The position numbers and the translations under genes are program-made. This document shows, one piece after another, positions 1 to 64,000 of a stretch of DNA of 64,000 nt. Every line of letters begins with the position of its first letter. Positions within the stretch are counted from its first letter, which is position 1. The notes beneath the pieces are model-generated. The model searched no databases and was not told where the DNA came from. It saw only the letters and a list, made by a program, of their open reading frames with translations. Location of the stretch: positions 8,680,001 to 8,744,000 of the forward strand of contig NZ_CP086322.1 in NCBI RefSeq assembly GCF_023277745.1. The letters run 5' to 3'. This stretch comes from Streptomyces halobius. Its GTDB lineage: Bacteria; Actinomycetota; Actinomycetes; Streptomycetales; Streptomycetaceae.

Positions 1-1
1 C

Positions 2-172
2 CCGGCGCTGACCACTGTCCGGCAGCCGGTCGCCGAACTGGCCGCCGAAGCCGCCTGGCTGCTCGCCCGTCAGCCGGACGGCGGCGGGGCCGGTTCGCGG
101 CGGACCGTCCGGCTCGCCCCCGAGCTCGTCGTGCGGGCTTCCAGCGGAGCCCGGGGCGCACCGGCGAAGTGA
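2..172 (+). CDS. LacI/GalR-family regulator, C-terminal end only
   Basis: Open at the left window edge; only the last 56 codons are visible. The residues (PALTTVRQPVAELAAEAA, later RTVRLAPELVVR) match the end of LacI-type sugar-responsive repressors, where the 'LTTVRQP' strand and a closing 'L.PELVVR.S' strand form part of the periplasmic-binding-protein-like effector domain. The DNA-binding domain lies outside the window, so the regulon cannot be read. A sugar-linked role is a family inference. Confidence 0.75.
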   Translation, partial: PALTTVRQPVAELAAEAAWLLARQPDGGGAGSRRTVRLAPELVVRASSGARGAPAK

Positions 173-222
173 GGCGCGGCAGAGGGCCGTTGCGCACCCC
201 TTGACCGTACGCGGTCAGCGAG

Positions 223-238
223 TAAAGTCTAGACCAAT
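223..238 (+). promoter_or_regulatory. DasR-like operator (dre) upstream of the LPMO gene
   Basis: The 16 bp TAAAGTCTAGACCAAT is centred on TCTAGA and keeps the right half of the Streptomyces DasR consensus (ACTGGTCTAGACCACT, from established knowledge). It lies about 195 bp before the LPMO start. A related paired element precedes the GH18 chitinase at 59370-59403, so both chitin genes probably answer to N-acetylglucosamine status through DasR. Confidence 0.6.
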
Positions 239-431
239 TGGCGGTCCTGTCCACGGGACGCCGTGCTCGGAGTCGGCACCGGGCGGGGCGGGCGTGGGGC
301 GCCGCCGCAGAACACCCTCGCGTCATCCACCCCCCACACTCAACGAGGCTTCCCGGGGCGGACAACGGCGCCCGTGGCGGCGTCGGGTCCCCTGTTTCTC
401 GCGCGGTGGCCTCCCTCGCGAAAGGGTTGAC

Positions 432-950
432 ATGAACAGCAAGAGAAGGCTGGCTCTCGCCATTGGCGCGGGAATCGCTCCCCTCCTCGTCGTGACCATG
501 CCCGCCAGCCCGGCCGGCGCGCACGGTTATGTGTCCTCGCCGCCCAGCAGGCAGGCGCAGTGCGCCGCGGGCACCATCGAATGCGGACCGATCAAATGGG
601 AGCCGCAGAGCGTCGAGGGCCCCAAGGGTCTGACGAGTTGCAGCGGCGGCAACAGCGCGTTCGCGGAACTCGACGATGATGCGAAGGGCTGGAAGGTCAC
701 CCCGGTCGGCAGCTCCCAGACCTTCAACTGGAAGCTGACCGCCCGTCACTCCACCAGCACCTGGCAGTACTTCGTGGGCGGCCGGAAAGTCGCCGAGTTC
801 GACGACGGAGGCGCGCAGCCGCCCGAGACCGTCACACACACCGTCAACTTCGGTGGTCTGAGCGGCAAGCAGAAGGTCCTGGCGGTCTGGAACATCGCCG
901 ATACCGCGAACGCCTTCTACGCCTGCATCGACGTCAACATCGGCGGCTAG
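432..950 (+). CDS. secreted AA10 lytic polysaccharide monooxygenase (chitin-binding protein)
   Basis: Encodes 172 residues: a Sec signal peptide (about residues 1-30, ending ASPAGA) followed directly by His31 in HGYVSSPPSR. After cleavage this His becomes the N-terminal ligand of the copper histidine brace; the second ligand is probably His106 in TARHSTSTW, and the axial Phe sits in NAFYACIDV near the end. This is a single-domain AA10 enzyme of usual length without an extra carbohydrate-binding module. The family cleaves crystalline chitin (some members cellulose) oxidatively outside the cell. The ATG at 432 is chosen because it begins the signal peptide; the reading frame runs open further upstream, but that part has no secretion character. 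It ends before a strong hairpin. A DasR-like site upstream supports a chitin role. Confidence 0.93.
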   Translation: MNSKRRLALAIGAGIAPLLVVTMPASPAGAHGYVSSPPSRQAQCAAGTIECGPIKWEPQSVEGPKGLTSCSGGNSAFAELDDDAKGWKVTPVGSSQTFNWKLTARHSTSTWQYFVGGRKVAEFDDGGAQPPETVTHTVNFGGLSGKQKVLAVWNIADTANAFYACIDVNIGG

Positions 951-1265
951 CGCCTGACCCATCGGACTGGCCCTGGAGGCCGGCATCGGTGGCCCACCGC
1001 TCCCGGCATCACGCACCGACGCGTGATGCCGGGAGCGGTGTGTGCCCCGGTAGCGGCTGCTCCTCCGGACCACCGGCTCACCGGCTCCGTGACGCGGAGG
1101 GCCCGCGCCCGTGGGGAGCCGGAGAAGCGTACGCAAGGAAGGACAGGGCCCTGGGCTGTCTCGTACCCGCCCCCGGCAGGCGGAACGTATCCGGTGCGGC
1201 GGGCGCACCCGTTACGATCAGCCCATTCATGGCCGTTCGTACGTGGCCTTCGCCGGGAGGAAGAG
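951..1265. other. intergenic stretch with terminator and promoter of the next gene
   Basis: This holds the long perfect hairpin at 995-1040 and then about 220 bp without a convincing gene before the next start. The overlapping open frames are GC-rich shadows. A GGGAGGAAGAG ribosome site immediately precedes the ATG at 1266. Confidence 0.6.
995..1040. terminator. 20-bp perfect-stem hairpin terminator
   Basis: The left arm 995-1014 is exactly complementary to the right arm 1021-1040, with a 6-nt loop (ACCGAC). It sits 45 bp after the LPMO stop codon. There is no T-run, as is usual for actinomycete terminators. Confidence 0.85.
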
Positions 1266-2213
1266 ATGGGCCTGTTCCGCCGAGGACCGAAGCGGGATTC
1301 CCGCGACCTCGCACGCGATGCGGAATTCAGCTTCTTCTCCGAGCGGGAGGGCGGCGTCTTCCGGTCGGAGGTCCGGCAGGCGTTCGCCGAGCAGGGCCTC
1401 GAAGTCACCGTCTACGCGGGCGTGGTCGCCGACTCGGCGGGCCGTCAGTTCGGCCTCGGCAATCTCGCGGCGGTGTGCCACCGCGACCGGCGGGGCGAGC
1501 GCAGCTGGCCCACGCTGATCCGTGACCACGTCGGCAAGGTCCTGCGCACGATGGACGGCCCGCAGCCGCTGGAGATCCTCTCCGAGGACGAGATCCGGGC
1601 CTGCCTCTACCCCCGCGTCGTCGCCCAGGAGTCGCTGCCCGAAGCGGACTCCTTCCGGTACGGCCGGCAGCCCGCTCCGGGGCTGCGCGAAGTGCTCGCG
1701 CTCGATCTGCCCGAGGCGGTGCAGATGCTCAGCGAGGATTCGCTGGCCGACCTCGGGGAGGTGGCCGAGCTACGCATCCGGGCGATGAACAATCTGCGGG
1801 CGCTGCCGGTCGAGGGGCATGAAACGGTGCGGCGCGGCGACGGCTCGGCGTTCGAGGTGCTGCTCGGTGACTCCTTCTTCACCGCGAGCCGGGTACTGGT
1901 GCTGGACGAGCTGGTCCAGCGGATCATGGGCACCGGGCTGACCCCGGACGGAGCGCTGGTCGCGATGCCCTTCCGGCACCAGCTCGCGTTCCACCCCATT
2001 CACGACGCCCATGTCATCCCGGCGTTGCAGGCCATGGCACAGTTCGCGGCGGCCGGCCACAAGGACGCCGCGGGCGCCATCAGCCCCAAGGTGTACTGGT
2101 GGCGCGGCGGCGAGATGACCCCGCTGTGCGAGCCGGACGGCGACGGGCTGCGGGTGGTCGTGGACGGGGACTTCCAGGAACTGCTGGAGCGGTTGGTGCA
2201 GGACGACGCCTGA
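1266..2213 (+). CDS. conserved hypothetical protein, DUF1444-like
   Basis: A 315-residue soluble protein with no signal peptide or membrane segment. The ATG at 1266 follows a clear GGGAGG ribosome site. The layout (a mixed alpha/beta N-terminal part, then 'HETVRRGDGSAFEVLLGDSFFTASRVL' as two adjacent blocks, and a later 'ALVAMPFRHQLAFHPI') recalls DUF1444/YtpQ-type proteins, which have no assigned biochemistry. It stands alone between two hairpins, so it is probably monocistronic. Function unknown. Confidence 0.7.
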   Translation: MGLFRRGPKRDSRDLARDAEFSFFSEREGGVFRSEVRQAFAEQGLEVTVYAGVVADSAGRQFGLGNLAAVCHRDRRGERSWPTLIRDHVGKVLRTMDGPQPLEILSEDEIRACLYPRVVAQESLPEADSFRYGRQPAPGLREVLALDLPEAVQMLSEDSLADLGEVAELRIRAMNNLRALPVEGHETVRRGDGSAFEVLLGDSFFTASRVLVLDELVQRIMGTGLTPDGALVAMPFRHQLAFHPIHDAHVIPALQAMAQFAAAGHKDAAGAISPKVYWWRGGEMTPLCEPDGDGLRVVVDGDFQELLERLVQDDA

Positions 2214-2322
2214 GGGGTGGACGGTGGGGGAGGCACGCCTGCCGGATCACAGCTGGGGCCGGAATTTCGTGCGGAATCTTCACGGAGAGGGAACCTACGG
2301 CGCCTCCCGCCCGTTCTTATAA

Positions 2323-2360
2323 GTGAGGCCCCGTGTTATCCCCCGTGCACGGGGCCTCAC
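2323..2360. terminator. hairpin terminator between convergent genes
   Basis: Arms GTGAGGCCCCGTG (2323-2335) and CACGGGGCCTCAC (2348-2360) form a 13-bp perfect stem with a 12-nt loop. It lies between the rightward DUF1444-like gene and the leftward DUF779 gene and could serve both. Confidence 0.8.
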
Positions 2361-2407
2361 CATGTCTTCCTCGCTGTTCGTCCGGTGCGCCGGGCGCGAG
2401 GCGTGAC

Positions 2408-2812
2408 CTACTCGCCGAGCCGGGCGCGTTCTTCCCCGGTCAGCAGCCGGGAGCGGATCAGGAAACGGACGCCTTCGGGTGCCTCCAGGGAGAAGCCGCT
2501 GCCCCGTCCCGGTACGGCGTCCACGGTGAGATGCGTATGCCGCCAGCGGGTGAACTGCTCCGCCGACATCCAGAACCCCACCGGTTCCGGCACCCCTGCC
2601 ACCGACAGCCGCGCCAGCAGGACGTCCGACGATCCCGTACGGAATTCTCCTTCCGGATAGCACATCGGGGCACTGCCGTCACAGCAGCCGCCGGACTGGT
2701 GGAACATCAGCGGCCCGTGCCGCTCCCGCAGCCGGCGCAGCAGCTCGATGGCCGCCTCGCTCATGGCGACCCGCGAGGTGCCGTCCGTCGCGGGTGTGTC
2801 CGTTCCGTCCAT
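2408..2812 (-). CDS. DUF779 family protein
   Basis: A 134-residue protein with the family signature HGPLMFHQSGGCCDGSAPMC and a conserved 'GFWMSAEQFTRWRHTHL' strand. DUF779 proteins often accompany acetaldehyde/aldehyde dehydrogenase genes in actinobacteria, but their biochemical role is not settled; the Cys-rich motif suggests metal or redox chemistry (inference). Here it is the last gene of a leftward operon, 8 bp after a membrane-protein gene. The aldehyde dehydrogenase of the window is about 50 kb away. The start at 2812 is chosen because it gives the usual length; a Met at residue 17 is the alternative. Confidence 0.85.
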   Translation of the reverse strand: MDGTDTPATDGTSRVAMSEAAIELLRRLRERHGPLMFHQSGGCCDGSAPMCYPEGEFRTGSSDVLLARLSVAGVPEPVGFWMSAEQFTRWRHTHLTVDAVPGRGSGFSLEAPEGVRFLIRSRLLTGEERARLGE

Positions 2813-2820
2813 CTCGTGCG

Positions 2821-3447
2821 TCACCTCGGGAGTCTCGGGGCCAGGTCGCGTGCGAAATCGGCGGCGAGGGCGCACATGTGCCGCGACGGCGCGCTGGTCG
2901 GCCGGGTAGCGCTGATGATGACCTTTCCGAACGACGCGGGCCACGCGACCATGCAGGCGTTGCGGCCCTTGCTGGGCGCGGCCGACGCGGCGGGTACACC
3001 GGGGATGGTGACCGGATCCGCGTTCGGGCCGATGCCGGGGTCCGATGCGGCGAACATGAGCATGAAGGTGGTTCGGTACCTGGTGTACGACGATTCCCAC
3101 CAGCAGGCTTTCCCGAGCGAGCTCTGCTTGGAAGGCCTGCCCTGGTTCAGACGCCACTTCTGGAACAGGGTGTCCTCGGCCACCCGGCACGGCTGCGTCA
3201 CCTCAGCGGGCCGGCCCGACGCCGTCGTCGTGGAACCGACGCCGGGCGGTGAGCCCGTCCGGTCCGGGCCGCCGTTGCCGTACTCGCGTGTCAGCGCCCA
3301 GATCCCGGCCCCCGCCACCCCGGCCAGCAGGGCCGCGGCGACCGCCACGATCAGCATGCGCTGGGGCCGGGGATTGTCGCCCGTCGGGGGTCTGTCCGTG
3401 GCCGGTTCCGGAACCCAGGTTTCCTGTTCCTCATCCCATCGCGTCAT
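2821..3447 (-). CDS. single-pass membrane protein of unknown function
   Basis: A 208-residue protein with a short Pro/Glu-rich cytoplasmic head, one transmembrane helix (about residues 31-52, MLIVAVAAALLAGVAGAG) and a roughly 150-residue extracytoplasmic part carrying cysteines at CRVAED, ACWWES, ACMVAW and MCALAADF that could form disulfides. There is no lipobox. It sits 14 bp after the MTGGA-motif gene and 8 bp before DUF779, so it is probably cotranscribed. The overall look resembles the small DUF3558-type secreted proteins of Streptomyces, but I cannot assign a family. Confidence 0.65.
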   Translation of the reverse strand: MTRWDEEQETWVPEPATDRPPTGDNPRPQRMLIVAVAAALLAGVAGAGIWALTREYGNGGPDRTGSPPGVGSTTTASGRPAEVTQPCRVAEDTLFQKWRLNQGRPSKQSSLGKACWWESSYTRYRTTFMLMFAASDPGIGPNADPVTIPGVPAASAAPSKGRNACMVAWPASFGKVIISATRPTSAPSRHMCALAADFARDLAPRLPR

Positions 3448-3461
3448 GTCAACTACCCTTG

Positions 3462-4064
3462 TCAGCCGAGTAGTTGGCCGATGGCCTGCACGACGGACGC
3501 CGCCGAGGCCAGGCCGGCCGCGGCCGTCGCGCCGAGTTCGAGGCGCTCGCGCAGCCACTGCAGACGGCCACGGCTCACCTGTCCCGTCGCGGCGGCTTCC
3601 GCCTCGGCCTCGTCGAGCTGGGTGCCGACTTCGTCCGTCTCCGCGGCGGGGGCGAGGGCGGCCAGCTGCTCACGTAAGGCGCTGAGAGCCGTGCGGAGTT
3701 CGGGGGACACGCCGATCAACTGTGTCGATTCGTCGGACGCTTTGGCACCGGGGCCGGAAGCCGCGGCGCCGCCGGTCATCGCTCCGATGCCGACGCCGCC
3801 AAGGGGCGCGGATGCTCCCTCGCCCGAGGGTAATGGCGGCGGTGGCGGTTGGCTTGTGCGCAGCGATCTGTCCTCGGCGCGGGCCCCCTCTCCGGCCGCC
3901 ACCGCACCACCGGTCATCACGCCGACCGTGATACCTCCCGAACCGGACTGTGAGGAGGGTGTGTTGGCTGCCCTCGTCGCCCGACCCGCAGCCTCTCCCC
4001 GCACCGGCCCCTCCTGTGCCGGGCCCTGGCCTTCCTGCGCCGGTTCCGCCGGTCCCGTTGTCAT
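3462..4064 (-). CDS. MTGGA-repeat protein, soluble partner of the upstream membrane protein
   Basis: A 200-residue protein. The N-terminal half is low-complexity and carries two copies of a Gly/Ala motif: GGITVGVMTGGAVAAG followed by EGARAED (about residues 43-65), and GGVGIGAMTGGAAASG followed by PGAKASD (about residues 90-112). The C-terminal half (ELRTALSALREQLAALAPAA, then DEAEAEAAATGQ) is a helical hairpin ending in a hydrophobic Ala/Gly helix. The start codon overlaps the stop of the preceding gene by 4 nt, and that gene ends in a third copy of the same motif. This suggests translational coupling and a shared interaction surface. The repeat recalls short beta-type 'G..vg.msGGa' segments in actinobacterial signalling and conflict proteins; this is an analogy, not a family assignment. 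Confidence 0.6.
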   Translation of the reverse strand: MTTGPAEPAQEGQGPAQEGPVRGEAAGRATRAANTPSSQSGSGGITVGVMTGGAVAAGEGARAEDRSLRTSQPPPPPLPSGEGASAPLGGVGIGAMTGGAAASGPGAKASDESTQLIGVSPELRTALSALREQLAALAPAAETDEVGTQLDEAEAEAAATGQVSRGRLQWLRERLELGATAAAGLASAASVVQAIGQLLG

Positions 4065-5791
4065 GACGCAATGCCTCCCCTGGCGATGTCCTTGCCCACG
4101 TCCACATGCTTCGCCGAGGACCGCTTCCCCGTCGTGACCGCACCCCCGCTCATCGCCCCGATGAACACCCCGCCGGTGCTCACACTGATGATGTGCTGCT
4201 CGAACTCACCCGTCTCGTACCCCTTCACCCGCAGCGCCTCCCGCACCCCGCTCACGATCCGGTCCTGCAATGTCTTTACATAGCGGCTGATGTCCATCTC
4301 CTGGAACAGGGACACCTCCGTCACGCTCCCCAACTCCCGTACCGAGGCGACCGGCCCGTCCGGCTGTGCGTACTCCGGTGCCGCCAGCCAGGTACGGAAG
4401 ACCGCGACGGCCGTCCGGACCAGGGAGATCCCGGCCGCGAGGTTCGCCGTGGGGCTGGTCAGCAGTCCGCGTACGGCGTTGCGCAGCGGATCGCCCGCGC
4501 CGCGTGCCGTGATCACATCCACGGCCATGAACTCCGGCCGCACCGGAGTGAGCACATGCGGCACGACCTCCAGGACGAGCATCCCGCCCTGGGTGTGGAC
4601 GCGGACCAGCAGCGAGACCACCACCTGTTCGTCCCAGGCGCCGACCCGGATCCGCAGGAAGTGACGGCGCGCCTCGCCACCGTCGCCGACGGCGCCGTCG
4701 AGGTGCCACTGGACGGTGGCCGGGTCGTACTTGGCCTCCCCGCGCTCCACCCCGGCCGGCAGATAGACGAATTCGTCGATTTCCAGGGAGCGGAGGCGGT
4801 CCCGGCCGGTGGCCGCGGCGGAGGTGCGCAGCGCCTCCAGCTGCGGCTTGATGAGGTCGATGACCTCGCGTCCGGTGAGCGGCTCGGGGGCCGGACGGCG
4901 GGAGTCCGCCGGCCCGGCTTCCGGCCTGGACCCCGGCCCGGCGTCCGCCGGTGGTACGGTGCCCGGCGGGACCTGCGGGGCCGGCTGCGTCCGGGGTTTC
5001 AACTCGATGGCGAACGACCACGGTTTGTGCGGCTGGCCGGCACCGACGAAGGGCCGGAACGCGTTGTAGATCCCCAGCGGCGCATGCTGTTCGCGGTCGA
5101 TGGCCCTGCCGATGCGCCGGAACCGGTCGCTGTCGGGGAGCTGCTCGCGGGGCGCTTCGGCATAGGCCGTACGGCTCAGCTTGCGGCACATGACGGAGAC
5201 GAGGTGCGCGCGGTACGACCACACGGGAATCACCAGCAGGAACGGGAACACCGCGCCCGCCCATGCGTCCACGCCGCTGAACAGCGAGAAGAGCACCGCC
5301 GCCCAGTACACGACCGCCACCAGGAACGGCACGAGCGGCAGTACCATCTTCAGCCGGCCGCGTGTGGCCTCCTTGATCGCCGCACGGTCGAGAGTGAAGA
5401 CGGAGACACTCTGCCCGGCCGAGGCCCGCACGCTCCACGACAGAAGGCAGAGCAGCCCGTACGTCAGGAACCAGGGGATGGGCAGCACCGTCCCCGAGCC
5501 GGCCCCCGAGACCCCGAGCGTGATGAACACCGCCCAGATGACCAGCAGCGCCAGCCCGGTCGTCGCCTCCCAGCGGCGGGCGCGCAGTGCGTGCGCGAGG
5601 ACCGGTACGGCGTCGATGCCGAGTGACGGGGCGATCGGGCGCTCCTCGTGCCCGACCAGCTCATCGATGACGCGTCGGCGGAACTCGCCGTCGAGGTAGG
5701 TGCCCGCGCACAGCAGCCGGGTGGCCTCGTCGTGGCTGCGCCGTGGTGCGGCGTGCGGAGGTGGCGCGTCAGGTTTCTCGGGTATGGCCAT
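4061..5791 (-). CDS. four-helix membrane protein with C-terminal MTGGA motif
   Basis: A 576-residue protein. A cytoplasmic head of about 70 residues is followed by two hydrophobic hairpins (about residues 74-122 and 148-198), a basic linker, a Pro-rich stretch, and a large C-terminal soluble domain (about residues 290-576). The tail holds STGGVFIGAMSGGAVTTG, the same motif found twice in the next gene. The ATG follows GGGAGGGTTC. It is the first gene of the leftward operon 5791-2408. I do not recognise a catalytic family; the architecture suggests a membrane-anchored signalling or scaffold protein (inference). Confidence 0.65.
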   Translation of the reverse strand: MAIPEKPDAPPPHAAPRRSHDEATRLLCAGTYLDGEFRRRVIDELVGHEERPIAPSLGIDAVPVLAHALRARRWEATTGLALLVIWAVFITLGVSGAGSGTVLPIPWFLTYGLLCLLSWSVRASAGQSVSVFTLDRAAIKEATRGRLKMVLPLVPFLVAVVYWAAVLFSLFSGVDAWAGAVFPFLLVIPVWSYRAHLVSVMCRKLSRTAYAEAPREQLPDSDRFRRIGRAIDREQHAPLGIYNAFRPFVGAGQPHKPWSFAIELKPRTQPAPQVPPGTVPPADAGPGSRPEAGPADSRRPAPEPLTGREVIDLIKPQLEALRTSAAATGRDRLRSLEIDEFVYLPAGVERGEAKYDPATVQWHLDGAVGDGGEARRHFLRIRVGAWDEQVVVSLLVRVHTQGGMLVLEVVPHVLTPVRPEFMAVDVITARGAGDPLRNAVRGLLTSPTANLAAGISLVRTAVAVFRTWLAAPEYAQPDGPVASVRELGSVTEVSLFQEMDISRYVKTLQDRIVSGVREALRVKGYETGEFEQHIISVSTGGVFIGAMSGGAVTTGKRSSAKHVDVGKDIARGGIAS

Positions 5792-5976
5792 GAACCCTCC
5801 CGTTCACCGAAGTCCCTTGGAAAGGTGGGACGTTGGGTAGTTCTCAGTGTTGCATGTGAAGGCAGTGGGGGCATGGAAAGCAGGCGAGGGCCGGCCCGGC
5901 GGGGCGACGGGGATTCCGGGCGGTGACCCGCCCGCCCGGGTGACCCGTGTCTCACCTGGGCGGCGCCTCTTGTCTA

Positions 5977-5990
5977 TGCAACTCGTTGCA
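5977..5990. promoter_or_regulatory. 14-bp palindrome, probable PadR operator
   Basis: TGCAACTCGTTGCA (TGCAAC-TC-GTTGCA) ends 15 bp before the PadR start codon. Its position over the promoter or leader of the regulator gene suggests autoregulation. It could also affect the divergent leftward operon starting at 5791. Confidence 0.6.
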
Positions 5991-6005
5991 CAGAAGGATC
6001 GGAGC

Positions 6006-6563
6006 ATGGCGCTCGAACACGCGATCCTCGTCTCCCTGCTGGAGAAGCCGGGATCCGGCTATGAGCTGGCCCGGCGGTTCGAGCGGTCCATCGGATACTT
6101 CTGGACCGCCACCCATCAGCAGATCTACCGCGTCCTCAAGCGCATGGAGGGCGACGGCTGGGTCGACGTGCGCGAGGTGCCGCAGGAAGGGCGGCCGGAC
6201 AAAAAGGAGTACTCCGTCGCGCCGCTCGGCCAAACCGCTCTCTCCCAGTGGCTGCACGAGCCGAGCGGACCCGAAAGCGTCCGGCACGACCTCGCCGTGA
6301 AGATCCGCGGCGCCGCCTTCGACGACCCGACAGCGCTGATCCACGAGGTCGAGCGGCACCGTCAGACGCACACCGACCGGCTCGCGCACTACCTCGCGGG
6401 GGAGCGACGCGACTTCACCGGGCCCGAGGGCCCCGGACCGCCCGACGCCGGCCGTGAACTCCAGCATGTCGTACTGCGCGGCGGCATCGAGTACGAACGC
6501 ATGATGCTCGGCTGGCTCGACGACGTACTCGCCACCCTCCACCGGCTCGCGTCCAAGCACTGA
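6006..6563 (+). CDS. PadR-family transcriptional regulator
   Basis: A 185-residue protein. Residues 1-90 form the PadR winged helix (MALEHAILVSLLEKPGSGYE, then YFWTATHQQIYRVLKRMEGD and 'DKKEYSVAPLGQ'). The C-terminal half is a helical dimerisation domain of the Vir_act_alpha_C type. PadR proteins are ligand-responsive repressors, often of a neighbouring gene. The start at 6006 follows GGAGC closely; a 14-bp palindrome lies just upstream. The acyl-CoA dehydrogenase 140 bp downstream on the same strand is the likely target. Confidence 0.9.
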   Translation: MALEHAILVSLLEKPGSGYELARRFERSIGYFWTATHQQIYRVLKRMEGDGWVDVREVPQEGRPDKKEYSVAPLGQTALSQWLHEPSGPESVRHDLAVKIRGAAFDDPTALIHEVERHRQTHTDRLAHYLAGERRDFTGPEGPGPPDAGRELQHVVLRGGIEYERMMLGWLDDVLATLHRLASKH

Positions 6564-6592
6564 ACCGACGACGCCGCCCCAATCCCGGCCCG

Positions 6593-6690
6593 GAAGACCG
6601 CCCCGTCCCAAGCCCAAAAGACACACACCGCCATCAAGCCCACAAGACGCCCCATTCCCAGCCTGCAAGACGCCCCGTCCCCAAGCCAGA
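6593..6690. repeat. four imperfect tandem repeats of about 24 bp
   Basis: Four units resembling AAGACGCCCCGTCCCAAGCC follow one another between the PadR gene and the acyl-CoA dehydrogenase, the last ending just before the AAAGGTGA ribosome site. The units differ by a few bases and one has an ACACACC stretch. They lie in the untranslated leader of the dehydrogenase. Confidence 0.6.
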
Positions 6691-6703
6691 AAGGTGACCA
6701 CCC

Positions 6704-8425
6704 ATGGCCGACCCCCTGCTGTTCAACCCGCGTACCTACGACCCGGCGCACTTCGACCCCGAGACCCGCCGGCTGCTGCGCGCCACCGTCGACTGGTTCG
6801 AGGAGCGCGGCAAGCGCAAGCTGATCGAGGACTACCGCTCCCGCGCCTGGCTGGCGGATTTCCTCGCCTTCTCGGCCAAGGAAGGGCTGTTCGCGACGTT
6901 CCTCACGCCCTCCGTCGCCGCCGACGAGCAGCCGGACAAGCGCTGGGACACCGCCCGCATCGCCGCCCTCAACGAGATCTTCGGCTTCTACGGCCTCGAC
7001 TACTGGTACGCCTGGCAGGTCACCATCCTCGGCCTCGGCCCGGTCTGGCAGAGCGACAACGCCGCTGCTCGCAGCCGCGCGGCCGAACTCCTCTCGCAGG
7101 GCGAGGTGTTCGCCTTCGGCCTGTCCGAGAAGTCCCACGGCGCCGATATCTACTCCACCGACATGCTGCTGGAGCCCGACGGCAGCGGCGGCTTCCGGGC
7201 CAGCGGCTCCAAGTACTACATCGGCAACGGCAACGCCGCCGGGCTCGTCTCCGTCTTCGGCCGCCGCACCGACATGGAGGGCCCGGACGCCTATGTCTTC
7301 TTCGCCGCCGACAGCCGCCACCCGGCGTACCACCTCGTGAAGAACGTCGTCGACTCGTCCAAGTACGTCAGCGAGTTCCGCCTCGACAACTACCCGGTCG
7401 GCCCCGACGAGATCCTGCACACCGGCCGCGCCGCCTTCGACGCCGCCCTCAACACCGTCAACGTCGGCAAGTTCAACCTCTGCACCGCCTCCGTCGGCAT
7501 CTGCGAGCACGCGATGTACGAGGCCGTCACCCACGCGCACAACCGCATCCTCTACGGCCGCCCCGTCACCGCCTTCCCGCATGTGCGCCGCGAACTCACC
7601 GACGCGTACGTCCGCCTCGTCGGGATGAAGCTGTTCAGCGACCGCGCCGTCGACTACTTCCGCTCCGCCGGCCCCGACGACCGCCGCTACCTGCTCTTCA
7701 ACCCCATGACGAAGATGAAGGTGACCACCGAGGGCGAGAAGGTCATCGACCTGATGTGGGACGTCATCGCCGCCAAGGGCTTCGAGAAGGACAACTACTT
7801 CGCCCAGGCCGCCGTCGAGATCCGGGGACTGCCGAAGCTGGAGGGCACGGTCCACGTCAACCTCGCGCTGATCCTCAAGTTCATGCGCAACCACCTGCTG
7901 AACCCGGCCGACTACGCGCCCGTGCCGACCCGTCTCGACGCGGCCGACGACGCGTTCCTCTTCCGCCAGGGACCTGCCCGCGGCCTGGGCTCCGTACGCT
8001 TCCACGACTGGCGCACCGCCTACGACGCGTATGCCGAGGTGCCCAACGTCGGCCGCTTCCGTGAGCAGGCGGACGCCCTGTGCGAGTTCGTCACCACCGC
8101 CGCGCCCGACGAGGAGCAGAGCCGCGATCTCGACCTCCTGCTCGCCGTCGGCCAGCTGTTCGCGCTGGTCGTGCACGGTCAACTGATCCTGGAGCAGGCG
8201 AACTTGACCGGCCTCGACGCAGAGGTGCTCGACGAGCTCTTCGCCGTCCTCGTACGCGACTTCTCCGCGCACGCCGTCGAGCTCCACGGCAAGGACTCGG
8301 CCACCGCGGCGCAGCAGCGGTGGGCGCTGGGCGCGGTCCGTCGCCCGGTCGTCGACGAGGCCCGCTCGACCCGGATCTGGGAGCGGGTGGCGGCGCTGTC
8401 GGGGGCGTACGAGATGGCGCCGTAA
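6704..8425 (+). CDS. acyl-CoA dehydrogenase family protein
   Basis: A 573-residue FAD-dependent enzyme of the longer acyl-CoA dehydrogenase type. An N-terminal helical domain is followed by the middle beta domain (FAFGLSEKSHGADIYSTDM, the substrate/FAD loop; then GSKYYIGNGNAAG) and the C-terminal helical bundle starting near 'HTGRAAFDAALNTVNVGKFN'. The family removes two hydrogens from the C2-C3 bond of acyl-CoA thioesters and passes electrons to ETF. The substrate cannot be read from sequence. It follows a PadR gene with the same direction, a pairing seen in several Streptomyces, and ends before a terminator hairpin at 8526-8563. Confidence 0.9.
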   Translation: MADPLLFNPRTYDPAHFDPETRRLLRATVDWFEERGKRKLIEDYRSRAWLADFLAFSAKEGLFATFLTPSVAADEQPDKRWDTARIAALNEIFGFYGLDYWYAWQVTILGLGPVWQSDNAAARSRAAELLSQGEVFAFGLSEKSHGADIYSTDMLLEPDGSGGFRASGSKYYIGNGNAAGLVSVFGRRTDMEGPDAYVFFAADSRHPAYHLVKNVVDSSKYVSEFRLDNYPVGPDEILHTGRAAFDAALNTVNVGKFNLCTASVGICEHAMYEAVTHAHNRILYGRPVTAFPHVRRELTDAYVRLVGMKLFSDRAVDYFRSAGPDDRRYLLFNPMTKMKVTTEGEKVIDLMWDVIAAKGFEKDNYFAQAAVEIRGLPKLEGTVHVNLALILKFMRNHLLNPADYAPVPTRLDAADDAFLFRQGPARGLGSVRFHDWRTAYDAYAEVPNVGRFREQADALCEFVTTAAPDEEQSRDLDLLLAVGQLFALVVHGQLILEQANLTGLDAEVLDELFAVLVRDFSAHAVELHGKDSATAAQQRWALGAVRRPVVDEARSTRIWERVAALSGAYEMAP

Positions 8426-8476
8426 CACCGGAAGCCGTCGTCCGCCCGCCGGCTGGCCGGCCCGCTGCCTGAGACG

Positions 8477-8515
8477 GACGGCCGAGGCCCGAGGCCCGAG
8501 GCCCGAGGGCTGAGG
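8477..8515. repeat. short GAGGCCC tandem repeat
   Basis: The unit CGAGGCC (7 bp) is repeated about four times with decay, just after the acyl-CoA dehydrogenase stop. This is a simple-sequence expansion with no coding capacity. Confidence 0.6.
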
Positions 8516-8525
8516 TCGGACGCGA

Positions 8526-8563
8526 GGTCCGCCCGGCACGCCGCCCGGCGCGCCGGGCGGACC
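8526..8563. terminator. hairpin terminator between convergent genes
   Basis: GGTCCGCCCGGC (8526-8537) pairs with GCCGGGCGGACC (8552-8563), a 12-bp perfect stem. It separates the rightward acyl-CoA dehydrogenase from the leftward phosphatase gene. Confidence 0.75.
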
Positions 8564-8599
8564 TTCGGGGTTTCCGGGATCCGGGACCGGTGCCGCGGG

Positions 8600-9706
8600 T
8601 CAGCATCCGTTCTCGCCGTCGTCGCCGTGCGTGACGGCGAGCAGGGCCACATCGTCGGCCCGGTGGCCACCGGTGTACCGCTGGACGTCGGCCAGCGTCG
8701 CGTCGAGGAGGGCGTCCGGCCCGGAGAACTCGTGTCCGGCGAGCCGGCCCGCCAGGTCGTAGAAGGTCCCGGCGCGGTTGCGGGCCTCGACGATGCCGTC
8801 GGTATACAGCAGCAGGGTGGTCCCCGCGGGGAACGGCACGGTGTCGACGCGATTCGCCACGGCAGAGAGCGCCGACAGCCCCAAGGGCAGCGCGGGCTCG
8901 GAGGGCTCGGCGCTCCAGACGGTGCCGTGGCGGAGGAGCAGCGGTGCGGGGTGACCCCGGTTGATCAGCCGCAGCTCGGCCTCGCCGTGCGGGATCTCGG
9001 CCAGCACGCCCGTGATGAACCCCTCGACGGGCTCGACGCCGCTCCGCTCCGCCGCCTCCCGGGTCGTGGCCCGTTCGAGCCGGGCCACCAGCCCGGCCAG
9101 TGTCGGTTCCTCCGCCGCGGCCTCGCCGAACGTACCGAGCGCGATATTGACCGCCCGGACGGCGCCCAGCCCCTTGCCGCGGACATCGCCGACCAGGCAG
9201 CGCACGCCGTACGGGGTGTCATGGATGGCGTACAGATCACCGCCGATCCGCGCCTCCGCCTGGGCCGCCTCGTAGCGTGCGGCGACGCGCAGCGGACCGA
9301 TGCGCCGCGGCGGCTGCGGCAGCACGGCGCGCTGCACGGCGACGGCGATGCTGCGGGCGGACCGCAGCTGAACGTGGCTGCGGTGCAGCAGCCGGTTGAC
9401 GAGGACGGCGATGGCGCCGACGGTGGCGACGGACGCCAGCTCGGTGTCGCCGCTGTAATGTCCGAGGAAGCCGAAGTGAAGGAGGACGACGGCGTCGGCG
9501 GCGCAGGCGGCGAGCCCGGCCAGGACGGTGACTCTCAGGCTCAGGGGAGCGGCCGTCATCGGCGCGGCCGAGTAGAAGGCGGAGGCGCTGAAGCGCGGCG
9601 CGGTGAAGTAGTCCAGGAAGGCGCCGCCGATGAGCAGGGCGAAGGGCAGCACTGGGGCGTGCCGCATCAGGAAGCGTCCGGCGGCGAAACGCCCTTCGTT
9701 CGGCAT
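8600..9706 (-). CDS. membrane-anchored SpoIIE/PP2C-type serine phosphatase
   Basis: A 368-residue protein. The N-terminal quarter has three to four hydrophobic segments (HAPVLPFALLIGGAFLDYF, then APLSLRVTVLAGLAACAADA, then a segment ending NRLLHR). The rest is a PPM-type phosphatase with metal-binding blocks at ARIGGDLYAIHD and VGDVRGKGLGA, and later LLLYTDGIVEARNR and RADDVALLAV. The family dephosphorylates anti-anti-sigma or similar regulators at the membrane. No partner kinase or STAS gene is adjacent. The ATG at 9706 is preferred over upstream codons because it starts a normal basic N-terminus before the first helix. Confidence 0.88.
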   Translation of the reverse strand: MPNEGRFAAGRFLMRHAPVLPFALLIGGAFLDYFTAPRFSASAFYSAAPMTAAPLSLRVTVLAGLAACAADAVVLLHFGFLGHYSGDTELASVATVGAIAVLVNRLLHRSHVQLRSARSIAVAVQRAVLPQPPRRIGPLRVAARYEAAQAEARIGGDLYAIHDTPYGVRCLVGDVRGKGLGAVRAVNIALGTFGEAAAEEPTLAGLVARLERATTREAAERSGVEPVEGFITGVLAEIPHGEAELRLINRGHPAPLLLRHGTVWSAEPSEPALPLGLSALSAVANRVDTVPFPAGTTLLLYTDGIVEARNRAGTFYDLAGRLAGHEFSGPDALLDATLADVQRYTGGHRADDVALLAVTHGDDGENGC

Positions 9707-9826
9707 GTCCACACGGCGCTCCCTGCGATCGGCCGTCGCGTCCAGAATCCCCGAACCGCTGCCGGACTGACAGCCGGGTTCCTCCGTCCGCGCACCGGTC
9801 CGCCCGCCTGACACTGCGTCGACGTC

Positions 9827-10177
9827 TCAGTGCGCCACGGCGAGGACGAGAGAGGCGACGGCCAGCAGAAAGTAGCCTCCCGGCGCGGCGATATTGTGGA
9901 AAACCCGGGTGCGGAAGTGGACAGCGAGGGCGCCGATAAAGAACAGCACAAGTCCGATCGCGGCGGCGATGCCGATGAACCGCACACCCAGGAGTCCGAG
10001 GAGCAGCCCGACAGCTCCGGCGCCTTTCAAGGTGCCGAGCAACGGGATCCAGGACTTCCGGAGGCCCAGTTCCTCGGCATTGGCAAGGACGAACCCGGCC
10101 TTCAGGAAGTCGGCGATGGCGGCCCCGGCATTGACCACCATGGTGATGACGGTGACGACCACGTAAGCAAGGAACAT
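9827..10177 (-). CDS. DoxX-family small membrane protein
   Basis: A 116-residue protein with four transmembrane helices (FLAYVVVTVITMVVNAGAAI; SWIPLLGTLKGAGAVGLLLG; FIGIAAAIGLVLFFIGALAV; GYFLLAVASLVLAVAH), the usual size and pattern of DoxX proteins. The role of most actinobacterial DoxX proteins is unknown; some act with thiol or oxidative-stress systems. Two ATGs compete. GGAGG lies only 2 nt before the one at 10183 but 8 nt before the one at 10177, so the latter is preferred. Confidence 0.85.
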   Translation of the reverse strand: MFLAYVVVTVITMVVNAGAAIADFLKAGFVLANAEELGLRKSWIPLLGTLKGAGAVGLLLGLLGVRFIGIAAAIGLVLFFIGALAVHFRTRVFHNIAAPGGYFLLAVASLVLAVAH

Positions 10178-10338
10178 GTGCATGCCCTCCGTTCGGCCAG
10201 GAATTCGGTGGATGTCGAGGGAACGGCCGCTTGCCGCTATCGTGCCGCCGCTGCCCGCCCACTGCATCCCGCCCCGGCCCCGTCCATCCCGGCGACGCCG
10301 ACGCGGCGGTGTCACAGTCCGCCGGGCCGCTTCGTCTG

Positions 10339-11272
10339 ATGACCACGAAGAATTCGCATTCCGACCGGCAGCGGATCGTCGTCCTCGGCAGCCGTACCGC
10401 GAGCCGGCGGCGCACGCGTATACACAGCCGGGACAGCCGCCCGACTCGCGGCAGCATTGTCCAGTCGGCCCGGCCAACTCACCGTGGTCGGCGGCGGCCT
10501 GACAGGCACGGAGATGGCTGCCGAAATCGCCGAAGCGCACCCGGCCTGGCGCGTACGCCTGGTGACCGCCGGACAGATCGGCCCCGACCTCTCCCCACGC
10601 GGACGCGAACATGTGAGAGCCGCGCTGGGCCGGCCCGGTGTGCGCATCGAGGAGGGCCGGACCGTGGAATCGCCCGACGCGGTCGACGCCGACGCCGTCG
10701 TCTCGACGGCGGCGATGGCACCCACCACCGAACTCGCCGAGAAGGCCGGCCTGGAGACCGACGCGACCGGACGCATCCGCGTCGACACGGCACTGCGGTC
10801 GGTCTCCCACCCGGAAGTCGTCGCGGCCGGCGACGCATGCGCGGGGCCGCGGATGGCCTGCGCGACCGCGTTCCCCACCGGGTCCCACGCCGCGGGGACA
10901 CTGCTGCGAGAGGCGTACGGCGGCCGGCCGGAACCGCTGCGCTTCCGCTACTGGATCACGTGCGTCAGCCTCGGCCGCGGGGACGGGCTGATCCGGATCC
11001 TGCGGCGCGACGACGCGCCACGCGACGTCGTGCTGACCGGACGCGCCGCCGCGCGGGTGCAGGAACAGGCGGTGCGTTCGACCGTCCGCTTTCTGCGCTT
11101 CGGCGCCCGTCACCCGGCGGTTGTCGGACGCTCCGGGGCTGTCCTGAGACGGCGATGGTGTCCGGAACCGTCACCGCCGGGAGCTACGCGTGCGCGGTGT
11201 GGGGAGTCTCATCGGGATGACTCCGTGCCGGTGCGCGCCGGTGGCTGGACGCCCCTTGCGCTTCAGGGCTGA
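10339..11272 (+). pseudogene. decayed NAD(P)/FAD-dependent oxidoreductase (NDH-2-like)
   Basis: An N-terminal piece (MTTKNSHSDRQRIVVLGS, start 10339, frame 1) shows the first strand of an FAD-binding fold but then runs into unrelated residues. The NAD-binding fold (LTVVGGGLTGTEMAAEIAEA) and the C-terminal FAD contact region (SHPEVVAAGDACAGPRMACA, later RYWITCVSLGRGDGL) continue in frame 2 from about 10457. Most of the first Rossmann domain, about 100 residues, is missing, and the two parts are out of frame. The family is type-II NADH dehydrogenase-like oxidoreductases. In Streptomyces such genes often sit next to a TetR regulator, as here (11276-11941, convergent). Confidence 0.65.
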
Positions 11273-11275
11273 CGA

Positions 11276-11941
11276 CTACAGCGACTGAGGCGCCCCCGCG
11301 CTCTGCGGACCGGTGGTGAGGGGCACGGGCGGCAGACCGAGCACGCCTCGGACCGCCCGCTCGGCGAGTTCGACGTCGTAGGGGGCGTGCCCGGCGAGCT
11401 TGATCACCAGCCCCTCCAGGGTGCCGAGACAGGCCTGCGCCATCTCCCGGGGAGGCGGGCCGGGCGGGATCGCGCCGCTTGCACGTGCGGCGGCGATCCG
11501 ATCGGCGCTGTCGGCGAGAAACCGCTCGCCGACCTCGGTGATCGCCCGGCCGACCGGATGGTCCTGCCCGAGGAACTCGACACTCAGTGCGGTCATGACG
11601 CGGGCCACGTCGCGGCGGCAGTAGACGGCGTGGCCCCGTGCCATCGCGAGCAGCGCCTCGACGGGGTCGGCCGCTTCCTCGGCGAGCCGGCCGACCTCGG
11701 CGTACCAGGTCTCCTCGACCCACTTCACCACCGCCAGTGCCAGATCTTCCTTGTTGGCGAACTGGTGGTACAGCGCGCCACGTGTGTAGCCCGCCTCACT
11801 GGCCACCCGTCCCAGCGCCAAGTTGGCGTACCCGTACGTGGACAGCCCCCGTGCCGCTGCCTCCAGCAGGGCGCTCCTGGACCGCGCGCGCCGGCCCGCC
11901 TGCGTGCGCCGGGCACTCTCGGAGGTCTCCAGCGTGATCAC
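11276..11941 (-). CDS. TetR-family transcriptional regulator
   Basis: A 221-residue protein. The N-terminal HTH (about residues 20-70) has the canonical block YGYANLALGRVASEAGYTRG followed by ALYHQFANKEDLALAVV, and the remainder is a helical ligand-binding and dimerisation domain. The gene is divergent from the DUF2867-like gene at 12022, and a 22-bp palindrome lies between them. This suggests repression of both itself and its neighbour. Confidence 0.92.
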   Translation of the reverse strand: MITLETSESARRTQAGRRARSRSALLEAAARGLSTYGYANLALGRVASEAGYTRGALYHQFANKEDLALAVVKWVEETWYAEVGRLAEEAADPVEALLAMARGHAVYCRRDVARVMTALSVEFLGQDHPVGRAITEVGERFLADSADRIAAARASGAIPPGPPPREMAQACLGTLEGLVIKLAGHAPYDVELAERAVRGVLGLPPVPLTTGPQSAGAPQSL

Positions 11942-11949
11942 CCTTCCTT

Positions 11950-11971
11950 ACATACAGTCATGCATGTATGT
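11950..11971. promoter_or_regulatory. TetR operator palindrome
   Basis: ACATACA (11950-11956) and TGTATGT (11965-11971) are perfect 7-bp inverted arms spaced by 8 bp (GTCATGCA, itself containing the self-complementary TGCA). It lies just upstream of the TetR start codon and about 50 bp before the divergent gene, which is the classical place for a TetR operator. Confidence 0.75.
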
Positions 11972-12021
11972 TACTCGGACGCAGCGCCGCCACTGGGACC
12001 GACCCGAGAGGAGTCAGGCGT

Positions 12022-12558
12022 ATGAACGTCGAAGCAGGGACCGACCGTGGTGCAGGGGCGGAGAGCGCGGTGGAGGGGACCGCCGCGCCAACCGCCCACC
12101 AGCAAAGCGATGTTCCCGAGGTCATCCGCTCCCTCAGCGCCATGGCCGACCCGGACTACGCCGACTGCTTCACGCTCACGACGAGTGACGCCACGGACTG
12201 GTCGGCCGAACAGTGGGCCCGTGCGACGTTCGAGGACGCCGCGGGCGAGTTGGGGCAACAGACCTGGCGAGAACGGCTCGGCCTGCGCCTCAGGCCGCTG
12301 GGAGCGACGGACACCGTGGCCGGTTGGCAGATCGGCGAACGCGGCGACAACTGGATCCGGCTTGAGGCCAACTCCGGGGCCATGACCACACGTCTCGTCT
12401 TCCACGTCGGCGACGGACAGGCGTCGTTCGCCACGTTCATCCGGTACGACGAGCCCGCGGGGGAACGCGTCTGGACAGCGGCGACCGCGACGCACCAGGG
12501 AGCGGTGCCCGGCCTGATGCGGCAGGGGTGCAACGTCCTGCGGTCGAGGCCGCGCTGA
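12022..12558 (+). CDS. DUF2867-like protein
   Basis: A 178-residue soluble protein. After about 40 low-complexity residues it has the pattern DYADCFTL, 'EQWARATFEDA', 'GWQIGERGDNWIRLEANS', then TTRLVFHVGDGQASFATFIR, as in DUF2867 proteins of Streptomyces, which bind small hydrophobic ligands in a START-like fold (family inference). The ATG at 12022 follows GAGAGGAG with about 8 nt spacing. It is the probable target of the divergent TetR protein. Confidence 0.65.
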   Translation: MNVEAGTDRGAGAESAVEGTAAPTAHQQSDVPEVIRSLSAMADPDYADCFTLTTSDATDWSAEQWARATFEDAAGELGQQTWRERLGLRLRPLGATDTVAGWQIGERGDNWIRLEANSGAMTTRLVFHVGDGQASFATFIRYDEPAGERVWTAATATHQGAVPGLMRQGCNVLRSRPR

Positions 12559-12606
12559 CGGCCGGTCCGTTGACCGGCGGGCTCGGCGAAGGCGCCTGGG
12601 GCGGCG

Positions 12607-14052
12607 TCACACGGTGCCGCGTCCGGAACCGGAGGCCGAGAGTTTCCCCGGGCCCTGGGCGTGGGCGCGGATCCGTTCCCAGACGTAGTGCACCGTGTCC
12701 GCGTCGGCGTACGGAGATCCGAAGGCGGCCCGTACGGCAGGGCGACCGTTGACGCTCGCGGGGGTACACAGGAGCGTGGGGTCGGTTTGCAGGCGGGAGA
12801 TCAGACCACGGGTGTCCTCGTCGGTGTCGCGACGGAAGACGACCAGGCCCAGTTCGTGCGCCTCCAGGTGAAACCCGGGCTCGGCGGTGACAAGGCGTGC
12901 GAGCTGGGCCGCCAGGCGGACGTCGTGACGGATGGCTTCGCGCAGACCTCGCACGCCATGGGCCCGCATCACGTACCAGAGTTTGAGGGCACGCATCGGG
13001 CGGCCGAGCGGCACCTGCCAGTCGCGGAAGTCCACGACCCGGCCGGAGTCGGTCGCGGGATTCCGCAGGTATGAGGGGGTGATGCTCATGGCGTCGGTGA
13101 GCGCGGTGCGGTCGGCGGTCCACAGGACATCGCACGGGGTGCCCGTACGCATCCACTTGTGGGCGTTGACGGCGTAGGAGTCGGCGAGGGCGATGCCGTC
13201 ATTGAGGTGCCGGTATTCAGGGCACAGTGCCGCGGAGCCCGCGTAGGCGGCGTCCACGTGCAGCCACACGTTCTCCTGCCGGCACAGGCGGCCGATGTCC
13301 GGCACGGGGTCGACGGCGCAGGCGTTGGTGGTGCCGACCGTGGCGATGACGATGGCGGGGACGAGGCCGGCCTTGCGGTCGGTGTCGATCCGCGCGCCGA
13401 GCGCCTCGGGATCCATCCGGTCCGTTCCCGGCAGTGTGGCGATGAGCTGTGGTTCACCCAGGCCGGCGAGCCGGGAGCTCTTGGGAACGCAGGAGTGGGC
13501 GTGCTCCGTGCAGTACATCCGGTAGCGGCCCTCGGTTCCGGCCGAACGCCATCGCCCCAGCGACGCCCGTTGAAGGGCCGCGGCAATGGCGACGAGTACC
13601 GCCGAGGAAGCGGAGTCCTGAATGACTCCGCCGCCGCGGCCACTCGAATGGCGGAAGGCTTCCGGCAGGCCGAGGGCCTGGGCCAGCCAGTCCGTGACCA
13701 GCTGCTCCAGCTCCGTGGCCGCCGGCGATGTCGACCACATCATGCCCTGTACGCCCAGCCCCGCCGTGACGAACTCCGCGAGCACGGACGCCGGGGAGTT
13801 GTTGGTCGGGTAGTAGCCCAGGAATGCCGGATGCTGCCAATGGGTCAAGCCGGGGACGATGACGTTCCAGGTGTCGGCCAGCATCTCCCCGAGGCCCTCC
13901 GCCTGCTCGGGAGGCGCGGACGGCAGCGCGGTGCGCAGGAAGCCGGGTTCACACGGCGGGGTCACCGGTACCTCTCGGGCTGCCAACGCCCGCCAGTGCG
14001 CGACGAGTTGTTTGGTGGCTGTTTCTATCGCCGCTGCAAACTCATCGCCCAT
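12607..14052 (-). CDS. PLP-dependent group II amino-acid decarboxylase (AADC-like)
   Basis: A 481-residue fold-type I PLP enzyme of normal family length. Landmarks: GLTHWQHPAFLGYYPTNNSP (residues about 68-87), ATVGTTNACAVDP, HVDAAYAGSA with Asp267 contacting the pyridine nitrogen, and NAHKWM with Lys299 as the internal aldimine lysine. The HWQHP block and the alignment pattern point to aromatic-L-amino-acid (tryptophan/tyrosine/DOPA) decarboxylases, giving tryptamine-type amines and CO2. Exact specificity is inference. It is divergent from a rightward set holding an orphan enzyme, an acyltransferase, an ACP and a ketosynthase, suggesting it supplies the amine to that pathway. Confidence 0.9.
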   Translation of the reverse strand: MGDEFAAAIETATKQLVAHWRALAAREVPVTPPCEPGFLRTALPSAPPEQAEGLGEMLADTWNVIVPGLTHWQHPAFLGYYPTNNSPASVLAEFVTAGLGVQGMMWSTSPAATELEQLVTDWLAQALGLPEAFRHSSGRGGGVIQDSASSAVLVAIAAALQRASLGRWRSAGTEGRYRMYCTEHAHSCVPKSSRLAGLGEPQLIATLPGTDRMDPEALGARIDTDRKAGLVPAIVIATVGTTNACAVDPVPDIGRLCRQENVWLHVDAAYAGSAALCPEYRHLNDGIALADSYAVNAHKWMRTGTPCDVLWTADRTALTDAMSITPSYLRNPATDSGRVVDFRDWQVPLGRPMRALKLWYVMRAHGVRGLREAIRHDVRLAAQLARLVTAEPGFHLEAHELGLVVFRRDTDEDTRGLISRLQTDPTLLCTPASVNGRPAVRAAFGSPYADADTVHYVWERIRAHAQGPGKLSASGSGRGTV

Positions 14053-14098
14053 AACGTAAAAATAGCGGTCTTATTATAGTTTGTCTACTGTGTCGCTT

Positions 14099-14932
14099 AT
14101 GCGTCCATGTCGTGTCGAACTCCGGCTCCCCGGCCCGGAGCAGCTGCCCGAGAGGGTGGAGTCGCTGTGGTGTTCATCCGTTCGAGAGGACCGCCCGGTT
14201 CGCTTTCTCCCGTGCCCGATGTCCGACCCACGGGAAGCGGACTACGACGCCTTTTTCGGTGTCATCCGGGTCTCCGGCGTATCGGCCGCCCTGCTGGTTT
14301 CCGAGGCGCTGACCACCACGGTGAGTGCGATGGCCTCGCTGCCCGAAGCCGCCGCGGAACCCACGCTCCATGAGGCTCTGGACGCGGCCCGCCTGGCTCC
14401 CGTCGCGGCACCAGGGCTGACACCGGACGCGCCCGCCCAGCAACGATGGATGCACGGGCACCGCCTGTTCTTCGCGCTCACCCAAGCGGCCATCGTGGGC
14501 TTGCAGGACGCGCTGGCCGCACCGAGCGCTCGTTCCTGCGGGCCGGGAGCGCAAGCCACCCACGTCTTCCTGCGCGCGAGCGCTGCCGCCATGCGCTTGA
14601 CCGCGTCCTTCCCCCCGTCCGACTATCAGCGCACCGTGCGGCCTTCCATGACGCCGCCCCAGCATCCCGCCACCGGCTTCTCCGGCCTCTGGTCGGCCGA
14701 TCACCGCGTTCTCATAACCCGATTGCGCGCCTGGGGTGCCATGCACCGTGCTATATGCGCGGATTCCTGTATGATCCGCCGGCGCATATTCGACGCCGTG
14801 GACGAGGTGTACGGCGCTCACATCGGTGTATGTGAACGCTTCGTGGGGGACGGCCCCTCGCTTTTAGGGGGCTCGGAGAACTCCATGGCCACTCTCGGTG
14901 AACTCGCCAGGCGTCGCCGTGGGCTTCTTTAG
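14099..14932 (+). CDS. orphan biosynthetic protein, possibly IDO/PrnB-like heme enzyme
   Basis: A 277-residue protein from the ATG at 14099 (in-frame GTG at 14090 and TTG at 14081 are alternatives). There is no good ribosome site, and a TATTAT-like -10 at about 14072 makes leaderless translation from 14090 possible. There is no signal peptide or membrane segment. The C-terminal part has FLRASAAAMRLTASF, TVRPSMTPP, GFSGLWSADHRVL, GAMHRAICADS and 'VYGAHIGVCERFVG' followed by 'PSLLGGSENSMATL'. The order of an Arg/His-rich helix, a late GG-S loop and a final helix recalls the indoleamine dioxygenase/PrnB superfamily of heme proteins. I recognise this by pattern only, so the family call is tentative. 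It would fit a tryptophan- or tryptamine-processing locus. Confidence 0.55.
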   Translation: MRPCRVELRLPGPEQLPERVESLWCSSVREDRPVRFLPCPMSDPREADYDAFFGVIRVSGVSAALLVSEALTTTVSAMASLPEAAAEPTLHEALDAARLAPVAAPGLTPDAPAQQRWMHGHRLFFALTQAAIVGLQDALAAPSARSCGPGAQATHVFLRASAAAMRLTASFPPSDYQRTVRPSMTPPQHPATGFSGLWSADHRVLITRLRAWGAMHRAICADSCMIRRRIFDAVDEVYGAHIGVCERFVGDGPSLLGGSENSMATLGELARRRRGLL

Positions 14933-15145
14933 GCGGCTCTTGACTTTGTGCCGGGTGTCGCTGAACGCCGGGTGCGGCAGATGTCGGGCTGCTGACACAC
15001 CACGTTCGGCCCAATTCCCCGTGAATGCCATCTTATCTGACGGAACATCGCCTTGAGCCTCGCCCTCATGTCTCCTCGTCACCGCCGACGGCGCGGACAC
15101 AGCGGCCGGGCGACCTTGAAGGAACTCTTTCAGGAAGGGATCGAC

Positions 15146-16462
15146 ATGGGTCTCCGAGATGCCCTTCGTCAGGCCACTGCTGGACGAGACCCGGTTCCCC
15201 CAGCACGACGGCAGGACGGCGCAAGGGCATGGAAGGGAGCCTTTTTCGATTACGCTGCGGCACATCCGGGCACGTCGGTGGCGGTGGGAGGCGTCAGCCG
15301 CATCACGGGTGACGTGCCCTCCCACGAGGAAATGTGTCTCCTGGTGGACCTCGCGGTAGCCCGCTATCCGGAGCTCGCGGAATCGCCACCCGGTGGGCCC
15401 GGCAGCGGGGCGGGTGCCCCGTTCGCCGCCGAAGACCATGTGTTTCGTACATCTGTCGCTGCCGGAACCGGGCTGGACGGGCTGCGGGCCGCGCTGGGGG
15501 ACCTGGCCACCGCACCCCTGCCGGAACGTCTCTGGGGCGTCTGGATTCTGCACGGCTACGCCCCCGATGAGTTCGCGGTCGTACTGCGGGGTCACCACGC
15601 GCACTTCGACGGCATGCTGCTCAGCGAAATCGTGCGCGGCACCCTCGGTGGGCCCGCCGCCTCCCACGCGGACGGCCCACCACTGCCGGGGCGGGTGGCC
15701 CGCCGAGGCACAGCGGCGGAACTGGCGACCGCCGTCCGCGAAGGCATCAGCGCCGCCGACGGGCTGCGCCGGGCCGCTCGTCTCGTACCGCGGAGCTTTC
15801 CCCTGACGGGCGAACTGCACTATGCGTGGGGCAGTGTGGAACTGTCCCGACTCCGGAAGATCGCCGCCGCGTACGGAGTAACCCCCAACGATCTGTACTT
15901 GTCGACCCTCGCCGGCGCTCTCCGGACGTGGGCCGGGGAACATGGCCGGCCGCTCGGCCGGCAACCGATGCGCATGATGGTGCCGGTCACCCTGCGGCGC
16001 CGGGAGGACGCGGGCAAGAGAGGGAACGCGGTGCTGGGCTCGGCAGTGCGGCTGCCGGCCGATCTGGACGATCCGGTTGACCGACTGGCGTACGTGAAGA
16101 CCCGTACGGAGAAGGCCCGTTCATCGCTGTTCAATGCCCACGCCGGCGCCCTGGAGCGCCTGGTCCCCGAGCGGTTCGGCCGGTGGCTCCTCGAACTCGA
16201 TCTGCACCCGCGGAGCACGACGGTACTGGCCTCCTACGTTCCGGGACCGGGGCAGCGTCTCCGCCTCGGCGACCGGGTGGTCACCGAAGCCGTACCACTG
16301 ATCCTCCTGCCGGCCGGCCATGCGCTCGCGGCCTGTTTGTCCAGCTACGCAGCCACCGCGCACATCTGCTTCGTCGCTGACCGGGCGGTCGGGAGCTGCG
16401 ACGGCCTGGTGCGGCTGTGGATGCGTGAGCTGGACGAGGTGACGGCGCGCGCCGGGCTGTGA
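15146..16462 (+). CDS. WS/DGAT-type acyltransferase
   Basis: A 438-residue member of the wax-ester synthase/diacylglycerol acyltransferase branch of the condensation-domain superfamily. The catalytic HHxxxDG motif reads HHAHFDG. The C-terminal DUF1298-like half shows TPNDLYLSTLAGALRTW, RMMVPVTLR, GNAVLGSAVRLP and the 'ASYVPGP' core. These enzymes move an acyl group from acyl-CoA or acyl-ACP to an alcohol or amine. The ATG at 15146 is chosen for its GGAAGGG ribosome site 7-8 nt upstream. A dedicated ACP and ketosynthase follow, so an acyl-ACP donor and the product of the divergent decarboxylase as acceptor are plausible (inference). Confidence 0.8.
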   Translation: MGLRDALRQATAGRDPVPPARRQDGARAWKGAFFDYAAAHPGTSVAVGGVSRITGDVPSHEEMCLLVDLAVARYPELAESPPGGPGSGAGAPFAAEDHVFRTSVAAGTGLDGLRAALGDLATAPLPERLWGVWILHGYAPDEFAVVLRGHHAHFDGMLLSEIVRGTLGGPAASHADGPPLPGRVARRGTAAELATAVREGISAADGLRRAARLVPRSFPLTGELHYAWGSVELSRLRKIAAAYGVTPNDLYLSTLAGALRTWAGEHGRPLGRQPMRMMVPVTLRRREDAGKRGNAVLGSAVRLPADLDDPVDRLAYVKTRTEKARSSLFNAHAGALERLVPERFGRWLLELDLHPRSTTVLASYVPGPGQRLRLGDRVVTEAVPLILLPAGHALAACLSSYAATAHICFVADRAVGSCDGLVRLWMRELDEVTARAGL

Positions 16463-16529
16463 TGTGTATGGGCCGCGTCGCGCCGCGAAGACCACCAACC
16501 CCCCACACCCACCTTCCTGAGGAATCCGG

Positions 16530-16823
16530 ATGACCAACAACACATACGAATGGATTGCCGGCCTGCTCACCGAGCACTTGGGCGTGCCGGAAGACATCAT
16601 CCAACCCGACGCCACCTTCACGGACCTGGATCTCGACTCGCTCTCGATTGCCGAACTCAGCGTGATCATCGAGGACCGGCTCGGCGTTCATCTGACGGAG
16701 GAGGACCTCAAGCCGACCCTCGGAGAGTTCTGCCAGGTCGTCGACGAGAGGCGCGACGACGGGAAGGCCGCGGGCGCGGACACCGCCCAGCAGGACGCGT
16801 CGACCACCCCTACCAGCCCATGA
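16530..16823 (+). CDS. acyl carrier protein
   Basis: A 97-residue protein with a four-helix ACP core. Ser37 in TDLDLDSLSIAELS is the phosphopantetheine attachment site, followed by 'VIIEDRLGVHLTEEDL' as helix 3. The tail after residue 75 is Ala/Thr-rich. A TGAGGAATCCGG leader precedes the ATG. Its stop overlaps the start of the ketosynthase (ATGA at 16820), so the two are translationally coupled and probably act as a pair. Confidence 0.92.
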   Translation: MTNNTYEWIAGLLTEHLGVPEDIIQPDATFTDLDLDSLSIAELSVIIEDRLGVHLTEEDLKPTLGEFCQVVDERRDDGKAAGADTAQQDASTTPTSP

Positions 16824-18043
16824 CGGCGGTCGACGTCGCGGTCACCGGACTGGGATTGGTGACCCCGGCCGGGGTCGGCGTCCACGCCACGTGGGACGGA
16901 CTGCTCTCCGGCCGGTCGCTGGCGGCCACGGACGAGCAGCTGGCCGGCCTCCCGGTGGACTTCTCCTGCCGGGTGCCCGATTTCGACCCCGTGGCCCGCC
17001 TCGGGCGCCGGCTGAGCTGGCGTATCGACAGGTTCATCCAGATGGGGCTGGTCGCCGCCCGCGAAGCGGTCACCGACGCCGGATGGGACCCCGCCGCCTG
17101 GGACGGGGCCCGCGTCGCCGTGGTCCTCGGCAACGGAAACGGCGGCAACGACCACGCTCCCCAGGACTACGGCCTGCTCAACAGCGGTCGGCACAAGGCG
17201 GTCTCTCCCTTGTGCATCACGCGTGCGGTGTCCAACATGCTCGCCGGCGAGATCAGCGCGGATCTCCAGGCACTGGGCCCCAGCCTGGTCACCTCCACCG
17301 CCTGCGCGTCCGGGGGCACCGCCATCGGCGTCGCCCGCGACCTGCTCGGCTCCGGAGCGTGCGACATCGCGATCACCGGCGGCAGCGAAAGCGTCTGCAG
17401 ACCCATGCCCGCGGTCGGGTTCGGCCAGATGGGAGCCCTGTCCACCAGGGTGCACGACCCGGCCAGTGCGTGTCGGCCGTTCGACGCGGACCGGGACGGG
17501 TTCGTGCTGGGCGAGGGCGCGGGCGTCCTCGTACTGGAACGGCTGGCAGACGCCCGCGCCAGACATACGCCGGTGCGTGCCCTCGTCGCCGGATACGGAG
17601 CCTCCGCCGACGGCTACCACTTCACCTCACCCGACCCGGAGGGCCAAGGCGTGGTACGGGCCATCCGCGCGGCGCTCGCCGATGCCGGCCTGTCGGTGTC
17701 GGACATCGACCACATCAATGCCCACGGGACGTCCACGCAGCAGAACGACCTCTCCGAAGCACGCGCCCTGTGCTCGGTCTTCGGCACACCGCCGCCGGTG
17801 ACGGCGAACAAGAGCGTCCTCGGACACTCGATCGGCGGCGCGGGCGCCATCGAAGCCGCCGTCACCGTGCTGAGCCTGCAACACCAGACCCTTCCGCCCA
17901 CCGCCAACCTCGACCGCCTCGACCCCGACATCGATCTGGACGTCGTCACCAAGGCACCCCGCCCCCATCACCTGCGGGCGGCACTCAGCAGCTCCATCGG
18001 CTTCGGCGGCCAGAACGCGGTCCTGGCCTTCCGCGCGCCGTAA
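16820..18043 (+). CDS. beta-ketoacyl-ACP synthase (KAS II/FabF type)
   Basis: A 407-residue complete condensing enzyme. The catalytic triad is Cys162 (TSTACASGG), His302 (NAHGTST) and His336 (KSVLGHSIGG); the C-terminal glycine loop reads SSSIGFGGQNA. It condenses malonyl-ACP with an acyl primer to extend a chain. The dedicated ACP immediately upstream and the acyltransferase before it suggest a short pathway-specific acyl chain rather than primary fatty acid synthesis. No dedicated ketoreductase, dehydratase or CoA ligase is nearby, so the chain is either left unreduced or finished by housekeeping enzymes (inference). Confidence 0.93.
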   Translation: MTAVDVAVTGLGLVTPAGVGVHATWDGLLSGRSLAATDEQLAGLPVDFSCRVPDFDPVARLGRRLSWRIDRFIQMGLVAAREAVTDAGWDPAAWDGARVAVVLGNGNGGNDHAPQDYGLLNSGRHKAVSPLCITRAVSNMLAGEISADLQALGPSLVTSTACASGGTAIGVARDLLGSGACDIAITGGSESVCRPMPAVGFGQMGALSTRVHDPASACRPFDADRDGFVLGEGAGVLVLERLADARARHTPVRALVAGYGASADGYHFTSPDPEGQGVVRAIRAALADAGLSVSDIDHINAHGTSTQQNDLSEARALCSVFGTPPPVTANKSVLGHSIGGAGAIEAAVTVLSLQHQTLPPTANLDRLDPDIDLDVVTKAPRPHHLRAALSSSIGFGGQNAVLAFRAP

Positions 18044-18056
18044 AATCCCCTCCTCT

Positions 18057-18115
18057 GGAAGAAGCCGACCTTCTTGGGGGAGTAGCTGACCCGCAGTCTT
18101 TTGGTCTGCCGGTGG
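18057..18115 (-). pseudogene. 3' remnant of an ExaC-type aldehyde dehydrogenase
   Basis: These roughly 58 bp closely match the last codons of the aldehyde dehydrogenase at 52527-52590 (shared blocks GAAGAAGCCGA, CTTCTTGGGGGAGTAGCTGA and GTCTGCCGGTGGT versus GTCTGCTGGTAGT). They include the codons for the C-terminal YSPKKLGFF but carry substitutions and a 1-nt loss. The rest of the gene is absent. This is a decayed second copy or the footprint of a past recombination. Confidence 0.7.
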
Positions 18116-19013
18116 TACAACCGGCGCAATGACTCTCAGCGCCCTTCCCTTCGGCGGCAGCACGAGGAACGGCAGCAACGTGTGGTCCATCTCCCGCACG
18201 CGCCCGTGGGTCTCCTCGGGCCGCCGCAGACGGACCGAGGCCGCCCGGCGACCGGACTCCCCCTTTCTCCCACGCGGTCCGTTCCGCCGGGGTCAGCTCG
18301 GTCGTGAACGCCCGGTACAGGGTCCGCGTCGGCACCGGAGCGGTGTCCTTCCAGCCCTCGGCCAGGAACTCGGGCACCGGAGCACCCGCAGTGGTCCCGT
18401 CCCCGGCGGTCACCGCGAGGCGGGCCGGTGCGCGGCGGCGATGTTGCCCCGGTAGCAGGAGAACGCGCCTCACGACTCTGTCTCGCTCAGCTCAAAGCGG
18501 CTGCATACTTCGGGACTTGGCGTCGCGAGCCTCCGGGAGGTCGGGCGCCTCGTCGGTTTCGGGCTCTTCCGGGTGACATCGTCCGCGTTGGCGAGTATTC
18601 GGCTGGGCGTGCTGCTTATTGTCACGGTTATGGACACGTGCCCTGGGCCCGCGTTGCGCTCCGCCGGGTCCTCGGTGTGCTGCTGCTGGGCTGTGCCTCG
18701 GGCGCTTGGGGGGCCGCCCAGGAGGTGCGGCCCCAGGGGCATGCGCACATGGTGAACGTCGGCGTTGTCGCCGGGGCGGTGGGCGATGCGCGGTGGGCGA
18801 TGCACCCGACGGTGGCGGGCACGCGTGCGCGGCCTGGGACGACCGATGTCCGGACGGGCGGGTCGAGAGCGAACCGTACATGGATATGAGTCCGGAGGGC
18901 GGTGTGGTGGCGTGTGTGCCGCCACAGGTCCGCGCGGGCTCGGCACCGGGATCATCCGGCGCTCGTACCGTGCCCTGTTCCTCAGGGCGTTTCGCGCTGT
19001 GTGTGATCCGTAC
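18116..19013. other. about 900 bp without a recognisable gene
   Basis: Open frames on both strands are short, overlap each other and lack ribosome sites. One minus-strand frame (around 18240-18473, with PVPEFLAEGWKDTAPVPTRT) has a protein-like composition and may be a gene remnant, but I cannot place it. The stretch ends at the CTAG target site of the IS701-type element. Confidence 0.4.
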
Positions 19014-19027
19014 CTAGTAGGGCTCCG

Positions 19028-20425
19028 TTAGGTCGGTGTGGGTCTTGGCGGGCGGCGTCTGCCTGATCGTCTGGGCAGGGGGCGGTGGCAGGTGGTGCAG
19101 GTGCCGGTCCAGCAGTTCAGCAGGGTCTGGAGGGCGTCCAGGACCTGGTAGAGCGTGAGGCCGGTGTGCGGGCTTTTGGGGAGAGCCGCTGTTCGGTGAG
19201 GAAGGCGTGGGCGGCGGTGACCAGGGTGACGTGGTGGTGCCAGCCGTTCCAGGAACGTCCCTCGAAGTGGTCCAGGCCCAGGCCGTGCTTGAGTTCCCGG
19301 TAGTCGTGCTCGATGCGCCAGCGGATCTTAGCCAGGCGGACCAGTTCGGCGAGCGGGGTGTCCTCGGGCAGGTTGGACAGCGAGCGGGGTGTCCTCGGGC
19401 AGGTTGGACAGCCAGTAGTCGGTCGGCGCTGCGGCGCCTTCGGGCCACTCGACCAGCAAGGTGACCTCGGGCAGGACACCGTCCCAAGAGCCGTGCCCGG
19501 CGACGGCGGCGGACTGGGTCAGACGACGGACCCGCACTCCGGCCGGCCGGACCCGCAGGGCCAGGAAGCGTGAACGCATTGGTCCGCGTGAGCCTTCACG
19601 CCAGGTAACGTCGGTGAAAGCCTGCCGTCCATGGCTGGTGGCGAGTGCGGCTACTGGGGGCGGCTTGTCGCGGTAGCGGGGCTGCGGTTTGCGGCCGTTG
19701 CCGGACCACGGCGGTGCGGTGGGCACCGCATCGTGCGGGTGGACGGTCACATCCGAGCGGATGGCGACGACGTACTTGATGCCGCGGCCCTCCAGGCCGT
19801 CGCGGAAGTCGGCGTTTTGGCCGTAGCCGGCGTCGGCCACCACCACCGGCGGCGCCAGGCCCCACCCGGCCAGCTCGTCCAGGATGTTCAGGGCCAGGCG
19901 CCACTTCTCCTGGTGCCCGATGTCCTCGGGGATCCCCGTCTTGTGCCGCCGGTCGGCGTCTGCGGCCCACTCTTCGGGCACGAACAGGCGCCACTGCAGC
20001 GGGCACGACGCGGTGTCGGTGACTGCGTGCATGCTCACCGCGACCTGGCAGTTGGCCTGCTTGCCCAGTGCACCGCAGTACTGGTGGGCGACCGCCACCG
20101 ACATCCGGCCGTCCTTGGGGAACGACACGTCATCGACTGCCCAGGCATCCGGGCCGATCAGCGGCACCATCCGCTGCGCGATCCGTAGCCGCACCGGCAC
20201 CGGATCCCAGGTGGACTGGTTCACGAACTGCTGCAGGTTCTGCTCGTTGCCGTCCGGCAGCCGCTCAGCCATCGGCTGGATCGACTTGCGCCGCCCGTCC
20301 AGCATCAATCCCCGCAGATAGCAGTCCCCCTTCGCCCGCTGATCCTTCCGCGGCACCGATGCGAACACATCCGCCACAAACGCTGATAACCCCGCCCGCA
20401 AACCCTGAACCTGCCGCACGTCCAT
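19028..20425 (-). pseudogene. IS701-type transposase, frameshifted
   Basis: Translation from the ATG at 20425 gives a normal N-terminal two thirds of an IS701-family DDE transposase: 'AWAVDDVSFPKDG', GALGKQANCQVAVSMH and VVVADAGYGQNADFRDGL. A 31-bp tandem duplication (19350-19380 and 19381-19411) then breaks the frame at SNLPEDTPLA. The next part (LAKIRWRIEHDYRELKHGLG, containing the catalytic Glu) is in a second frame. A further shift near 19175-19190 puts the end (LTLYQVLDALQTLLNCWTGT, stop at 19028) in a third frame. Confidence 0.88.
19350..19411. repeat. 31-bp perfect tandem duplication inside the IS701 transposase
   Basis: Two identical 31-bp units beginning CGAGCGGGGTGTCC, at 19350-19380 and 19381-19411. 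The unit length is not a multiple of three and so frameshifts the transposase. Lack of divergence suggests a recent replication-slippage event. Confidence 0.92.
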
Positions 20426-20547
20426 CCGACCAACATGCTCCCCCCGAACTTGATCGGGAAGACCTAACGGAGCCCTACTAGGGCCTGTTGCGAAGTGGCT
20501 CTTGAGATCCATCCAGCTGACGGGATTCGTGATGACGAACGCCGCTG

Positions 20548-20985
20548 CTACGTGGTTCGCCCGCTGGTGGTGGCTCCCGCCGCGGTGAGAAGTTCGGCGG
20601 TTTCAGGGTGGGGGCCTTCGTTGGCCCAGTCCAGCGAGGAGCGGCCGGTTCCATGGTCTTCGCGCCGGTTGGGATCGGCGCCGTGCGCCAACAGTTCGCG
20701 TACTGTTTCGGTGTATCCCCAGCACGCGGCTGCGCACAGCGGAGTGCCCTCCGAACCGAATCCGCCGCTGCTCTCGGTGTCGGGGGAGGCGCCGGCCTTG
20801 AGGAGCAGGCGGGCGATGTCCGCTTCTCCGGTGACGGATGCCAGATACAGAGGGGTGGTACCCGCGCTGTCCGGCTTGTTGGGGGCGATCCCAGCCCGCA
20901 GTACCGCCTTCACGACGGCGGTGTCACCCATCAGAATTGCGTTGAAGAGACGCCGGGTGAGCTTCTTTTGCCGCCGCTGGTTCAT
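20548..20985 (-). CDS. ankyrin-repeat protein
   Basis: A 145-residue protein made largely of three to four ankyrin repeats: FNAILMGDTAVVKAVLRAGI, then GTTPLYLASVTGEADIARLL with LKAGASPD, then GTPLCAAACWGYTETVRELL with AHGADPN, and a last degenerate unit ending ETAELLTAAGA. Such proteins mediate protein-protein contacts. The start is uncertain: ATG at 20985 (MNQRRQKKLTRR) is taken, but ATG at 21027, overlapping the stop of an IS5 transposase remnant, is also open. Neither has a clear ribosome site, so the original 5' region may have been replaced by the IS5 remnant. No partner is identifiable. Confidence 0.75.
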   Translation of the reverse strand: MNQRRQKKLTRRLFNAILMGDTAVVKAVLRAGIAPNKPDSAGTTPLYLASVTGEADIARLLLKAGASPDTESSGGFGSEGTPLCAAACWGYTETVRELLAHGADPNRREDHGTGRSSLDWANEGPHPETAELLTAAGATTSGRTT

Positions 20986-21023
20986 GAGGGCCGAGGTTAG
21001 CGACCGGTACGTGGTGGGTCCAG

Positions 21024-21320
21024 TCATATCCATTCGTTGATGGCCGCGACCAGCACTGTTGCTTCGTAGCGGACCGCGAGTCTGTGGTATCTCGTGGCGA
21101 CGGCTCGGTTCCTCTTGAGGCGGTTGATGCCGCATTCGACCGCGTGGCGCTCGCGGTAGTCGATCTTGTCGAACTTTGGTGGGCGACCGCCGCGCGAGCC
21201 GAGCTTCTTGCGGTTGCGGACGTGGTCTACCTTGTCCGGGATGGTGCGGCGGATGCCACGACGCCGCAGGTAGGCGCGGTTCTTGCGGGAGGCGTACGCC
21301 TTATCGGCGCGGACCCGAAG
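21024..21320 (-). pseudogene. IS5-family transposase, C-terminal fragment
   Basis: About 95 residues matching the end of IS5-type transposases: [40 protein letters not shown], then [20 protein letters not shown] and a final 'VAAINEWI'. The catalytic Glu of the DDE triad (in VECGINRLK) is present, but everything before [10 protein letters not shown] is lost or unrelated. No terminal repeat was found. The stop codon abuts the ankyrin gene. Confidence 0.85.
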
Positions 21321-21699
21321 ATCCACATTCGATACACGCCCCAGCACCGCACTGTGCCTTTCACCGCCCCGGACTTTCGATGCACCCGGCCTTGCCACGG
21401 CGCGGACCTCAGGTGGGGCCCTCACGGGACACTCCGGGACGGCCGCTCCGGTCGCGGCGCCAGCCGTCCGAAGCGCCGCACCTCGACGGGGCCCGCCTGG
21501 ACGACCTCCCCCGGACGCCGGGCGCCGACACTACATCCGAGGCGTCATGCTCAGTGGACTCAATCGACCGCCGACCGCCCATGGCTGACCACTGGTTCGG
21601 GTCCGGCTCGTACGACGGGAGCCGGACCAGCAGCCGGGAACAATGGCCCGCCATTGCCCCTTGTCCCTCACCCCTTTGCGACTTCCCCTCGCCCCTTTG
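21321..21699. other. non-coding stretch with a G-rich repeat tract
   Basis: There is no convincing gene. The segment 21640-21725 is a run of C/T blocks on the plus strand (CCCCTTGTCC, CCCCTTTGCGACTTCCCCTC, CCCCTTTGC, CCCCTTGTCCCC). On the minus strand this gives repeated AAAGGGG/GAGGGG units directly downstream of the zinc-ribbon gene that ends at 21700. Confidence 0.5.
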
Positions 21700-22536
21700 C
21701 TATTTCCCCTTGTCCCCTTCGAAGCACCAGCCGAAGAAGCAGGCCGACCCGGTCCAAGCCGGAGCCGGGCGATGCGGCAGCATCCGCTTCTCGGTCGGCT
21801 TGGGCGCGGGGCGAGGGGCGAAGGTGCGCGGAGCGGGCGTGCGCGCCGCGGGACGCCTCGGGACGGCGGGCTTGACCGATGCGCTGCCGGCGGTGGCACT
21901 GGCACTCGGGCTACTGGACGGCGACGACGGGGGCGGCGCACCCTCGTCCCCCGCTCGGAGCGGGTCAGTGGAGGCGGTCGCGTCACTTCCTACGGCGGGT
22001 ATGGACCCCTGATCGTCGGAGCCACCGAACACGGTCGCGCCGATGGTCAGGCCGCCGCCCACGAGGACGAGCCCCAAGCCGAGCGTGAGGCACACGGCTG
22101 CCCCGCGCGACTTCGCCCGTGCTGGCGAGCGCGGGCTCCGGGGGGTGTCCTCGCCGCGCTTCCAGGTCGGCGTACGGCGCCGGTCGCGGCGCGCGCCGGG
22201 AGCGGGCTCCGTTCCGTCGCCAGCGTTGCCGCGGGCGTCGATCGTTCGTGACTCCGGCGTCGGGGCCGCCCCATGTCCGGCACCCGGTCCCGCACCTGGT
22301 CCCGCTCCTGGTCCTGCCCCTTGTCCCGTACCTGCTCCCGCTCCTGTCTCGTCGCCGTCGAACAGGGCAGCGTCGTACAACGGGTAGGAGCGCGGCCGGT
22401 GTTCCGTCGGCAGGTCGTGCCCTCGCCCACTGCCGTGCCCGCTCCCGCGCACATCCGCGGCCGGCTGGGCGGTGCCGCATCCCGGGCACACCAGAGCTCC
22501 GTTGAGATGGCGACGGCACGCCTCGCAGTAGTCCAC
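21700..22536 (-). CDS. zinc-ribbon, single-pass membrane protein (SCO2400-like)
   Basis: A 278-residue protein. The N-terminal VDYCEACRRHLNGALVCPGC gives a CxxC...CxxC zinc ribbon. A Gly/Ala/Pro-rich linker with GPGAG repeats follows, then a basic stretch, one transmembrane helix (about residue 150, AVCLTLGLGLVLVGGGLTIG) and a Ser/Pro/Thr-rich outer part ending in SACFFGWCFEGDKGK. The GTG at 22536 is chosen because GGAGG lies 5 nt upstream (reading GGAGGCAGCGGTG on the minus strand). Similar Streptomyces proteins (SCO2400-like) have no known function. Confidence 0.75.
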   Translation of the reverse strand: MDYCEACRRHLNGALVCPGCGTAQPAADVRGSGHGSGRGHDLPTEHRPRSYPLYDAALFDGDETGAGAGTGQGAGPGAGPGAGPGAGHGAAPTPESRTIDARGNAGDGTEPAPGARRDRRRTPTWKRGEDTPRSPRSPARAKSRGAAVCLTLGLGLVLVGGGLTIGATVFGGSDDQGSIPAVGSDATASTDPLRAGDEGAPPPSSPSSSPSASATAGSASVKPAVPRRPAARTPAPRTFAPRPAPKPTEKRMLPHRPAPAWTGSACFFGWCFEGDKGK

Positions 22537-22694
22537 CGCTGCCTCCACCTGCCCATCGACTGCCAGCCTTCGACGATTAGGGGAACCTTACTGCGCCTCC
22601 AGGTCACGAGTTACGGGCGGGGGGGTACGGGCCTGGGGAGGAACAGGCCGGGGAGAGGCACAGGCCGGGTACTGTGCGAATCTCAATGATCGTG

Positions 22695-23897
22695 TCAAGT
22701 AGCCTGCGCGACTGGCGGCGCAGAGGTGAACAGCCTCTCGTCACGCAACATGGCCCACAGAACGTCCGCGCGACGGCGAGCAAGGGCAAGCAACGCCTGG
22801 GTATGGAGCAGCCCTTCACCACGCTTCTTGAGGTAGTAATCCCGCGACGGTCCTGGGCGCATCATCGCGGTCTGAGCGGACATGTAGAAGAGCCAGCGAA
22901 GGCGCCGGTTGTACCGTTTGGGCCGGTGGTAGTTGCCGGTCCTGCGGCCGGAGTCGCGGGGCACGGGAGCCAGACCGGCGTGGGAGGCGAGACGGCCGGC
23001 GTCCCGGTAGCCGGACAGGTCACCGACGATCGCTATGAACTCGGCACCCAGGATCGGGCCCATGCCGGGGAGGGACTCGATGATCTCGGCGCGCTCATCG
23101 GTGCGGAAGGTCTCGCGGATTTCCCGGTCGTTGTCCTTGATCCGCTCGTCCAGGGCCAGGAGCTGGTGGGCGAGGTCGCGAACGAGGTTTGCGGACTTCT
23201 TCTCGCCGGGCAGCGCAGTGTGCTGCGAGGCAGCGGCTTCCACGGCCTTGGCCGCGACGTCACTGGCACCTCGGTCCTTGCGGCGCTCCAGCCAGGAGGC
23301 CAGCCGCTTGATACCGATACGCCGCAGGGCGGCCGGGGTCTGGTACTCGGTCAGCAGGATGACGGGTCCCTTGGCCGGGGAATAGTCGAAGGCCCGTTCC
23401 AGGGCCGGGCAGATGCCGACCAGCAGATCTCGCAGCCGGTTGATCAACCGGACTCGGTCAGCGATGAGGTCCCGGCGGTAGGCGGTCGGAAGTTGGAGGG
23501 TGGAAACGAGCTCAGGCGGCGTCTTGATCGGGGTGAAATCCCTGCGCATCCGGGCCTGATCGGCGATGACTAGGGCGTCCTTGGCGTCAGTCTTGCCTTC
23601 ACCCCGGTAGCCGTCAGTGGCGCGGTTGACGGTCCGGCCGGGCACGTAGGCCACCTGCTGGCCGTGGGCGACCAGCAGGGCAAGCAGCAGCGCGGAGGCT
23701 CGGCCAGAGATGTCCACCGCCCACCGCACCTCGTCGGCCGAATCACAGGCCGCAGCGATGAGTTGCAAGATTTCGCTCTCATCGTTAACGACCTTCCGGG
23801 AGAACACCGTCTCACCGTCGGCGTTCACCGCGACCGCCCAGTGGTGTCCCTTGCCCGCGTCGACGCCCACCCATATCCGCTGATCAGAGGTGCTCAA
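22695..23897 (-). CDS. IS110-family transposase, apparently intact
   Basis: About 400 residues. The N-terminal DEDD/RuvC-like domain shows WVGVDAGKGHHWAVAV, 'WAVDISGRASALLLALL' and GEGKTDAKDALVIADQARM. The C-terminal Transposase_20 domain shows ESLPGMGPILGAEFIAIVGD and 'LASHAGLAPVPRDSG', with the catalytic Ser in the following helix. TTG at 23897 with GGAG about 9 nt upstream is the likely start; the frame is open to 23948. IS110 elements have no long inverted repeats, so the ends cannot be set. Members use a structured RNA from the element's non-coding end as a guide (established for IS110/IS621 relatives); the flanks 22549-22694 and 23949-24143 would hold it. Confidence 0.9.
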   Translation of the reverse strand: MSTSDQRIWVGVDAGKGHHWAVAVNADGETVFSRKVVNDESEILQLIAAACDSADEVRWAVDISGRASALLLALLVAHGQQVAYVPGRTVNRATDGYRGEGKTDAKDALVIADQARMRRDFTPIKTPPELVSTLQLPTAYRRDLIADRVRLINRLRDLLVGICPALERAFDYSPAKGPVILLTEYQTPAALRRIGIKRLASWLERRKDRGASDVAAKAVEAAASQHTALPGEKKSANLVRDLAHQLLALDERIKDNDREIRETFRTDERAEIIESLPGMGPILGAEFIAIVGDLSGYRDAGRLASHAGLAPVPRDSGRRTGNYHRPKRYNRRLRWLFYMSAQTAMMRPGPSRDYYLKKRGEGLLHTQALLALARRRADVLWAMLRDERLFTSAPPVAQAT

Positions 23898-24143
23898 CCG
23901 TGTCGCTCCGTTCCACCGTGGCCTGAACCTTCGTAGTCCGAGGAACACTCCGCCGACAGGTCCCTAACCAGCGATGCCCGCAGCTCTCGATCAGCAGTCG
24001 GAGCGTCCCGGAGGGCCGGGCGGCCATTCGCACAGAGCCATCGAGGGCAAACATCCCGTCAGCCACACCCAGTCCTCCCGGACCGCCTCACATTCTTAGG
24101 GCCGCTCTCAATGAAGGCCTCAATCAGAGGGTCCAGGCAGGCG

Positions 24144-24446
24144 TCACGGTCCCGTACTCGAACAGTCCGGCAGTGCTCCGAGAAGCCGCGCCGGTGCCGC
24201 TACCAACGAATTAGGGTCCAGGCAGGCCAGGTCGATCTCGTTGAACCGGTGGATTACGTCCCTGACAGTATCCTCGTCGGCCTGCACCAGTTGGGCGATC
24301 ACCGGCACGCGGTTCCCGCCGGCTGAGGCCAACAGCATCATCGCACGCCGGTAGCGCACCGAATTGGTGCTGCCGCGACGCACGATCTGCTGCAGCTTCT
24401 GCCCTTCCTGGTCGGTCAGTCTGCGCACGCGGACAGGCTCGGCCAC
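24144..24446 (-). pseudogene. IS630-family transposase, N-terminal fragment
   Basis: GTG at 24446 follows GGAGGGG. About 75 residues match the HTH start of IS630-type transposases (RVRRLTDQEGQKLQQIVRRG, SVRYRRAMMLLASAGGNRVP, then 'VDTVRDVIHRFNEIDLACLDP' as read in the family, here with DEDTVRDVI). After ACLDPN the similarity stops and the frame ends 20 codons later. The DDE domain is missing. A 15-bp direct repeat (AGGGTCCAGGCAGGC, 24128-24142 and 24213-24227) marks the break. Confidence 0.7.
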
Positions 24447-25138
24447 CACCCCTCCAGCGGTCGGATCGCACGCCACCGCACATCCAACCGCCACGACACC
24501 AGCCCGGCGAACCTAATCCGTAGTTAAGGGCGTCCCGATGGAGCGGAGGCTTCTCGGGATGTTCGAGTACGGGGCTGCGATGCCTCCGGCGAACCGGGTC
24601 CACTGAGACCTCCGCATAGAGCGGCGCGCCGTCCCGGTACTCGGTGTGGTGACGGTTTCGTGGGCGCCGGGCGGACGCCTTGAACCAACCAGCCGGTCCG
24701 ACGGCTCTCATGAGATCGAGCGGCGTCTGGCGCCTCCGAGACGGTCACCACAACGGAGTTGTTGGCGGGTATGCGGGTGCCAGGCGGATGTCTAGGCACA
24801 TCCGGGCTTCGATGCCTCAGCACAGAGCGGCAAACGCTCGGCGTCTTCGTACCCGCCAGTACACCGGTGTTGACGTCCGCTGGCCTTGGGCAAATGCCTT
24901 GCCCGGACTGGTCCTCGACGCCCTCAACCAGAGCGGCGCCTCCCGAGGCAACCGAATGTCAACACCCACACGCTTGATCACTCGTTGGTGTTGGTGGTGC
25001 GAGCCCGCCGCACGGTGACCTCTTGATACGCCCGAGCCGTTCGAGCTCCCGCGCAGACTGGGGCCCGTGGGGTGCGCTGGTGCCACGAACGGCTAGTGAG
25101 GTGTCGGCCCGACCCCTGCGGTTGAGGCCTGGGATTAG
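24447..25138. other. about 690 bp without a recognisable gene
   Basis: Short overlapping frames only. The stretch lies between the IS630 fragment and the cyclodipeptide synthase remnant and probably contains further decayed sequence. I see no terminal repeats, hairpins or protein motifs that I can name. Confidence 0.4.
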
Positions 25139-25777
25139 GTCGCTCGCGCCGCCCGCGCTCACGCATGTGTCGACGTCAGCCCGTTCAACGGCCACTTCTC
25201 CGCCGAGCGGATCGCCGGCCCGGCCCGCTGGGCACTCGGCGCTTTCCCCCGCGTCCACTTCTTCGTGCCGGACACGGCGGCCGCCTTCACCCTGGAGGCT
25301 TTGGGGTACGCGCCGGACAAGGCGGCGTGGAAGGCCCGCCGCCAGGGTCAGTACGTACGGAACAAGATCACGCGGGCGCTGTCCGAAGCCGGCATCGGTG
25401 CACCGGACGCTCTCATCCTCGACGGACAGGCGCTGGCGAGGAAGCCCGACTACCAGGAGCTTCTGGAGCAGGTCGAGCGCAGTACCAGGCTGATCCCGCT
25501 TTCGCCCGGACCTGCCTGCGGGCGTCGGCATGGACGCTGGAGCGCCGCCTTCCCGCTGGGCAGCGGTTGACGGACGGGCGGCTACGCGTTGCGGTGCGGT
25601 ACCTCCTGGCCGAGCTGCCACTGTTCCTGGACACCCCGCGGATCGCGAACGTGGCCTGCCTCGGTGTTCTGCTACCACCAGGTGCCGGTCTTTCTCGACG
25701 ATCTGTACCACCACCGGCTGGTGCTGCGGCCGGTGCCTGGGCAGGGTTACCTGCACCTGGCGGGGGCGGCGCGGTGA
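25139..25777 (+). pseudogene. tRNA-dependent cyclodipeptide synthase, frameshifted
   Basis: The residues of an AlbC-type cyclodipeptide synthase can be read across two frames. Frame 2 gives VDVSPFNGHFSAERI (Ser of the S37 position and Asn of the N40 position), 'FFVPDTAAAFTLEALGYAPD', QGQYVRNKITRALSEAGI and 'LLEQVERS'. At about 25480 it moves to frame 1: ADPAFARTCLRASAWTLERR, then VAVRYLLAELPLFLDTPRIA (Tyr178 and Glu182 positions). At about 25655 it returns to frame 2: ASVFCYHQVPVFLDDLYHHR (Tyr202-His203). The N-terminus is cut off by a TAG at 25136. Active CDPSs use two aminoacyl-tRNAs to make a cyclic dipeptide. The Asn-Tyr-His set places it in the NYH subfamily. Two indels plus loss of the start indicate a dead gene, unless the indels are assembly errors. 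Confidence 0.8.
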
Positions 25778-25874
25778 CCCGCGAGCGAGTACCGAAGCGC
25801 TGGTGGAGCTGGACGGCGGTCCCGAGGCGGCACGTACGATGACGCTTAGGTTTTCGTTCAGGGAGGCGGCCGGG

Positions 25875-26249
25875 ATGCGGGGCTTCGGAGAGCTCGAACA
25901 GGCCATCATGGATGTGGTGTGGGACACGGATGCGCCGCTGACCGTGCGCGAGGTGCTGGAGAGCCTGAATCGCGACCGGCCGCAGGAGCTGGCGTACAAC
26001 ACGGTGCAGACGGTGATGGAGATCCTGCACCGTAAGGGCTGGCTGTCCCGGGCGAAGGACGGCCGGGCATTCCGCTACCAGGCGACGAAGGACCGCGAGG
26101 AGTACGCGGCGTCGCTGATCGACCAGGTGTGGGCGACCGGCGCCGACCGGACCGCGACGCTGGTACGGCTGTTCGACGAGCTGGACGAGGCCGAGGTCAA
26201 CGAGCTGCGGGCGGCTCTCGCCGCGCGCCGCGAAGGAGGCCCGTCATGA
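25875..26249 (+). CDS. BlaI/MecI-family transcriptional repressor
   Basis: A 124-residue protein. The winged-helix part reads GELEQAIMDVVWDTDAPLTV, 'REVLESL', 'LAYNTVQTVMEILHRKGWL', and the C-terminal part is the dimerisation helix that is cleaved or released on induction in well-studied members. ATG at 25875 is preferred because GGGAGG lies 8 nt upstream; an ATG at 25839 is open but has no ribosome site. The stop overlaps the start of the M56 peptidase gene (ATGA at 26246), the standard BlaI-BlaR1-type pair. Confidence 0.93.
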   Translation: MRGFGELEQAIMDVVWDTDAPLTVREVLESLNRDRPQELAYNTVQTVMEILHRKGWLSRAKDGRAFRYQATKDREEYAASLIDQVWATGADRTATLVRLFDELDEAEVNELRAALAARREGGPS

Positions 26250-27226
26250 GGGTCGCGATCCTGCTGCTGGGCTACGCGGCCCTGGTCGGCGCCCTTGCCC
26301 CGGTGCTGCTGACCCGTACGGGCTGGGCGGCGCGGGCACCAAGGCTGGCCATCTGGGCGTGGCAGGCGCTCACGGCCACGATCGTCGTCTCGGTGGTGCT
26401 GGCCGGGCTCGTGCTGGCCGTGCCGACGGTGCCGGTCAGCGGCAACCTGGCCGACATGCTGCATGCCTGCGTGGTGGCGCTGCGCGCGCAGTACGTCGCA
26501 CCGGGCGGCGCGGTACTGGCCGCGACCGGCGCGGTGCTGGCCCTGGCGGTACTGGGACGCGTCGGCTGGTGTCTGGGCGCAGCCCTGTGGCGGGCGCGGC
26601 GGGAGCGCCGTCGGCACGCCGAGGTGCTGGCGATGGTCGGTTGCGCGCGTCCCGATCTGGGCGTGACCGTGCTGGAGGACGACCGTCCGGCGGTGTACTG
26701 CCTGCCCGGCACCGGGCACCGGATCGTGCTGACCTCGGCGGCGCTGGCCGCGCTCGCGCCGCGCGAGCTGGACGCGGTGATCGCCCATGAGCGGGCGCAC
26801 ATCCGCCAGCGCCATCACGTGGTCCTGGCCTACGCCGAGGCGCTGGAGCGGGCCTTCCCCAAGGTGGCGCTGTTCCGTACCGCGGCGGAGGAGACGCGAC
26901 GGCTGGTGGAGATGGCCGCCGACGACGAAGCCACGGCCCGTACCGATTCGCTCACCCTGGCCGGGGCGCTGGTCGAGCTGGCCGGTGCAGGGGTGCCGGT
27001 GGCCTCGCTGGCGGCCTCCGGCGGCCAGGTGGCCGGCCGAGTGCGGCGGCTGCTCGGCCCACGGCGGCCGCTGGGCCGCCCTGTGGTCTGGCTCGGGGCG
27101 CTGGTGGCGGGCGTGGCGCTGGCGCTGCCGGTCGTGCTGGCCGCCCAGCCCGCGGTGGCCGCGACCGGCATGACCACCTGCCCGCTGCCCGATGCCCCGG
27201 TCGCCAGTGCGGAGCGTCTCTTGTGA
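26246..27226 (+). CDS. M56-family membrane zinc metallopeptidase (BlaR1-like without sensor domain)
   Basis: A 326-residue protein. It has hydrophobic helices near residues 3-25, 32-60, 85-110 and 285-315. The M56 catalytic motif HExxH reads VIAHERAHIRQRHH (about residues 176-189), and 'EMAADDEATA' supplies the third zinc ligand region. The C-terminal penicillin-sensor domain of BlaR1 is absent, as in most actinobacterial M56 proteins. It is coupled to the BlaI gene and presumably inactivates the repressor on a signal. The signal and the target genes are not evident. Confidence 0.9.
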   Translation: MRVAILLLGYAALVGALAPVLLTRTGWAARAPRLAIWAWQALTATIVVSVVLAGLVLAVPTVPVSGNLADMLHACVVALRAQYVAPGGAVLAATGAVLALAVLGRVGWCLGAALWRARRERRRHAEVLAMVGCARPDLGVTVLEDDRPAVYCLPGTGHRIVLTSAALAALAPRELDAVIAHERAHIRQRHHVVLAYAEALERAFPKVALFRTAAEETRRLVEMAADDEATARTDSLTLAGALVELAGAGVPVASLAASGGQVAGRVRRLLGPRRPLGRPVVWLGALVAGVALALPVVLAAQPAVAATGMTTCPLPDAPVASAERLL

Positions 27227-27462
27227 TGACCCCAGGGCCGGGCCCGGTCATCTGATAACCGCACTCCGGCTCGTCGCCGGGCGCGGGATCGCAGGGTTGG
27301 CCCCGGCGGGCCCAGGCGCTTGGCGTCGTGGTGCAGCAGCGGACGAGCTTCGAGGAACAGATCATCCGTCGAAGGTCTGCCGTAGGCTCAGCGTGCGGTG
27401 CGGGCGTAAGGCCGCGACATACCGTCGCGCTGTGCCGTGGTCGACGGTGACCGCGGGCCGGT

Positions 27463-28758
27463 TCAGCGTATGAAGTCGATCTCTGGGTAGTGGCGTGAGG
27501 GCCCGTCGAGCAGGTGGCTGTGCCGGTGGCGCAGGTGCTTGTCGAAGAAGGCCGCGAGGTAGGTGCGTTGGATCTCGATGGAGCGGTTGGGATCGATCGT
27601 GCCGAGGGCGTGCACCAGTTGGTCGGGGGACATTCCGAACGCGCCGGGCGCCTGGGGCAGGAGGGCCTGGTTGTCGACGAAGGAGTTGTGCCCGGAGTCG
27701 CGCAGCTTCAGGTCGAGGCGTTCTCCGTCCAGGTGCTTCCAGAACCTTGCCCAGCTCCGGTCGGTGTCGCGGTTGTGGTTTTGGGAACTGAACAGCAGGA
27801 AGGGGCGGTCGAGGTCACGGGTGGTCGCCGGGCCGAAGAACTGGCCGTCCAGGTTCGCGCCGGCGTCGATTCTGGAGTCCGCGTGCATGGCCTCTGGCAC
27901 GGTTGCTCCGCCGAGGGAAGCGCCGAACATCCCGATTCGGTTCGTGTTCACGGCCTTGGACAGCCCGTGGGGGAGCGGCTTGTGTTCCACGTCCGGATTG
28001 TGGCCGTGGGCGATCGCGGCCAGCTTGTCGATGACGAAGTGGGTGTCCGCCGCCCGGACGGCGATCGTGTCGGAGGAGTGGGAATGTGGCGGCATGGTGT
28101 TCACCTCAAGGCGCCCGCCGGGGAACTCCACCGCCTCGGCCTGGTGAGTGTGGTCGATGGTGACGACCAAGTAGCCGCGGCTGGCCAGGTCCTGAGCCAG
28201 TGAGGTGCCCATCGCCCGGGGCCCGTGCAGCCCGGTCGAGTACAGCAGGACCGGCAACGTGCCGGCCGTGCGGTCAACCGGGGCGCCGGTGTGCCCGGCA
28301 GTGGTGGGCAGGGTCACCGAGCCCGGGGGCACCTGACGGTCGGCCAGGTAACGCGCGGCGGCGGCGGGCTGCATCCAGGGCGCGGCGGGATAGTGGGCGG
28401 TGTGCGTGGCCGGGTACCACAGCGTGACCATCAGCTCGCGCCGCTGATGGCCGGGCACATACGGATCCGTGCGTGACGAGTCGCGCAAGTGGAGGTCGAC
28501 CGTTCCGACGCGATGGGGCCCGGTCGGGGCGGGGAGGGACAGCTCGCCCGGGGCTTTCGGCGCGTCCGGGGCCTTTGTCGCTGCCGCGTCCGGGGCTTCC
28601 GCCTCGTCCAAGGAAGCCGCCGTGGTCATGGGGGCACCGGTGGTCTTCCCCGCGGCGGCAGCCGGCGCGACTCCGGCGCCCAGGGTGACGGCCAGTACTC
28701 CTGTGGCGCCGGCGACCCGGGTGCGAAACCGGCTGTGGCGCTTTCGTGCGTGTTTCAT
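27463..28758 (-). CDS. secreted alpha/beta hydrolase (PAF-acetylhydrolase-like/dienelactone-type)
   Basis: A 431-residue protein. A signal peptide (about residues 1-36, TGVLAVTLGAGVAPAAAA) is followed by an acidic/Pro-rich linker and the hydrolase domain from about residue 80. The oxyanion region is 'LPVLLYSTGLHGPRAMGTSL', the nucleophile elbow is GMFGASLGGA (GxSxG), and the likely acid and histidine are in late loops ('NLDGQF', 'LRDSGHNSFVDNQ'). The fold matches the platelet-activating-factor acetylhydrolase/lipase group; the substrate is unknown. The ATG at 28758 is set by GGAGGAGG about 7 nt upstream. It stands alone, with a 950-bp gap behind its start. Confidence 0.82.
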   Translation of the reverse strand: MKHARKRHSRFRTRVAGATGVLAVTLGAGVAPAAAAGKTTGAPMTTAASLDEAEAPDAAATKAPDAPKAPGELSLPAPTGPHRVGTVDLHLRDSSRTDPYVPGHQRRELMVTLWYPATHTAHYPAAPWMQPAAAARYLADRQVPPGSVTLPTTAGHTGAPVDRTAGTLPVLLYSTGLHGPRAMGTSLAQDLASRGYLVVTIDHTHQAEAVEFPGGRLEVNTMPPHSHSSDTIAVRAADTHFVIDKLAAIAHGHNPDVEHKPLPHGLSKAVNTNRIGMFGASLGGATVPEAMHADSRIDAGANLDGQFFGPATTRDLDRPFLLFSSQNHNRDTDRSWARFWKHLDGERLDLKLRDSGHNSFVDNQALLPQAPGAFGMSPDQLVHALGTIDPNRSIEIQRTYLAAFFDKHLRHRHSHLLDGPSRHYPEIDFIR

Positions 28759-29712
28759 GGGCAGCCTCCTCCATGGCGGCGATCGCCACGTCACCGGCGA
28801 TCGGCTGGCGATCATCGTAAAGGCAGTTTGCCTTGTCCGCGCCAACCCACCTGACTGCGCAAGGAGTTCACGCTGCGGGTGATTGGCGAGGTGGGCGCTG
28901 CTGGCGCGTCCGGAATATACGGGGACGACTTCGGGCCCCGTCCGGTGCCGGGCCGCGCGGCCGGCCTTTTCCCCGGACGCGTATGCGCTGGAAACGACCT
29001 GTCGGCGCTCTTGGAGTATGCCACCGAGTTGAGCACGTCGAGTGCCGATACGGGATACGTGCGCGAGAAATGCCCCGGTGCGACCGGTGGCGGTCGTCAG
29101 AGCTCCTGTCGCTCAACATCCCTCATGAGGCCAGTCGCAGCAGCGAGGGCCGAGCCGCGGGAGGGCCAACGTGAGCGACTGTTCCGCACCTCAGCGCAGA
29201 GCGGCGGTGCCTGCCGGGGCGCCCCCGGCCGGAAGATCTCTGCCGGAGATTTGGCTCATTCACACCTCCGCCGTCGGTGACCAGCGATCCAGAATTCCGC
29301 CGGCGATGATCAAAGTTTTACTGAATGTTTTTGTTACGCGGCAGTTCGTAATCCCTTGGCGGCAGTTCGTAATCTTTGAGGGTGCCCTGAGGTTCGCCCG
29401 CGACTGTGCGTGACGCGGCGAATGCATGCCGGAAACGCTCGTTCAATCGTCCTTGCTGGAATGGGTGTTGGAATTCCCCCATATCGGGACGAGGCCGGAG
29501 GTACATAAGCGACCTATCCCTCGGGTGAGTTGAGCGCATTCCGCATGGGCCCTTATGCGGGGCACAGCACGAACGGACTTGTGATTATCCTGTGATCCCA
29601 GTGTCCGTACTGGCCGAGTTGCCGCACGGCTATCCCCACATGCAGAGAGGACGCTGCCCTGCACCCTGTTGCCCGCGCGCCCCGTCCGCACCGCATCCGG
29701 CGCCGCGCCGAC
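28759..29712. other. 950-bp gene-poor region with low-GC patch and direct repeats
   Basis: No frame has both a ribosome site and protein-like content. At 29300-29375 the GC content drops visibly (AAAGTTTTACTGAATG) and the 14-bp unit GGCAGTTCGTAATC occurs twice, at 29340-29353 and 29360-29373, exactly 20 bp apart. It is most likely the regulatory region before the poly-gamma-glutamate operon. Two leftover short frames (around 29171-29413) look spurious. Confidence 0.5.
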
Positions 29713-32046
29713 ATGCCCCTGCTCGGAGGTGTCCGCCCACCGATCGCCGCACTGCTCTGCGCACTGCTGGCAGTTGCCGCGTTCAACGCACTCGCTATCG
29801 GCACCGTTCACGAACAGGATGTCCCCCAGGCCGTACGCGACGCGGAACGTCACATCGCCGAGGATGCCGCCGACTCGGTCGGGACCTCCATCACCGCGAG
29901 AGCCACCGCGGTGCGCCGCTCCGCGGCATCGGCCACGTCGGCCGGCAGCCGGAATCCGGCAGCGATACTGCGGTCCCTTGTCCCGGCCGGACACCCCGCG
30001 CGGGGCGGTGTGCTGCTCGACCCGCGCACCGGCAGGTCCGTGGCGTCCAGCGGGGAAAAGGTGCCGCTGACCGGGGTGGATGTGGCGGCCCTGGTACGGC
30101 CCGGTACCGCGAACATCGCACCCCGATTGGTCTCTTCAGCGAGCGCCGAACCGCGACTGTTGCTCTTCGCCCGGGTGGCCGTCTCCGCTCCGGGCCACAA
30201 GCAGGACGAGAACCAGGATCAGGCACGGGACCTGGTGCCGGATCAGGGCACAGATGAACGCGAACTCCTCCTGATCGTCTCGGAAGAGGTCGCTGCCCCG
30301 GTGGTGTACGGGGACGGGCGCACCGGCAGGCTGGTGGACCGGGACGGGAAGGTGCTCGCCACCACCGCCGTCACCGGCGAGGCCCCGGCGCCCCACACCG
30401 AGCACCGCGCCCTGCCGGCCGCTGCGGTGAACGCCGCGAACGCCGGTCCGCACACCGGTGACGTTTCGGGCAGCGTGCTCGGTGACGGTCACGAGGGGCT
30501 GCGCAGGGTCACGGGGTGGGCGTCGGTCGCCGCGGCGGACGGTGAAGACGACACTTCCGGCCTGGGGCTGACGGTCCTCACGGTCAGGGATGTGGCTCCG
30601 GCGAAGGAGGGGGCCGACCACACGTGGTTCGGCGTCATGGCCGCGGGTGCGCTGGTGGTGATTGCCGTGCTGGGCACCTGGGTGCTGTGGGGCACTATGC
30701 AGCGTCCGCTGCTGCGGCTGCACCTGTCCGCTGCCCGGCTGGCCAGGGGCGTCAGCGACCTGCCCGAGGCACGGGAGGAGTTGGCGCGGCCGGTGCCGGT
30801 CGTCGCGTTCGGCGAGCCCGCCAGGGTCGGCCGGGCGCTGGAGTCGATTCGCCGCCAACTGCTCGGCGAGACGGGACCGGAGCCGGTGCGGCCCGTGCGG
30901 CGCCGCCCCGGTGTCCGGGCCGTGGTCCTCCTCTGCGCACTCGTGATCGCCGCGTGGGGGGTGCCGCTGGTGTTTCTGCTCAACCGCGTACCGGCCGCCA
31001 AGGCCGTACCGGCAGTCGTCGTCGCCGACCAGCAGGCACGCACCGAGGCCGTCGCTGATCGTGTGCGGCGGTCCCTCGGCCGGAGCCGCACCGACCTCGC
31101 GGCGGTGGCGTCAGCCGTCTCCGGTATGCCACGGGAGCGGGCGGCAGAGGTTCTGCGGCGCGAACGCACCGCCCACCCCATGTACCGGTCGCTGTATGTG
31201 CTGGACCGCACCGGCGCCATCGCGCTGCGGGCGGGCAAGCAGCCGCTGCGCACCCTCGTCCATGCGCCGACCGGCGGCGGAATCACCCAGGTCAACACCT
31301 CGGGCAAGATCCCCGCGATCGCCGCCTACGCCCAGATCCCGGCGGCCAAGAACGCCAAGAAGGCCAAGAACGCCAACGGCGCCCTCCCGGCTGTAGTCGT
31401 CGCCGAGATCGGCGTGAACGCACTGGACACCCTGGTTGCGCGGGAGGGGCTCGGCAGTGTGTGGCTGACCGACGAGCGGCACAGGGTGCTCGCGGCGAGC
31501 GTGGGCTTCGAAGCCTTCCAGCCTCTTCCCAGCCGGGGCCTTGCCCGCCTGGTGGCCAGGACCGAGGCAGCGCCTGGCGGCGTGGGCAGCCCGGCATCGG
31601 CCGTATTGCACGCGGGGACCGCGCCGGGCGGGGGCCCTTCGGTCGCGGCCGCCGCTCCACTGGCCCGGACGGGGCCTGTCGCCGGACTCGGCCTGCGGGT
31701 GGTCTCCGCCGAGCCTGCCGCAGCGCTGAAACTGGCGGCGTATCAGCTCCAGGCGCGCACCGTGCTGGCCGGGCTGCTCGCCCTGTCCGTGGGCGTCGCC
31801 TGCCTGGGCTGGCTGCACATCGTGGTGGTCAGGCCGCTGCGTGCCGTCACCAGGTACGCGGAACGGCTGGCCGGCGGTGACCGTCGCACTGTGCTGTACC
31901 CGGTTCACCACGACGAGTGCGGCTCGGTCACGCGCAGTCTGGAACTGCTCCGGCAGGCGCTGGCGGAGCGGGACCGTGGCGGCGGAGCCGACGTGGCCGC
32001 TGCCCCCGCCCAGTCGCCCCGGAGCGGCGGACCGCCGCAGCAGTGA
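29713..32046 (+). CDS. large membrane sensor-like protein with tandem extracytoplasmic domains and HAMP
   Basis: A 777-residue protein built as two similar halves. TM1 (about 10-30) is followed by an outer domain and TM2 (about 303-325), then TM3 (about 400-425), a second Cache-like outer domain, TM4 (about 682-705) and a HAMP-like region ('VVRPLRAVTRYAERLAGGDR') near the end. There is no kinase, cyclase or methyl-accepting domain after HAMP, so it probably works with a partner. It lies 21 bp before pgsB on the same strand and may sense envelope or osmotic conditions for polymer synthesis (inference). An in-frame CTG at 29659 with GAGAGG 9 nt upstream is an alternative start; the ATG at 29713 lacks a clear site. 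Confidence 0.7.
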   Translation: MPLLGGVRPPIAALLCALLAVAAFNALAIGTVHEQDVPQAVRDAERHIAEDAADSVGTSITARATAVRRSAASATSAGSRNPAAILRSLVPAGHPARGGVLLDPRTGRSVASSGEKVPLTGVDVAALVRPGTANIAPRLVSSASAEPRLLLFARVAVSAPGHKQDENQDQARDLVPDQGTDERELLLIVSEEVAAPVVYGDGRTGRLVDRDGKVLATTAVTGEAPAPHTEHRALPAAAVNAANAGPHTGDVSGSVLGDGHEGLRRVTGWASVAAADGEDDTSGLGLTVLTVRDVAPAKEGADHTWFGVMAAGALVVIAVLGTWVLWGTMQRPLLRLHLSAARLARGVSDLPEAREELARPVPVVAFGEPARVGRALESIRRQLLGETGPEPVRPVRRRPGVRAVVLLCALVIAAWGVPLVFLLNRVPAAKAVPAVVVADQQARTEAVADRVRRSLGRSRTDLAAVASAVSGMPRERAAEVLRRERTAHPMYRSLYVLDRTGAIALRAGKQPLRTLVHAPTGGGITQVNTSGKIPAIAAYAQIPAAKNAKKAKNANGALPAVVVAEIGVNALDTLVAREGLGSVWLTDERHRVLAASVGFEAFQPLPSRGLARLVARTEAAPGGVGSPASAVLHAGTAPGGGPSVAAAAPLARTGPVAGLGLRVVSAEPAAALKLAAYQLQARTVLAGLLALSVGVACLGWLHIVVVRPLRAVTRYAERLAGGDRRTVLYPVHHDECGSVTRSLELLRQALAERDRGGGADVAAAPAQSPRSGGPPQQ

Positions 32047-32067
32047 AGGACCAAAGGACCAACTGAC

Positions 32068-33405
32068 ATGCTCTTCCTCTACGTTGTGCTGCTGCTGAGC
32101 TGTGCCGTGCTGCTGGTCGCCGGCGTGCTGGAGCAGCGGCGCCACTACGCCGCGCTGGCGCAGATCCCCACGCGGGTGCTGGTCAACGGCATTCGCGGCA
32201 AGAGCTCGATCACCCGGCTGTGCGCGGGGGCGCTGCGCGGCGGTGATCTGGTCACCGTGGCCAAGACCACCGGCACCGCTGCCCGGTTCATCCATCCGGA
32301 CGCCACCGAGGAGCCGGTGTACCGGAAGCTGGGCATCGCGAATGTCGTCGAGCAGATCGGTATCGTCCGGCGGGCGGCGGCATACCGGCCGGACGCTCTG
32401 GTGATCGAGTGCATGGCGGTGATGCCCGCACTTCAGGAGATCAACCAGGAGAAGCTGATCCGCTCCACCATCGGCGTGCTGTGCAACGTCCGTGAGGACC
32501 ACCTCGCCGAAATGGGTCCGACGCTGGACGATGTGGCCCGCTCGCTCTCCCGGTCGATGCCGGTCGGCGGGGTCTGTGTCACCGCCGAGCGGGAGCGGCT
32601 GCACCTCCTCGAGGAGGAGGCGGACAAACGCAGGTGCCGCCTGATCACGGTTGATCCGGAGTCGGTCACCGACGAGGAGCTGCGCGGGTTCAGTTGGTTC
32701 ACCTTCAAGGAGAACGTCGCCATCGCGCTGGCCGTGGCCGAACTGCTCGGTGTGGACCGGGCCACCGCACTGCGCGGTATGTGGGACGCGCCGCCGGACC
32801 CCGGCGTGCTCTCCGTCGAGCGTTACCGCACACCGGACGGCAAACGGCTGCGCTTCGCCAACGTCTTCGCCGCCAACGACCCCGAGTCGACGTTGATGAA
32901 CGTCCGCCAGCTGGCGGAGCTCGGTGCGATCCGCCGCCCGCTGAACGTCGTCATCAACTGTCGCCCGGACCGGGTGGAACGCAACGGGCAGATGGGAGCG
33001 ATCGTCCCCGACCTGGGCCCGGAGACGGTCTTCCTCATCGGGCATCCGACCAAGAGCGCCCGCGACGGCATCCCGCCGGGCTGGTCCGCGGGCCGGGTGG
33101 TGGACCTGGGCGGCGACCGGCGCGACGCACCGGAGCTGACCCGCGCCATCCTCGCCGAACTGGGCCCAGACTCCTCGCTGGTGGCCGTCGGCAACATCCA
33201 CGGCCAGGGCGAACTGTTCCTGGAGAACCTCGGCAAGCTGCCCCCTGACCACACCGACGAACCGCTTCCGATCGCCCACCCGCCCGAGCCGGAACCGTAC
33301 AGCTGGGTGGCGCCGCTGAACGGCCCGATGCCCGGCCCGCATATCCGGAGCCCGGCCTCTGCCCATGCCGACGCCCTGTACCAGCCGACAAGGAACCCGC
33401 TGTGA
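32068..33405 (+). CDS. pgsB: poly-gamma-glutamate synthase subunit PgsB/CapB
   Basis: A 445-residue protein with an N-terminal membrane helix (LFLYVVLLLSCAVLLVAGVL) and a Mur-ligase-like amide-ligase domain. The ATP-binding P-loop is LVNGIRGKSSITRLCAGALR; other landmarks are 'VIECMAVMPALQEINQEKLI', 'GVLCNVREDHLAEMG' and 'NCRPDRVERNGQMG'. PgsB activates and joins glutamate at the gamma-carboxyl at the inner membrane face. The C-terminus carries a Pro-rich extension of about 50 residues not needed by the core. The stop overlaps the GTG start of pgsC (33402). No PgsA/CapA-type export gene follows in this operon. Confidence 0.9.
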   Translation: MLFLYVVLLLSCAVLLVAGVLEQRRHYAALAQIPTRVLVNGIRGKSSITRLCAGALRGGDLVTVAKTTGTAARFIHPDATEEPVYRKLGIANVVEQIGIVRRAAAYRPDALVIECMAVMPALQEINQEKLIRSTIGVLCNVREDHLAEMGPTLDDVARSLSRSMPVGGVCVTAERERLHLLEEEADKRRCRLITVDPESVTDEELRGFSWFTFKENVAIALAVAELLGVDRATALRGMWDAPPDPGVLSVERYRTPDGKRLRFANVFAANDPESTLMNVRQLAELGAIRRPLNVVINCRPDRVERNGQMGAIVPDLGPETVFLIGHPTKSARDGIPPGWSAGRVVDLGGDRRDAPELTRAILAELGPDSSLVAVGNIHGQGELFLENLGKLPPDHTDEPLPIAHPPEPEPYSWVAPLNGPMPGPHIRSPASAHADALYQPTRNPL

Positions 33406-33884
33406 TCCCCGTCAATCTCACCCCGCAGACCATCGCGCTGGGGATCGCCCTCGGACTGGTCTTCTCGCTGGTCTGCTATCTGACCACCAACCTCTCTCCC
33501 GGTGGCATGATCACCCCCGGCTGGCTGGCGCTGACCCTCGTCACCGATGTGGTCCGGGCCGCCATGGTGATCGGCGTCACGGCGCTCACCTTCGTCGCGA
33601 CCAAGGTCCTTGAGCGGCATGTGATCCTCTACGGCAAGCGGCTGTTCGCCGCCGTGGTGCTGTCCGCGGTGCTGCTCCAGACCACGGTGCTGCTCGCGCT
33701 CCAGCACGAATTCCCCCTTCTCTACACCGCCCAGACCCTGGGCTTCATCGTGCCCGGCCTGATCGCCTATCAGCTGGTCCGCCAGCCGTTGGCGGCCACC
33801 GTGATCTCCACCACCGCGGTGACCCTCGGCACGTATGTGGTGCTCGTCGCCGGGTTGCTGCTGGGGGCGCTGCCCATGGGCTGA
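33402..33884 (+). CDS. pgsC: poly-gamma-glutamate synthase membrane subunit PgsC/CapC
   Basis: A 160-residue protein with four to five transmembrane helices: TIALGIALGLVFSLVCYLTT, 'GWLALTLVTDVVRAAMVIGV', 'LFAAVVLSAVLLQTTVLLAL', and two final helices ending GLLLGALPMG. The motif 'NLSPGGMITPGWLAL' is the family signature. PgsC forms the membrane complex with PgsB. The GTG start overlaps the pgsB stop (GTGA), showing translational coupling. Confidence 0.9.
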   Translation: MIPVNLTPQTIALGIALGLVFSLVCYLTTNLSPGGMITPGWLALTLVTDVVRAAMVIGVTALTFVATKVLERHVILYGKRLFAAVVLSAVLLQTTVLLALQHEFPLLYTAQTLGFIVPGLIAYQLVRQPLAATVISTTAVTLGTYVVLVAGLLLGALPMG

Positions 33885-33938
33885 CCGAGCCCTACTGCCC
33901 GCGTCCGCCGCGCCCATCCGCATGTCGAAGAGGTCATC

Positions 33939-35861
33939 ATGGCCACCACCCCCCTCACCCGCGACCCCGCCGACCGCCGCCACCGCTCCCCCCGCAGCAA
34001 ACGCACCCGCCACGCCAAGCTCCGACAACGTGCCACCACCAGCGGGGAGTTGCCCGCCCTTCTCCTCATCCTGGCAACTGCCGCGCTGCTCTACGCCTGG
34101 GGCATCGACCATGCCGGAGTGCACCCGTACTACAGCGCAGCCGTACGGTCGATGGCGTCGAACTGGCACGCCTTCGTCTTCGGCGGGCTCGACCCGAGCG
34201 GCTCGATCACCCTGGACAAGATCCCCGGTGCGCTATGGCCGCAGGCCCTCTCCGTCAAGCTCCTCGGACCGCACAACTGGGCGGCAGTACTGCCGCAGGT
34301 GCTGGAGGGCGTACTGGCCGTCTGGGCTCTGCACCGCATCGTCCGTGCCTGGGCCGGCCCGTGGGCAGGGCTGCTCGCCGCGCTGGTACTCGCCCTCACC
34401 CCGGTCACCGTCGCACTCGACCGTCACAACACCCCCGACACCCTGCTCGTTCTGCTGCTGGTCCTCGCAGCGGGATCGCTGCAGAAGGCCATCAGCACCG
34501 GGAGACTGCTGCCGCTGCTGGTCTGCGGGACATGGGTGGGGCTGGCCTTCCAGGCCAAGATGCTCCAGGCGTGGCTCGTCCTGCCGGTCTTCGCCGCGGT
34601 GTACCTCATGGCAGCGCCTGGCTCCTGGTTGCGCCGGGCATGGCGGCTGCTGCTCGCCGGGATCACCGCACTCGTCGTCTCCTGCTCCTGGCTGCTGCTG
34701 GTGTGGGCGACCCCCGCCGCGAACCGTCCCTACATCGACGCGACCACCAACAACAACCCCTTCACCCTGGTCTTCGGCTACAACGGGCTGAGCCGCTTCG
34801 GCCACGACCCGAACGCCCTGGGCGCCGTCGCCGGCACCGCCGCCAGCCGCACCACCGACAACACCGGCTGGACCATGCTGGTCAACCAGAGCGTGGGCCC
34901 GCAGATCGCCTGGCTCCTGCCACTGGCCGTACTGGCCTTGGCGCTGGGCGTGATGTGGCGCGCCGGACAGCCGCGCACCGACGGGACGCGGACGGGGTTC
35001 CTGCTCTGGGGCGGATGGCTGGCGGTGCACGTCGTGGTCTTCAGCAACTCCAACGGCAACCACGGCTACTACACCGCCGTACTGGCCCCAGCCCTCGCTG
35101 CGCTGACCGGTGGCGGAATCGCCCTTTTCTGGGCCGAGTACCGCGCCGGTGGCCGACGTCGAGCAGCGCTGCCCGCCGCAATCGCACTCACGGCACTCTG
35201 GGCCGCGGCAATCGAGGGCCAGCACAGCGAATTCGCCCCCTGGCTACTGCCGATGGTGCTGATGCTCGGCCTGTGCGGGACCGTCGGCCTGTGGACCCGC
35301 GGGCCACGGACAACGCGACGAGCGGTGCACAGCGCCCTGGCAGCGTCCCTGGCATCCATACTGCTCGCCCCGACAGTCTGGGCCGTCTCCTGCCTGGTCC
35401 CGCGGTACGCCGGCTCACCGATGTCGCCGCTGGCCGGACCGGTCGGACCCGGCTACCGCCCGATGTACCGCCACCGGGCCAAGTCCCCGCGATTCCCCTT
35501 GAACAGTCCGTCCGCGCGGGACGCCGCCCTGCTGCACTACCTCTCCGCGCACCGTTCCGGGGAGAAGTACCTGCTCGCCACCCAAGCCGCCTACGGCGCC
35601 GAACCCCTGCTCCGTGCCACCCCCCAACCCATGCTGGTCATGGGCGGCTTCACCGGCCTGACCCCGTATCCGGCCGCACGACGGCTCAGTGACCTGGTCT
35701 CCGCCCACCAACTGCGCTACGCGCTGCTGACCACCCGCCGTCCGTCCACACCGGCATCGGCCTGGGTGAAGAGAAACTGCACCCCCATCCCGCCACGCGC
35801 CTACGGCCGAACCTCGGACGGAAGCTTCACCCTCTACGACTGCGCTCGACGGGGCAACTGA
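33939..35861 (+). CDS. GT39/ArnT-like membrane glycosyltransferase
   Basis: A 640-residue polytopic protein with about 11-12 hydrophobic helices. The first outer loop carries the family block HAGVHPYYSAAVRSMASNWH, then FVFGGLDPSGSITLDKIPG, where the acidic residue after the first helix and the 'LDK.P' segment contribute to the active site of PMT/ArnT-like enzymes, which use polyprenyl-phosphate sugars. A soluble C-terminal domain ends the protein (SGEKYLLATQAAYGAEPLLR, 'VMGGFTGLTPYPA'). It lies 54 bp after pgsC on the same strand, so a glycan may be added to the cell surface together with, or to, the glutamate polymer (inference). Confidence 0.87.
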   Translation: MATTPLTRDPADRRHRSPRSKRTRHAKLRQRATTSGELPALLLILATAALLYAWGIDHAGVHPYYSAAVRSMASNWHAFVFGGLDPSGSITLDKIPGALWPQALSVKLLGPHNWAAVLPQVLEGVLAVWALHRIVRAWAGPWAGLLAALVLALTPVTVALDRHNTPDTLLVLLLVLAAGSLQKAISTGRLLPLLVCGTWVGLAFQAKMLQAWLVLPVFAAVYLMAAPGSWLRRAWRLLLAGITALVVSCSWLLLVWATPAANRPYIDATTNNNPFTLVFGYNGLSRFGHDPNALGAVAGTAASRTTDNTGWTMLVNQSVGPQIAWLLPLAVLALALGVMWRAGQPRTDGTRTGFLLWGGWLAVHVVVFSNSNGNHGYYTAVLAPALAALTGGGIALFWAEYRAGGRRRAALPAAIALTALWAAAIEGQHSEFAPWLLPMVLMLGLCGTVGLWTRGPRTTRRAVHSALAASLASILLAPTVWAVSCLVPRYAGSPMSPLAGPVGPGYRPMYRHRAKSPRFPLNSPSARDAALLHYLSAHRSGEKYLLATQAAYGAEPLLRATPQPMLVMGGFTGLTPYPAARRLSDLVSAHQLRYALLTTRRPSTPASAWVKRNCTPIPPRAYGRTSDGSFTLYDCARRGN

Positions 35862-36712
35862 CCCGCTGAACGCGGTGAGGTCTGCGGACACCTGCCTCAC
35901 CGGAACACAACGGCTCCTTCGGCACGAGCACACGGAGAGGCCGAACCGGGCGCGGAGCACGGGGGCGTAGCCGGCGGACAGGGTGTCGTCGCGCAGGAAA
36001 TCGCCTTCGAGGGGTGTCCCGGCCGTTCGGGGCCCCTTGGATGTTGCTGACGCCGCCGCGTGGCGACGTCGCGGATCAGGCTGGGCACGCTGGTCACCCC
36101 GTCGCCCGGCGGCGTCCGCAGCAACGCACCCGCCAAGTAGCCACCTTGGACACCCTCAGCGGCGGCTTGCTGCCCCGCCACCGTGCAACACCCCCGACCG
36201 CCGGTCCGGATTGCCGGATTCTGGCCGAACCGCCCGCCGATGCGCCGCGCCGCCCGCTGGGACGGTGCGGTCCCCTTGTTCGCTTTCGCTTCCGCCGGGC
36301 ACGGCCCGCTCCGCCCATCGACCAGGTCCGCGACCTGACCGCATACCTTCACCGGCACCGCGACGACCAGAAGGACAGCCCCTTCGAGATCGTCCTCGGC
36401 GGCGCGACTGCCGGGAATGCGTGCCTGAACCACAAGCGGTTCTGATCCACTTCTTGTGGTCGAGGTGACGCGGCGTCACTTGGGCCTGGAAGGATGGCCG
36501 CCCGTGTGATTCCAGCGTGCTCCCGACGGCCTTGTCCCGTCTGACGCACCCGACCGGGGCGGCCGCCCGTGTGGCCGCTTCTGAGCTGTCACCGGCAGCC
36601 GATCGGGATTGGCCGAATAGAAGGCTGGGGCGGAAAGCGCATCACGTGCTGTGATGTGCCGCGCACGGAACGAACTGTCCATGCCCGAACACCAAGTGAC
36701 GGAGGTCAGTTG
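35862..36712. other. 850 bp without a recognisable gene
   Basis: Frames here overlap on both strands and carry Arg/Pro-rich shadow sequence. A minus-strand stretch near 35910-36010 (FLRDDTLSAGYAPVLRARFG) looks protein-like and may be a gene remnant of unknown origin. The promoter of the small secreted protein at 36713 must lie at the right end. Confidence 0.4.
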
Positions 36713-37087
36713 ATGCGACGTGGATTCACGGTCGCAGCCGTGGTCACGGCCACGCTGATGGCAACAGGTATGGCGTCGGGTACCGCGCAGGCGGCGCAGA
36801 GCAGTCCGCCGGCCTCCTGGTGCGGGGAAGGCTGGTCCTTCAGCCCTGCCTGGGGCTCCTCGGCGGGGCACCCTTGCTGGAGCCCGGCTCAGGTCCAGGG
36901 CTGGGTCCTCGACCGTGAGGCGGACAGTCACTGCGTGATCATGCGTTTCCACTGGTACAGGGACGGTCGTCTGGTCGACTCCCAGGACTCACCCCCGGCC
37001 TGCGGCCCCGGCACCTACAAGGAGTTCACCCTCCGGTCCGCCGACCAGAAGGCCACCTGGGTGAACTGGCACGTCCTGCGCGTCTGA
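36713..37087 (+). CDS. small secreted cysteine-containing protein
   Basis: A 124-residue protein: a signal peptide (residues 1-27, ending SGTAQA) and a mature part of about 97 residues with four cysteines (SWCGEGW, HPCWSP, SHCVIM, PACGPG) that probably form two disulfides, and a beta-rich pattern ('MRFHWYRDGRLVDSQ', 'ATWVNWHVLRV'). The ATG is fixed by GGAGG 7 nt upstream. No family recognised; it resembles small extracellular proteins of Streptomyces of unknown role. Confidence 0.8.
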   Translation: MRRGFTVAAVVTATLMATGMASGTAQAAQSSPPASWCGEGWSFSPAWGSSAGHPCWSPAQVQGWVLDREADSHCVIMRFHWYRDGRLVDSQDSPPACGPGTYKEFTLRSADQKATWVNWHVLRV

Positions 37088-37196
37088 CCAGCATCCGATC
37101 GGGGTCCGACCACCGGAGAAACCGCACAGGGACGGGGCCGTGGGTGCACACCGGCACCTGCGGCCCCGGCCGAGTTCAGGCGGCCGCAGCCGCCTC

Positions 37197-38099
37197 TCAG
37201 GCCTCCCGGTCCCGCGGAGCCGCGACGACGGCGCGGAAGGCCGCGTCCAGCGCGGCATCCGGTAGCAGCCGCGCCAGCACGCTGGTGGCCTGTGAGTCGC
37301 GGCCGACGCGGTAGCGGGTTTTCGCCCGGCGCGCGGTGAGGGCGTGGGTGACCGCCTTGGCGAAGTTCTCCGGGCGCGTCGCGCTCGACCGGGCCCGCTG
37401 CTCGTTCCGTTCCAGGAAGCGCAGGAAGGACTCGCGGTACAGGCCGGCTACGTCCTCCGGCGCGCCGCCCAGAGTGTCGTGTCCGACGTCGCGGACCTTG
37501 CCCCAGATCGGAGTCTTGATCGCCCCCGGCTGCACCACCACGACGGCCACGCCGAACGGCCTGAGCTCACGGCGGAGCGCGTCGCTGAGCCCCTCCTTCG
37601 CGAACTGCGACGCCGCGTAGGCGCCGAGGTAGGGGCCGGCGATACGCCCGAGCCCGGAACTCACGTTGACGATCCGGCCCCCGGCCGTTCGGGACAGCGG
37701 CAGGAACGCCCGGGTCACGGCGAAGTGGCCGACGAGGTTGGTCTCCAGCTGGCGGCGCAGCTGTGCGGGCGAGACGCACTCCAGCGGCGCCGAGACGCAG
37801 ATTCCCGCGTTGTTGACCAGCCCCCACAGCCCCGTCCCGGCCGTCTCGTCCGCGACCCGGGCGACCGCGTTCCGGATCGAGTCCTCGCAGGTCACGTCGA
37901 GCTTGAGGGGGCGCAGTCGGTCGGTGGACGACGCGGCGGCCAGCGCATCGGCGTCTTCGGCCCGCCGTACGCCGGCGAAGACCCGGAAGCCCAGCCGGTC
38001 CAGGCGGAGTGCGCATTCCCTGCCCAGGCCGGACGACGCGCCGGTGATGACGACGGACCGGTCCTTCGGGGAGAACTGCCGGGATGGTGCGAACAACAT
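37197..38099 (-). CDS. short-chain dehydrogenase/reductase with altered active site
   Basis: A 300-residue Rossmann protein: nucleotide site VVITGASSGLGRECAL (TGxxxGxG), 'LVNNAGICVSAPLE', the Ser of IVNVSSGLGRIAG, and Tyr in LGAYAASQFAKEGLSDALRR. The fourth residue after this Tyr should be the catalytic Lys (YxxxK) but is Gln. The protein may have lost or changed activity, or use the Lys two residues further on. It is the last gene of the NRPS operon, 8 bp after the PapA-like gene. The role would have been oxidation or reduction of a hydroxyl/keto group on the product. Confidence 0.85.
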   Translation of the reverse strand: MLFAPSRQFSPKDRSVVITGASSGLGRECALRLDRLGFRVFAGVRRAEDADALAAASSTDRLRPLKLDVTCEDSIRNAVARVADETAGTGLWGLVNNAGICVSAPLECVSPAQLRRQLETNLVGHFAVTRAFLPLSRTAGGRIVNVSSGLGRIAGPYLGAYAASQFAKEGLSDALRRELRPFGVAVVVVQPGAIKTPIWGKVRDVGHDTLGGAPEDVAGLYRESFLRFLERNEQRARSSATRPENFAKAVTHALTARRAKTRYRVGRDSQATSVLARLLPDAALDAAFRAVVAAPRDREA

Positions 38100-38106
38100 G
38101 GCTCCT

Positions 38107-39555
38107 TCAGCGGTGCTTGGTGTGCTGAGTGGATGGTGGTCGGCGGGACGCGGGCCGGACGGCGGAGAGGAGGCCGTCCACGCATGCGGTGGCGAGGCGC
38201 TCCGCGCGGGGCCGCGGCACGATGTCCTCGACGTGGGTGAAGTTCCAGTGGAGGTGGCCGTGACTGGTGTTCACCGTGGCGACGAAGCAGCCGGAGACGG
38301 AGATTCCGGCGATGAACTGGGCACCTGTGACCTGCCACTGGCCGACGCTTTCCGGGAAGTCGTAGCGGCCGATGTTGGACAGGCACAGGTTGCCCGGGCC
38401 ACTGGACGCCACGCGCCGCACGAACGGTCCGCTTGTCGCGGGCGTCGCCGGGCCGGCCAGACCCAGCAGGTTGATCATGGCGAAGTGGTCCCCGGCCCGT
38501 CGGCGCCGTGCCAGGTCCCGGCTCACGTCGCGGGCCATGGGCCACAACGGCAGCCCAGGCCGGTACGCGACATACGAAGGGAGCGTCGCCACGTAGGCGC
38601 CCGCCTCGTGCAGGGAGACCGGCGGCAGGAGTTGACCGCGGAAGTCGACAGGCGATCCGATGACGTAGTGCCCCGGTTCGGCGGCGGCTCCGGCGTCGTC
38701 CGCGACGGCGGTGACCATCGCCGCGGCGAGTGCCCCGTGCACAGTCGCGCCTTCCCGCCGGCAGGCGCGGCTCAGCGCGTCGAGTTCCTCGGGGGCGAGC
38801 GACCGGTGCAGCAGCCGGGTGCGGCGCTGCTCGACGGGCACCGCCTGGCTCGGTGCCACCCGCCGTGCGCGGGTCCGCTGCCGGTCGAGCTGGTCACGCA
38901 GCTGTCGCGTGAGGGCGCCAATCGCGCCGGGCAGACCCCGGTGGCGGCGCGGGAACATCGCCTCGGGCGCCGGCAGGGCCCGCCACCCGGCAGGGCCCGG
39001 GGCCGCTGCCACCTCCTCGGCCGCGCCGCCGAGCCGGGCGGCGAGCCGGATCCACTCCTCGAGCAGCGCCAGAGCCGTGGTCCCGTCGGCGATGCTGTGC
39101 GAGAGCGTGAGCAGCAGGTCGTGCACATGCTCGCCGGTGCCGTCCGGTGCGCCCTGGGTGAGCACCACGGCGCGGGCCAGCGGGCCCGCGGCCCCGTCGA
39201 TCGGATCGGGGAGCTCTTGTTCGTCGACCTCCCGCTCCCACCAGGCCGCCGGGTTCGTGTCGGTGCCCGCCGTCAGGCTTCGGCGACGCAGCGGGATCGG
39301 GCTGCCGGGGCACGGCATGAACCAGGGATCGCGGCCTGCGGCGTCCGCAGCGATGGCGACGCGCAGGAGCGGATGGCGATCCTGCAGCGCGTTGAGCGCC
39401 TGGCGCAGCAGCGGCACCGGTAACGGCCCCCGCACCTGCGCCCGGGCGATGACATTGAGCGGCGAGATCCGGTCCGCGATCCAGTACCAGCGCTCCAGTG
39501 GGCTGAGCGGTCGGCAGACCGAGGCCGCCGTCGTCGACGACGTATGGGCCGTCAC
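38107..39555 (-). CDS. PapA-like condensation-superfamily acyltransferase
   Basis: A 482-residue protein of the CAT/condensation fold. The N-terminal half starts 'RPLSPLERWYWIADRISPLN' and carries the catalytic HxxxDG as LLTLSHSIADGTTALALLEE. The second half has 'YVIGSPVDFRGQLLPPVS', 'VATLPSYVAYRP' and 'LCLSNIGRYDFPES', as in PapA5-type and alcohol O-acetyltransferase-like enzymes. It would transfer an acyl group from CoA or a carrier protein onto a hydroxyl or amine of the NRPS product. Its start overlaps the previous gene by 4 nt (ATGA). Confidence 0.78.
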   Translation of the reverse strand: MTAHTSSTTAASVCRPLSPLERWYWIADRISPLNVIARAQVRGPLPVPLLRQALNALQDRHPLLRVAIAADAAGRDPWFMPCPGSPIPLRRRSLTAGTDTNPAAWWEREVDEQELPDPIDGAAGPLARAVVLTQGAPDGTGEHVHDLLLTLSHSIADGTTALALLEEWIRLAARLGGAAEEVAAAPGPAGWRALPAPEAMFPRRHRGLPGAIGALTRQLRDQLDRQRTRARRVAPSQAVPVEQRRTRLLHRSLAPEELDALSRACRREGATVHGALAAAMVTAVADDAGAAAEPGHYVIGSPVDFRGQLLPPVSLHEAGAYVATLPSYVAYRPGLPLWPMARDVSRDLARRRRAGDHFAMINLLGLAGPATPATSGPFVRRVASSGPGNLCLSNIGRYDFPESVGQWQVTGAQFIAGISVSGCFVATVNTSHGHLHWNFTHVEDIVPRPRAERLATACVDGLLSAVRPASRRPPSTQHTKHR

Positions 39556-40208
39556 GACGCGGCCCGGTTGCGCGCACCCTCGCCGACCGCGCGCTGGAAA
39601 CGCTTCGATGGAGCCCGCAGCAGCTCCATCCTGATCTGCCGGCCGAAGTTCCGCGCCAACGTCCCGAGGTCGTACGGGACCTGCGAGGTGCCACGGTGGG
39701 CGGGAGGGTTCGGCAGGAGCTCGGGGAAGAGCGGCCCGCCCATCGGATCACCCTGCGTCGGCCCGTGCTTCCAGAACACCGGCATGGCGTTCGGGCGCGG
39801 GTCGTAGCGCGCGTCGTCACCGGTGAACCGGAAGGCGATGGCCCGGCGGCCCCGGGAAGACGAGGGGTTACCGAAGAGGTAGACCCGGCGCGACCGCATG
39901 GCCTGGCCCGCCACGTGCGCGAGGGGCGAGTCGAACCACAGCTCTCGCATCCGGTCGTTCTTCAGCCAGACGAACATGTCGTGGTAGAGCCCCTGCTTGC
40001 GCCGGGAGATGTAGCGGCCGCTCCACGTCGGCTCGGCGGCGGCTCCGTCGACCGCGCGGCGCACCCGCTCGACCCACTCCTGGTCCAGGACCCCGCGGAC
40101 GCAGACGACGCCGTCCCGGTCCAGCGCCTGGAGCTCCGGCGGAGTGAGGTCCCGCGCGGAGGTCGCGGGCAGGCGGTGGTTCACCGGAGGGATCACGAAT
40201 CGCTCCAA
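39552..40208 (-). CDS. phytanoyl-CoA dioxygenase (PhyH)-like protein lacking the metal-binding core
   Basis: A 218-residue protein with an intact frame. The first 110 residues match the start of PhyH non-heme Fe(II)/2-oxoglutarate dioxygenases ('LDRDGVVCVRGVLDQEWVER', MFVWLKNDRMRELWFDSPLA, 'QAMRSRRVYLF'). The next residues (GNPSSSRGRRAIAFRFTGDD, 'ARYDPRPN', 'GDPMGGPLFPELLP') match the family's C-terminal end. The roughly 100 residues normally between them, including the HxD motif and the distal His, are missing. The protein should not bind iron in the usual way. It overlaps the E2-like gene by 16 bp upstream and the acyltransferase by 4 bp downstream, so it is still cotranscribed. Confidence 0.72.
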   Translation of the reverse strand: MERFVIPPVNHRLPATSARDLTPPELQALDRDGVVCVRGVLDQEWVERVRRAVDGAAAEPTWSGRYISRRKQGLYHDMFVWLKNDRMRELWFDSPLAHVAGQAMRSRRVYLFGNPSSSRGRRAIAFRFTGDDARYDPRPNAMPVFWKHGPTQGDPMGGPLFPELLPNPPAHRGTSQVPYDLGTLARNFGRQIRMELLRAPSKRFQRAVGEGARNRAAS

Positions 40209-40546
40209 ACTTCAAGGATGCGGCAGGTCTTGTCGAGGACGCGTGCCGCGAGGACTCCGTCGATGGCCGAGTGGTCGGAGGCGAGGACGAGGTTCATCAC
40301 GGGGCGGATGACGATCTGCCCGTCCCGGACCACGGGGGTGTCCACGGTCGCTGCGCTCGTACTGCCCCGTTGGCCGCGTTCGCGGTAGCGCCGCTGGGCC
40401 TGTATGACCCGGCTCATGTCGACCGGGGCCAGGGCGAACAGCGGCGCCACTTTCCTGGCCGGCTGCAAGAAGTAGTAGATGTGGCTGCGTTCCTTGGGGA
40501 AGCCGCGCCGGGGTGTCGCAGGGCGTGCCGGTCGGGGATCGCTCAT
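40193..40546 (-). CDS. short E2/CAT-type acyltransferase domain with internal deletion
   Basis: A 117-residue protein. The start (SHIYYFLQPARKVAPLFALA, 'VDMSRVIQAQRRYRERG') and the end (PVVRDGQIVIRPVMNLVLAS, DHSAIDGVLAARVL with the HxxxDG motif) match the two ends of the 2-oxo-acid dehydrogenase E2 catalytic domain, which is normally about 230 residues. Around 110-140 residues between GQR and GSTSAATVD appear to be missing. Free-standing E2-like domains of this kind occur in secondary-metabolite loci. The ATG at 40546 starts the conserved part; the longer open frame upstream overlaps no recognisable domain. Confidence 0.6.
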   Translation of the reverse strand: MSDPRPARPATPRRGFPKERSHIYYFLQPARKVAPLFALAPVDMSRVIQAQRRYRERGQRGSTSAATVDTPVVRDGQIVIRPVMNLVLASDHSAIDGVLAARVLDKTCRILEVWSDS

Positions 40547-40617
40547 CACTGTGGTTCCGGTCGGGTGCCTGGGGGTGCCGCGCCGTGGGCCCGGTCCTCG
40601 GGCCCACGGCGCGGCGC

Positions 40618-41784
40618 TCACGGGGCGACGGTGGGAAAGGTCAGCAGGGACGCGTTCTGGCGGTACAGCACGGGCGCCGGTACCCACCGGAGGTACGCGT
40701 CGCGCAGCAGGCGTGGCACCGGGCGCTCGTACTGCTCGATCAGGCTGAGCCTGCGGGAGAGGTGGACCATCCGCCGCGCCCTGGCCCGACGCCGGGCCTC
40801 GTAGTCGCGCAGGCCCTGCCGGAGGTCCGCCGCCGAGGCGAGGCTGCGGGCCAGGACGACGGCGTCCTCCACGGCCGTGCCCGCGCCCTGGCCGAGGCTG
40901 GTCAGCATCGGGTGGGCCGCGTCCCCGAGCAGCGTGACCGGGCCTTCCCCCCACCGCTTGAGGAAGGGGCGGTCCTGGGCCGGCACGCTGACGATCGCCT
41001 GCCCGGGCGTGACCCGGATCGCCTCCCGCACCTCGTCCGCCCAGCCCGCGAAGGCCCGGACGATCTCGTCCTTGCCGCCGTGCCACGCGCGTGCGGCCGC
41101 GGGCGGCATATTCCTCGTGCCCCACCAGTACGCCCGGCCGTGGCCGATGTCGATGAGTCCGAAGCGCTGTCCGGGGCCCCAGTAGTGGCGGGCGCAGCCC
41201 TCGGTGAACCGCGGATGGGAGAAAGGGGCCGTCGCCAGCCAGCAGACGTATCCGGGCTCGCGCGGCTCCTCGGGCCCGGCCAGCTGACGGCGCACGGCGG
41301 AGTGGAAGCCGTCGGCGCCGATCAGCACGTCGCCGCGCACCTCGCTGCCGTCCGCGAACCGGACCCGGACGCCGTCCGCCGTGGTCCTGAAGTCCATTGC
41401 CTTCGCGCCCAGTTGAGGGCCCCCGCCGAGGGCTTCGAGAAGCGCCTGCTGGAGGTCGGCACGGTGGATGTTGACGCTCGGCGCCCCGAGCCGGTCACCG
41501 AACTCCTTCAACGGCAGTTTCCTGACCGGGCGTCCGGCGGGATCGAGGATCTGGAGGCTCTCGATGGCCCGTCCGCGCCGCTCAAGGCCGAGGTCGATCC
41601 CCAGCGTGCGCAGGGCGGACAGCGCGTTACTCATGATCGACAACCCGGTGCCGGCCGGGCGGAGCTCGCGGGCACGCTCGTAGACCTCGACGCCGATCCC
41701 GACCCGGCGCAGGGCGACCGCGGCGGTGAGCCCGCCGATCCCCGCGCCGATGACGATCGCCTTGGGTGCCTGGCCCGCCGTCAT
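40618..41784 (-). CDS. FAD-dependent aromatic monooxygenase (UbiH/PHBH family)
   Basis: A 388-residue class A flavoprotein monooxygenase. The FAD-binding GxGxxG is AIVIGAGIGGLTAAVALRRV, the middle contact is 'GDVLIGADGFHSAVRRQL' (DG motif), and the second FAD site is PVTLLGDAAHPMLTSLGQGA (GD motif). It hydroxylates or epoxidises using NAD(P)H and O2. It starts 2 nt after the NRPS stop and is the first tailoring gene of the operon. A role in oxidising the peptide product or a precursor is inference. Confidence 0.88.
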   Translation of the reverse strand: MTAGQAPKAIVIGAGIGGLTAAVALRRVGIGVEVYERARELRPAGTGLSIMSNALSALRTLGIDLGLERRGRAIESLQILDPAGRPVRKLPLKEFGDRLGAPSVNIHRADLQQALLEALGGGPQLGAKAMDFRTTADGVRVRFADGSEVRGDVLIGADGFHSAVRRQLAGPEEPREPGYVCWLATAPFSHPRFTEGCARHYWGPGQRFGLIDIGHGRAYWWGTRNMPPAAARAWHGGKDEIVRAFAGWADEVREAIRVTPGQAIVSVPAQDRPFLKRWGEGPVTLLGDAAHPMLTSLGQGAGTAVEDAVVLARSLASAADLRQGLRDYEARRRARARRMVHLSRRLSLIEQYERPVPRLLRDAYLRWVPAPVLYRQNASLLTFPTVAP

Positions 41785-41786
41785 GC

Positions 41787-44700
41787 TCACCTGGTCACCT
41801 CGCGGATGCGCCGCGCGACGGTGGCGATGCAGGGCTCCTCCATGAGCTGGAGGTGGTCGCCGGGGACGTCGACGACATCGATCCGGCCGCTGGTCCACGT
41901 CCCCCAGCCGTTCGCCGGGTCGCGGTGCGCGCTGCCGACCGCGTGGTGCGCCGGCTCCAGCACCTTCGGCAGCGGCGCCGTCGCGCGCAGCAGGGTGAGG
42001 TCCTGGTCACAGGTGTCCGGGCGGTAGTCGAGCAGCGCCTGCCAGTTCGCCCGGAAGACCCGGAAGAGGCGGCGCACCCGGGCGGTCGAACCACCGGGGG
42101 GCAGGACACCCGCCTCCACCGCGCGGTGCAGGATGTAGTCGAACCGCTCCTGCTCGCCGAGGCCCGGTGGGAGGGGCTGCGCCGGGGCGTCGCCACCGCG
42201 TTCCAGCCAGAGCAGCTCCCATAGGAACCATTCGAGCAGCTGGTCCTCGGCCACGCCCTGGAGCCTTCCCGCAGGGGTGATCGAGTCGAGCAGCACGAGG
42301 CGGTCGACGGTCGCACCGGAGGACCGCAGCTGCCGCGCCATCTCGAAGGCCACGAAGCCGCCGAACGACCAGCCGCCGATCGTGTACGGGCCGCTGGGCT
42401 GCACCCGCCGGACCGCGTCGAGATAGCTGCGGGCGAGGTCCGGGACGCTGCGCAGCGGCTCCGTGCCCGGCTCGGCCCCCGCCGCCTGGAGCGCGTAGCA
42501 GGGCTGGTCCTCGGGGAGGCGCTGGGCCAAGCGGACGTAGCACAGCACGTTGCCGCCGATGGGATGGACGAAGAACAGGGGCGGACGGGTGCCGGAGGCG
42601 CGCAGCGGCACCAGGGGGTCGAAGTCCGCCGCGGCGCTCCCGGAGCGCAGCCGGTCGGCGAGCGCGGCGACCGTCGGCGCTTCGACGAAGGCGGACAGCG
42701 GGACTTCCGCCCCGTACCGCTTCTCGATCATCACGACGAGCCGCATCGCGGTCAGCGACGTCCCGCCGAGTTCGAAGAAGTCGTCGTGCACGCCCGGCTG
42801 CGGCACCTGCAGCAGCTCGGACAGCATCTCGGCCAGGCCGCGCTCGTACGCGTCGCGCGGCGGGGTGCGCCCGGCGGACGGCGGCGGCGGCTCCAGGGCT
42901 ATCGCGCGCAGCGCCGCGTCGTCCCGCTTGCCGCTCGGGGTGAGCGGCAGTCCCGGCAGCCAGGCGAACCGCGAGGGCACCAGGTACTCGGGCAGCGTGG
43001 CGCGCAGCCGCCGTCGGACGTCGCCGAGATCGACCGACGCCTCGTCACCGACCAGGAACGCGGCGAGGAACGCAGGGGCGCCCCCCGGCCGACGGGCCAC
43101 GACCGCGGCCTCGCGCAGCCCCGGATGGTGCTCGGCGAGCTTCATGAGGGCAAGCTCCACCTCACCGGGCTCGACGCGGAAGCCACGGATTTTCACCTGC
43201 GCGTCCGCGCGCTCCAGACAGACGACGGCGCCGCCGGGCAGGACCCGGCCGAGGTCGCCGGTGCGGTACAGCCGGGCGCCGTCCGGACGCAGGGGATGGG
43301 GGACGAAGCGCTCCCGGGTCAGCTCGGGCTGTCCCTCGTAGCCCTCGGCCAGGCAGGCCCCGCCGAGGTAGATCTCCCCCTTCCCGCCCTCGGGCACCAG
43401 GCGCAGCCGGGCGTCGAGCACCTGTACCTCGACCCCGTCGATGGGCCGGCCGATCGGCGGGAGGTCCGGGAAGGCCGCCGGGTCCCCGGTCATCGGGAAG
43501 CTGGTCACCACGTGGGTCTCCGTCGGGCCGTACTGGTTCTCCAGGAGGCAGCCGGGCAGCTCGCCGCACAGCCGGCGGATCTCCTCGGTCACCCGCAGCT
43601 GCTCGCCGGAGGAGACCAGCACCCGGAGGCGGCGCGGACGCAGGTCCAGCGCCTCGGCGGCCTCGGCGAGTTGCTGCAGGGCGACGTAGGGCAGGAAGAC
43701 CCGCTCCACCCCCTCCCGGTCGATCAGACGCAGCAGCGCGGGCATGTCGCGGCGCTGTTCCTCGGACACCAGCCGGAGGGTGCCGCCGCCGCACAGTGTG
43801 GAGAAGATCTCCTGGAAGGAGACGTCGAAGCCGAGCGGGGCGAACTGGAGCGTGGTCCCGCCGACGGCGCCGCTCGGCACCCGGTTCTGCCATGTCACGA
43901 GGTTGGCCAGGGACCGGTGCGGCATCGCCACGCTCTTCGGCCGGCCCGTCGAGCCGGAGGTGAACAGCACGTACGCGACGCTCTCCGGCGGGATGGGCGG
44001 CAGCGGGTGCGGCGGGCCGTCGCCCGGGTCGCGGTCCGGGCCGGCGGTGACCGACTCGGCGGGCAGCACGGCCGACGCGTCCGGGACCAGGCGGGCGTGG
44101 CCGGCGTGCGCGATGACGCGAAACGGCTGCGCCTGCGCGAGCATGGCGGCGATCCGCTCCTCGGGGTAGCTGACGTCCAGCGGAACGCAGGCGGCGCCCG
44201 CCTTCGCGATGCCCAGCACCACGGCGACCGTCTCCGGGGAGCGGTCCATGGCGACCCCGATACGGGCCCCGGGCGGTGCGCCGAGGCTGAGCAGCCGGCG
44301 CGCCACCCGGTCGGCGGCCCGGTCCAGCTCCTCGTACGTCCACCGCTCGCCGGACAGCGCGACGGCGACCGCCCGCGGCGTGTGCAGCGCCTGGCGCTCG
44401 AACCGGCGCACCACATCGCCGGGCTCCTCGGTGAGGAAGCCGAAGTCGGGCGTCTCGTCCGGGCGTTCAACGATCCGCCGCAGGATCTCGATGTAGCGGC
44501 GGCCGAACAGCTCGGCCTGGGACGCGGTGACGATGCGGCCGTCACCGTCGATCCGCAGCTCCAGGCGCCCGTTCCGGGGGTCGGTGATCGCGTTCACCAG
44601 GAGCGGGAAGTTCGTCTGCTCCCAGATCTCGACGCCCGCCAGGCGCACACCCGCGGTGCGCAGAAGCGGGCCGAGGACATGGAAGTTGACGTAGTTGAAC

Positions 44701-47700
44701 GCGGTCTGCAGGCAGGTGTCGGTCCCGCCCTGCGCCTGGATCGCGCTGAGCGGATAGCGCCGGTGCGGGTGGCTCTCCCGCTCCCTGCGGTCCACCTCGC
44801 GCACGGCGTCGAGCCACGTCCGGGCCGTGCCGCCGAGCCGCACCGGCATCGTGTTGAGGAACAGCCCGGCCACCCGTTCCCCTTCGGCCCGCTCCGGGCG
44901 GCCGTGCGTGACCAGGCCGGTGGTGACCTCGTCCGAGCCCTGGAGCAGCCGGAGCGTCAGGCAGTGCGCCGCGAACAGCAGGGACTTCACCGGCAGTTCG
45001 TGGGTGTGCGCGAAGCCGCGGACCGCCGCCGCGAGCCGGTCGGGCAGCGCTGCGTGCCGTACGACGAAACCGTCGTCGCCGGGAGCCTGGTGCGGCCGGA
45101 AGGTCTCCAGGCGCGCGGGCGGGGCGGAGCCGAGCGCGTCGCGCCAGTACCGCCGGGTGTCCTCGGAGTCCAGTGCCCGTCGCTCGTCGCGCACATGGGC
45201 CGCGAACGAGGGCAGGGGCGTGTCGGCTACCGGTGCCATGTCCTGGCCGAGGGCGTGCAGGTAGTCCTGGAGCAGCTCGCGGAGCAGGTTCGCCACGCTC
45301 CATCCGTCCAGGAGCGCGTGGTGGAAGCTGAAGACCAGGTCCACGGCTCCGGACGGCAGGATGTGCACGCGGAAGAGGCACAGCGGGGGCCGGTCGAAGG
45401 CGTAGCGGTGGTGGCGCCGCCGCTCGATGTGCTCCCGCACCTCGGCCGCGGCCGCCTCGGCGGAGCGGGAGCGCAGATCGGCGATGCCGAGGGTCCCGAC
45501 GGCGTCGGCCGCGCGATGCACGATCTGCAGTGGCTGTGCGGAGCCGGACAGGTCGAACGAGGAGCGCAGGACCGGGTGACGGGCCACCAGCCGTGCGTGG
45601 GCCTGCCGGAACGCGGCCTCGTCCCAGTCCAGTTCGAGGGTGTACCGGAAGACGTCGTGATAGACGGCCGACTTCTCGTGCTCGCTGCTGTGGTAGAGCA
45701 TCCCGAGCTGGAGCCGGGTGACCGGATACGCGTCCTCGGCCGCCGCCAGGCGGGCCCGGTCCACGCCCGGCACGAGGGCGAAGGACTCCGGCGCGGGGTC
45801 CGCGGGCACCTCGGCGGACGGGCCCATGGACGCGTGCGCGGCCAGCTCCGCGACAGTGGGGTGACGGAGCATGTCGCCGACCGTGAAGTGCAGTCCGCGC
45901 CTCTCCGCCTCCGCGCGGATCCTGAGCATCAGGATCGAGTCCCCGCCGAGCGCGAAGTAGTTGTCGTGGACTCCCACGGAGTCCACCTCCAGCACCTCCC
46001 CCCAGATGGCGGCGAGGGTCGCCTCGGCCGCGCCCTGGGGTGCGGTCTCGGCCATGGCGCCGGCGCGCGGCGGAGCGGGCAGCGCCCGCCGGTCGGCCTT
46101 GCCGTTCGGCGTCAGCGGGATCCGGTCGATCCGTACGAAGTGCGACGGGATCATGAACTCCGGCAGCGCGGTGCCGAGGTGGGCGCGCAGCCGCGTCGGG
46201 TCGGCGTCCTCGTCGGCGACGTAGTAGCCGACGAGGTGTACCCCGCGGGAGGCGGACGTCCGGGCGGCCGCCACCGCGTCCCGCACCCCGGGGAAGGCGG
46301 CCAGCCGGCTCTGCACCTCGCCGAGCTCCACGCGGTTGCCGCGGATCTTCACCTGCTCGTCGATCCGCCCGAGGTACTCCACGGTGCCGTCCGCCAGCCA
46401 TCGGGCGAGGTCGCCCGTGCGGTACATGCGCTCGCCCGGCCGGAACGGATCGTCCACGAACGCCGAGCGGGTCAGCTCGGGGCGGCCGAGGTATCCGCGG
46501 GCCAGGCCGACGCCCGCGATGCACAGCTCGCCGGGCACGCCGACGGGCTGGGGCTCGTCGTGCCGGCCGAGCACGTAGAGGCGGATGTTGTCGATCGGCC
46601 GCCCGATGGGCACCCGCTGGACGGGCCGGTCGGGTCCGGCCGCGCAGCCGTCGTCGGGGCCCGGGCCGAGGTCGAAGTACGAGACGTCGACGGTGGCCTC
46701 GGTCGGGCCGTAGAGGTTGACCAGCCGCGGGGCCGGTGCACCGGCCGCGGCGAACACCCGGTGGAACCGCTCGACGAGGGCGGGCGGCAGGGCCTCGCCG
46801 CTGCAGAAGACGAAGCGCAGACGCGCGATGCTGCCCGGCAGGCCGGTGTCGCTCTCCAGCAGGTCGATGAACGGCCCGAACATCGACGGCACGAAGTGCA
46901 CCACGGTGACCCGCTGTTCGGCGATCGTGCGCAGGATCTCCCGCGGCTCCCTCTCGCCGCCCGCCTCAAGCAGCGCCACGCGGGCTCCCTCGACGGCCCA
47001 CCAGAACAGCTCCCATACGGAGACGTCGAACGAGCTGGGCGTCTTCTGCAGCAGCACGTCGGCGTCGCCGACGGGATAGCGCTTTTGCATCCAGGCCAGG
47101 CGGTTGACCACCGAGTGGTGCTCGACCATCACGCCCTTGGGCTTTCCGGTAGAGCCCGAGGTGTAGATGACATAGGCGAGGTGGTGCGGTCCCGCGGCCT
47201 CTTCGAGCGGGGCGCCCGAACCCTGCCGGAGTGCGTCCAGGGGGAGCACGCGGACCCCCGGGGCCCGGGGCTGGAGCGCCGGACCGCCTTCGCCGCGGCC
47301 GTCCCGGCCGGCGGTCAGGACGACCTTGGCGCCGCAGTCGTCCAGCAGCAAGCGGATGCGGTCCGCGGGGTAGGCCGGGTCGACGGGCACGTACGCGCCG
47401 CCCGCCTTGAGCACGCCGAGCAGCGCTACCAGCAGCTCGGGGCCGCGCTCCAGCAGCACGGCCACCCGGTCGTCGGGCCGCACCCCTTCGGCGCGCAGCC
47501 CTCGGGCGACCTGGTTGGCGCGGGCGTCGAGTTCGGCGTAGGTCAGCGCCGGGTGGGTCGCGCCCGCGGCGATGGCGTTCCGGTCGGGTGTGCGGGCGGC
47601 CTGCTCCTCGAAGAGGCCGTGCAGCGTCGTGTCGCCCGGGTACGGGGCGTCGGTCGCGTTCCGCGTCCGGACGAGGTCCTCGTGCTCCTCGGGGGCGAGC

Positions 47701-49001
47701 ATCGGCAGGTTCGCCACCGGCTCCTCGGCCCGGTCCACCGCCTGTTTCAGCAGCGTTTCGATGTGCCGGGCCGCCGCCTCGACCGGGAAGTCCTCGTCGA
47801 AGACGTCGAGCGCGTAGTCGAGGTCGACGCGGACGTCGCCGATGTCGTCGTACTCCCGGATGTAGACGGTCAGCGCGTCCTGGTCGTGGCCGTGCGCCAG
47901 CGCGACCTTCTCCACCGAAAGCCCTGGGATGTTCTCGGGCTTGGGCAACCGCAGATACGAGACGGTCACGTCGTACAGACGGCGGGGCCCGGTGCCGCGC
48001 GAGGGCAGGGTGCGGAGCAGGTCGCCGAGGGCCAGCCGCTCGTGGCGCTTCGTGGCGAACGTCGATGCCATGATCTGCGTGGCGATGTCCTGCATCGACC
48101 GCTCGCCCTGGGCGGCAACGCGGAGCGGCAGCATGTTGACGAACTGCCCGACAGTCCGACGCTCGGCCCTTCCGTGGCGGTTGAGGAACGGGACGCCGAG
48201 CACGACCTCTTCGCAGCGGTGCACCCGGGAGAGGTAGGTCGCGAACGCGGCGGTGAGGAATGCGAAGACGGAGCTCTCCCGTTCGCGGATCCGGTCGATG
48301 AGCTTCCGGTCGAGCAGGAAGCTGTGGCGGGCGCTGCGCCGGGTGCCGTCCGGGGCGCCGCCGGTTGCCCTGGCCGAAAAGAGCGGAGGAGAGAGGTCCG
48401 CGAAGGTCTCCCGGTGGAAGTCGCGGTCGCGCTGCCACGGGGACGATCCGCGGTAGCGGGCTTCCTTCTCTGCTGAGGCGAGGAAGGAGGGCGGTGTGCT
48501 CTCCAGGGGGATGCCCGTCCGCATGACGTGTGCGTAGTCCGAGAGGACCTGCTGCGAAAACTGGTCCATGCCCCAGCCGTCGGTGATGATGTGGTGCGCC
48601 GTCACGTAGAGGTATCCGACGGACTCGCTCTCGCGGAGTAGCGCCAAGTCGAACAGTCGGCCGCCGTCGAGGGCGAGGGGGCGGCGGTTCGAGCGCTCCA
48701 TCCAGGCCAGGCACGCGGCCCGCGGATCCGCTTCCCCGGACACATCGACGACCTCGATCTCGGGGATGTCGATGTCGGTCCATTGCACGGGAATTCCGCC
48801 CCGTTCCGCGAAACGCAGATGAAAGGCATCGTTCTTCCGCATGGCTCGCCGACAACATTCTTTCAGGACACCGAAGTCAACCTTACCGGAAAGCCGCAGG
48901 GCCCCGCCGATATTGAAGCGGGGCAGATCCGGCACCTGAGAACTCGCCGTCCAGATGTCCCGCTGATATGCCGTCAGCGGAATCGGCGATGCCGAGCTCA
49001 T
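41787..49001 (-). CDS. dimodular non-ribosomal peptide synthetase, C-A(Ser)-T-C-A-T-TE
   Basis: A 2404-residue NRPS. C1 (residues about 5-430) has AHHIITDGWG at 135-144. A1 (about 455-960) has YTSGSTGKPKG near 614, FDVSVWELFW and NLYGPTEATVD near 765. The ten-residue specificity set reads DVWHFSLVDK, which is the classical serine code. T1 has LGGDSI near 1020. C2 has FHHALLDGWS near 1228. A2 (about 1540-2030) has FTSGSTGRPKS near 1679 and QYGPTETHVV, with specificity residues DVQVVSQVVK, which I cannot assign. T2 has LGGTSL near 2080. The TE has GGWSFGGF with the nucleophile Ser near 2213. The N-terminal C domain implies an acyl or peptidyl starter. No epimerase domain is present. The ATG at 49001 follows GGAGG 6 nt away. 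Confidence 0.95.
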   Translation of the reverse strand: MSSASPIPLTAYQRDIWTASSQVPDLPRFNIGGALRLSGKVDFGVLKECCRRAMRKNDAFHLRFAERGGIPVQWTDIDIPEIEVVDVSGEADPRAACLAWMERSNRRPLALDGGRLFDLALLRESESVGYLYVTAHHIITDGWGMDQFSQQVLSDYAHVMRTGIPLESTPPSFLASAEKEARYRGSSPWQRDRDFHRETFADLSPPLFSARATGGAPDGTRRSARHSFLLDRKLIDRIRERESSVFAFLTAAFATYLSRVHRCEEVVLGVPFLNRHGRAERRTVGQFVNMLPLRVAAQGERSMQDIATQIMASTFATKRHERLALGDLLRTLPSRGTGPRRLYDVTVSYLRLPKPENIPGLSVEKVALAHGHDQDALTVYIREYDDIGDVRVDLDYALDVFDEDFPVEAAARHIETLLKQAVDRAEEPVANLPMLAPEEHEDLVRTRNATDAPYPGDTTLHGLFEEQAARTPDRNAIAAGATHPALTYAELDARANQVARGLRAEGVRPDDRVAVLLERGPELLVALLGVLKAGGAYVPVDPAYPADRIRLLLDDCGAKVVLTAGRDGRGEGGPALQPRAPGVRVLPLDALRQGSGAPLEEAAGPHHLAYVIYTSGSTGKPKGVMVEHHSVVNRLAWMQKRYPVGDADVLLQKTPSSFDVSVWELFWWAVEGARVALLEAGGEREPREILRTIAEQRVTVVHFVPSMFGPFIDLLESDTGLPGSIARLRFVFCSGEALPPALVERFHRVFAAAGAPAPRLVNLYGPTEATVDVSYFDLGPGPDDGCAAGPDRPVQRVPIGRPIDNIRLYVLGRHDEPQPVGVPGELCIAGVGLARGYLGRPELTRSAFVDDPFRPGERMYRTGDLARWLADGTVEYLGRIDEQVKIRGNRVELGEVQSRLAAFPGVRDAVAAARTSASRGVHLVGYYVADEDADPTRLRAHLGTALPEFMIPSHFVRIDRIPLTPNGKADRRALPAPPRAGAMAETAPQGAAEATLAAIWGEVLEVDSVGVHDNYFALGGDSILMLRIRAEAERRGLHFTVGDMLRHPTVAELAAHASMGPSAEVPADPAPESFALVPGVDRARLAAAEDAYPVTRLQLGMLYHSSEHEKSAVYHDVFRYTLELDWDEAAFRQAHARLVARHPVLRSSFDLSGSAQPLQIVHRAADAVGTLGIADLRSRSAEAAAAEVREHIERRRHHRYAFDRPPLCLFRVHILPSGAVDLVFSFHHALLDGWSVANLLRELLQDYLHALGQDMAPVADTPLPSFAAHVRDERRALDSEDTRRYWRDALGSAPPARLETFRPHQAPGDDGFVVRHAALPDRLAAAVRGFAHTHELPVKSLLFAAHCLTLRLLQGSDEVTTGLVTHGRPERAEGERVAGLFLNTMPVRLGGTARTWLDAVREVDRRERESHPHRRYPLSAIQAQGGTDTCLQTAFNYVNFHVLGPLLRTAGVRLAGVEIWEQTNFPLLVNAITDPRNGRLELRIDGDGRIVTASQAELFGRRYIEILRRIVERPDETPDFGFLTEEPGDVVRRFERQALHTPRAVAVALSGERWTYEELDRAADRVARRLLSLGAPPGARIGVAMDRSPETVAVVLGIAKAGAACVPLDVSYPEERIAAMLAQAQPFRVIAHAGHARLVPDASAVLPAESVTAGPDRDPGDGPPHPLPPIPPESVAYVLFTSGSTGRPKSVAMPHRSLANLVTWQNRVPSGAVGGTTLQFAPLGFDVSFQEIFSTLCGGGTLRLVSEEQRRDMPALLRLIDREGVERVFLPYVALQQLAEAAEALDLRPRRLRVLVSSGEQLRVTEEIRRLCGELPGCLLENQYGPTETHVVTSFPMTGDPAAFPDLPPIGRPIDGVEVQVLDARLRLVPEGGKGEIYLGGACLAEGYEGQPELTRERFVPHPLRPDGARLYRTGDLGRVLPGGAVVCLERADAQVKIRGFRVEPGEVELALMKLAEHHPGLREAAVVARRPGGAPAFLAAFLVGDEASVDLGDVRRRLRATLPEYLVPSRFAWLPGLPLTPSGKRDDAALRAIALEPPPPSAGRTPPRDAYERGLAEMLSELLQVPQPGVHDDFFELGGTSLTAMRLVVMIEKRYGAEVPLSAFVEAPTVAALADRLRSGSAAADFDPLVPLRASGTRPPLFFVHPIGGNVLCYVRLAQRLPEDQPCYALQAAGAEPGTEPLRSVPDLARSYLDAVRRVQPSGPYTIGGWSFGGFVAFEMARQLRSSGATVDRLVLLDSITPAGRLQGVAEDQLLEWFLWELLWLERGGDAPAQPLPPGLGEQERFDYILHRAVEAGVLPPGGSTARVRRLFRVFRANWQALLDYRPDTCDQDLTLLRATAPLPKVLEPAHHAVGSAHRDPANGWGTWTSGRIDVVDVPGDHLQLMEEPCIATVARRIREVTR

Positions 49002-49406
49002 GGTCGTCCTCCGGAGGGTGGGGCGGCTGAATGGATCAGGGAAAAGACCAGGGCCAGGTCGGGAGTCAGCGGCTTCCGGCCGCTTCCCCTATTACGGCGA
49101 CACCGCAGACCGGGGCGGTGCGCCACGAGAGAGACGGAATCACACAGGCGAGCCCATGGACAAATCTCGAAAGAAACTGTGTGGTACCCGACTTCATTCG
49201 GTTCGGTGTACCGAACAAAGACCCGCCGGGACCTGCGGAGTCCGCCGCGGAGACCGCCGTCACAGCCGCCGGGAAAAGCGGCATCGCGACGCCGCCCGTG
49301 ACCGGGTATCACGTTCTGTCGGTGAAATTCGGAAAGGCGAAAACGAGCCATGGCGCCCACAGGGGGCGCCATGGCTCGTTCGACACGGTCCGGTGACAGC
49401 CGCCGG
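49002..49406. other. NRPS promoter region and LuxR terminator
   Basis: 405 bp between the LuxR gene and the NRPS, both leftward. It contains the terminator hairpin at 49342-49380, a palindrome at 49201-49216 (GTTCGGT-GT-ACCGAAC) about 200 bp before the NRPS start, and no gene. The palindrome is a candidate operator. Confidence 0.6.
49342..49380 (-). terminator. terminator downstream of the LuxR gene
   Basis: Arms 49342-49358 (AACGAGCCATGGCGCCC) and 49364-49380 are exact complements (17 bp) with a 5-nt loop. In the minus direction the stem is followed by TTTTCG, giving a short T-run. It isolates the regulator transcript from the NRPS operon. Confidence 0.85.
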
Positions 49407-52202
49407 TCACCCGCGGCTGAAGAGCTCTCCGAGCTCCGTCCGCCCGGCGACGCCGAGCTTGCGGTACGCGCTGGTCAGATGGCGCTCCACGGCGCGCACG
49501 GTGACGTGCAGCCGCGCCGCGATCTCCCGGTTGCGGGCGCCGGAGGCGGCCAGGCGGGCCACCCGCAGCTCGCCGGGCGTGAGAGAGGACCAGCGGTCGC
49601 CTCCCGAACTGCGCGGCCGCGCCCCGGTCTTGGCCAGCTCGGCGGACGCCCGCTCGACCAGCCTGGCCGCCCCGCACCGGTGCGCCAGATCCACCGCGCG
49701 GCGCAGGTGTGCCCTTCCCTGGCGGAGGTCACCGGTGGCCGACTCGGCCACTCCGTAGTCGATCAGCGTCCGGATCAGTTCGAGCCGGGCGCCCGCTTCC
49801 TCCTGGCGTGTCACCGCGGTCGCCAGCATGCGCCGGCCCTCCTCGCCACCGGTCGCGACGCCCAGCGCCCACAGCGCCCGTCCGGCCACCCGCGGGGTCC
49901 CCCAGCGCTCGGCGAGCCGAAGCTCCTCGCCGGCCAGGTGGCGGGCCCGCTCCCGCTCGCCCAGCGTGGCGTGCAGAACCGCCGCGTCGGACCGCCACGT
50001 CAGCAGCGCCGGGTTCGACAGCCCGTGCCGGTCCAGCCGGCGTCCGCAGTCCAGCACTTGAGCGAGCGATCCCTGGATGTCCCCGGACGCCGCCCGCAGC
50101 CGACCGACGGCCAGGCTGACCACGGCGCGCTCCCAGCCGTCCACGTCGCCGTCGTCGCCGTACCCGGTCGTCCGGCGAGCGAGAGCGCCCGCCTCGTCGA
50201 GCCGGCCGTCGTCCAGCAGCACCGTGATCAGGTGGGCGGCCGCACCGCCACGGAAGCAATTGGGCGGCAGTTCGAAGAACTCGTCCACGGCCGTGGCCCC
50301 CGTCGCCAGGGCCTCCCGGATATCGCCCCGGCGCTGGTGCACCATGGAACGGCCGAGTGCGGCCAGTGCCAGCAGGATGCGTGCGCCGGCCCGCTCCGCA
50401 CCGGCCCCGATCTCGCTGAAAGCCCGTACCGCGTCGGTCAGATCGTCGGTGCACACCAGGCTCAGAGCCACGAAGAAGGCCAGTTCCGAACAGCCCTCGC
50501 GGGCCACGAGCCCGGACCGGAACGCTTCGGTGGCCAGCGCCCGGGTACGTGTGGCCGAGCACCCGGTCAGCATGGCGTCCAGAGCCTGGATACCCAGCCG
50601 CCATGCCCCGTCGCTCGCCGTACGCCCTGCGGCGGTCTCGCCGGTGAGGGTGTCCGCCGTGGAGACCACCGTGGCCGGCGCCCGGTGCGGTACTCCGGTC
50701 ACCCTGGCCAGCATGCACTGGACCCGCAGCCGTACCGCGAGCTCCTGCCATGCGGGCGTCGCGGCGTCGAATCCGTCGGTGAGGACGTCGACGGCCGTGT
50801 CCGGCCGTCCGCGCAGCAGATGAGCGGTGGACAGAAGAGCGGCCGCCCGGCTCCGCCGGCCCGGGTCCTCAATGGTGGTCATGGCCTCGCTGAGATACCG
50901 GCAGGCGACAGCCGGGTCCCGGTAGAGCAGTACGCGACCGAGTTCGGTGAGCAGATGCTCGCGCTCCGTCCCGGACACCGGCTGACGCAGCGCGTGGCGC
51001 AGATAGACGGTGGCGTCCTCCGGAGCGCGGCGGCGGAGCGCGTCACCCGCGGCGGCACGCAGGGCGGGGACCACCCACGGCTCGGCCAGCTGCCCCGCGG
51101 CGTGCAGCAGATGCCCGGCCACCTGTTCGTTGCCTGCCCCGGCGTCATGGCTCAGCCGGGCGGCGCGGACCCGCAGCGCGGACCGTTCGGCCGTGGCGAC
51201 CTCGCTCTCCAGCGCTGCCCGTAAGGCCGCGTCGGTGAAGGCGATGCCGGGTGAGCCGGACCGCAGCACACCGATGCGCTCCAGGTCCTGGACCGCTGCG
51301 GTCGCGGCCCGCTCGTCGAGCCCGGACACGGCGGCGACGAGGTGCGGGTCGGCGCCGTCCCCGAGGACGGCCGCCACCCGGGCGAGCGCCGTGGCCTCCG
51401 TCGGCTCCCGGTGGATCCGGGCGTGTGTCATCCGCACCCGTAACTGCCGTACCAGCCCGTCCAGGTCCTCCGGCAAGCGGCCGCCGACGCCGGTCCGCCG
51501 GCTGCGCAGCGTACTCAGCAGCTCATGCACCAGCCATGGATTGCCGCCGGTCGCGGCCCAGCAGGCGTCGGGGAGGCCGTCGTCTCCGAGGGGTGGCCCG
51601 AGGCCCTGCCGGAGCAGCCACTCGACGCCGCGTGTCGTCAGGGCGGGCAGCTCCACGTGACGGCACCGGGGATGGTCCAGCAGCTCCGGGACGAACCGGT
51701 GGCCGGGGGCGGGCGTGGCCGCCGTGTCCGCGGTGCAGGTGGCGGTGGCCGCGAGCAGGGCACGTATGCGGCCCAGCCGCCGCGTGAGATAGCCCAACCA
51801 CTGGAGGGACTGCCGGTCGCAGAGTTCGAGGTCGTCCACGGCGATCAGCACCGCATGCTCCGCGCACAGCGCCCGGATCGTCCGGTACAGGGCGTCGAAG
51901 ACCTCGAACAGCGCGGGCGGCGCCGGGGCGGCCCCGGGCGCGGGGATGTGCGCGGCTCCCGGCGTGCCCTCGAAGAGCTGACGCACCGCGCCGAAGGGCA
52001 GTTCCCGTTCCGCGACGGAGCAGCGTGCCGTCAGGACCCGCGTACCACGGAAACGTTCCCGCGTGGTCCACGTGTCGAGCAGAGCCGTCTTTCCCAGACC
52101 GGGTGAACCCCCGATGAGAACGACGCCGCTCGCTCCCTCCCGCGCGCAGCGTGCCAGGTCTTCCAGCTCAGCGAGCTGATCGACGCGATCGACCAGTTTC
52201 AC
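49407..52202 (-). CDS. LuxR-family LAL regulator
   Basis: A 931-residue protein of the large ATP-binding LuxR type. Walker A is VVLIGGSPGLGKTALLDTW (near residue 35), 'VLIAVDDLELCDRQSLQWL' is the Walker B region, a TPR-like helical middle follows, and the C-terminal HTH is LTPGELRVARLAASGARNRE, then IAARLHVTVRAVERHL. LAL proteins usually activate secondary-metabolite clusters, and its place directly before the NRPS operon, same strand, points to cluster-specific control. The start is taken as GTG 52202 because GGAAGGAA lies just upstream and the family begins 'VDR..QL..L'; the frame is open to 52448 but that part is not protein-like. Confidence 0.92.
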   Translation of the reverse strand: MKLVDRVDQLAELEDLARCAREGASGVVLIGGSPGLGKTALLDTWTTRERFRGTRVLTARCSVAERELPFGAVRQLFEGTPGAAHIPAPGAAPAPPALFEVFDALYRTIRALCAEHAVLIAVDDLELCDRQSLQWLGYLTRRLGRIRALLAATATCTADTAATPAPGHRFVPELLDHPRCRHVELPALTTRGVEWLLRQGLGPPLGDDGLPDACWAATGGNPWLVHELLSTLRSRRTGVGGRLPEDLDGLVRQLRVRMTHARIHREPTEATALARVAAVLGDGADPHLVAAVSGLDERAATAAVQDLERIGVLRSGSPGIAFTDAALRAALESEVATAERSALRVRAARLSHDAGAGNEQVAGHLLHAAGQLAEPWVVPALRAAAGDALRRRAPEDATVYLRHALRQPVSGTEREHLLTELGRVLLYRDPAVACRYLSEAMTTIEDPGRRSRAAALLSTAHLLRGRPDTAVDVLTDGFDAATPAWQELAVRLRVQCMLARVTGVPHRAPATVVSTADTLTGETAAGRTASDGAWRLGIQALDAMLTGCSATRTRALATEAFRSGLVAREGCSELAFFVALSLVCTDDLTDAVRAFSEIGAGAERAGARILLALAALGRSMVHQRRGDIREALATGATAVDEFFELPPNCFRGGAAAHLITVLLDDGRLDEAGALARRTTGYGDDGDVDGWERAVVSLAVGRLRAASGDIQGSLAQVLDCGRRLDRHGLSNPALLTWRSDAAVLHATLGERERARHLAGEELRLAERWGTPRVAGRALWALGVATGGEEGRRMLATAVTRQEEAGARLELIRTLIDYGVAESATGDLRQGRAHLRRAVDLAHRCGAARLVERASAELAKTGARPRSSGGDRWSSLTPGELRVARLAASGARNREIAARLHVTVRAVERHLTSAYRKLGVAGRTELGELFSRG

Positions 52203-52526
52203 CAACGATGTTCCTTCCCTGAGGGGCCGTGCCCCGAATTCCTCCAGGGAGCAGATGCGCGAACGCGGGTACCGGTTTACCGCCGGCACCACAGATTGCC
52301 ATGAGCCCGGTCCGGAGCCGCCATGCGGGCACGTGACCAGGTCGACGATCGCGGCGCCTGCGGGGTGAGTCGGGCCCTGGCCCGTGACTGGTCCGGAAGC
52401 GCTGGTCAGGATCGGGACAGCCGTGGGAAAGACTGGGAGGTACGACATGAACCGGGCCCTGCTGTGAGGGCTGAGCGGAAGGCGCCTGACGGGTAAAAGC
52501 CCGGTTCAGGCGCCTTTTTCGTGCGT
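52203..52526. other. intergenic region with a six-codon ORF
   Basis: 324 bp between LuxR and the aldehyde dehydrogenase. It holds the LuxR promoter. Towards the right, on the plus strand, a good ribosome site (GGGAGG, 52434-52439) precedes a six-codon ORF encoding MNRALL (52447-52467) that runs into the hairpin at 52479-52519. Confidence 0.5.
52479..52519 (+). terminator. rho-independent terminator on the plus strand
   Basis: AAGGCGCCTGA (52479-52489) pairs with TCAGGCGCCTT (52506-52516), with an inner CGGG/CCCG hairpin, followed by TTTTT. The T-run is on the plus strand, so it ends a rightward transcript that starts upstream in the LuxR-ADH gap, just before the convergent aldehyde dehydrogenase. 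Confidence 0.8.
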
Positions 52527-54050
<1,524 letters not shown>

Positions 54051-54174
54051 GGGGCGGTCTCCCAATCACTGTCGGCGCGGTGCCCGCCGCTCCCGGGCGG
54101 CGGGCGTTGCCCGGAGGGTAGGGAGCCGGAGGTTGCGGGAACGTTGCGCCTCGGCCGGGCGCCGTCGGATCGGG

Positions 54175-55446
54175 TCAGCAGGTGCCCGGAGGCCCGTGGG
54201 CCAGTCCGTACGCGGCGCGCAGACGGTCGGCCGTGGCGCCGGGGGCGGCGCGCGCCGGTGAGTGTTCCGGCAGGGCGTCCACCAGGGCCTCCCAGATCTC
54301 CAGGTCGCCCTCGCCCCAGGGGGTTTGTGTCCACTGGCGCAGTTGGTCGGGGTTCCGGGCACCGAGCAGCGCGCGCCGCATCCGGTCCTCAAGCGCGCAG
54401 CGCAGCCGCCGTACGCCCGGTGCCTCGGACACCGGCAGCAGCGGACCGCGATAGGTCTCCAGCGCGGCGGTCAGCCGGCCTGCGGCCAACTCCTCCTCGA
54501 CCACGGCGAGATCGGTTTCCACCGGCCGGGCGAGGCGGTACGGGCGGGCGTGGAGCAGCGGACCGACGGCCTTCCGGAGGCGGGACACCTCGGCACGCAG
54601 CGTCACCGGGCGGATGTCGCGCTCGCCGTAGAGCAGCAAGGACAACTGATCTCCCGTCAGCCCTTCGGGACGCTGGGCCAGCAGCACCATGATCTCGCTG
54701 TGCCGGCGGCCGAGGCGCAGGCGCTTACCGTCCACGGTCAGCAGCGCCTCATCCCGGCCCAGAGCGGTGAGGAAGACCCCTAACTCCCCTGTATACGTGG
54801 CGAGATGGGCCTCTGCCGCGCGGGCGGTGGCCTGTACCAGGGCCAGGCTGTGCGGGCTCGCCAGATGGTCGCCGCCGGTGATGTCCACCGCTCCCAGCAG
54901 CCGCCCGGTCCGTAGATCGTGCAGCGGTGCCGCGGCACACGTCCAGCGCTGCACCCGCCGGTTGTAGTGCTCCGCAGTGAAGATCTGCACGGCGTGGTCG
55001 GCGGCCAGCGCGGTGCCCGGCGCGTTGGTGCCGGCGTGCCGCTCGTCCCAGCGCGCTCCGACGACGAAGTTCATCCGCTCCGCGCTGCGCCGTACCCCGG
55101 TGTGCCCCTCGACCCACAGCAGGCGCCCCTGCGCATCGCAGACGGCCATCAGATGCGCCCCGTCCTGCGCGATGCTGCCGAGCAGCTCACGGAAGACGGG
55201 CATCGCGCGGGCGAGCGGATGCCCGTCCCGGTGGTCGCGGAGCGCGGCGTCGTCCAGCTCGACGGGGGCGGCGCCGTCGGTCGCGGCCCGTGCCTCGGCC
55301 GAGCGGCGCCAGGACGCGGCGACCACCTGGCGGACCGGCGGTGCCACCGTCCCGCCGGCCAGAAACGCCTCGTGGGCACGGCGTACGGTGCGGGTGCGTT
55401 CGACCGGGTCGGCGCCCGGCTCCATCGCCAGCCAAGGGTTGCGCAC
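54175..55446 (-). CDS. GAF-domain AcoR-like regulator without AAA domain
   Basis: A 423-residue protein. The N-terminal part is a GAF-type sensor ('AASWRRSAEARA', MAVCDAQGRLLWVEGHTGVR, 'WDERHAGTNAPGTALAADHA', WTCAAAPLHDLRTGRLLGAV) as in acetoin regulators. The sigma-54 AAA domain is absent. The C-terminal part holds a transcription-regulator-like winged helix ('RLRLGRRHSEIMVLLAQRPE', LLLYGERDIRPVTLRAEVSR) and a helical tail. It probably activates the aldehyde dehydrogenase 124 bp downstream. The GTG at 55446 follows GGAAAGG. Confidence 0.87.
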   Translation of the reverse strand: MRNPWLAMEPGADPVERTRTVRRAHEAFLAGGTVAPPVRQVVAASWRRSAEARAATDGAAPVELDDAALRDHRDGHPLARAMPVFRELLGSIAQDGAHLMAVCDAQGRLLWVEGHTGVRRSAERMNFVVGARWDERHAGTNAPGTALAADHAVQIFTAEHYNRRVQRWTCAAAPLHDLRTGRLLGAVDITGGDHLASPHSLALVQATARAAEAHLATYTGELGVFLTALGRDEALLTVDGKRLRLGRRHSEIMVLLAQRPEGLTGDQLSLLLYGERDIRPVTLRAEVSRLRKAVGPLLHARPYRLARPVETDLAVVEEELAAGRLTAALETYRGPLLPVSEAPGVRRLRCALEDRMRRALLGARNPDQLRQWTQTPWGEGDLEIWEALVDALPEHSPARAAPGATADRLRAAYGLAHGPPGTC

Positions 55447-55551
55447 GTGTCACCTTTCCGATGCGGCTGCTGCCCCCGTCCGTACGCCCGATGGTGCTCG
55501 TACGGGACGCGGCCGTAAACCCCGCCTCGGAGCGGCGTCGGAAACGGCTGC

Positions 55552-56511
55552 TCACCCGCTGCCCGCCCGCAGCCGCAGCCCGTCCGCGGTGATCAGGTCC
55601 GAGGTGACCAGCGCCTGCTCGGCGGCCACATCCGTCATGAAGACGAACGGTGGGACGACCGGCGGCACCGGCAGCGTGTCGGGGGTGAAGGTGAGGCAGA
55701 CCACCCCCTCCAGGCAGCCGCTGAACTTGGTGAGGTAGAGGGTCACCTCACCGCTGAGGTCCAACGAGTCGGCGTTCAGGCGGAGTTCGGGGCCGCCGTC
55801 GCGGGTGGTGAGACGGTAGTCGGTGAGCGATGCGGCCCTCATCTTCAGCACCATGACCTTGACCGGCCCGTCGGCGGTGGGTAGCTCGCCGACCCCCGCG
55901 AGGGTGAAGCCCTTCGGCGCGAACAGGGTCGTGGTCACCGTCGGCGGACGGGACGGCGCCGGGACGGAGGCCGCGTCGGCCGTCTGGGCCGGACCCCCGA
56001 CGGCCGTCAGCAGCACGATCGGCAGGCCGACGGCGAGCGCCTTGCCGCGGGTGGCGGTGCGGGCCGGTGCCGCTCCCGCGGAGGGCGGGGCCCCGCCGGA
56101 ATCCCGTTCCGGCGCCGTCCACCCGAACCCCATCGCACTGCCCGCGATCCCCAGCCCCATGCCCACCAGGAACCCGCCGAGGTTCGTCGCGGCGAAGGAG
56201 AGCACCGACAGGATCAGCGCGTTGACGCTCACATAGTGGTGTGCCGCCGGCGCGTACCACAGGAACAGCCCCGCCACCATCAGCGCCAGGCCGATGCCCA
56301 GGGCGGCCAGCCCGCCGATCCCCAGGCTGACCAGCACGGTCAGCGGCGACAGCGGGACGAGGAGCAGTTCGGCGCCGCCGAGCAGGAGCAGCAGCCCGGC
56401 CCAGAAGGGGCGGGTGCGCCGCCAGCGCCGCAGCGCCGCCCGTCGCCCCGGCCACGGCAGCGTCCGGTCGAGCCGGGCGGTCCAGCGTGCCCGGCGCGCG
56501 CTCAGAAACAC
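55552..56511 (-). CDS. DUF6114-family membrane protein
   Basis: A 319-residue protein. The basic N-terminus is followed by four hydrophobic helices (about residues 34-55, 58-80, 85-105 and 110-135; e.g. FWAGLLLLLGGAELLLVPLS and 'LMVAGLFLWYAPAAHHYVSV'). A basic/Pro-rich linker, one more hydrophobic segment ('GKALAVGLPIVLLTAVGGP') and a C-terminal beta-rich domain follow. In Streptomyces this family is encoded next to DUF6230, as here. The GTG at 56511 overlaps the DUF6230 stop, so the two are coupled. No biochemical role is known. Confidence 0.78.
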   Translation of the reverse strand: MFLSARRARWTARLDRTLPWPGRRAALRRWRRTRPFWAGLLLLLGGAELLLVPLSPLTVLVSLGIGGLAALGIGLALMVAGLFLWYAPAAHHYVSVNALILSVLSFAATNLGGFLVGMGLGIAGSAMGFGWTAPERDSGGAPPSAGAAPARTATRGKALAVGLPIVLLTAVGGPAQTADAASVPAPSRPPTVTTTLFAPKGFTLAGVGELPTADGPVKVMVLKMRAASLTDYRLTTRDGGPELRLNADSLDLSGEVTLYLTKFSGCLEGVVCLTFTPDTLPVPPVVPPFVFMTDVAAEQALVTSDLITADGLRLRAGSG

Positions 56512-57125
56512 TTCGTGCCGTCCAGGCTCACGCTCACCCGCAGCCCCTTGAGGCGGAAGTTGCCGCCGGTGGCCGACCAGGCATGCGACTTGACCCCGGC
56601 TACCTCGATCTTGCCGGCCTGCAGGCCGAACTTCCCCTTCGGGCCGTGAATCCCCGGTACGGCGTCGAGCGTGGCGGCGTCGCGCCCGATCTGGGCGGTG
56701 CCGAAGCGGGCGTCGCCCACCAGGTCCTCACCGTCGATGACCAGGCTGTCGGCGGTCACCGGCCCGGCCTTGCCGCCCGCGGTCAGTTTGAACACGACCG
56801 TGCCCACCGGCGTCTTCACCTGGGCCGCCTGGCAGATGTCGGCGAGCGAGGCCCGGCCGATGCCGAGCAGCGCGACGGGGTGGCCGCGCCCGTCGGTGTC
56901 CCGGTCGGTGTGGACGTACGAGGCGAGGCCCTTACTGGTCAGCTTTCCTGAGGAAACCTGGAAGTTGGTGCCCGATACCGCGAAGGACGCGGCCAGTGCG
57001 CCCTGGGCCATCACGGTCGCCAGCACCCCCACGGCGAGCACGGCGGGCACGGCGACGGCGCCGGCCTTCTTCCAGGAGGTCCGCCCCTCGGGCGGTGTGT
57101 CGGAGATTCGGGTCGTTGTGCTCAC
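56502..57125 (-). CDS. DUF6230-family secreted or membrane-anchored protein
   Basis: A 207-residue protein: a basic N-terminus and one hydrophobic segment (about residues 18-45, KAGAVAVPAVLAVGVLATVM), then a beta-rich domain ('LAASFAVSGTNFQVSSGKLT', HPVALLGIGRASLADICQAA, 'VVFKLTAGGKAGPVTADSLV', ending SVSLDGTKCF with a final Cys pairing with that of DICQAA). The GTG at 57125 follows GGGGAGG. It is the first gene of the DUF6230-DUF6114 pair and divergent from a TetR gene, which probably controls it. Confidence 0.8.
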   Translation of the reverse strand: MSTTTRISDTPPEGRTSWKKAGAVAVPAVLAVGVLATVMAQGALAASFAVSGTNFQVSSGKLTSKGLASYVHTDRDTDGRGHPVALLGIGRASLADICQAAQVKTPVGTVVFKLTAGGKAGPVTADSLVIDGEDLVGDARFGTAQIGRDAATLDAVPGIHGPKGKFGLQAGKIEVAGVKSHAWSATGGNFRLKGLRVSVSLDGTKCF

Positions 57126-57257
57126 TGCGTCCTCCCCGGGGCAGCGGTCGAGTGCGCGAGGGAAGTGCTTCATCGAGCCCCTGCGGAGCCTGCCCGCAGG
57201 TCATGACGGCCTGTCATACTGCGAAAACCTGACAGTTGTTGGAGACTAGGGCCGAAT

Positions 57258-57914
57258 TTGAATAATAGTCAACAGCGTGCGCGGAGAACTCCGCAGGGCG
57301 CCCGCGCCACCGAGCGGTCCCAGGCGCGTCGTGCCGAACTGATAGCCACCGGGCGGAAGTTGTTCGCCGACACCTCCTACGACGCACTGTCCATGGATGA
57401 CATCGCCCGCCATGCCGGAGTCGCCAAGGGCTTGATCTACTACTACTTCACGAACAAGCGCGGCTATTACCTCGCCATCATCGACGACGCGGTCGCCGAG
57501 CTCGTCGAGCGCGCCGCCGCCACCCACGATCTCCCGCCCGTCGAACGCGTCCGGCACACCGTCGACGGTTATCTCCGCTACGCCCAGCACAACCAGGCCG
57601 CCTACCGCGCCATCGTGACCGGCGGTGTCGGCTTCGACGCCGAGGTACTGGCGATCCGGGACGCCGTCCGCGCCCGGCTGCTGGGCACCATCGCCCTCGG
57701 CGCCTGGGGCCGGCAGGACATTCCGGCACTGGCTCGCACCGCCCTGACCGGCTGGCTCTCCAGTGTCGAGGGCATCACCCTCGACTGGATCGCGGAGCAG
57801 GAAGTCCCGCGCGAGACGGTCATCGCGCTCCTGGTACGCGGCCTGGGCGACACCCTCCGGCTGATCGAGGAGTACGAGCCGACCTGCCCGGCACCGTCCC
57901 GGCGCACCGGCTGA
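57258..57914 (+). CDS. TetR-family transcriptional regulator
   Basis: A 218-residue protein. The HTH is LFADTSYDALSMDDIARHAG followed by VAKGLIYYYFTNKRGYYLAI; the C-terminal helical domain ends 'LIEEYEPTCPAPSRRTG'. The start is TTG at 57258; no better codon lies nearby and the sequence before it is A/T-rich for this genome. It is divergent from the DUF6230/DUF6114 pair across 132 bp and ends before a hairpin at 57944-57975. Confidence 0.9.
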   Translation: MNNSQQRARRTPQGARATERSQARRAELIATGRKLFADTSYDALSMDDIARHAGVAKGLIYYYFTNKRGYYLAIIDDAVAELVERAAATHDLPPVERVRHTVDGYLRYAQHNQAAYRAIVTGGVGFDAEVLAIRDAVRARLLGTIALGAWGRQDIPALARTALTGWLSSVEGITLDWIAEQEVPRETVIALLVRGLGDTLRLIEEYEPTCPAPSRRTG

Positions 57915-57943
57915 GGGGCCATCAGGCATGGCCGGAACGGCGC

Positions 57944-57975
57944 GAGGGCGGGAGGCCGCCGAGCCTCCCGCCCTC
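57944..57975. terminator. hairpin terminator between convergent genes
   Basis: GAGGGCGGGAGGC (57944-57956) pairs with GCCTCCCGCCCTC (57963-57975), a 13-bp perfect stem with a 6-nt loop. It lies between the rightward TetR gene and the leftward chitinase gene. Confidence 0.82.
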
Positions 57976-58007
57976 ACCACACCCGTACACCGGGGCCCGC
58001 TCGGCCC

Positions 58008-59279
58008 CTACGTGATCGACTCGATCAGTTCGCCGTCCGTGGTGTCACCGCTCAGCTCCCAGAAGAACGTGCCGCCCATGCCCTGCGCGTCCTTGAAGGC
58101 CATCTTCGCGCCGATGGTCTCCGGTGTGTCATAACTCCACCACTGGTCACCGCACTTGGCGTAGGCGGTGCCGCCCACCTTGCCGGTGGCGGGGCAGCGC
58201 TCCTTGAGCACCTTGTAGTCGTCGATGCCCGCCTCGTACTTGCCCTGGGCCGCGCCCGTCGCCGTACCACCCGGCGCGTCCTGGGTGACGCCGGCCCAGC
58301 CGCGGCCGTAGAAACCGATGCCCAACAGCAGCTTGTCGGCCGGGATCCCGAGGTCCTTGAGCTTCTTGGTGGTGTCGGTGGTGTTGAACCCGGCCTTGGG
58401 AATGCCGTCGTACGACGTGAGCGGGGAGTGCGGGGCCGTCGGTCCCTTGGCGTCCCACGCGCCGAAGTAGTCGTACGTCATCGGGTTGTACCAGTCGACG
58501 TACTGGGCCGCGCCCGCGTAGTCGGTGGCGTCGATCTTGCCGCCCTCCGAGGCGTCCGCGGTGATCGCCGCGGTCACCAGGTTGTCCTGCCCGAACTTCG
58601 ACCGGAGTGCCTTCATGAGCCCGGTGAACGCCTCCCGGCCGCTGGTGTCACAGGTCAGACCACAGGCGTTGGGGTACTCCCAGTCGATGTCGATCCCGTC
58701 GAAGACATCCGCCCAGCGCTTGTCCTCGACCAGGTCGAGACAGGACCGCGCGAACGCGTCCGGGTTCTTGGCGGCCTCGGTGAAGCCGCCCGACCAGGTC
58801 CAGCCGCCGAACGACCAGATCACCTTGAGGTCGGGGTGCAGCTTCTTGAGCTTGCGCAACTGGTTGAAGTTGCCGCGCAGCGCGCCGCCCTCCCAGCCGT
58901 CCGCCTTGCCGTCGACGCTCTGGTCCGCGGTGTACGCCTTGTCGTAGTCGGCGTAGGAGTCGCCGATGGTGCACTTGCCGCCCTGGACGTTGCCGAAGGC
59001 GTAGTTGATGTGGGTGAGCTTGTCCGCCGACCCGGACGTCTCGATGTTCTTGACGTGGTAATTCCGGTCGTAGACACCCCAGTTGGTGAAGTATCCGACG
59101 ACCTTGTCGCCCGCGGCGGCGGTCTTGGCGACCGTGGCCGGGCGGTTCGCGTCCGGGGCGTCGGCCGGGTTGGCGGTGGCCGACCGGGCGAGCAGGGTGC
59201 CGGCCAGCGCCGCCGTACACAGCGCGGTGGCGGCGGCGATCAGTCTGCGCGGTGAGCGCTTCCGGTGCGGTCTGAGCAT
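58008..59279 (-). CDS. secreted GH18 chitinase
   Basis: A 423-residue protein: a signal peptide (about residues 1-36, RLIAAATALCTAALAGTLLA), then a single GH18 TIM-barrel domain. The catalytic DxxDxDxE motif is DGIDIDWEYP (about residues 193-202), preceded by VIWSFGGWTWSGGF and followed by YNPMTYDYFGAWD and the insertion typical of subfamily A. No carbohydrate-binding or fibronectin domain is present, so it resembles the short Streptomyces chitinases. It cleaves chitin outside the cell. GAGGAG precedes the ATG. A double DasR-like element lies 90-125 bp upstream. Confidence 0.94.
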   Translation of the reverse strand: MLRPHRKRSPRRLIAAATALCTAALAGTLLARSATANPADAPDANRPATVAKTAAAGDKVVGYFTNWGVYDRNYHVKNIETSGSADKLTHINYAFGNVQGGKCTIGDSYADYDKAYTADQSVDGKADGWEGGALRGNFNQLRKLKKLHPDLKVIWSFGGWTWSGGFTEAAKNPDAFARSCLDLVEDKRWADVFDGIDIDWEYPNACGLTCDTSGREAFTGLMKALRSKFGQDNLVTAAITADASEGGKIDATDYAGAAQYVDWYNPMTYDYFGAWDAKGPTAPHSPLTSYDGIPKAGFNTTDTTKKLKDLGIPADKLLLGIGFYGRGWAGVTQDAPGGTATGAAQGKYEAGIDDYKVLKERCPATGKVGGTAYAKCGDQWWSYDTPETIGAKMAFKDAQGMGGTFFWELSGDTTDGELIESIT

Positions 59280-59682
59280 GTCGTCTCCTCGGAGGGGGCG
59301 AGGGTGGTGCCTGACCTGATCCGCGTCCGAATTGGCATGAACGCGTTGAACGTTGAGGGGGAAGGTAGAAGGACTAGACCACTGAGGTCAATGGTTCGGA
59401 CCAATCCTGTGAACGGTGGGGGAGGGGCCGGCGAACAGAGTCGGCCGCCGGGTGGCCTTTGCCCAGAGTGCGCCGACGCGTCCGGGGCGAGGTCCGGAAC
59501 CAGTCATGATCGACCCGTGACGCGGAGCCTCCGATCGGGCATACTCCTAGCGCCACAGCCGCAGGTCATGCCCTGTCCGAGACCCGGACGGCGATCATGG
59601 GCCTGGCACTTACGGAAACCGGCGCCGCCGCCTCACCCCGCACGGCGTCGCCGCAGCGCCCGACAGGGAGGAGAGCGCCGCC
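59280..59682. other. divergent promoter region of chitinase and acyl-CoA dehydrogenase
   Basis: 403 bp. The left part holds the chitinase promoter with its DasR-like repeats; the right part is the leader of the acyl-CoA dehydrogenase with GGGAGGAG just before its ATG. No gene seen. Confidence 0.6.
59370..59403 (-). promoter_or_regulatory. paired DasR-like/chitinase promoter repeats
   Basis: On the minus strand, TGGTCTAGTCCT (59370-59381) and TGGTCCGAACCA (59392-59403) are two 12-bp direct repeats whose starts lie 22 bp apart, i.e. two helical turns. Paired 12-bp repeats of this type are a known feature of Streptomyces chitinase promoters, and the first contains the DasR core GGTCTAG. Induction by chitin oligomers and repression by DasR are expected. 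Confidence 0.7.
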
Positions 59683-60891
59683 ATGACCGAGTACGGCCCC
59701 CGGCCGGTGGAACGCAGCTTGCCCACCGAGGAAGCCCGCGACCTCATGACGCTCGTACGCGAGCTGGTCGAGCGGGAGATCAAGCCCACCGCCGCCGAGG
59801 AAGAGGCCGCCGGCCGCTTCCCGCGCGAGACCTTCACCCTGCTCTCGGAATCCGGGCTGCTCTCCCTTCCGTACTCCGACGAATTCGGCGGCGGAGACCA
59901 GCCCTACGAGGTCTACCTCCAGGTCCTGGAAGAGCTCGCGGCCGCCCGGCTCACCATCGGCCTCGGTGTCAGCGTGCACACCCTCGCCTGTCACGCACTC
60001 GCCGGATACGGCACCAAGGAACAGCGCGCCGAACATCTGCCGGCCATGCTCGGCGGCGGGCTCCTCGGCGCGTACTGCCTCTCCGAGCCCTCCTCGGGCT
60101 CCGACGCGGCCGCCCTCACCACCCGCGCCACCCGGGAGGAGGGGGGCACCTCCCGTTCGAGCAGAGCCGAGAGTGGGGGAATCTGGACGATCAATGGCAC
60201 CAAGGCGTGGACCACCCACGGCGGGGTGGCCGACTTCTACACCGTCCTGGCACGCACCGGCGGCGCCGGCCCCCGCGGCATCACCGCCTTCCTCGTCCCC
60301 GGCGACATCGAGGGCCTGAGCGCCGCACAGCCCGAGCGCAAGATGGGCATGAAGGGCTCCCCGACGGCCCAGCTGCACTTCGACGATGTCCGCGTCCCCG
60401 ACTCCCGCCGCCTCGGCGACGAGGGCCAGGGCTTCGCGATCGCCCTCGACGCCCTGGACTCCGGCCGCCTCGGCATCGCCGCCTGCGCCATCGGTGTCGC
60501 CCAGGCGGCACTGGACGAGGCACTCTCGTACACCACCCAACGCCGTCAATTCGGCCGCCCGATCGCCGACTTCCAGGGCCTGCGCTTCATGCTGGCCGAT
60601 ATGGCCACCCAGGTGGAGGCCGGCCGCGCGCTCTACCTCAGCGCCGCCCGGCTGCGCGACGCCGGCCGGCCGTTCACCAAGGAAGCGGCGATGGCCAAGC
60701 TCTTCTGCACGGACGCCGCGATGCGGGTCACCACGGACGCCGTCCAGCTCCTCGGCGGTTACGGCTACACCCAGGACTTCCCGGCCGAGCGCTATATGCG
60801 CGAGGCCAAGGTCCTGCAGATCGTCGAGGGCACCAACCAGATCCAGCGGGTCGTCATCGCACGGCATCTGGCGGGACCCGAGTCGCGCTGA
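59683..60891 (+). CDS. acyl-CoA dehydrogenase with short in-frame insertion
   Basis: A 402-residue classical acyl-CoA dehydrogenase: GAYCLSEPSSGSDAAALTTR (FAD/substrate loop), 'WTTHGGVADFYTVLA', 'KMGMKGSPTAQLHFDDVRVP', QRRQFGRPIADFQGL, the catalytic Glu in 'QIVEGTNQIQRVVIARHLAG', and 'LLGGYGYTQDFPAERYMREA'. Between residues about 151 and 165 (EEGGTSRSSRAESGG) it has an insertion not expected in the family, encoded by a GC-rich partly palindromic segment. GGGAGGAGAG precedes the ATG. Substrate range unknown. Confidence 0.92.
   Translation: MTEYGPRPVERSLPTEEARDLMTLVRELVEREIKPTAAEEEAAGRFPRETFTLLSESGLLSLPYSDEFGGGDQPYEVYLQVLEELAAARLTIGLGVSVHTLACHALAGYGTKEQRAEHLPAMLGGGLLGAYCLSEPSSGSDAAALTTRATREEGGTSRSSRAESGGIWTINGTKAWTTHGGVADFYTVLARTGGAGPRGITAFLVPGDIEGLSAAQPERKMGMKGSPTAQLHFDDVRVPDSRRLGDEGQGFAIALDALDSGRLGIAACAIGVAQAALDEALSYTTQRRQFGRPIADFQGLRFMLADMATQVEAGRALYLSAARLRDAGRPFTKEAAMAKLFCTDAAMRVTTDAVQLLGGYGYTQDFPAERYMREAKVLQIVEGTNQIQRVVIARHLAGPESR
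60133..60181. repeat. Streptomyces-type palindromic mini-element inside a coding region
   Basis: The stretch GGGGGGCACCTCCCGTTCGA, then GCAGAGCCGAGAGTGGGGGA, resembles the interspersed GC-rich palindromic repeats seen in many Streptomyces genomes, usually between genes. Here it sits within the acyl-CoA dehydrogenase gene and keeps the frame open. Confidence 0.55.
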
Positions 60892-60897
60892 CCGGGC

Positions 60898-60940
60898 GGG
60901 CCGGACGGCGGCGGCGCGCACAGCCGTCGCCGTCCGGCCC
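60898..60940. terminator. hairpin terminator between convergent genes
   Basis: GGGCCGGACGGCG (60898-60910) pairs with CGCCGTCCGGCCC (60928-60940), a 13-bp perfect stem, between the acyl-CoA dehydrogenase and the convergent PLP-enzyme gene. Confidence 0.82.
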
Positions 60941-61005
60941 GTCGTTCCACACGCCCGCTGTCCGGGATCTCCCCCTGCCGTCCACGTCCGTCCCTGTCGT
61001 CCCCC

Positions 61006-62160
61006 TCAGCCGCCCGGCGCCTTGAGCCCGGTCGCCGTCCCGATGGCGACCACCAGCGCGCCCGGCGCCGTCACCAGCTCACGCGCCACCGCCACCCCGA
61101 CCGCGGACGACGATTCCATCAGCAGGCCCTCCGCCGCCAACCGCCGGTGCTCCGCCGTGATCACCTCGTCCGTCACCGCGACCGCCGTGCCCCCGCTGCG
61201 CCACAGGGCATCCAGCCCCTGCCAGCAGGGCCGCTCCTCGCCCAGTGAGAACGCCACCGTGGGGCGGGACGCCACCCGCCTACGCTCCTGATCCGCCCGG
61301 TCCGCACAGCGCAGCGCGGCGGTGAACGGCGCCGACGCCGCCGGTTCCGCGGCCACCAGCCGAGGCACCTCCGGCAGCAGCCCCGCGGCCGCCAACTCCC
61401 GGAATCCACGGCCGACTCCGGCCAGCAGGTCCGCCCGGCTGGTGGGCACCACGACCGTGTCGATCCGCCGCTCCGCGAAGTCCCGCGCCAGTTCGTAGGC
61501 GACCGATTTGTAGCCCTCGTTGGCGTACGGGTTCCCGCCGGGCGACGGCCAGGAGAAGCTGGTCAGCGGGTACCAGCCCTGCTTCTCGACGGCCTGTGCC
61601 ATCGCCGCGTTGCGCTCGGCCACGGTGCCCCGGTGCACCACCCGCTCGGCCCCCAGGGCATCGATCTGCGCCCGCAGCCCCGCCGGGACCCTCTCGTTGG
61701 TGAACACCACACACCGCAGCCCGGCCCGCGCCGCATATGCCGCAGCCGCCGCGCCCGCGTTCCCCGAGGACGCCGCGACCACCGTGTCCGCACCGGCCGC
61801 CACCGCGGCGGCGAGACCGACGGCCATCGCCCGGTCCTTGTGCGATCCGGTCGGATTCCCGCCCTCGTACTTCACCCACAACTCGCCGGGAGCGGACCCC
61901 TCCTGAGGGCCGTCCGGCTCGATGCGCAGCCGGATGCCGGGAGTGTTCCCCTCGCCGAGGGAGACCGGCGGACCGGGCGTCGGCAGGGCCTTCGGCCAGC
62001 CCCATGGTCCGCCGGGGTACGACGCGAGATCCAGCCCCGCGAGATCCGCGAGCGGTGGTGGCGTGTTGACGCCGATGCCCTCGCCCGCACAGACCCGGCA
62101 GCCGTCAAAGCCCTCCGCGGCGCGGCCGCAGCGCGGGCAGTGCAGAGGTGGTGCGGTCAC
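61006..62160 (-). CDS. threonine-synthase-like PLP-dependent enzyme
   Basis: A 384-residue fold-type II PLP enzyme. An N-terminal zinc-ribbon-like piece (LHCPRCGRAAEGFDGCRVC) is followed by the PLP-lysine block GGNPTGSHKDRAMAVGLAAA, the phosphate/Asn loop VVAASSGNAGAAAAAYAARA, 'SFSWPSPGGNPYANEGYKSV' and a late Gly/Ser loop. The order matches threonine synthase and its paralogues, which act on O-phosphohomoserine or related beta/gamma-substituted amino acids. A second function is possible because the genome should have a dedicated thrC elsewhere (inference). It precedes a small zinc-ribbon gene and an Lrp regulator. Confidence 0.82.
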   Translation of the reverse strand: MTAPPLHCPRCGRAAEGFDGCRVCAGEGIGVNTPPPLADLAGLDLASYPGGPWGWPKALPTPGPPVSLGEGNTPGIRLRIEPDGPQEGSAPGELWVKYEGGNPTGSHKDRAMAVGLAAAVAAGADTVVAASSGNAGAAAAAYAARAGLRCVVFTNERVPAGLRAQIDALGAERVVHRGTVAERNAAMAQAVEKQGWYPLTSFSWPSPGGNPYANEGYKSVAYELARDFAERRIDTVVVPTSRADLLAGVGRGFRELAAAGLLPEVPRLVAAEPAASAPFTAALRCADRADQERRRVASRPTVAFSLGEERPCWQGLDALWRSGGTAVAVTDEVITAEHRRLAAEGLLMESSSAVGVAVARELVTAPGALVVAIGTATGLKAPGG

Positions 62161-62184
62161 CCTCGCTCCTGTGGGGCCGGGCGC

Positions 62185-62601
62185 TCAGGCCCCGCGACGC
62201 ATCCGGGGCACCCGGACCGGCCGCGAGCCCGGTCCGCCGATGTGCGAGAAGGGCTGACGGCGCCAGTCCAGGCTCTCCGGGAGCGTCAGCAGCATCGCCG
62301 CGTCCTGCTCCTGGGTGTCCAACGTGTCATCGGTCGACGGGGCGTCGGCCACCGGGCGGCCCGATCCCTGACACACCGTCAGTCCGAACGGGTTCCACGG
62401 GGAGGGGCACAGCGCATGCTCCGGAAGCGCGTCCTCGTCCGCCAGCAAGGCGATCGGCTGCCCGCAGTCCGGGCAGGTCACACGGTAGATGTCCAAGGTC
62501 TCGAAAGGCTCGTCGGCGCCGTCGTCGCCGGTGAAACCGGGACTGTCGCCCTCCTGGGCGCCGACGTTCGCCGCAGCGGATTCCTGCTTAGGGCGTCGCA
62601 T
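62185..62601 (-). CDS. small zinc-ribbon protein of unknown function
   Basis: A 138-residue protein. An acidic N-terminal third is followed by CPDCGQPIALLADEDALPEH, then 'ALCPSPWNPFGLTVC', giving four cysteines that could hold zinc, and a basic C-terminus (RPVRVPRMRRGA). The ATG at 62601 is preferred because a GAGGGGG ribosome site lies about 9 nt upstream; a second ATG at 62610 is too close to it. It lies 24 bp upstream of the PLP-enzyme gene, same strand, and is divergent from the Lrp gene. Confidence 0.72.
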   Translation of the reverse strand: MRRPKQESAAANVGAQEGDSPGFTGDDGADEPFETLDIYRVTCPDCGQPIALLADEDALPEHALCPSPWNPFGLTVCQGSGRPVADAPSTDDTLDTQEQDAAMLLTLPESLDWRRQPFSHIGGPGSRPVRVPRMRRGA

Positions 62602-62820
62602 GATGTCCATCCCCCTCGGGTGGGCCCCATCCGGACCGCCGCATTCCTGTGACCGGCGGTCCCGGCCACCACCAGCATTTCCCTTCATGCCCGGCGCATA
62701 ATCGCGGCGCCCCGACGGACACCGGTTCACGTGTGTGGCATTCATCACACTGTGCGGCGCACGGGGGCCACGCTCCGGCGTGCGCTGCGCATCCGCGCCC
62801 GAGCACAGTAGGTTGAACGG

Positions 62821-63261
62821 GTGGAGGAGTTGGACCGGCAAATCGTGGACCTGCTCGTCAAGGACGGGCGGATGAGCTACACCGACCTGGGCAAGGCCAC
62901 CGGCCTGTCCACCTCGGCGGTGCACCAGCGGGTGCGCCGCCTTGAGCAGCGCGGTGTCATACGGGGTTACGCCGCGATCGTGGACCCCGAAGCCGTCGGG
63001 CTGCCGCTCACGGCCTTCATCTCGGTCAAACCCTTCGACCCCAGCGCGCCGGACGACATCGCCGAGCGGCTCGCCGAGGTCCCCGAGCTGGAGGCATGCC
63101 ACAGCGTCGCCGGCGACGAGAACTACATCCTCAAGGTCCGGGTCGCCACACCGTTGGAGCTGGAGCACCTGCTCACCCGCATCCGCAGCCTGGCCGGGGT
63201 CTCCACCCGCACCACGGTCGTCCTCTCGACGCCGTACGAGGCCCGGCCGCCGCGTATCTGA
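62821..63261 (+). CDS. Lrp/AsnC-family transcriptional regulator
   Basis: A 146-residue protein: the HTH is IVDLLVKDGRMSYTDLGKAT, then GLSTSAVHQRVRRLEQRGVI, and the C-terminal RAM effector domain is 'LTAFISVKPFDPSAPDDIAE', VPELEACHSVAGDENYILKV, 'GVSTRTTVVLSTPYEARP'. Lrp proteins form octamers and sense amino acids. The GTG at 62821 is the start. The divergent zinc-ribbon/PLP-enzyme pair is the natural target, suggesting amino-acid-responsive control. Confidence 0.93.
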   Translation: MEELDRQIVDLLVKDGRMSYTDLGKATGLSTSAVHQRVRRLEQRGVIRGYAAIVDPEAVGLPLTAFISVKPFDPSAPDDIAERLAEVPELEACHSVAGDENYILKVRVATPLELEHLLTRIRSLAGVSTRTTVVLSTPYEARPPRI

Positions 63262-63317
63262 CCGGGCGTCCGACCCCGCGCGCGGCCCGCCCGCGCGCAG
63301 GGGCCAAACTGTCCGGT

Positions 63318-64000
63318 ATGAGCGAGCGCATCCCCGAACCGGCCCCGCAGGGCACCTCCCACGCAGGTCGGCAGGCCCCCTCCCGCCCGGTCCGCCAGGG
63401 TTCCTCCCGCCCTGCCCGGCCCCGCACCGTCCTGCTGCGGGGCGGTGAGGTGCACAGCCCCGCCGACCCCTTCGCCACCGCGATGGTCGTGGAGGGCGAC
63501 AGCATCGCGTGGGTCGGCGAGGAAGGCGCCGCCGACTCGTTCGCCGACGGGGTCGACGAGGTCGTCCACCTGGACGGCGCGCTGGTCACCCCAGCGTTCA
63601 CGGACGCACATGTGCACACCACCGCAAGCGGCCTCGCGCTCACCGGCCTCGACCTGGCCGGTGCCGCCGCGCTGTCCGACGCGCTGACCCGGATCCGCGC
63701 CTACGCCGCCGCCCGCCCGGCGGACCGGATCCTCCTCGGACACGGCTGGGACGTCGGCGCCTGGCCCGAGGGGCGCCCGCCGTCCCGTGCGGAACTCGAC
63801 GAGGCCACCGGCGGCCGCCCGCTCTACCTCACCCGCGTCGACGTGCACTCCGCGGTCGTCACCACGGCCCTGCTGGACCTCGTCCCCGGCGTGCGTGAAC
63901 TGCCCGGATTCCGCTCCGGCGCGCCACTGACCGGCGATGCCCACCACGCCGTACGGCGGGCCGCGCACGCCACGATCACCCCCGCCCAGCGGACCGAGGC
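63318..64000 (+). CDS. YtcJ-like amidohydrolase, cut by the window edge
   Basis: The first 227 codons are visible. The metal-dependent hydrolase start reads TVLLRGGEVHSPADPFATAM, with the first two His ligands in VTPAFTDAHVHTTASGLALT and the next region 'ILLGHGWDVGAWPEGRPPSR'. This pattern is that of exoenzyme-regulatory-protein/YtcJ-type amidohydrolases. The first 35 residues are a low-complexity Pro/Arg/Gln-rich addition (APQGTSHAGRQAPSRPVRQG) that may come from a GC-rich repeat. Substrate unknown. Confidence 0.85.
   Translation, partial: MSERIPEPAPQGTSHAGRQAPSRPVRQGSSRPARPRTVLLRGGEVHSPADPFATAMVVEGDSIAWVGEEGAADSFADGVDEVVHLDGALVTPAFTDAHVHTTASGLALTGLDLAGAAALSDALTRIRAYAAARPADRILLGHGWDVGAWPEGRPPSRAELDEATGGRPLYLTRVDVHSAVVTTALLDLVPGVRELPGFRSGAPLTGDAHHAVRRAAHATITPAQRTE

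What the first reader, a model, noticed from the sequence alone, without database searches (positions are those of the whole stretch)
12607..18043. Compact amine-acylation locus: decarboxylase, orphan enzyme, WS/DGAT acyltransferase, ACP and ketosynthase
A decarboxylase for aromatic amino acids is divergent from a WS/DGAT-type acyltransferase, a dedicated ACP and its coupled ketosynthase. Together they could make a short acyl chain on an ACP and transfer it to tryptamine or tyramine. WS/DGAT enzymes normally make storage lipids from CoA esters, so pairing with a private ACP/KS is unusual. I know of no described pathway with exactly this set.
Basis: partly seen in the sequence, partly recalled or inferred. 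Interest (0 to 1): 0.72.

Follow-up and report, generated by a model that had tools for sequence, protein, structure and literature searches.

The report
Streptomyces locus for fatty-acylated catecholamines
A small Streptomyces gene cluster appears to turn tyrosine into a dopamine-like amine and attach a fatty chain to it, using a heme enzyme that had been passed over as an 'orphan'; the product has not been tested.

The parts
12607..14052 (-). Aromatic L-amino acid decarboxylase (group II PLP, DDC/AADC type); Lys299, His186 and loop Tyr328 keep the amine-forming pattern
   Evidence: Pfam PF00282 8.1e-93; best solved relatives 6eei 9.2e-110 (named tyrosine decarboxylase 1) and DOPA decarboxylase 1js3 6.9e-104; residues
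14053..14098 (.). AT-rich divergent start region between decarboxylase and oxygenase
   Evidence: Aligned in four species with both start codons
14099..14932 (+). Former orphan: SfmD/TyrH-type heme-dependent aromatic oxygenase (probable tyrosine or tyramine hydroxylase); the ORF opens at 14081 and residue numbers in this report count from there
15146..16462 (+). WS/DGAT-like acyltransferase with HHAHFDG motif (ORF opens at 15053)
16465..16490 (.). Scar of the missing MMPL exporter gene
   Evidence: blastn alignment to S. albospinus runs to 16464 and resumes at 16491, 2.3 kb further on in that species
16530..16823 (+). Acyl carrier protein with DSL serine
   Evidence: PF00550 2e-13; 70% identical in two relatives
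16820..18043 (+). FabF-like beta-ketoacyl synthase, start overlaps ACP stop; Cys-His-His motifs visible in the sequence
   Evidence: PF00109/PF02801; NF005589 above cut-off, TIGR03150 below; sequence

Best explanation
A catecholamine-lipid pathway. Step 1 (inferred): the SfmD-type heme enzyme hydroxylates the ring of tyrosine (or tyramine) to the catechol. Step 2 (inferred): the decarboxylase makes dopamine. Step 3 (inferred): the KS with its ACP makes or extends a fatty acyl chain, probably together with the housekeeping fatty acid enzymes. Step 4 (inferred): the WS/DGAT-like enzyme moves this chain from the ACP (or CoA) to the amine, giving N-acyl-dopamine. Step 5 (relatives only, inferred): an MMPL transporter exports the lipid; the window strain lacks that gene. 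Shown: enzyme families, presence of catalytic residues, conserved co-location. Not shown: substrates, products, acyl donor.
For: Oxygenase: profile and fold to SfmD and TyrH, catalytic columns; LmbB2 of the TyrH group makes DOPA from tyrosine (PMC3851162, abstract and passages). Decarboxylase: DDC/AADC type, window clade His+Tyr, head-to-head with the oxygenase in 17 of 21 named loci and, own genome included, in 7 of 8 assessable strong hits of the genus sample (9 strong hits, one cut by a contig end). WS/DGAT: motif and fold; one clade with the WS/DGATs of the other loci plus one outsider. Lipid theme among the 8 named WS/DGAT-bearing loci: MMPL in 7, KS in 4 with ACP beside it, paired FA_desaturase_2 genes in 2 (Pfam run on one of the two, the other by clustering). 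dN/dS well under 1.
Against: Five of the 8 named WS/DGAT-bearing loci have decarboxylases with aldehyde-synthase residues (Asn+Phe), so an amine is not the common acceptor of this acyltransferase clade. WS/DGATs are O-acyltransferases by name and nothing here tests N-acylation. ACP+KS are missing in 4 of 8 loci and the KSs of the two gene orders are 57% identical, about as close as a paralogue elsewhere in the own genome (54% to the window KS, 58-59% to the others). One WS/DGAT of the clade (L003) has neither oxygenase nor decarboxylase in the 19.9 kb fetched around it. The exporter is lost in the window. The decarboxylase of S. fulvorobeus (L059) is split over two frames.
Confidence: 0.45

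Rival explanations
1. The WS/DGAT makes an ester, not an amide: the acceptor is a catechol alcohol (hydroxytyrosol-like, from the aldehyde) or a free phenol, which is O-acylated.
For: WS/DGAT chemistry is O-acylation by name (TIGR02946 title); 5 of the 8 named WS/DGAT-bearing loci, and the Embleya record L126, have decarboxylases with Asn+Phe, the pattern of aldehyde-forming enzymes (PMC6494836 and PMC6411801 passages).
Against: The window enzyme and its three closest relatives have His+Tyr, the amine-forming pattern. No aldehyde reductase stood out among the cluster genes that I ran through Pfam, but not all flanking genes were run.
Confidence: 0.2
2. The oxygenase acts on tryptophan, and the locus makes an acylated serotonin.
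For: Bacterial heme tryptophan hydroxylases exist, and DDC-type enzymes also accept 5-hydroxytryptophan (PMC13285481 and PMC6411801 passages).
Against: PMC13285481 places those hydroxylases in a sub-family of tryptophan 2,3-dioxygenases; the window profile matches SfmD and TyrH, both tyrosine-type, and lists no TDO or IDO chain up to E=10.
Confidence: 0.07
3. Two unrelated neighbours: a catecholamine pair (decarboxylase + oxygenase) and a separate lipid operon (WS/DGAT, MMPL, ACP, KS) that only happen to adjoin.
For: The pair occurs without WS/DGAT in 9 of the 17 named loci that have it (four of these nine are contigs under 9 kb, where it could be cut off), in some with ATP-grasp or AMP-binding genes instead.
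Against: Two different gene orders (WS/DGAT after the oxygenase; WS/DGAT after the decarboxylase) keep WS/DGAT within 1.9 kb of the oxygenase in 8 loci, and these WS/DGATs group together.
Confidence: 0.15
4. Decaying or silent remnant: loss of the exporter and nearby insertion sequences mark a dying cluster.
For: MMPL deletion; no near-identical MMPL elsewhere in the genome (matches of 31-47% over long stretches and 60% over one 163-residue piece, against 87-88% between species at this locus); transposases downstream.
Against: Five intact frames, dN/dS in the range of relatives.
Confidence: 0.1

Closest known systems
SfmD (3-methyl-L-tyrosine peroxygenase, saframycin) and TyrH/LmbB2 (lincomycin, anthramycin)
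   Same: Sequence profile, fold, histidines and, for SfmD, the HxxxC cysteine
   Different: Those serve other antibiotic pathways (PMC11791213 passages); here the gene is divergent from a decarboxylase and, in 8 of 21 named loci, near a WS/DGAT
Animal DOPA decarboxylase, plant aromatic decarboxylases and insect DHPAA synthase
   Same: Group II PLP family by sequence; the same switch residues vary
   Different: Bacterial; window clade has the amine pattern, other clades Asn with Tyr or Asn with Phe
WS/DGAT O-acyltransferases (Marinobacter 6chj, Acinetobacter AbWSD1 7nxg)
   Same: Fold over nearly the whole model, HHxxxDG in the window protein
   Different: Below the TIGR02946 cut-off (156 vs 310 bits); sits in a biosynthetic locus with its own ACP
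N-acyl amino acid synthases such as FeeM with acyl-ACP (PMC12479983 passages; FeeM seen as a title in a reference list)
   Same: Amino acid + acyl-ACP giving an amide lipid (by analogy)
   Different: A WS/DGAT-type acyltransferase here, and the amino acid would be decarboxylated and hydroxylated first

Membership tests
Heme-dependent aromatic oxygenases, SfmD/TyrH group | Sequence relation to SfmD/TyrH | tested here: met
   SfmD 2.8e-45 over profile positions 4-287 of 294, TyrH 6.5e-15, 8r2s 3e-13
Heme-dependent aromatic oxygenases, SfmD/TyrH group | Helical HDAO fold | tested here: met
Heme-dependent aromatic oxygenases, SfmD/TyrH group | Axial His, distal His, second His and thioether Cys of SfmD | tested here: met
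   His127/208 32 of 32, His247/Cys251 31 of 32, one row truncated. Correspondence to SfmD His274/His313/Cys317 and TyrH His88/His196 is my hand count on the alignment (a 2-residue numbering offset assumed for TyrH); the roles of these residues are recalled, the SfmD paper is not held
Heme-dependent aromatic oxygenases, SfmD/TyrH group | Heme binding and ring hydroxylation | not testable with these tools
   needs protein
Aromatic L-amino acid decarboxylase (amine-forming) | PLP lysine, His192 and loop Tyr equivalents | tested here: met
   K299, H186, Y328
Aromatic L-amino acid decarboxylase (amine-forming) | Substrate and product | not testable with these tools
   needs assay
WS/DGAT family | Pfam WS_DGAT domains over curated cut-off, and HHxxxDG | tested here: met
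WS/DGAT family | NCBIfam TIGR02946 subfamily cut-off | tested here: not met
   156.3 vs 309.95 bits: a divergent relative, not a member of that subfamily
FabF-type ketosynthase | Curated FabF models | tested here: inconclusive
   NF005589 subfamily met (416 vs 387), TIGR03150 equivalog not met (424 vs 494)
N-acyl amino acid synthase (FeeM type) | Membership in that synthase family | not tested
   no such comparison was run; the acyltransferase matched WS/DGAT

The most novel reading that the evidence does not exclude
A previously undescribed actinobacterial module, heme tyrosine hydroxylase + DDC-type enzyme, makes free catecholamine or catechol-aldehyde units that are capped by swappable partners: WS/DGAT (lipids), ATP-grasp or AMP-binding enzymes (other amides). 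The DDC-type enzyme has switched between aldehyde-forming and amine-forming within the family, with insect-type Asn and plant-type Phe changes combined in one bacterial clade; the window belongs to the amine-forming, acyl-dopamine branch.
Probability: 0.35. Interest if true: 0.75.

Novelty: new variant of a known kind. Interest (0 to 1): 0.6.

Why it matters
It would be a bacterial route from tyrosine to dopamine lipids, compounds known to me from animals (recall; one title on rat tissues in a reference list), and would give a WS/DGAT enzyme a role in a specialised pathway. The natural His/Asn and Tyr/Phe variation in one bacterial decarboxylase family offers a direct test of how PLP enzymes choose amine or aldehyde.

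Tried and rejected
Tryptamine as the amine: no support once the oxygenase was placed with SfmD/TyrH. Short-chain product: nothing in the locus speaks to chain length; MMPL and desaturase genes in relatives point to lipids (inference). Paralogues in the own genome: decarboxylase best 33% over part; MMPL matches 31-47% over long stretches, 60% over one 163-residue piece; one FA_desaturase_2 gene, at 6.40 Mb. Close relatives of the window oxygenase (E<=1e-30) were found in 4 of 199 'relatives' genomes, the own one included, none other of the window type (45-47%). WS/DGAT by tblastn in plasmids: 25 records, one with 80% or more of the query, the Embleya record. The viral scan with the decarboxylase alone, which finds close relatives only, gave none. 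TyrH is not among the 50 rows shown by VIA-align, though it is in Foldseek's list; this excludes nothing. A first WS/DGAT tree used wrongly oriented minus-strand loci and was replaced; P0004 and the KS rows are in a wrong frame and were replaced. On the best tree the nine locus WS/DGATs alone are not one clade (L003 falls inside), but one clade is not rejected (p-AU 0.119). In the neighbourhood counts I set identity floors (decarboxylase 50, WS/DGAT 33, MMPL and ACP 25, KS 50%), which drops for instance a 26% WS/DGAT in L068 and 31-33% KS pieces in L054 and L067.

Literature. Listings only, and capped: searches (5 of 6 listed; 15 of 49; 1 of 1, a marine review; none; 8 of 9; 8 of 8; 12 of 12; 15 of 430; 15 of 33,147), 90 (10 of 25). 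None of the listed titles describes this pathway; subscription papers are mostly not held, and no BGC reference collection was available, so absence from print is not shown.

Full report
The locus and its setting. The window is 71% G+C and lies at 8.68-8.74 Mb of a 9.24-Mb single contig; the closest named relatives are Streptomyces. All five reported genes are there and open. The decarboxylase is PF00282, the acyltransferase carries WS_DGAT_cat and WS_DGAT_C, the small protein is a PP-binding ACP with a DSL serine, and the last gene is a FabF-like ketosynthase whose start codon overlaps the ACP stop.

What travels together. One scan of genome contigs with A1 gave 21 named loci. In 17 of 21 a decarboxylase of 56-88% identity lies head-to-head with the oxygenase, 29-255 bases between the matched stretches; of the other four, one contig is cut at that side (L062), one has a different decarboxylase-family gene downstream (L070), and two have none (L067, L071; L071 lies beside an AMP-binding/PP-binding/reductase gene). 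In one of the 17, S. fulvorobeus L059, the decarboxylase is split over two frames. A WS/DGAT of 34-85% identity is within 1.9 kb of the oxygenase in 8 of 21, an MMPL gene in 7 of those 8, a KS of at least 57% identity in 4 of 8; next to these four KSs stands an ACP, found by tblastn in two, by Pfam in L056 and by clustering with it in L059. In S. chattanoogensis and S. albospinus the order is DEC< OXY> WS/DGAT> MMPL> ACP> KS>; in S. natalensis ACP and KS are not found in the 20.8 kb fetched; in Streptomyces sp. CB00455 and S. fulvorobeus the order is desaturase> ACP> KS> desaturase> WS/DGAT< DEC< OXY> MMPL> (Pfam run on CB00455). In a sample of 392 genus genomes, 60 match A1 at E<=1e-5 and 9, own included, score above 300 bits; of these nine, seven (own included) have the decarboxylase next to the oxygenase, one is cut by a contig end, one has none. 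In 396 phylum genomes three match, own included, all of the same genus. So the oxygenase-decarboxylase pair is the core, and the acylation genes are one of several additions: five named loci carry an ATP-grasp-family gene with a second, 30-35% identical decarboxylase (Pfam run on L068, the rest by clustering), and a Kitasatospora locus carries two AMP-binding genes.

The window lacks the exporter. The window aligns to S. albospinus up to 16464, at the WS/DGAT stop, and resumes at 16491, just before the ACP, 2.3 kb further on in the relative. The MMPL genes of this locus are 87-88% identical between three species; elsewhere in the own genome the matches are 31-47% over long stretches and 60% over one 163-residue piece. 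The remaining genes show dN/dS 0.20-0.47, and 0.63-0.66 for the ACP; between the two relatives compared the values are 0.21-0.32, and 0.67 for the ACP.

The decarboxylase. The closest solved structures are plant and animal aromatic decarboxylases. All keep the PLP lysine; the window and its three nearest relatives have His at the DDC His192 position and Tyr in the catalytic loop, nine have Asn with Tyr, seven have Asn with Phe (18 of the 20 also). Asn192 marks insect 3,4-dihydroxyphenylacetaldehyde synthase and a loop Phe marks plant acetaldehyde synthases (PMC6494836 and PMC6411801, passages). PMC6494836 adds a 79-80 motif: Tyr-Phe in DDC, Phe-Tyr or mixtures in the insect synthase; the window has Tyr-Tyr at the aligned place and its three nearest relatives Tyr-Phe, a weak mark against a pure DDC pattern in the window. 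The His+Tyr rows form one clade (100/100) on a tree of 18 rows drawn with a midpoint root. The window enzyme is therefore expected to release mainly the amine; most sister enzymes may release the aldehyde. Whether insect and plant rules hold in bacteria is not known.

Results against this reading. ACP and KS occur in only half of the WS/DGAT-bearing named loci; the KSs of the two gene orders are 57% identical, about as close as a paralogue at 0.51 Mb of the own genome is to them (54% and 58-59%). Five of the eight WS/DGAT-bearing named loci have the predicted aldehyde-forming decarboxylase, which leaves ester formation open. L003 has neither partner gene in the 19.9 kb fetched around it.

Verdict. 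No listed title describes such a pathway; several of these lists were capped, the library lacks most subscription papers, and no BGC collection could be searched. All substrate and product claims are inference.

Noticed in passing
L068:7402-8301 (similar genes in L057, L060, L065, L066, L069): One to three small genes (about 70-95 aa) beside the decarboxylase; those read in L068 have signal-peptide-like starts and two cysteines. No Pfam hit for the three of L068 and one weak NCBIfam hit under its cut-off.
   Followed up: partly
L055, L060, L062, L068, L069: ATP-grasp-family gene plus a second, 30-35% identical group II decarboxylase next to the oxygenase: possibly another way to cap the catecholamine.
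   Followed up: partly
L051:617-8470: In S. chattanoogensis the decarboxylase adjoins a class II DAHP synthase, two MaoC genes, an aminotransferase class IV gene, a chorismate-binding/amidotransferase gene, an AMP-binding gene, a phosphopantetheinyl transferase and an ACP.
   Followed up: partly
L127 (Agrobacterium tumefaciens plasmid pAtAF1_95): A distant relative of the oxygenase, annotated siderophore biosynthesis protein, sits in an NRPS-PKS cluster.
   Followed up: no
window 37197-49001: NRPS with two condensation, adenylation and carrier domains and a thioesterase, next to PapA-like, weak PhyH-like, SDR and FAD-binding genes.
   Followed up: no
window 32068-33884: A weak Mur-ligase-like gene next to a CapC gene, as in poly-glutamate capsule pairs (recalled).
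   Followed up: no
window 19328-20512 and 22695-23948: DDE_5 and IS110-type transposases downstream of the locus, in a stretch where few frames scored as coding.
   Followed up: no
L036-L043, L045, L046, L049, L050: Another recurrent pairing in Streptomyces: a WS/DGAT-like gene with a KS match (31-35%) about 2-5 kb away; several of these WS/DGATs lack the first active-site His.
   Followed up: no
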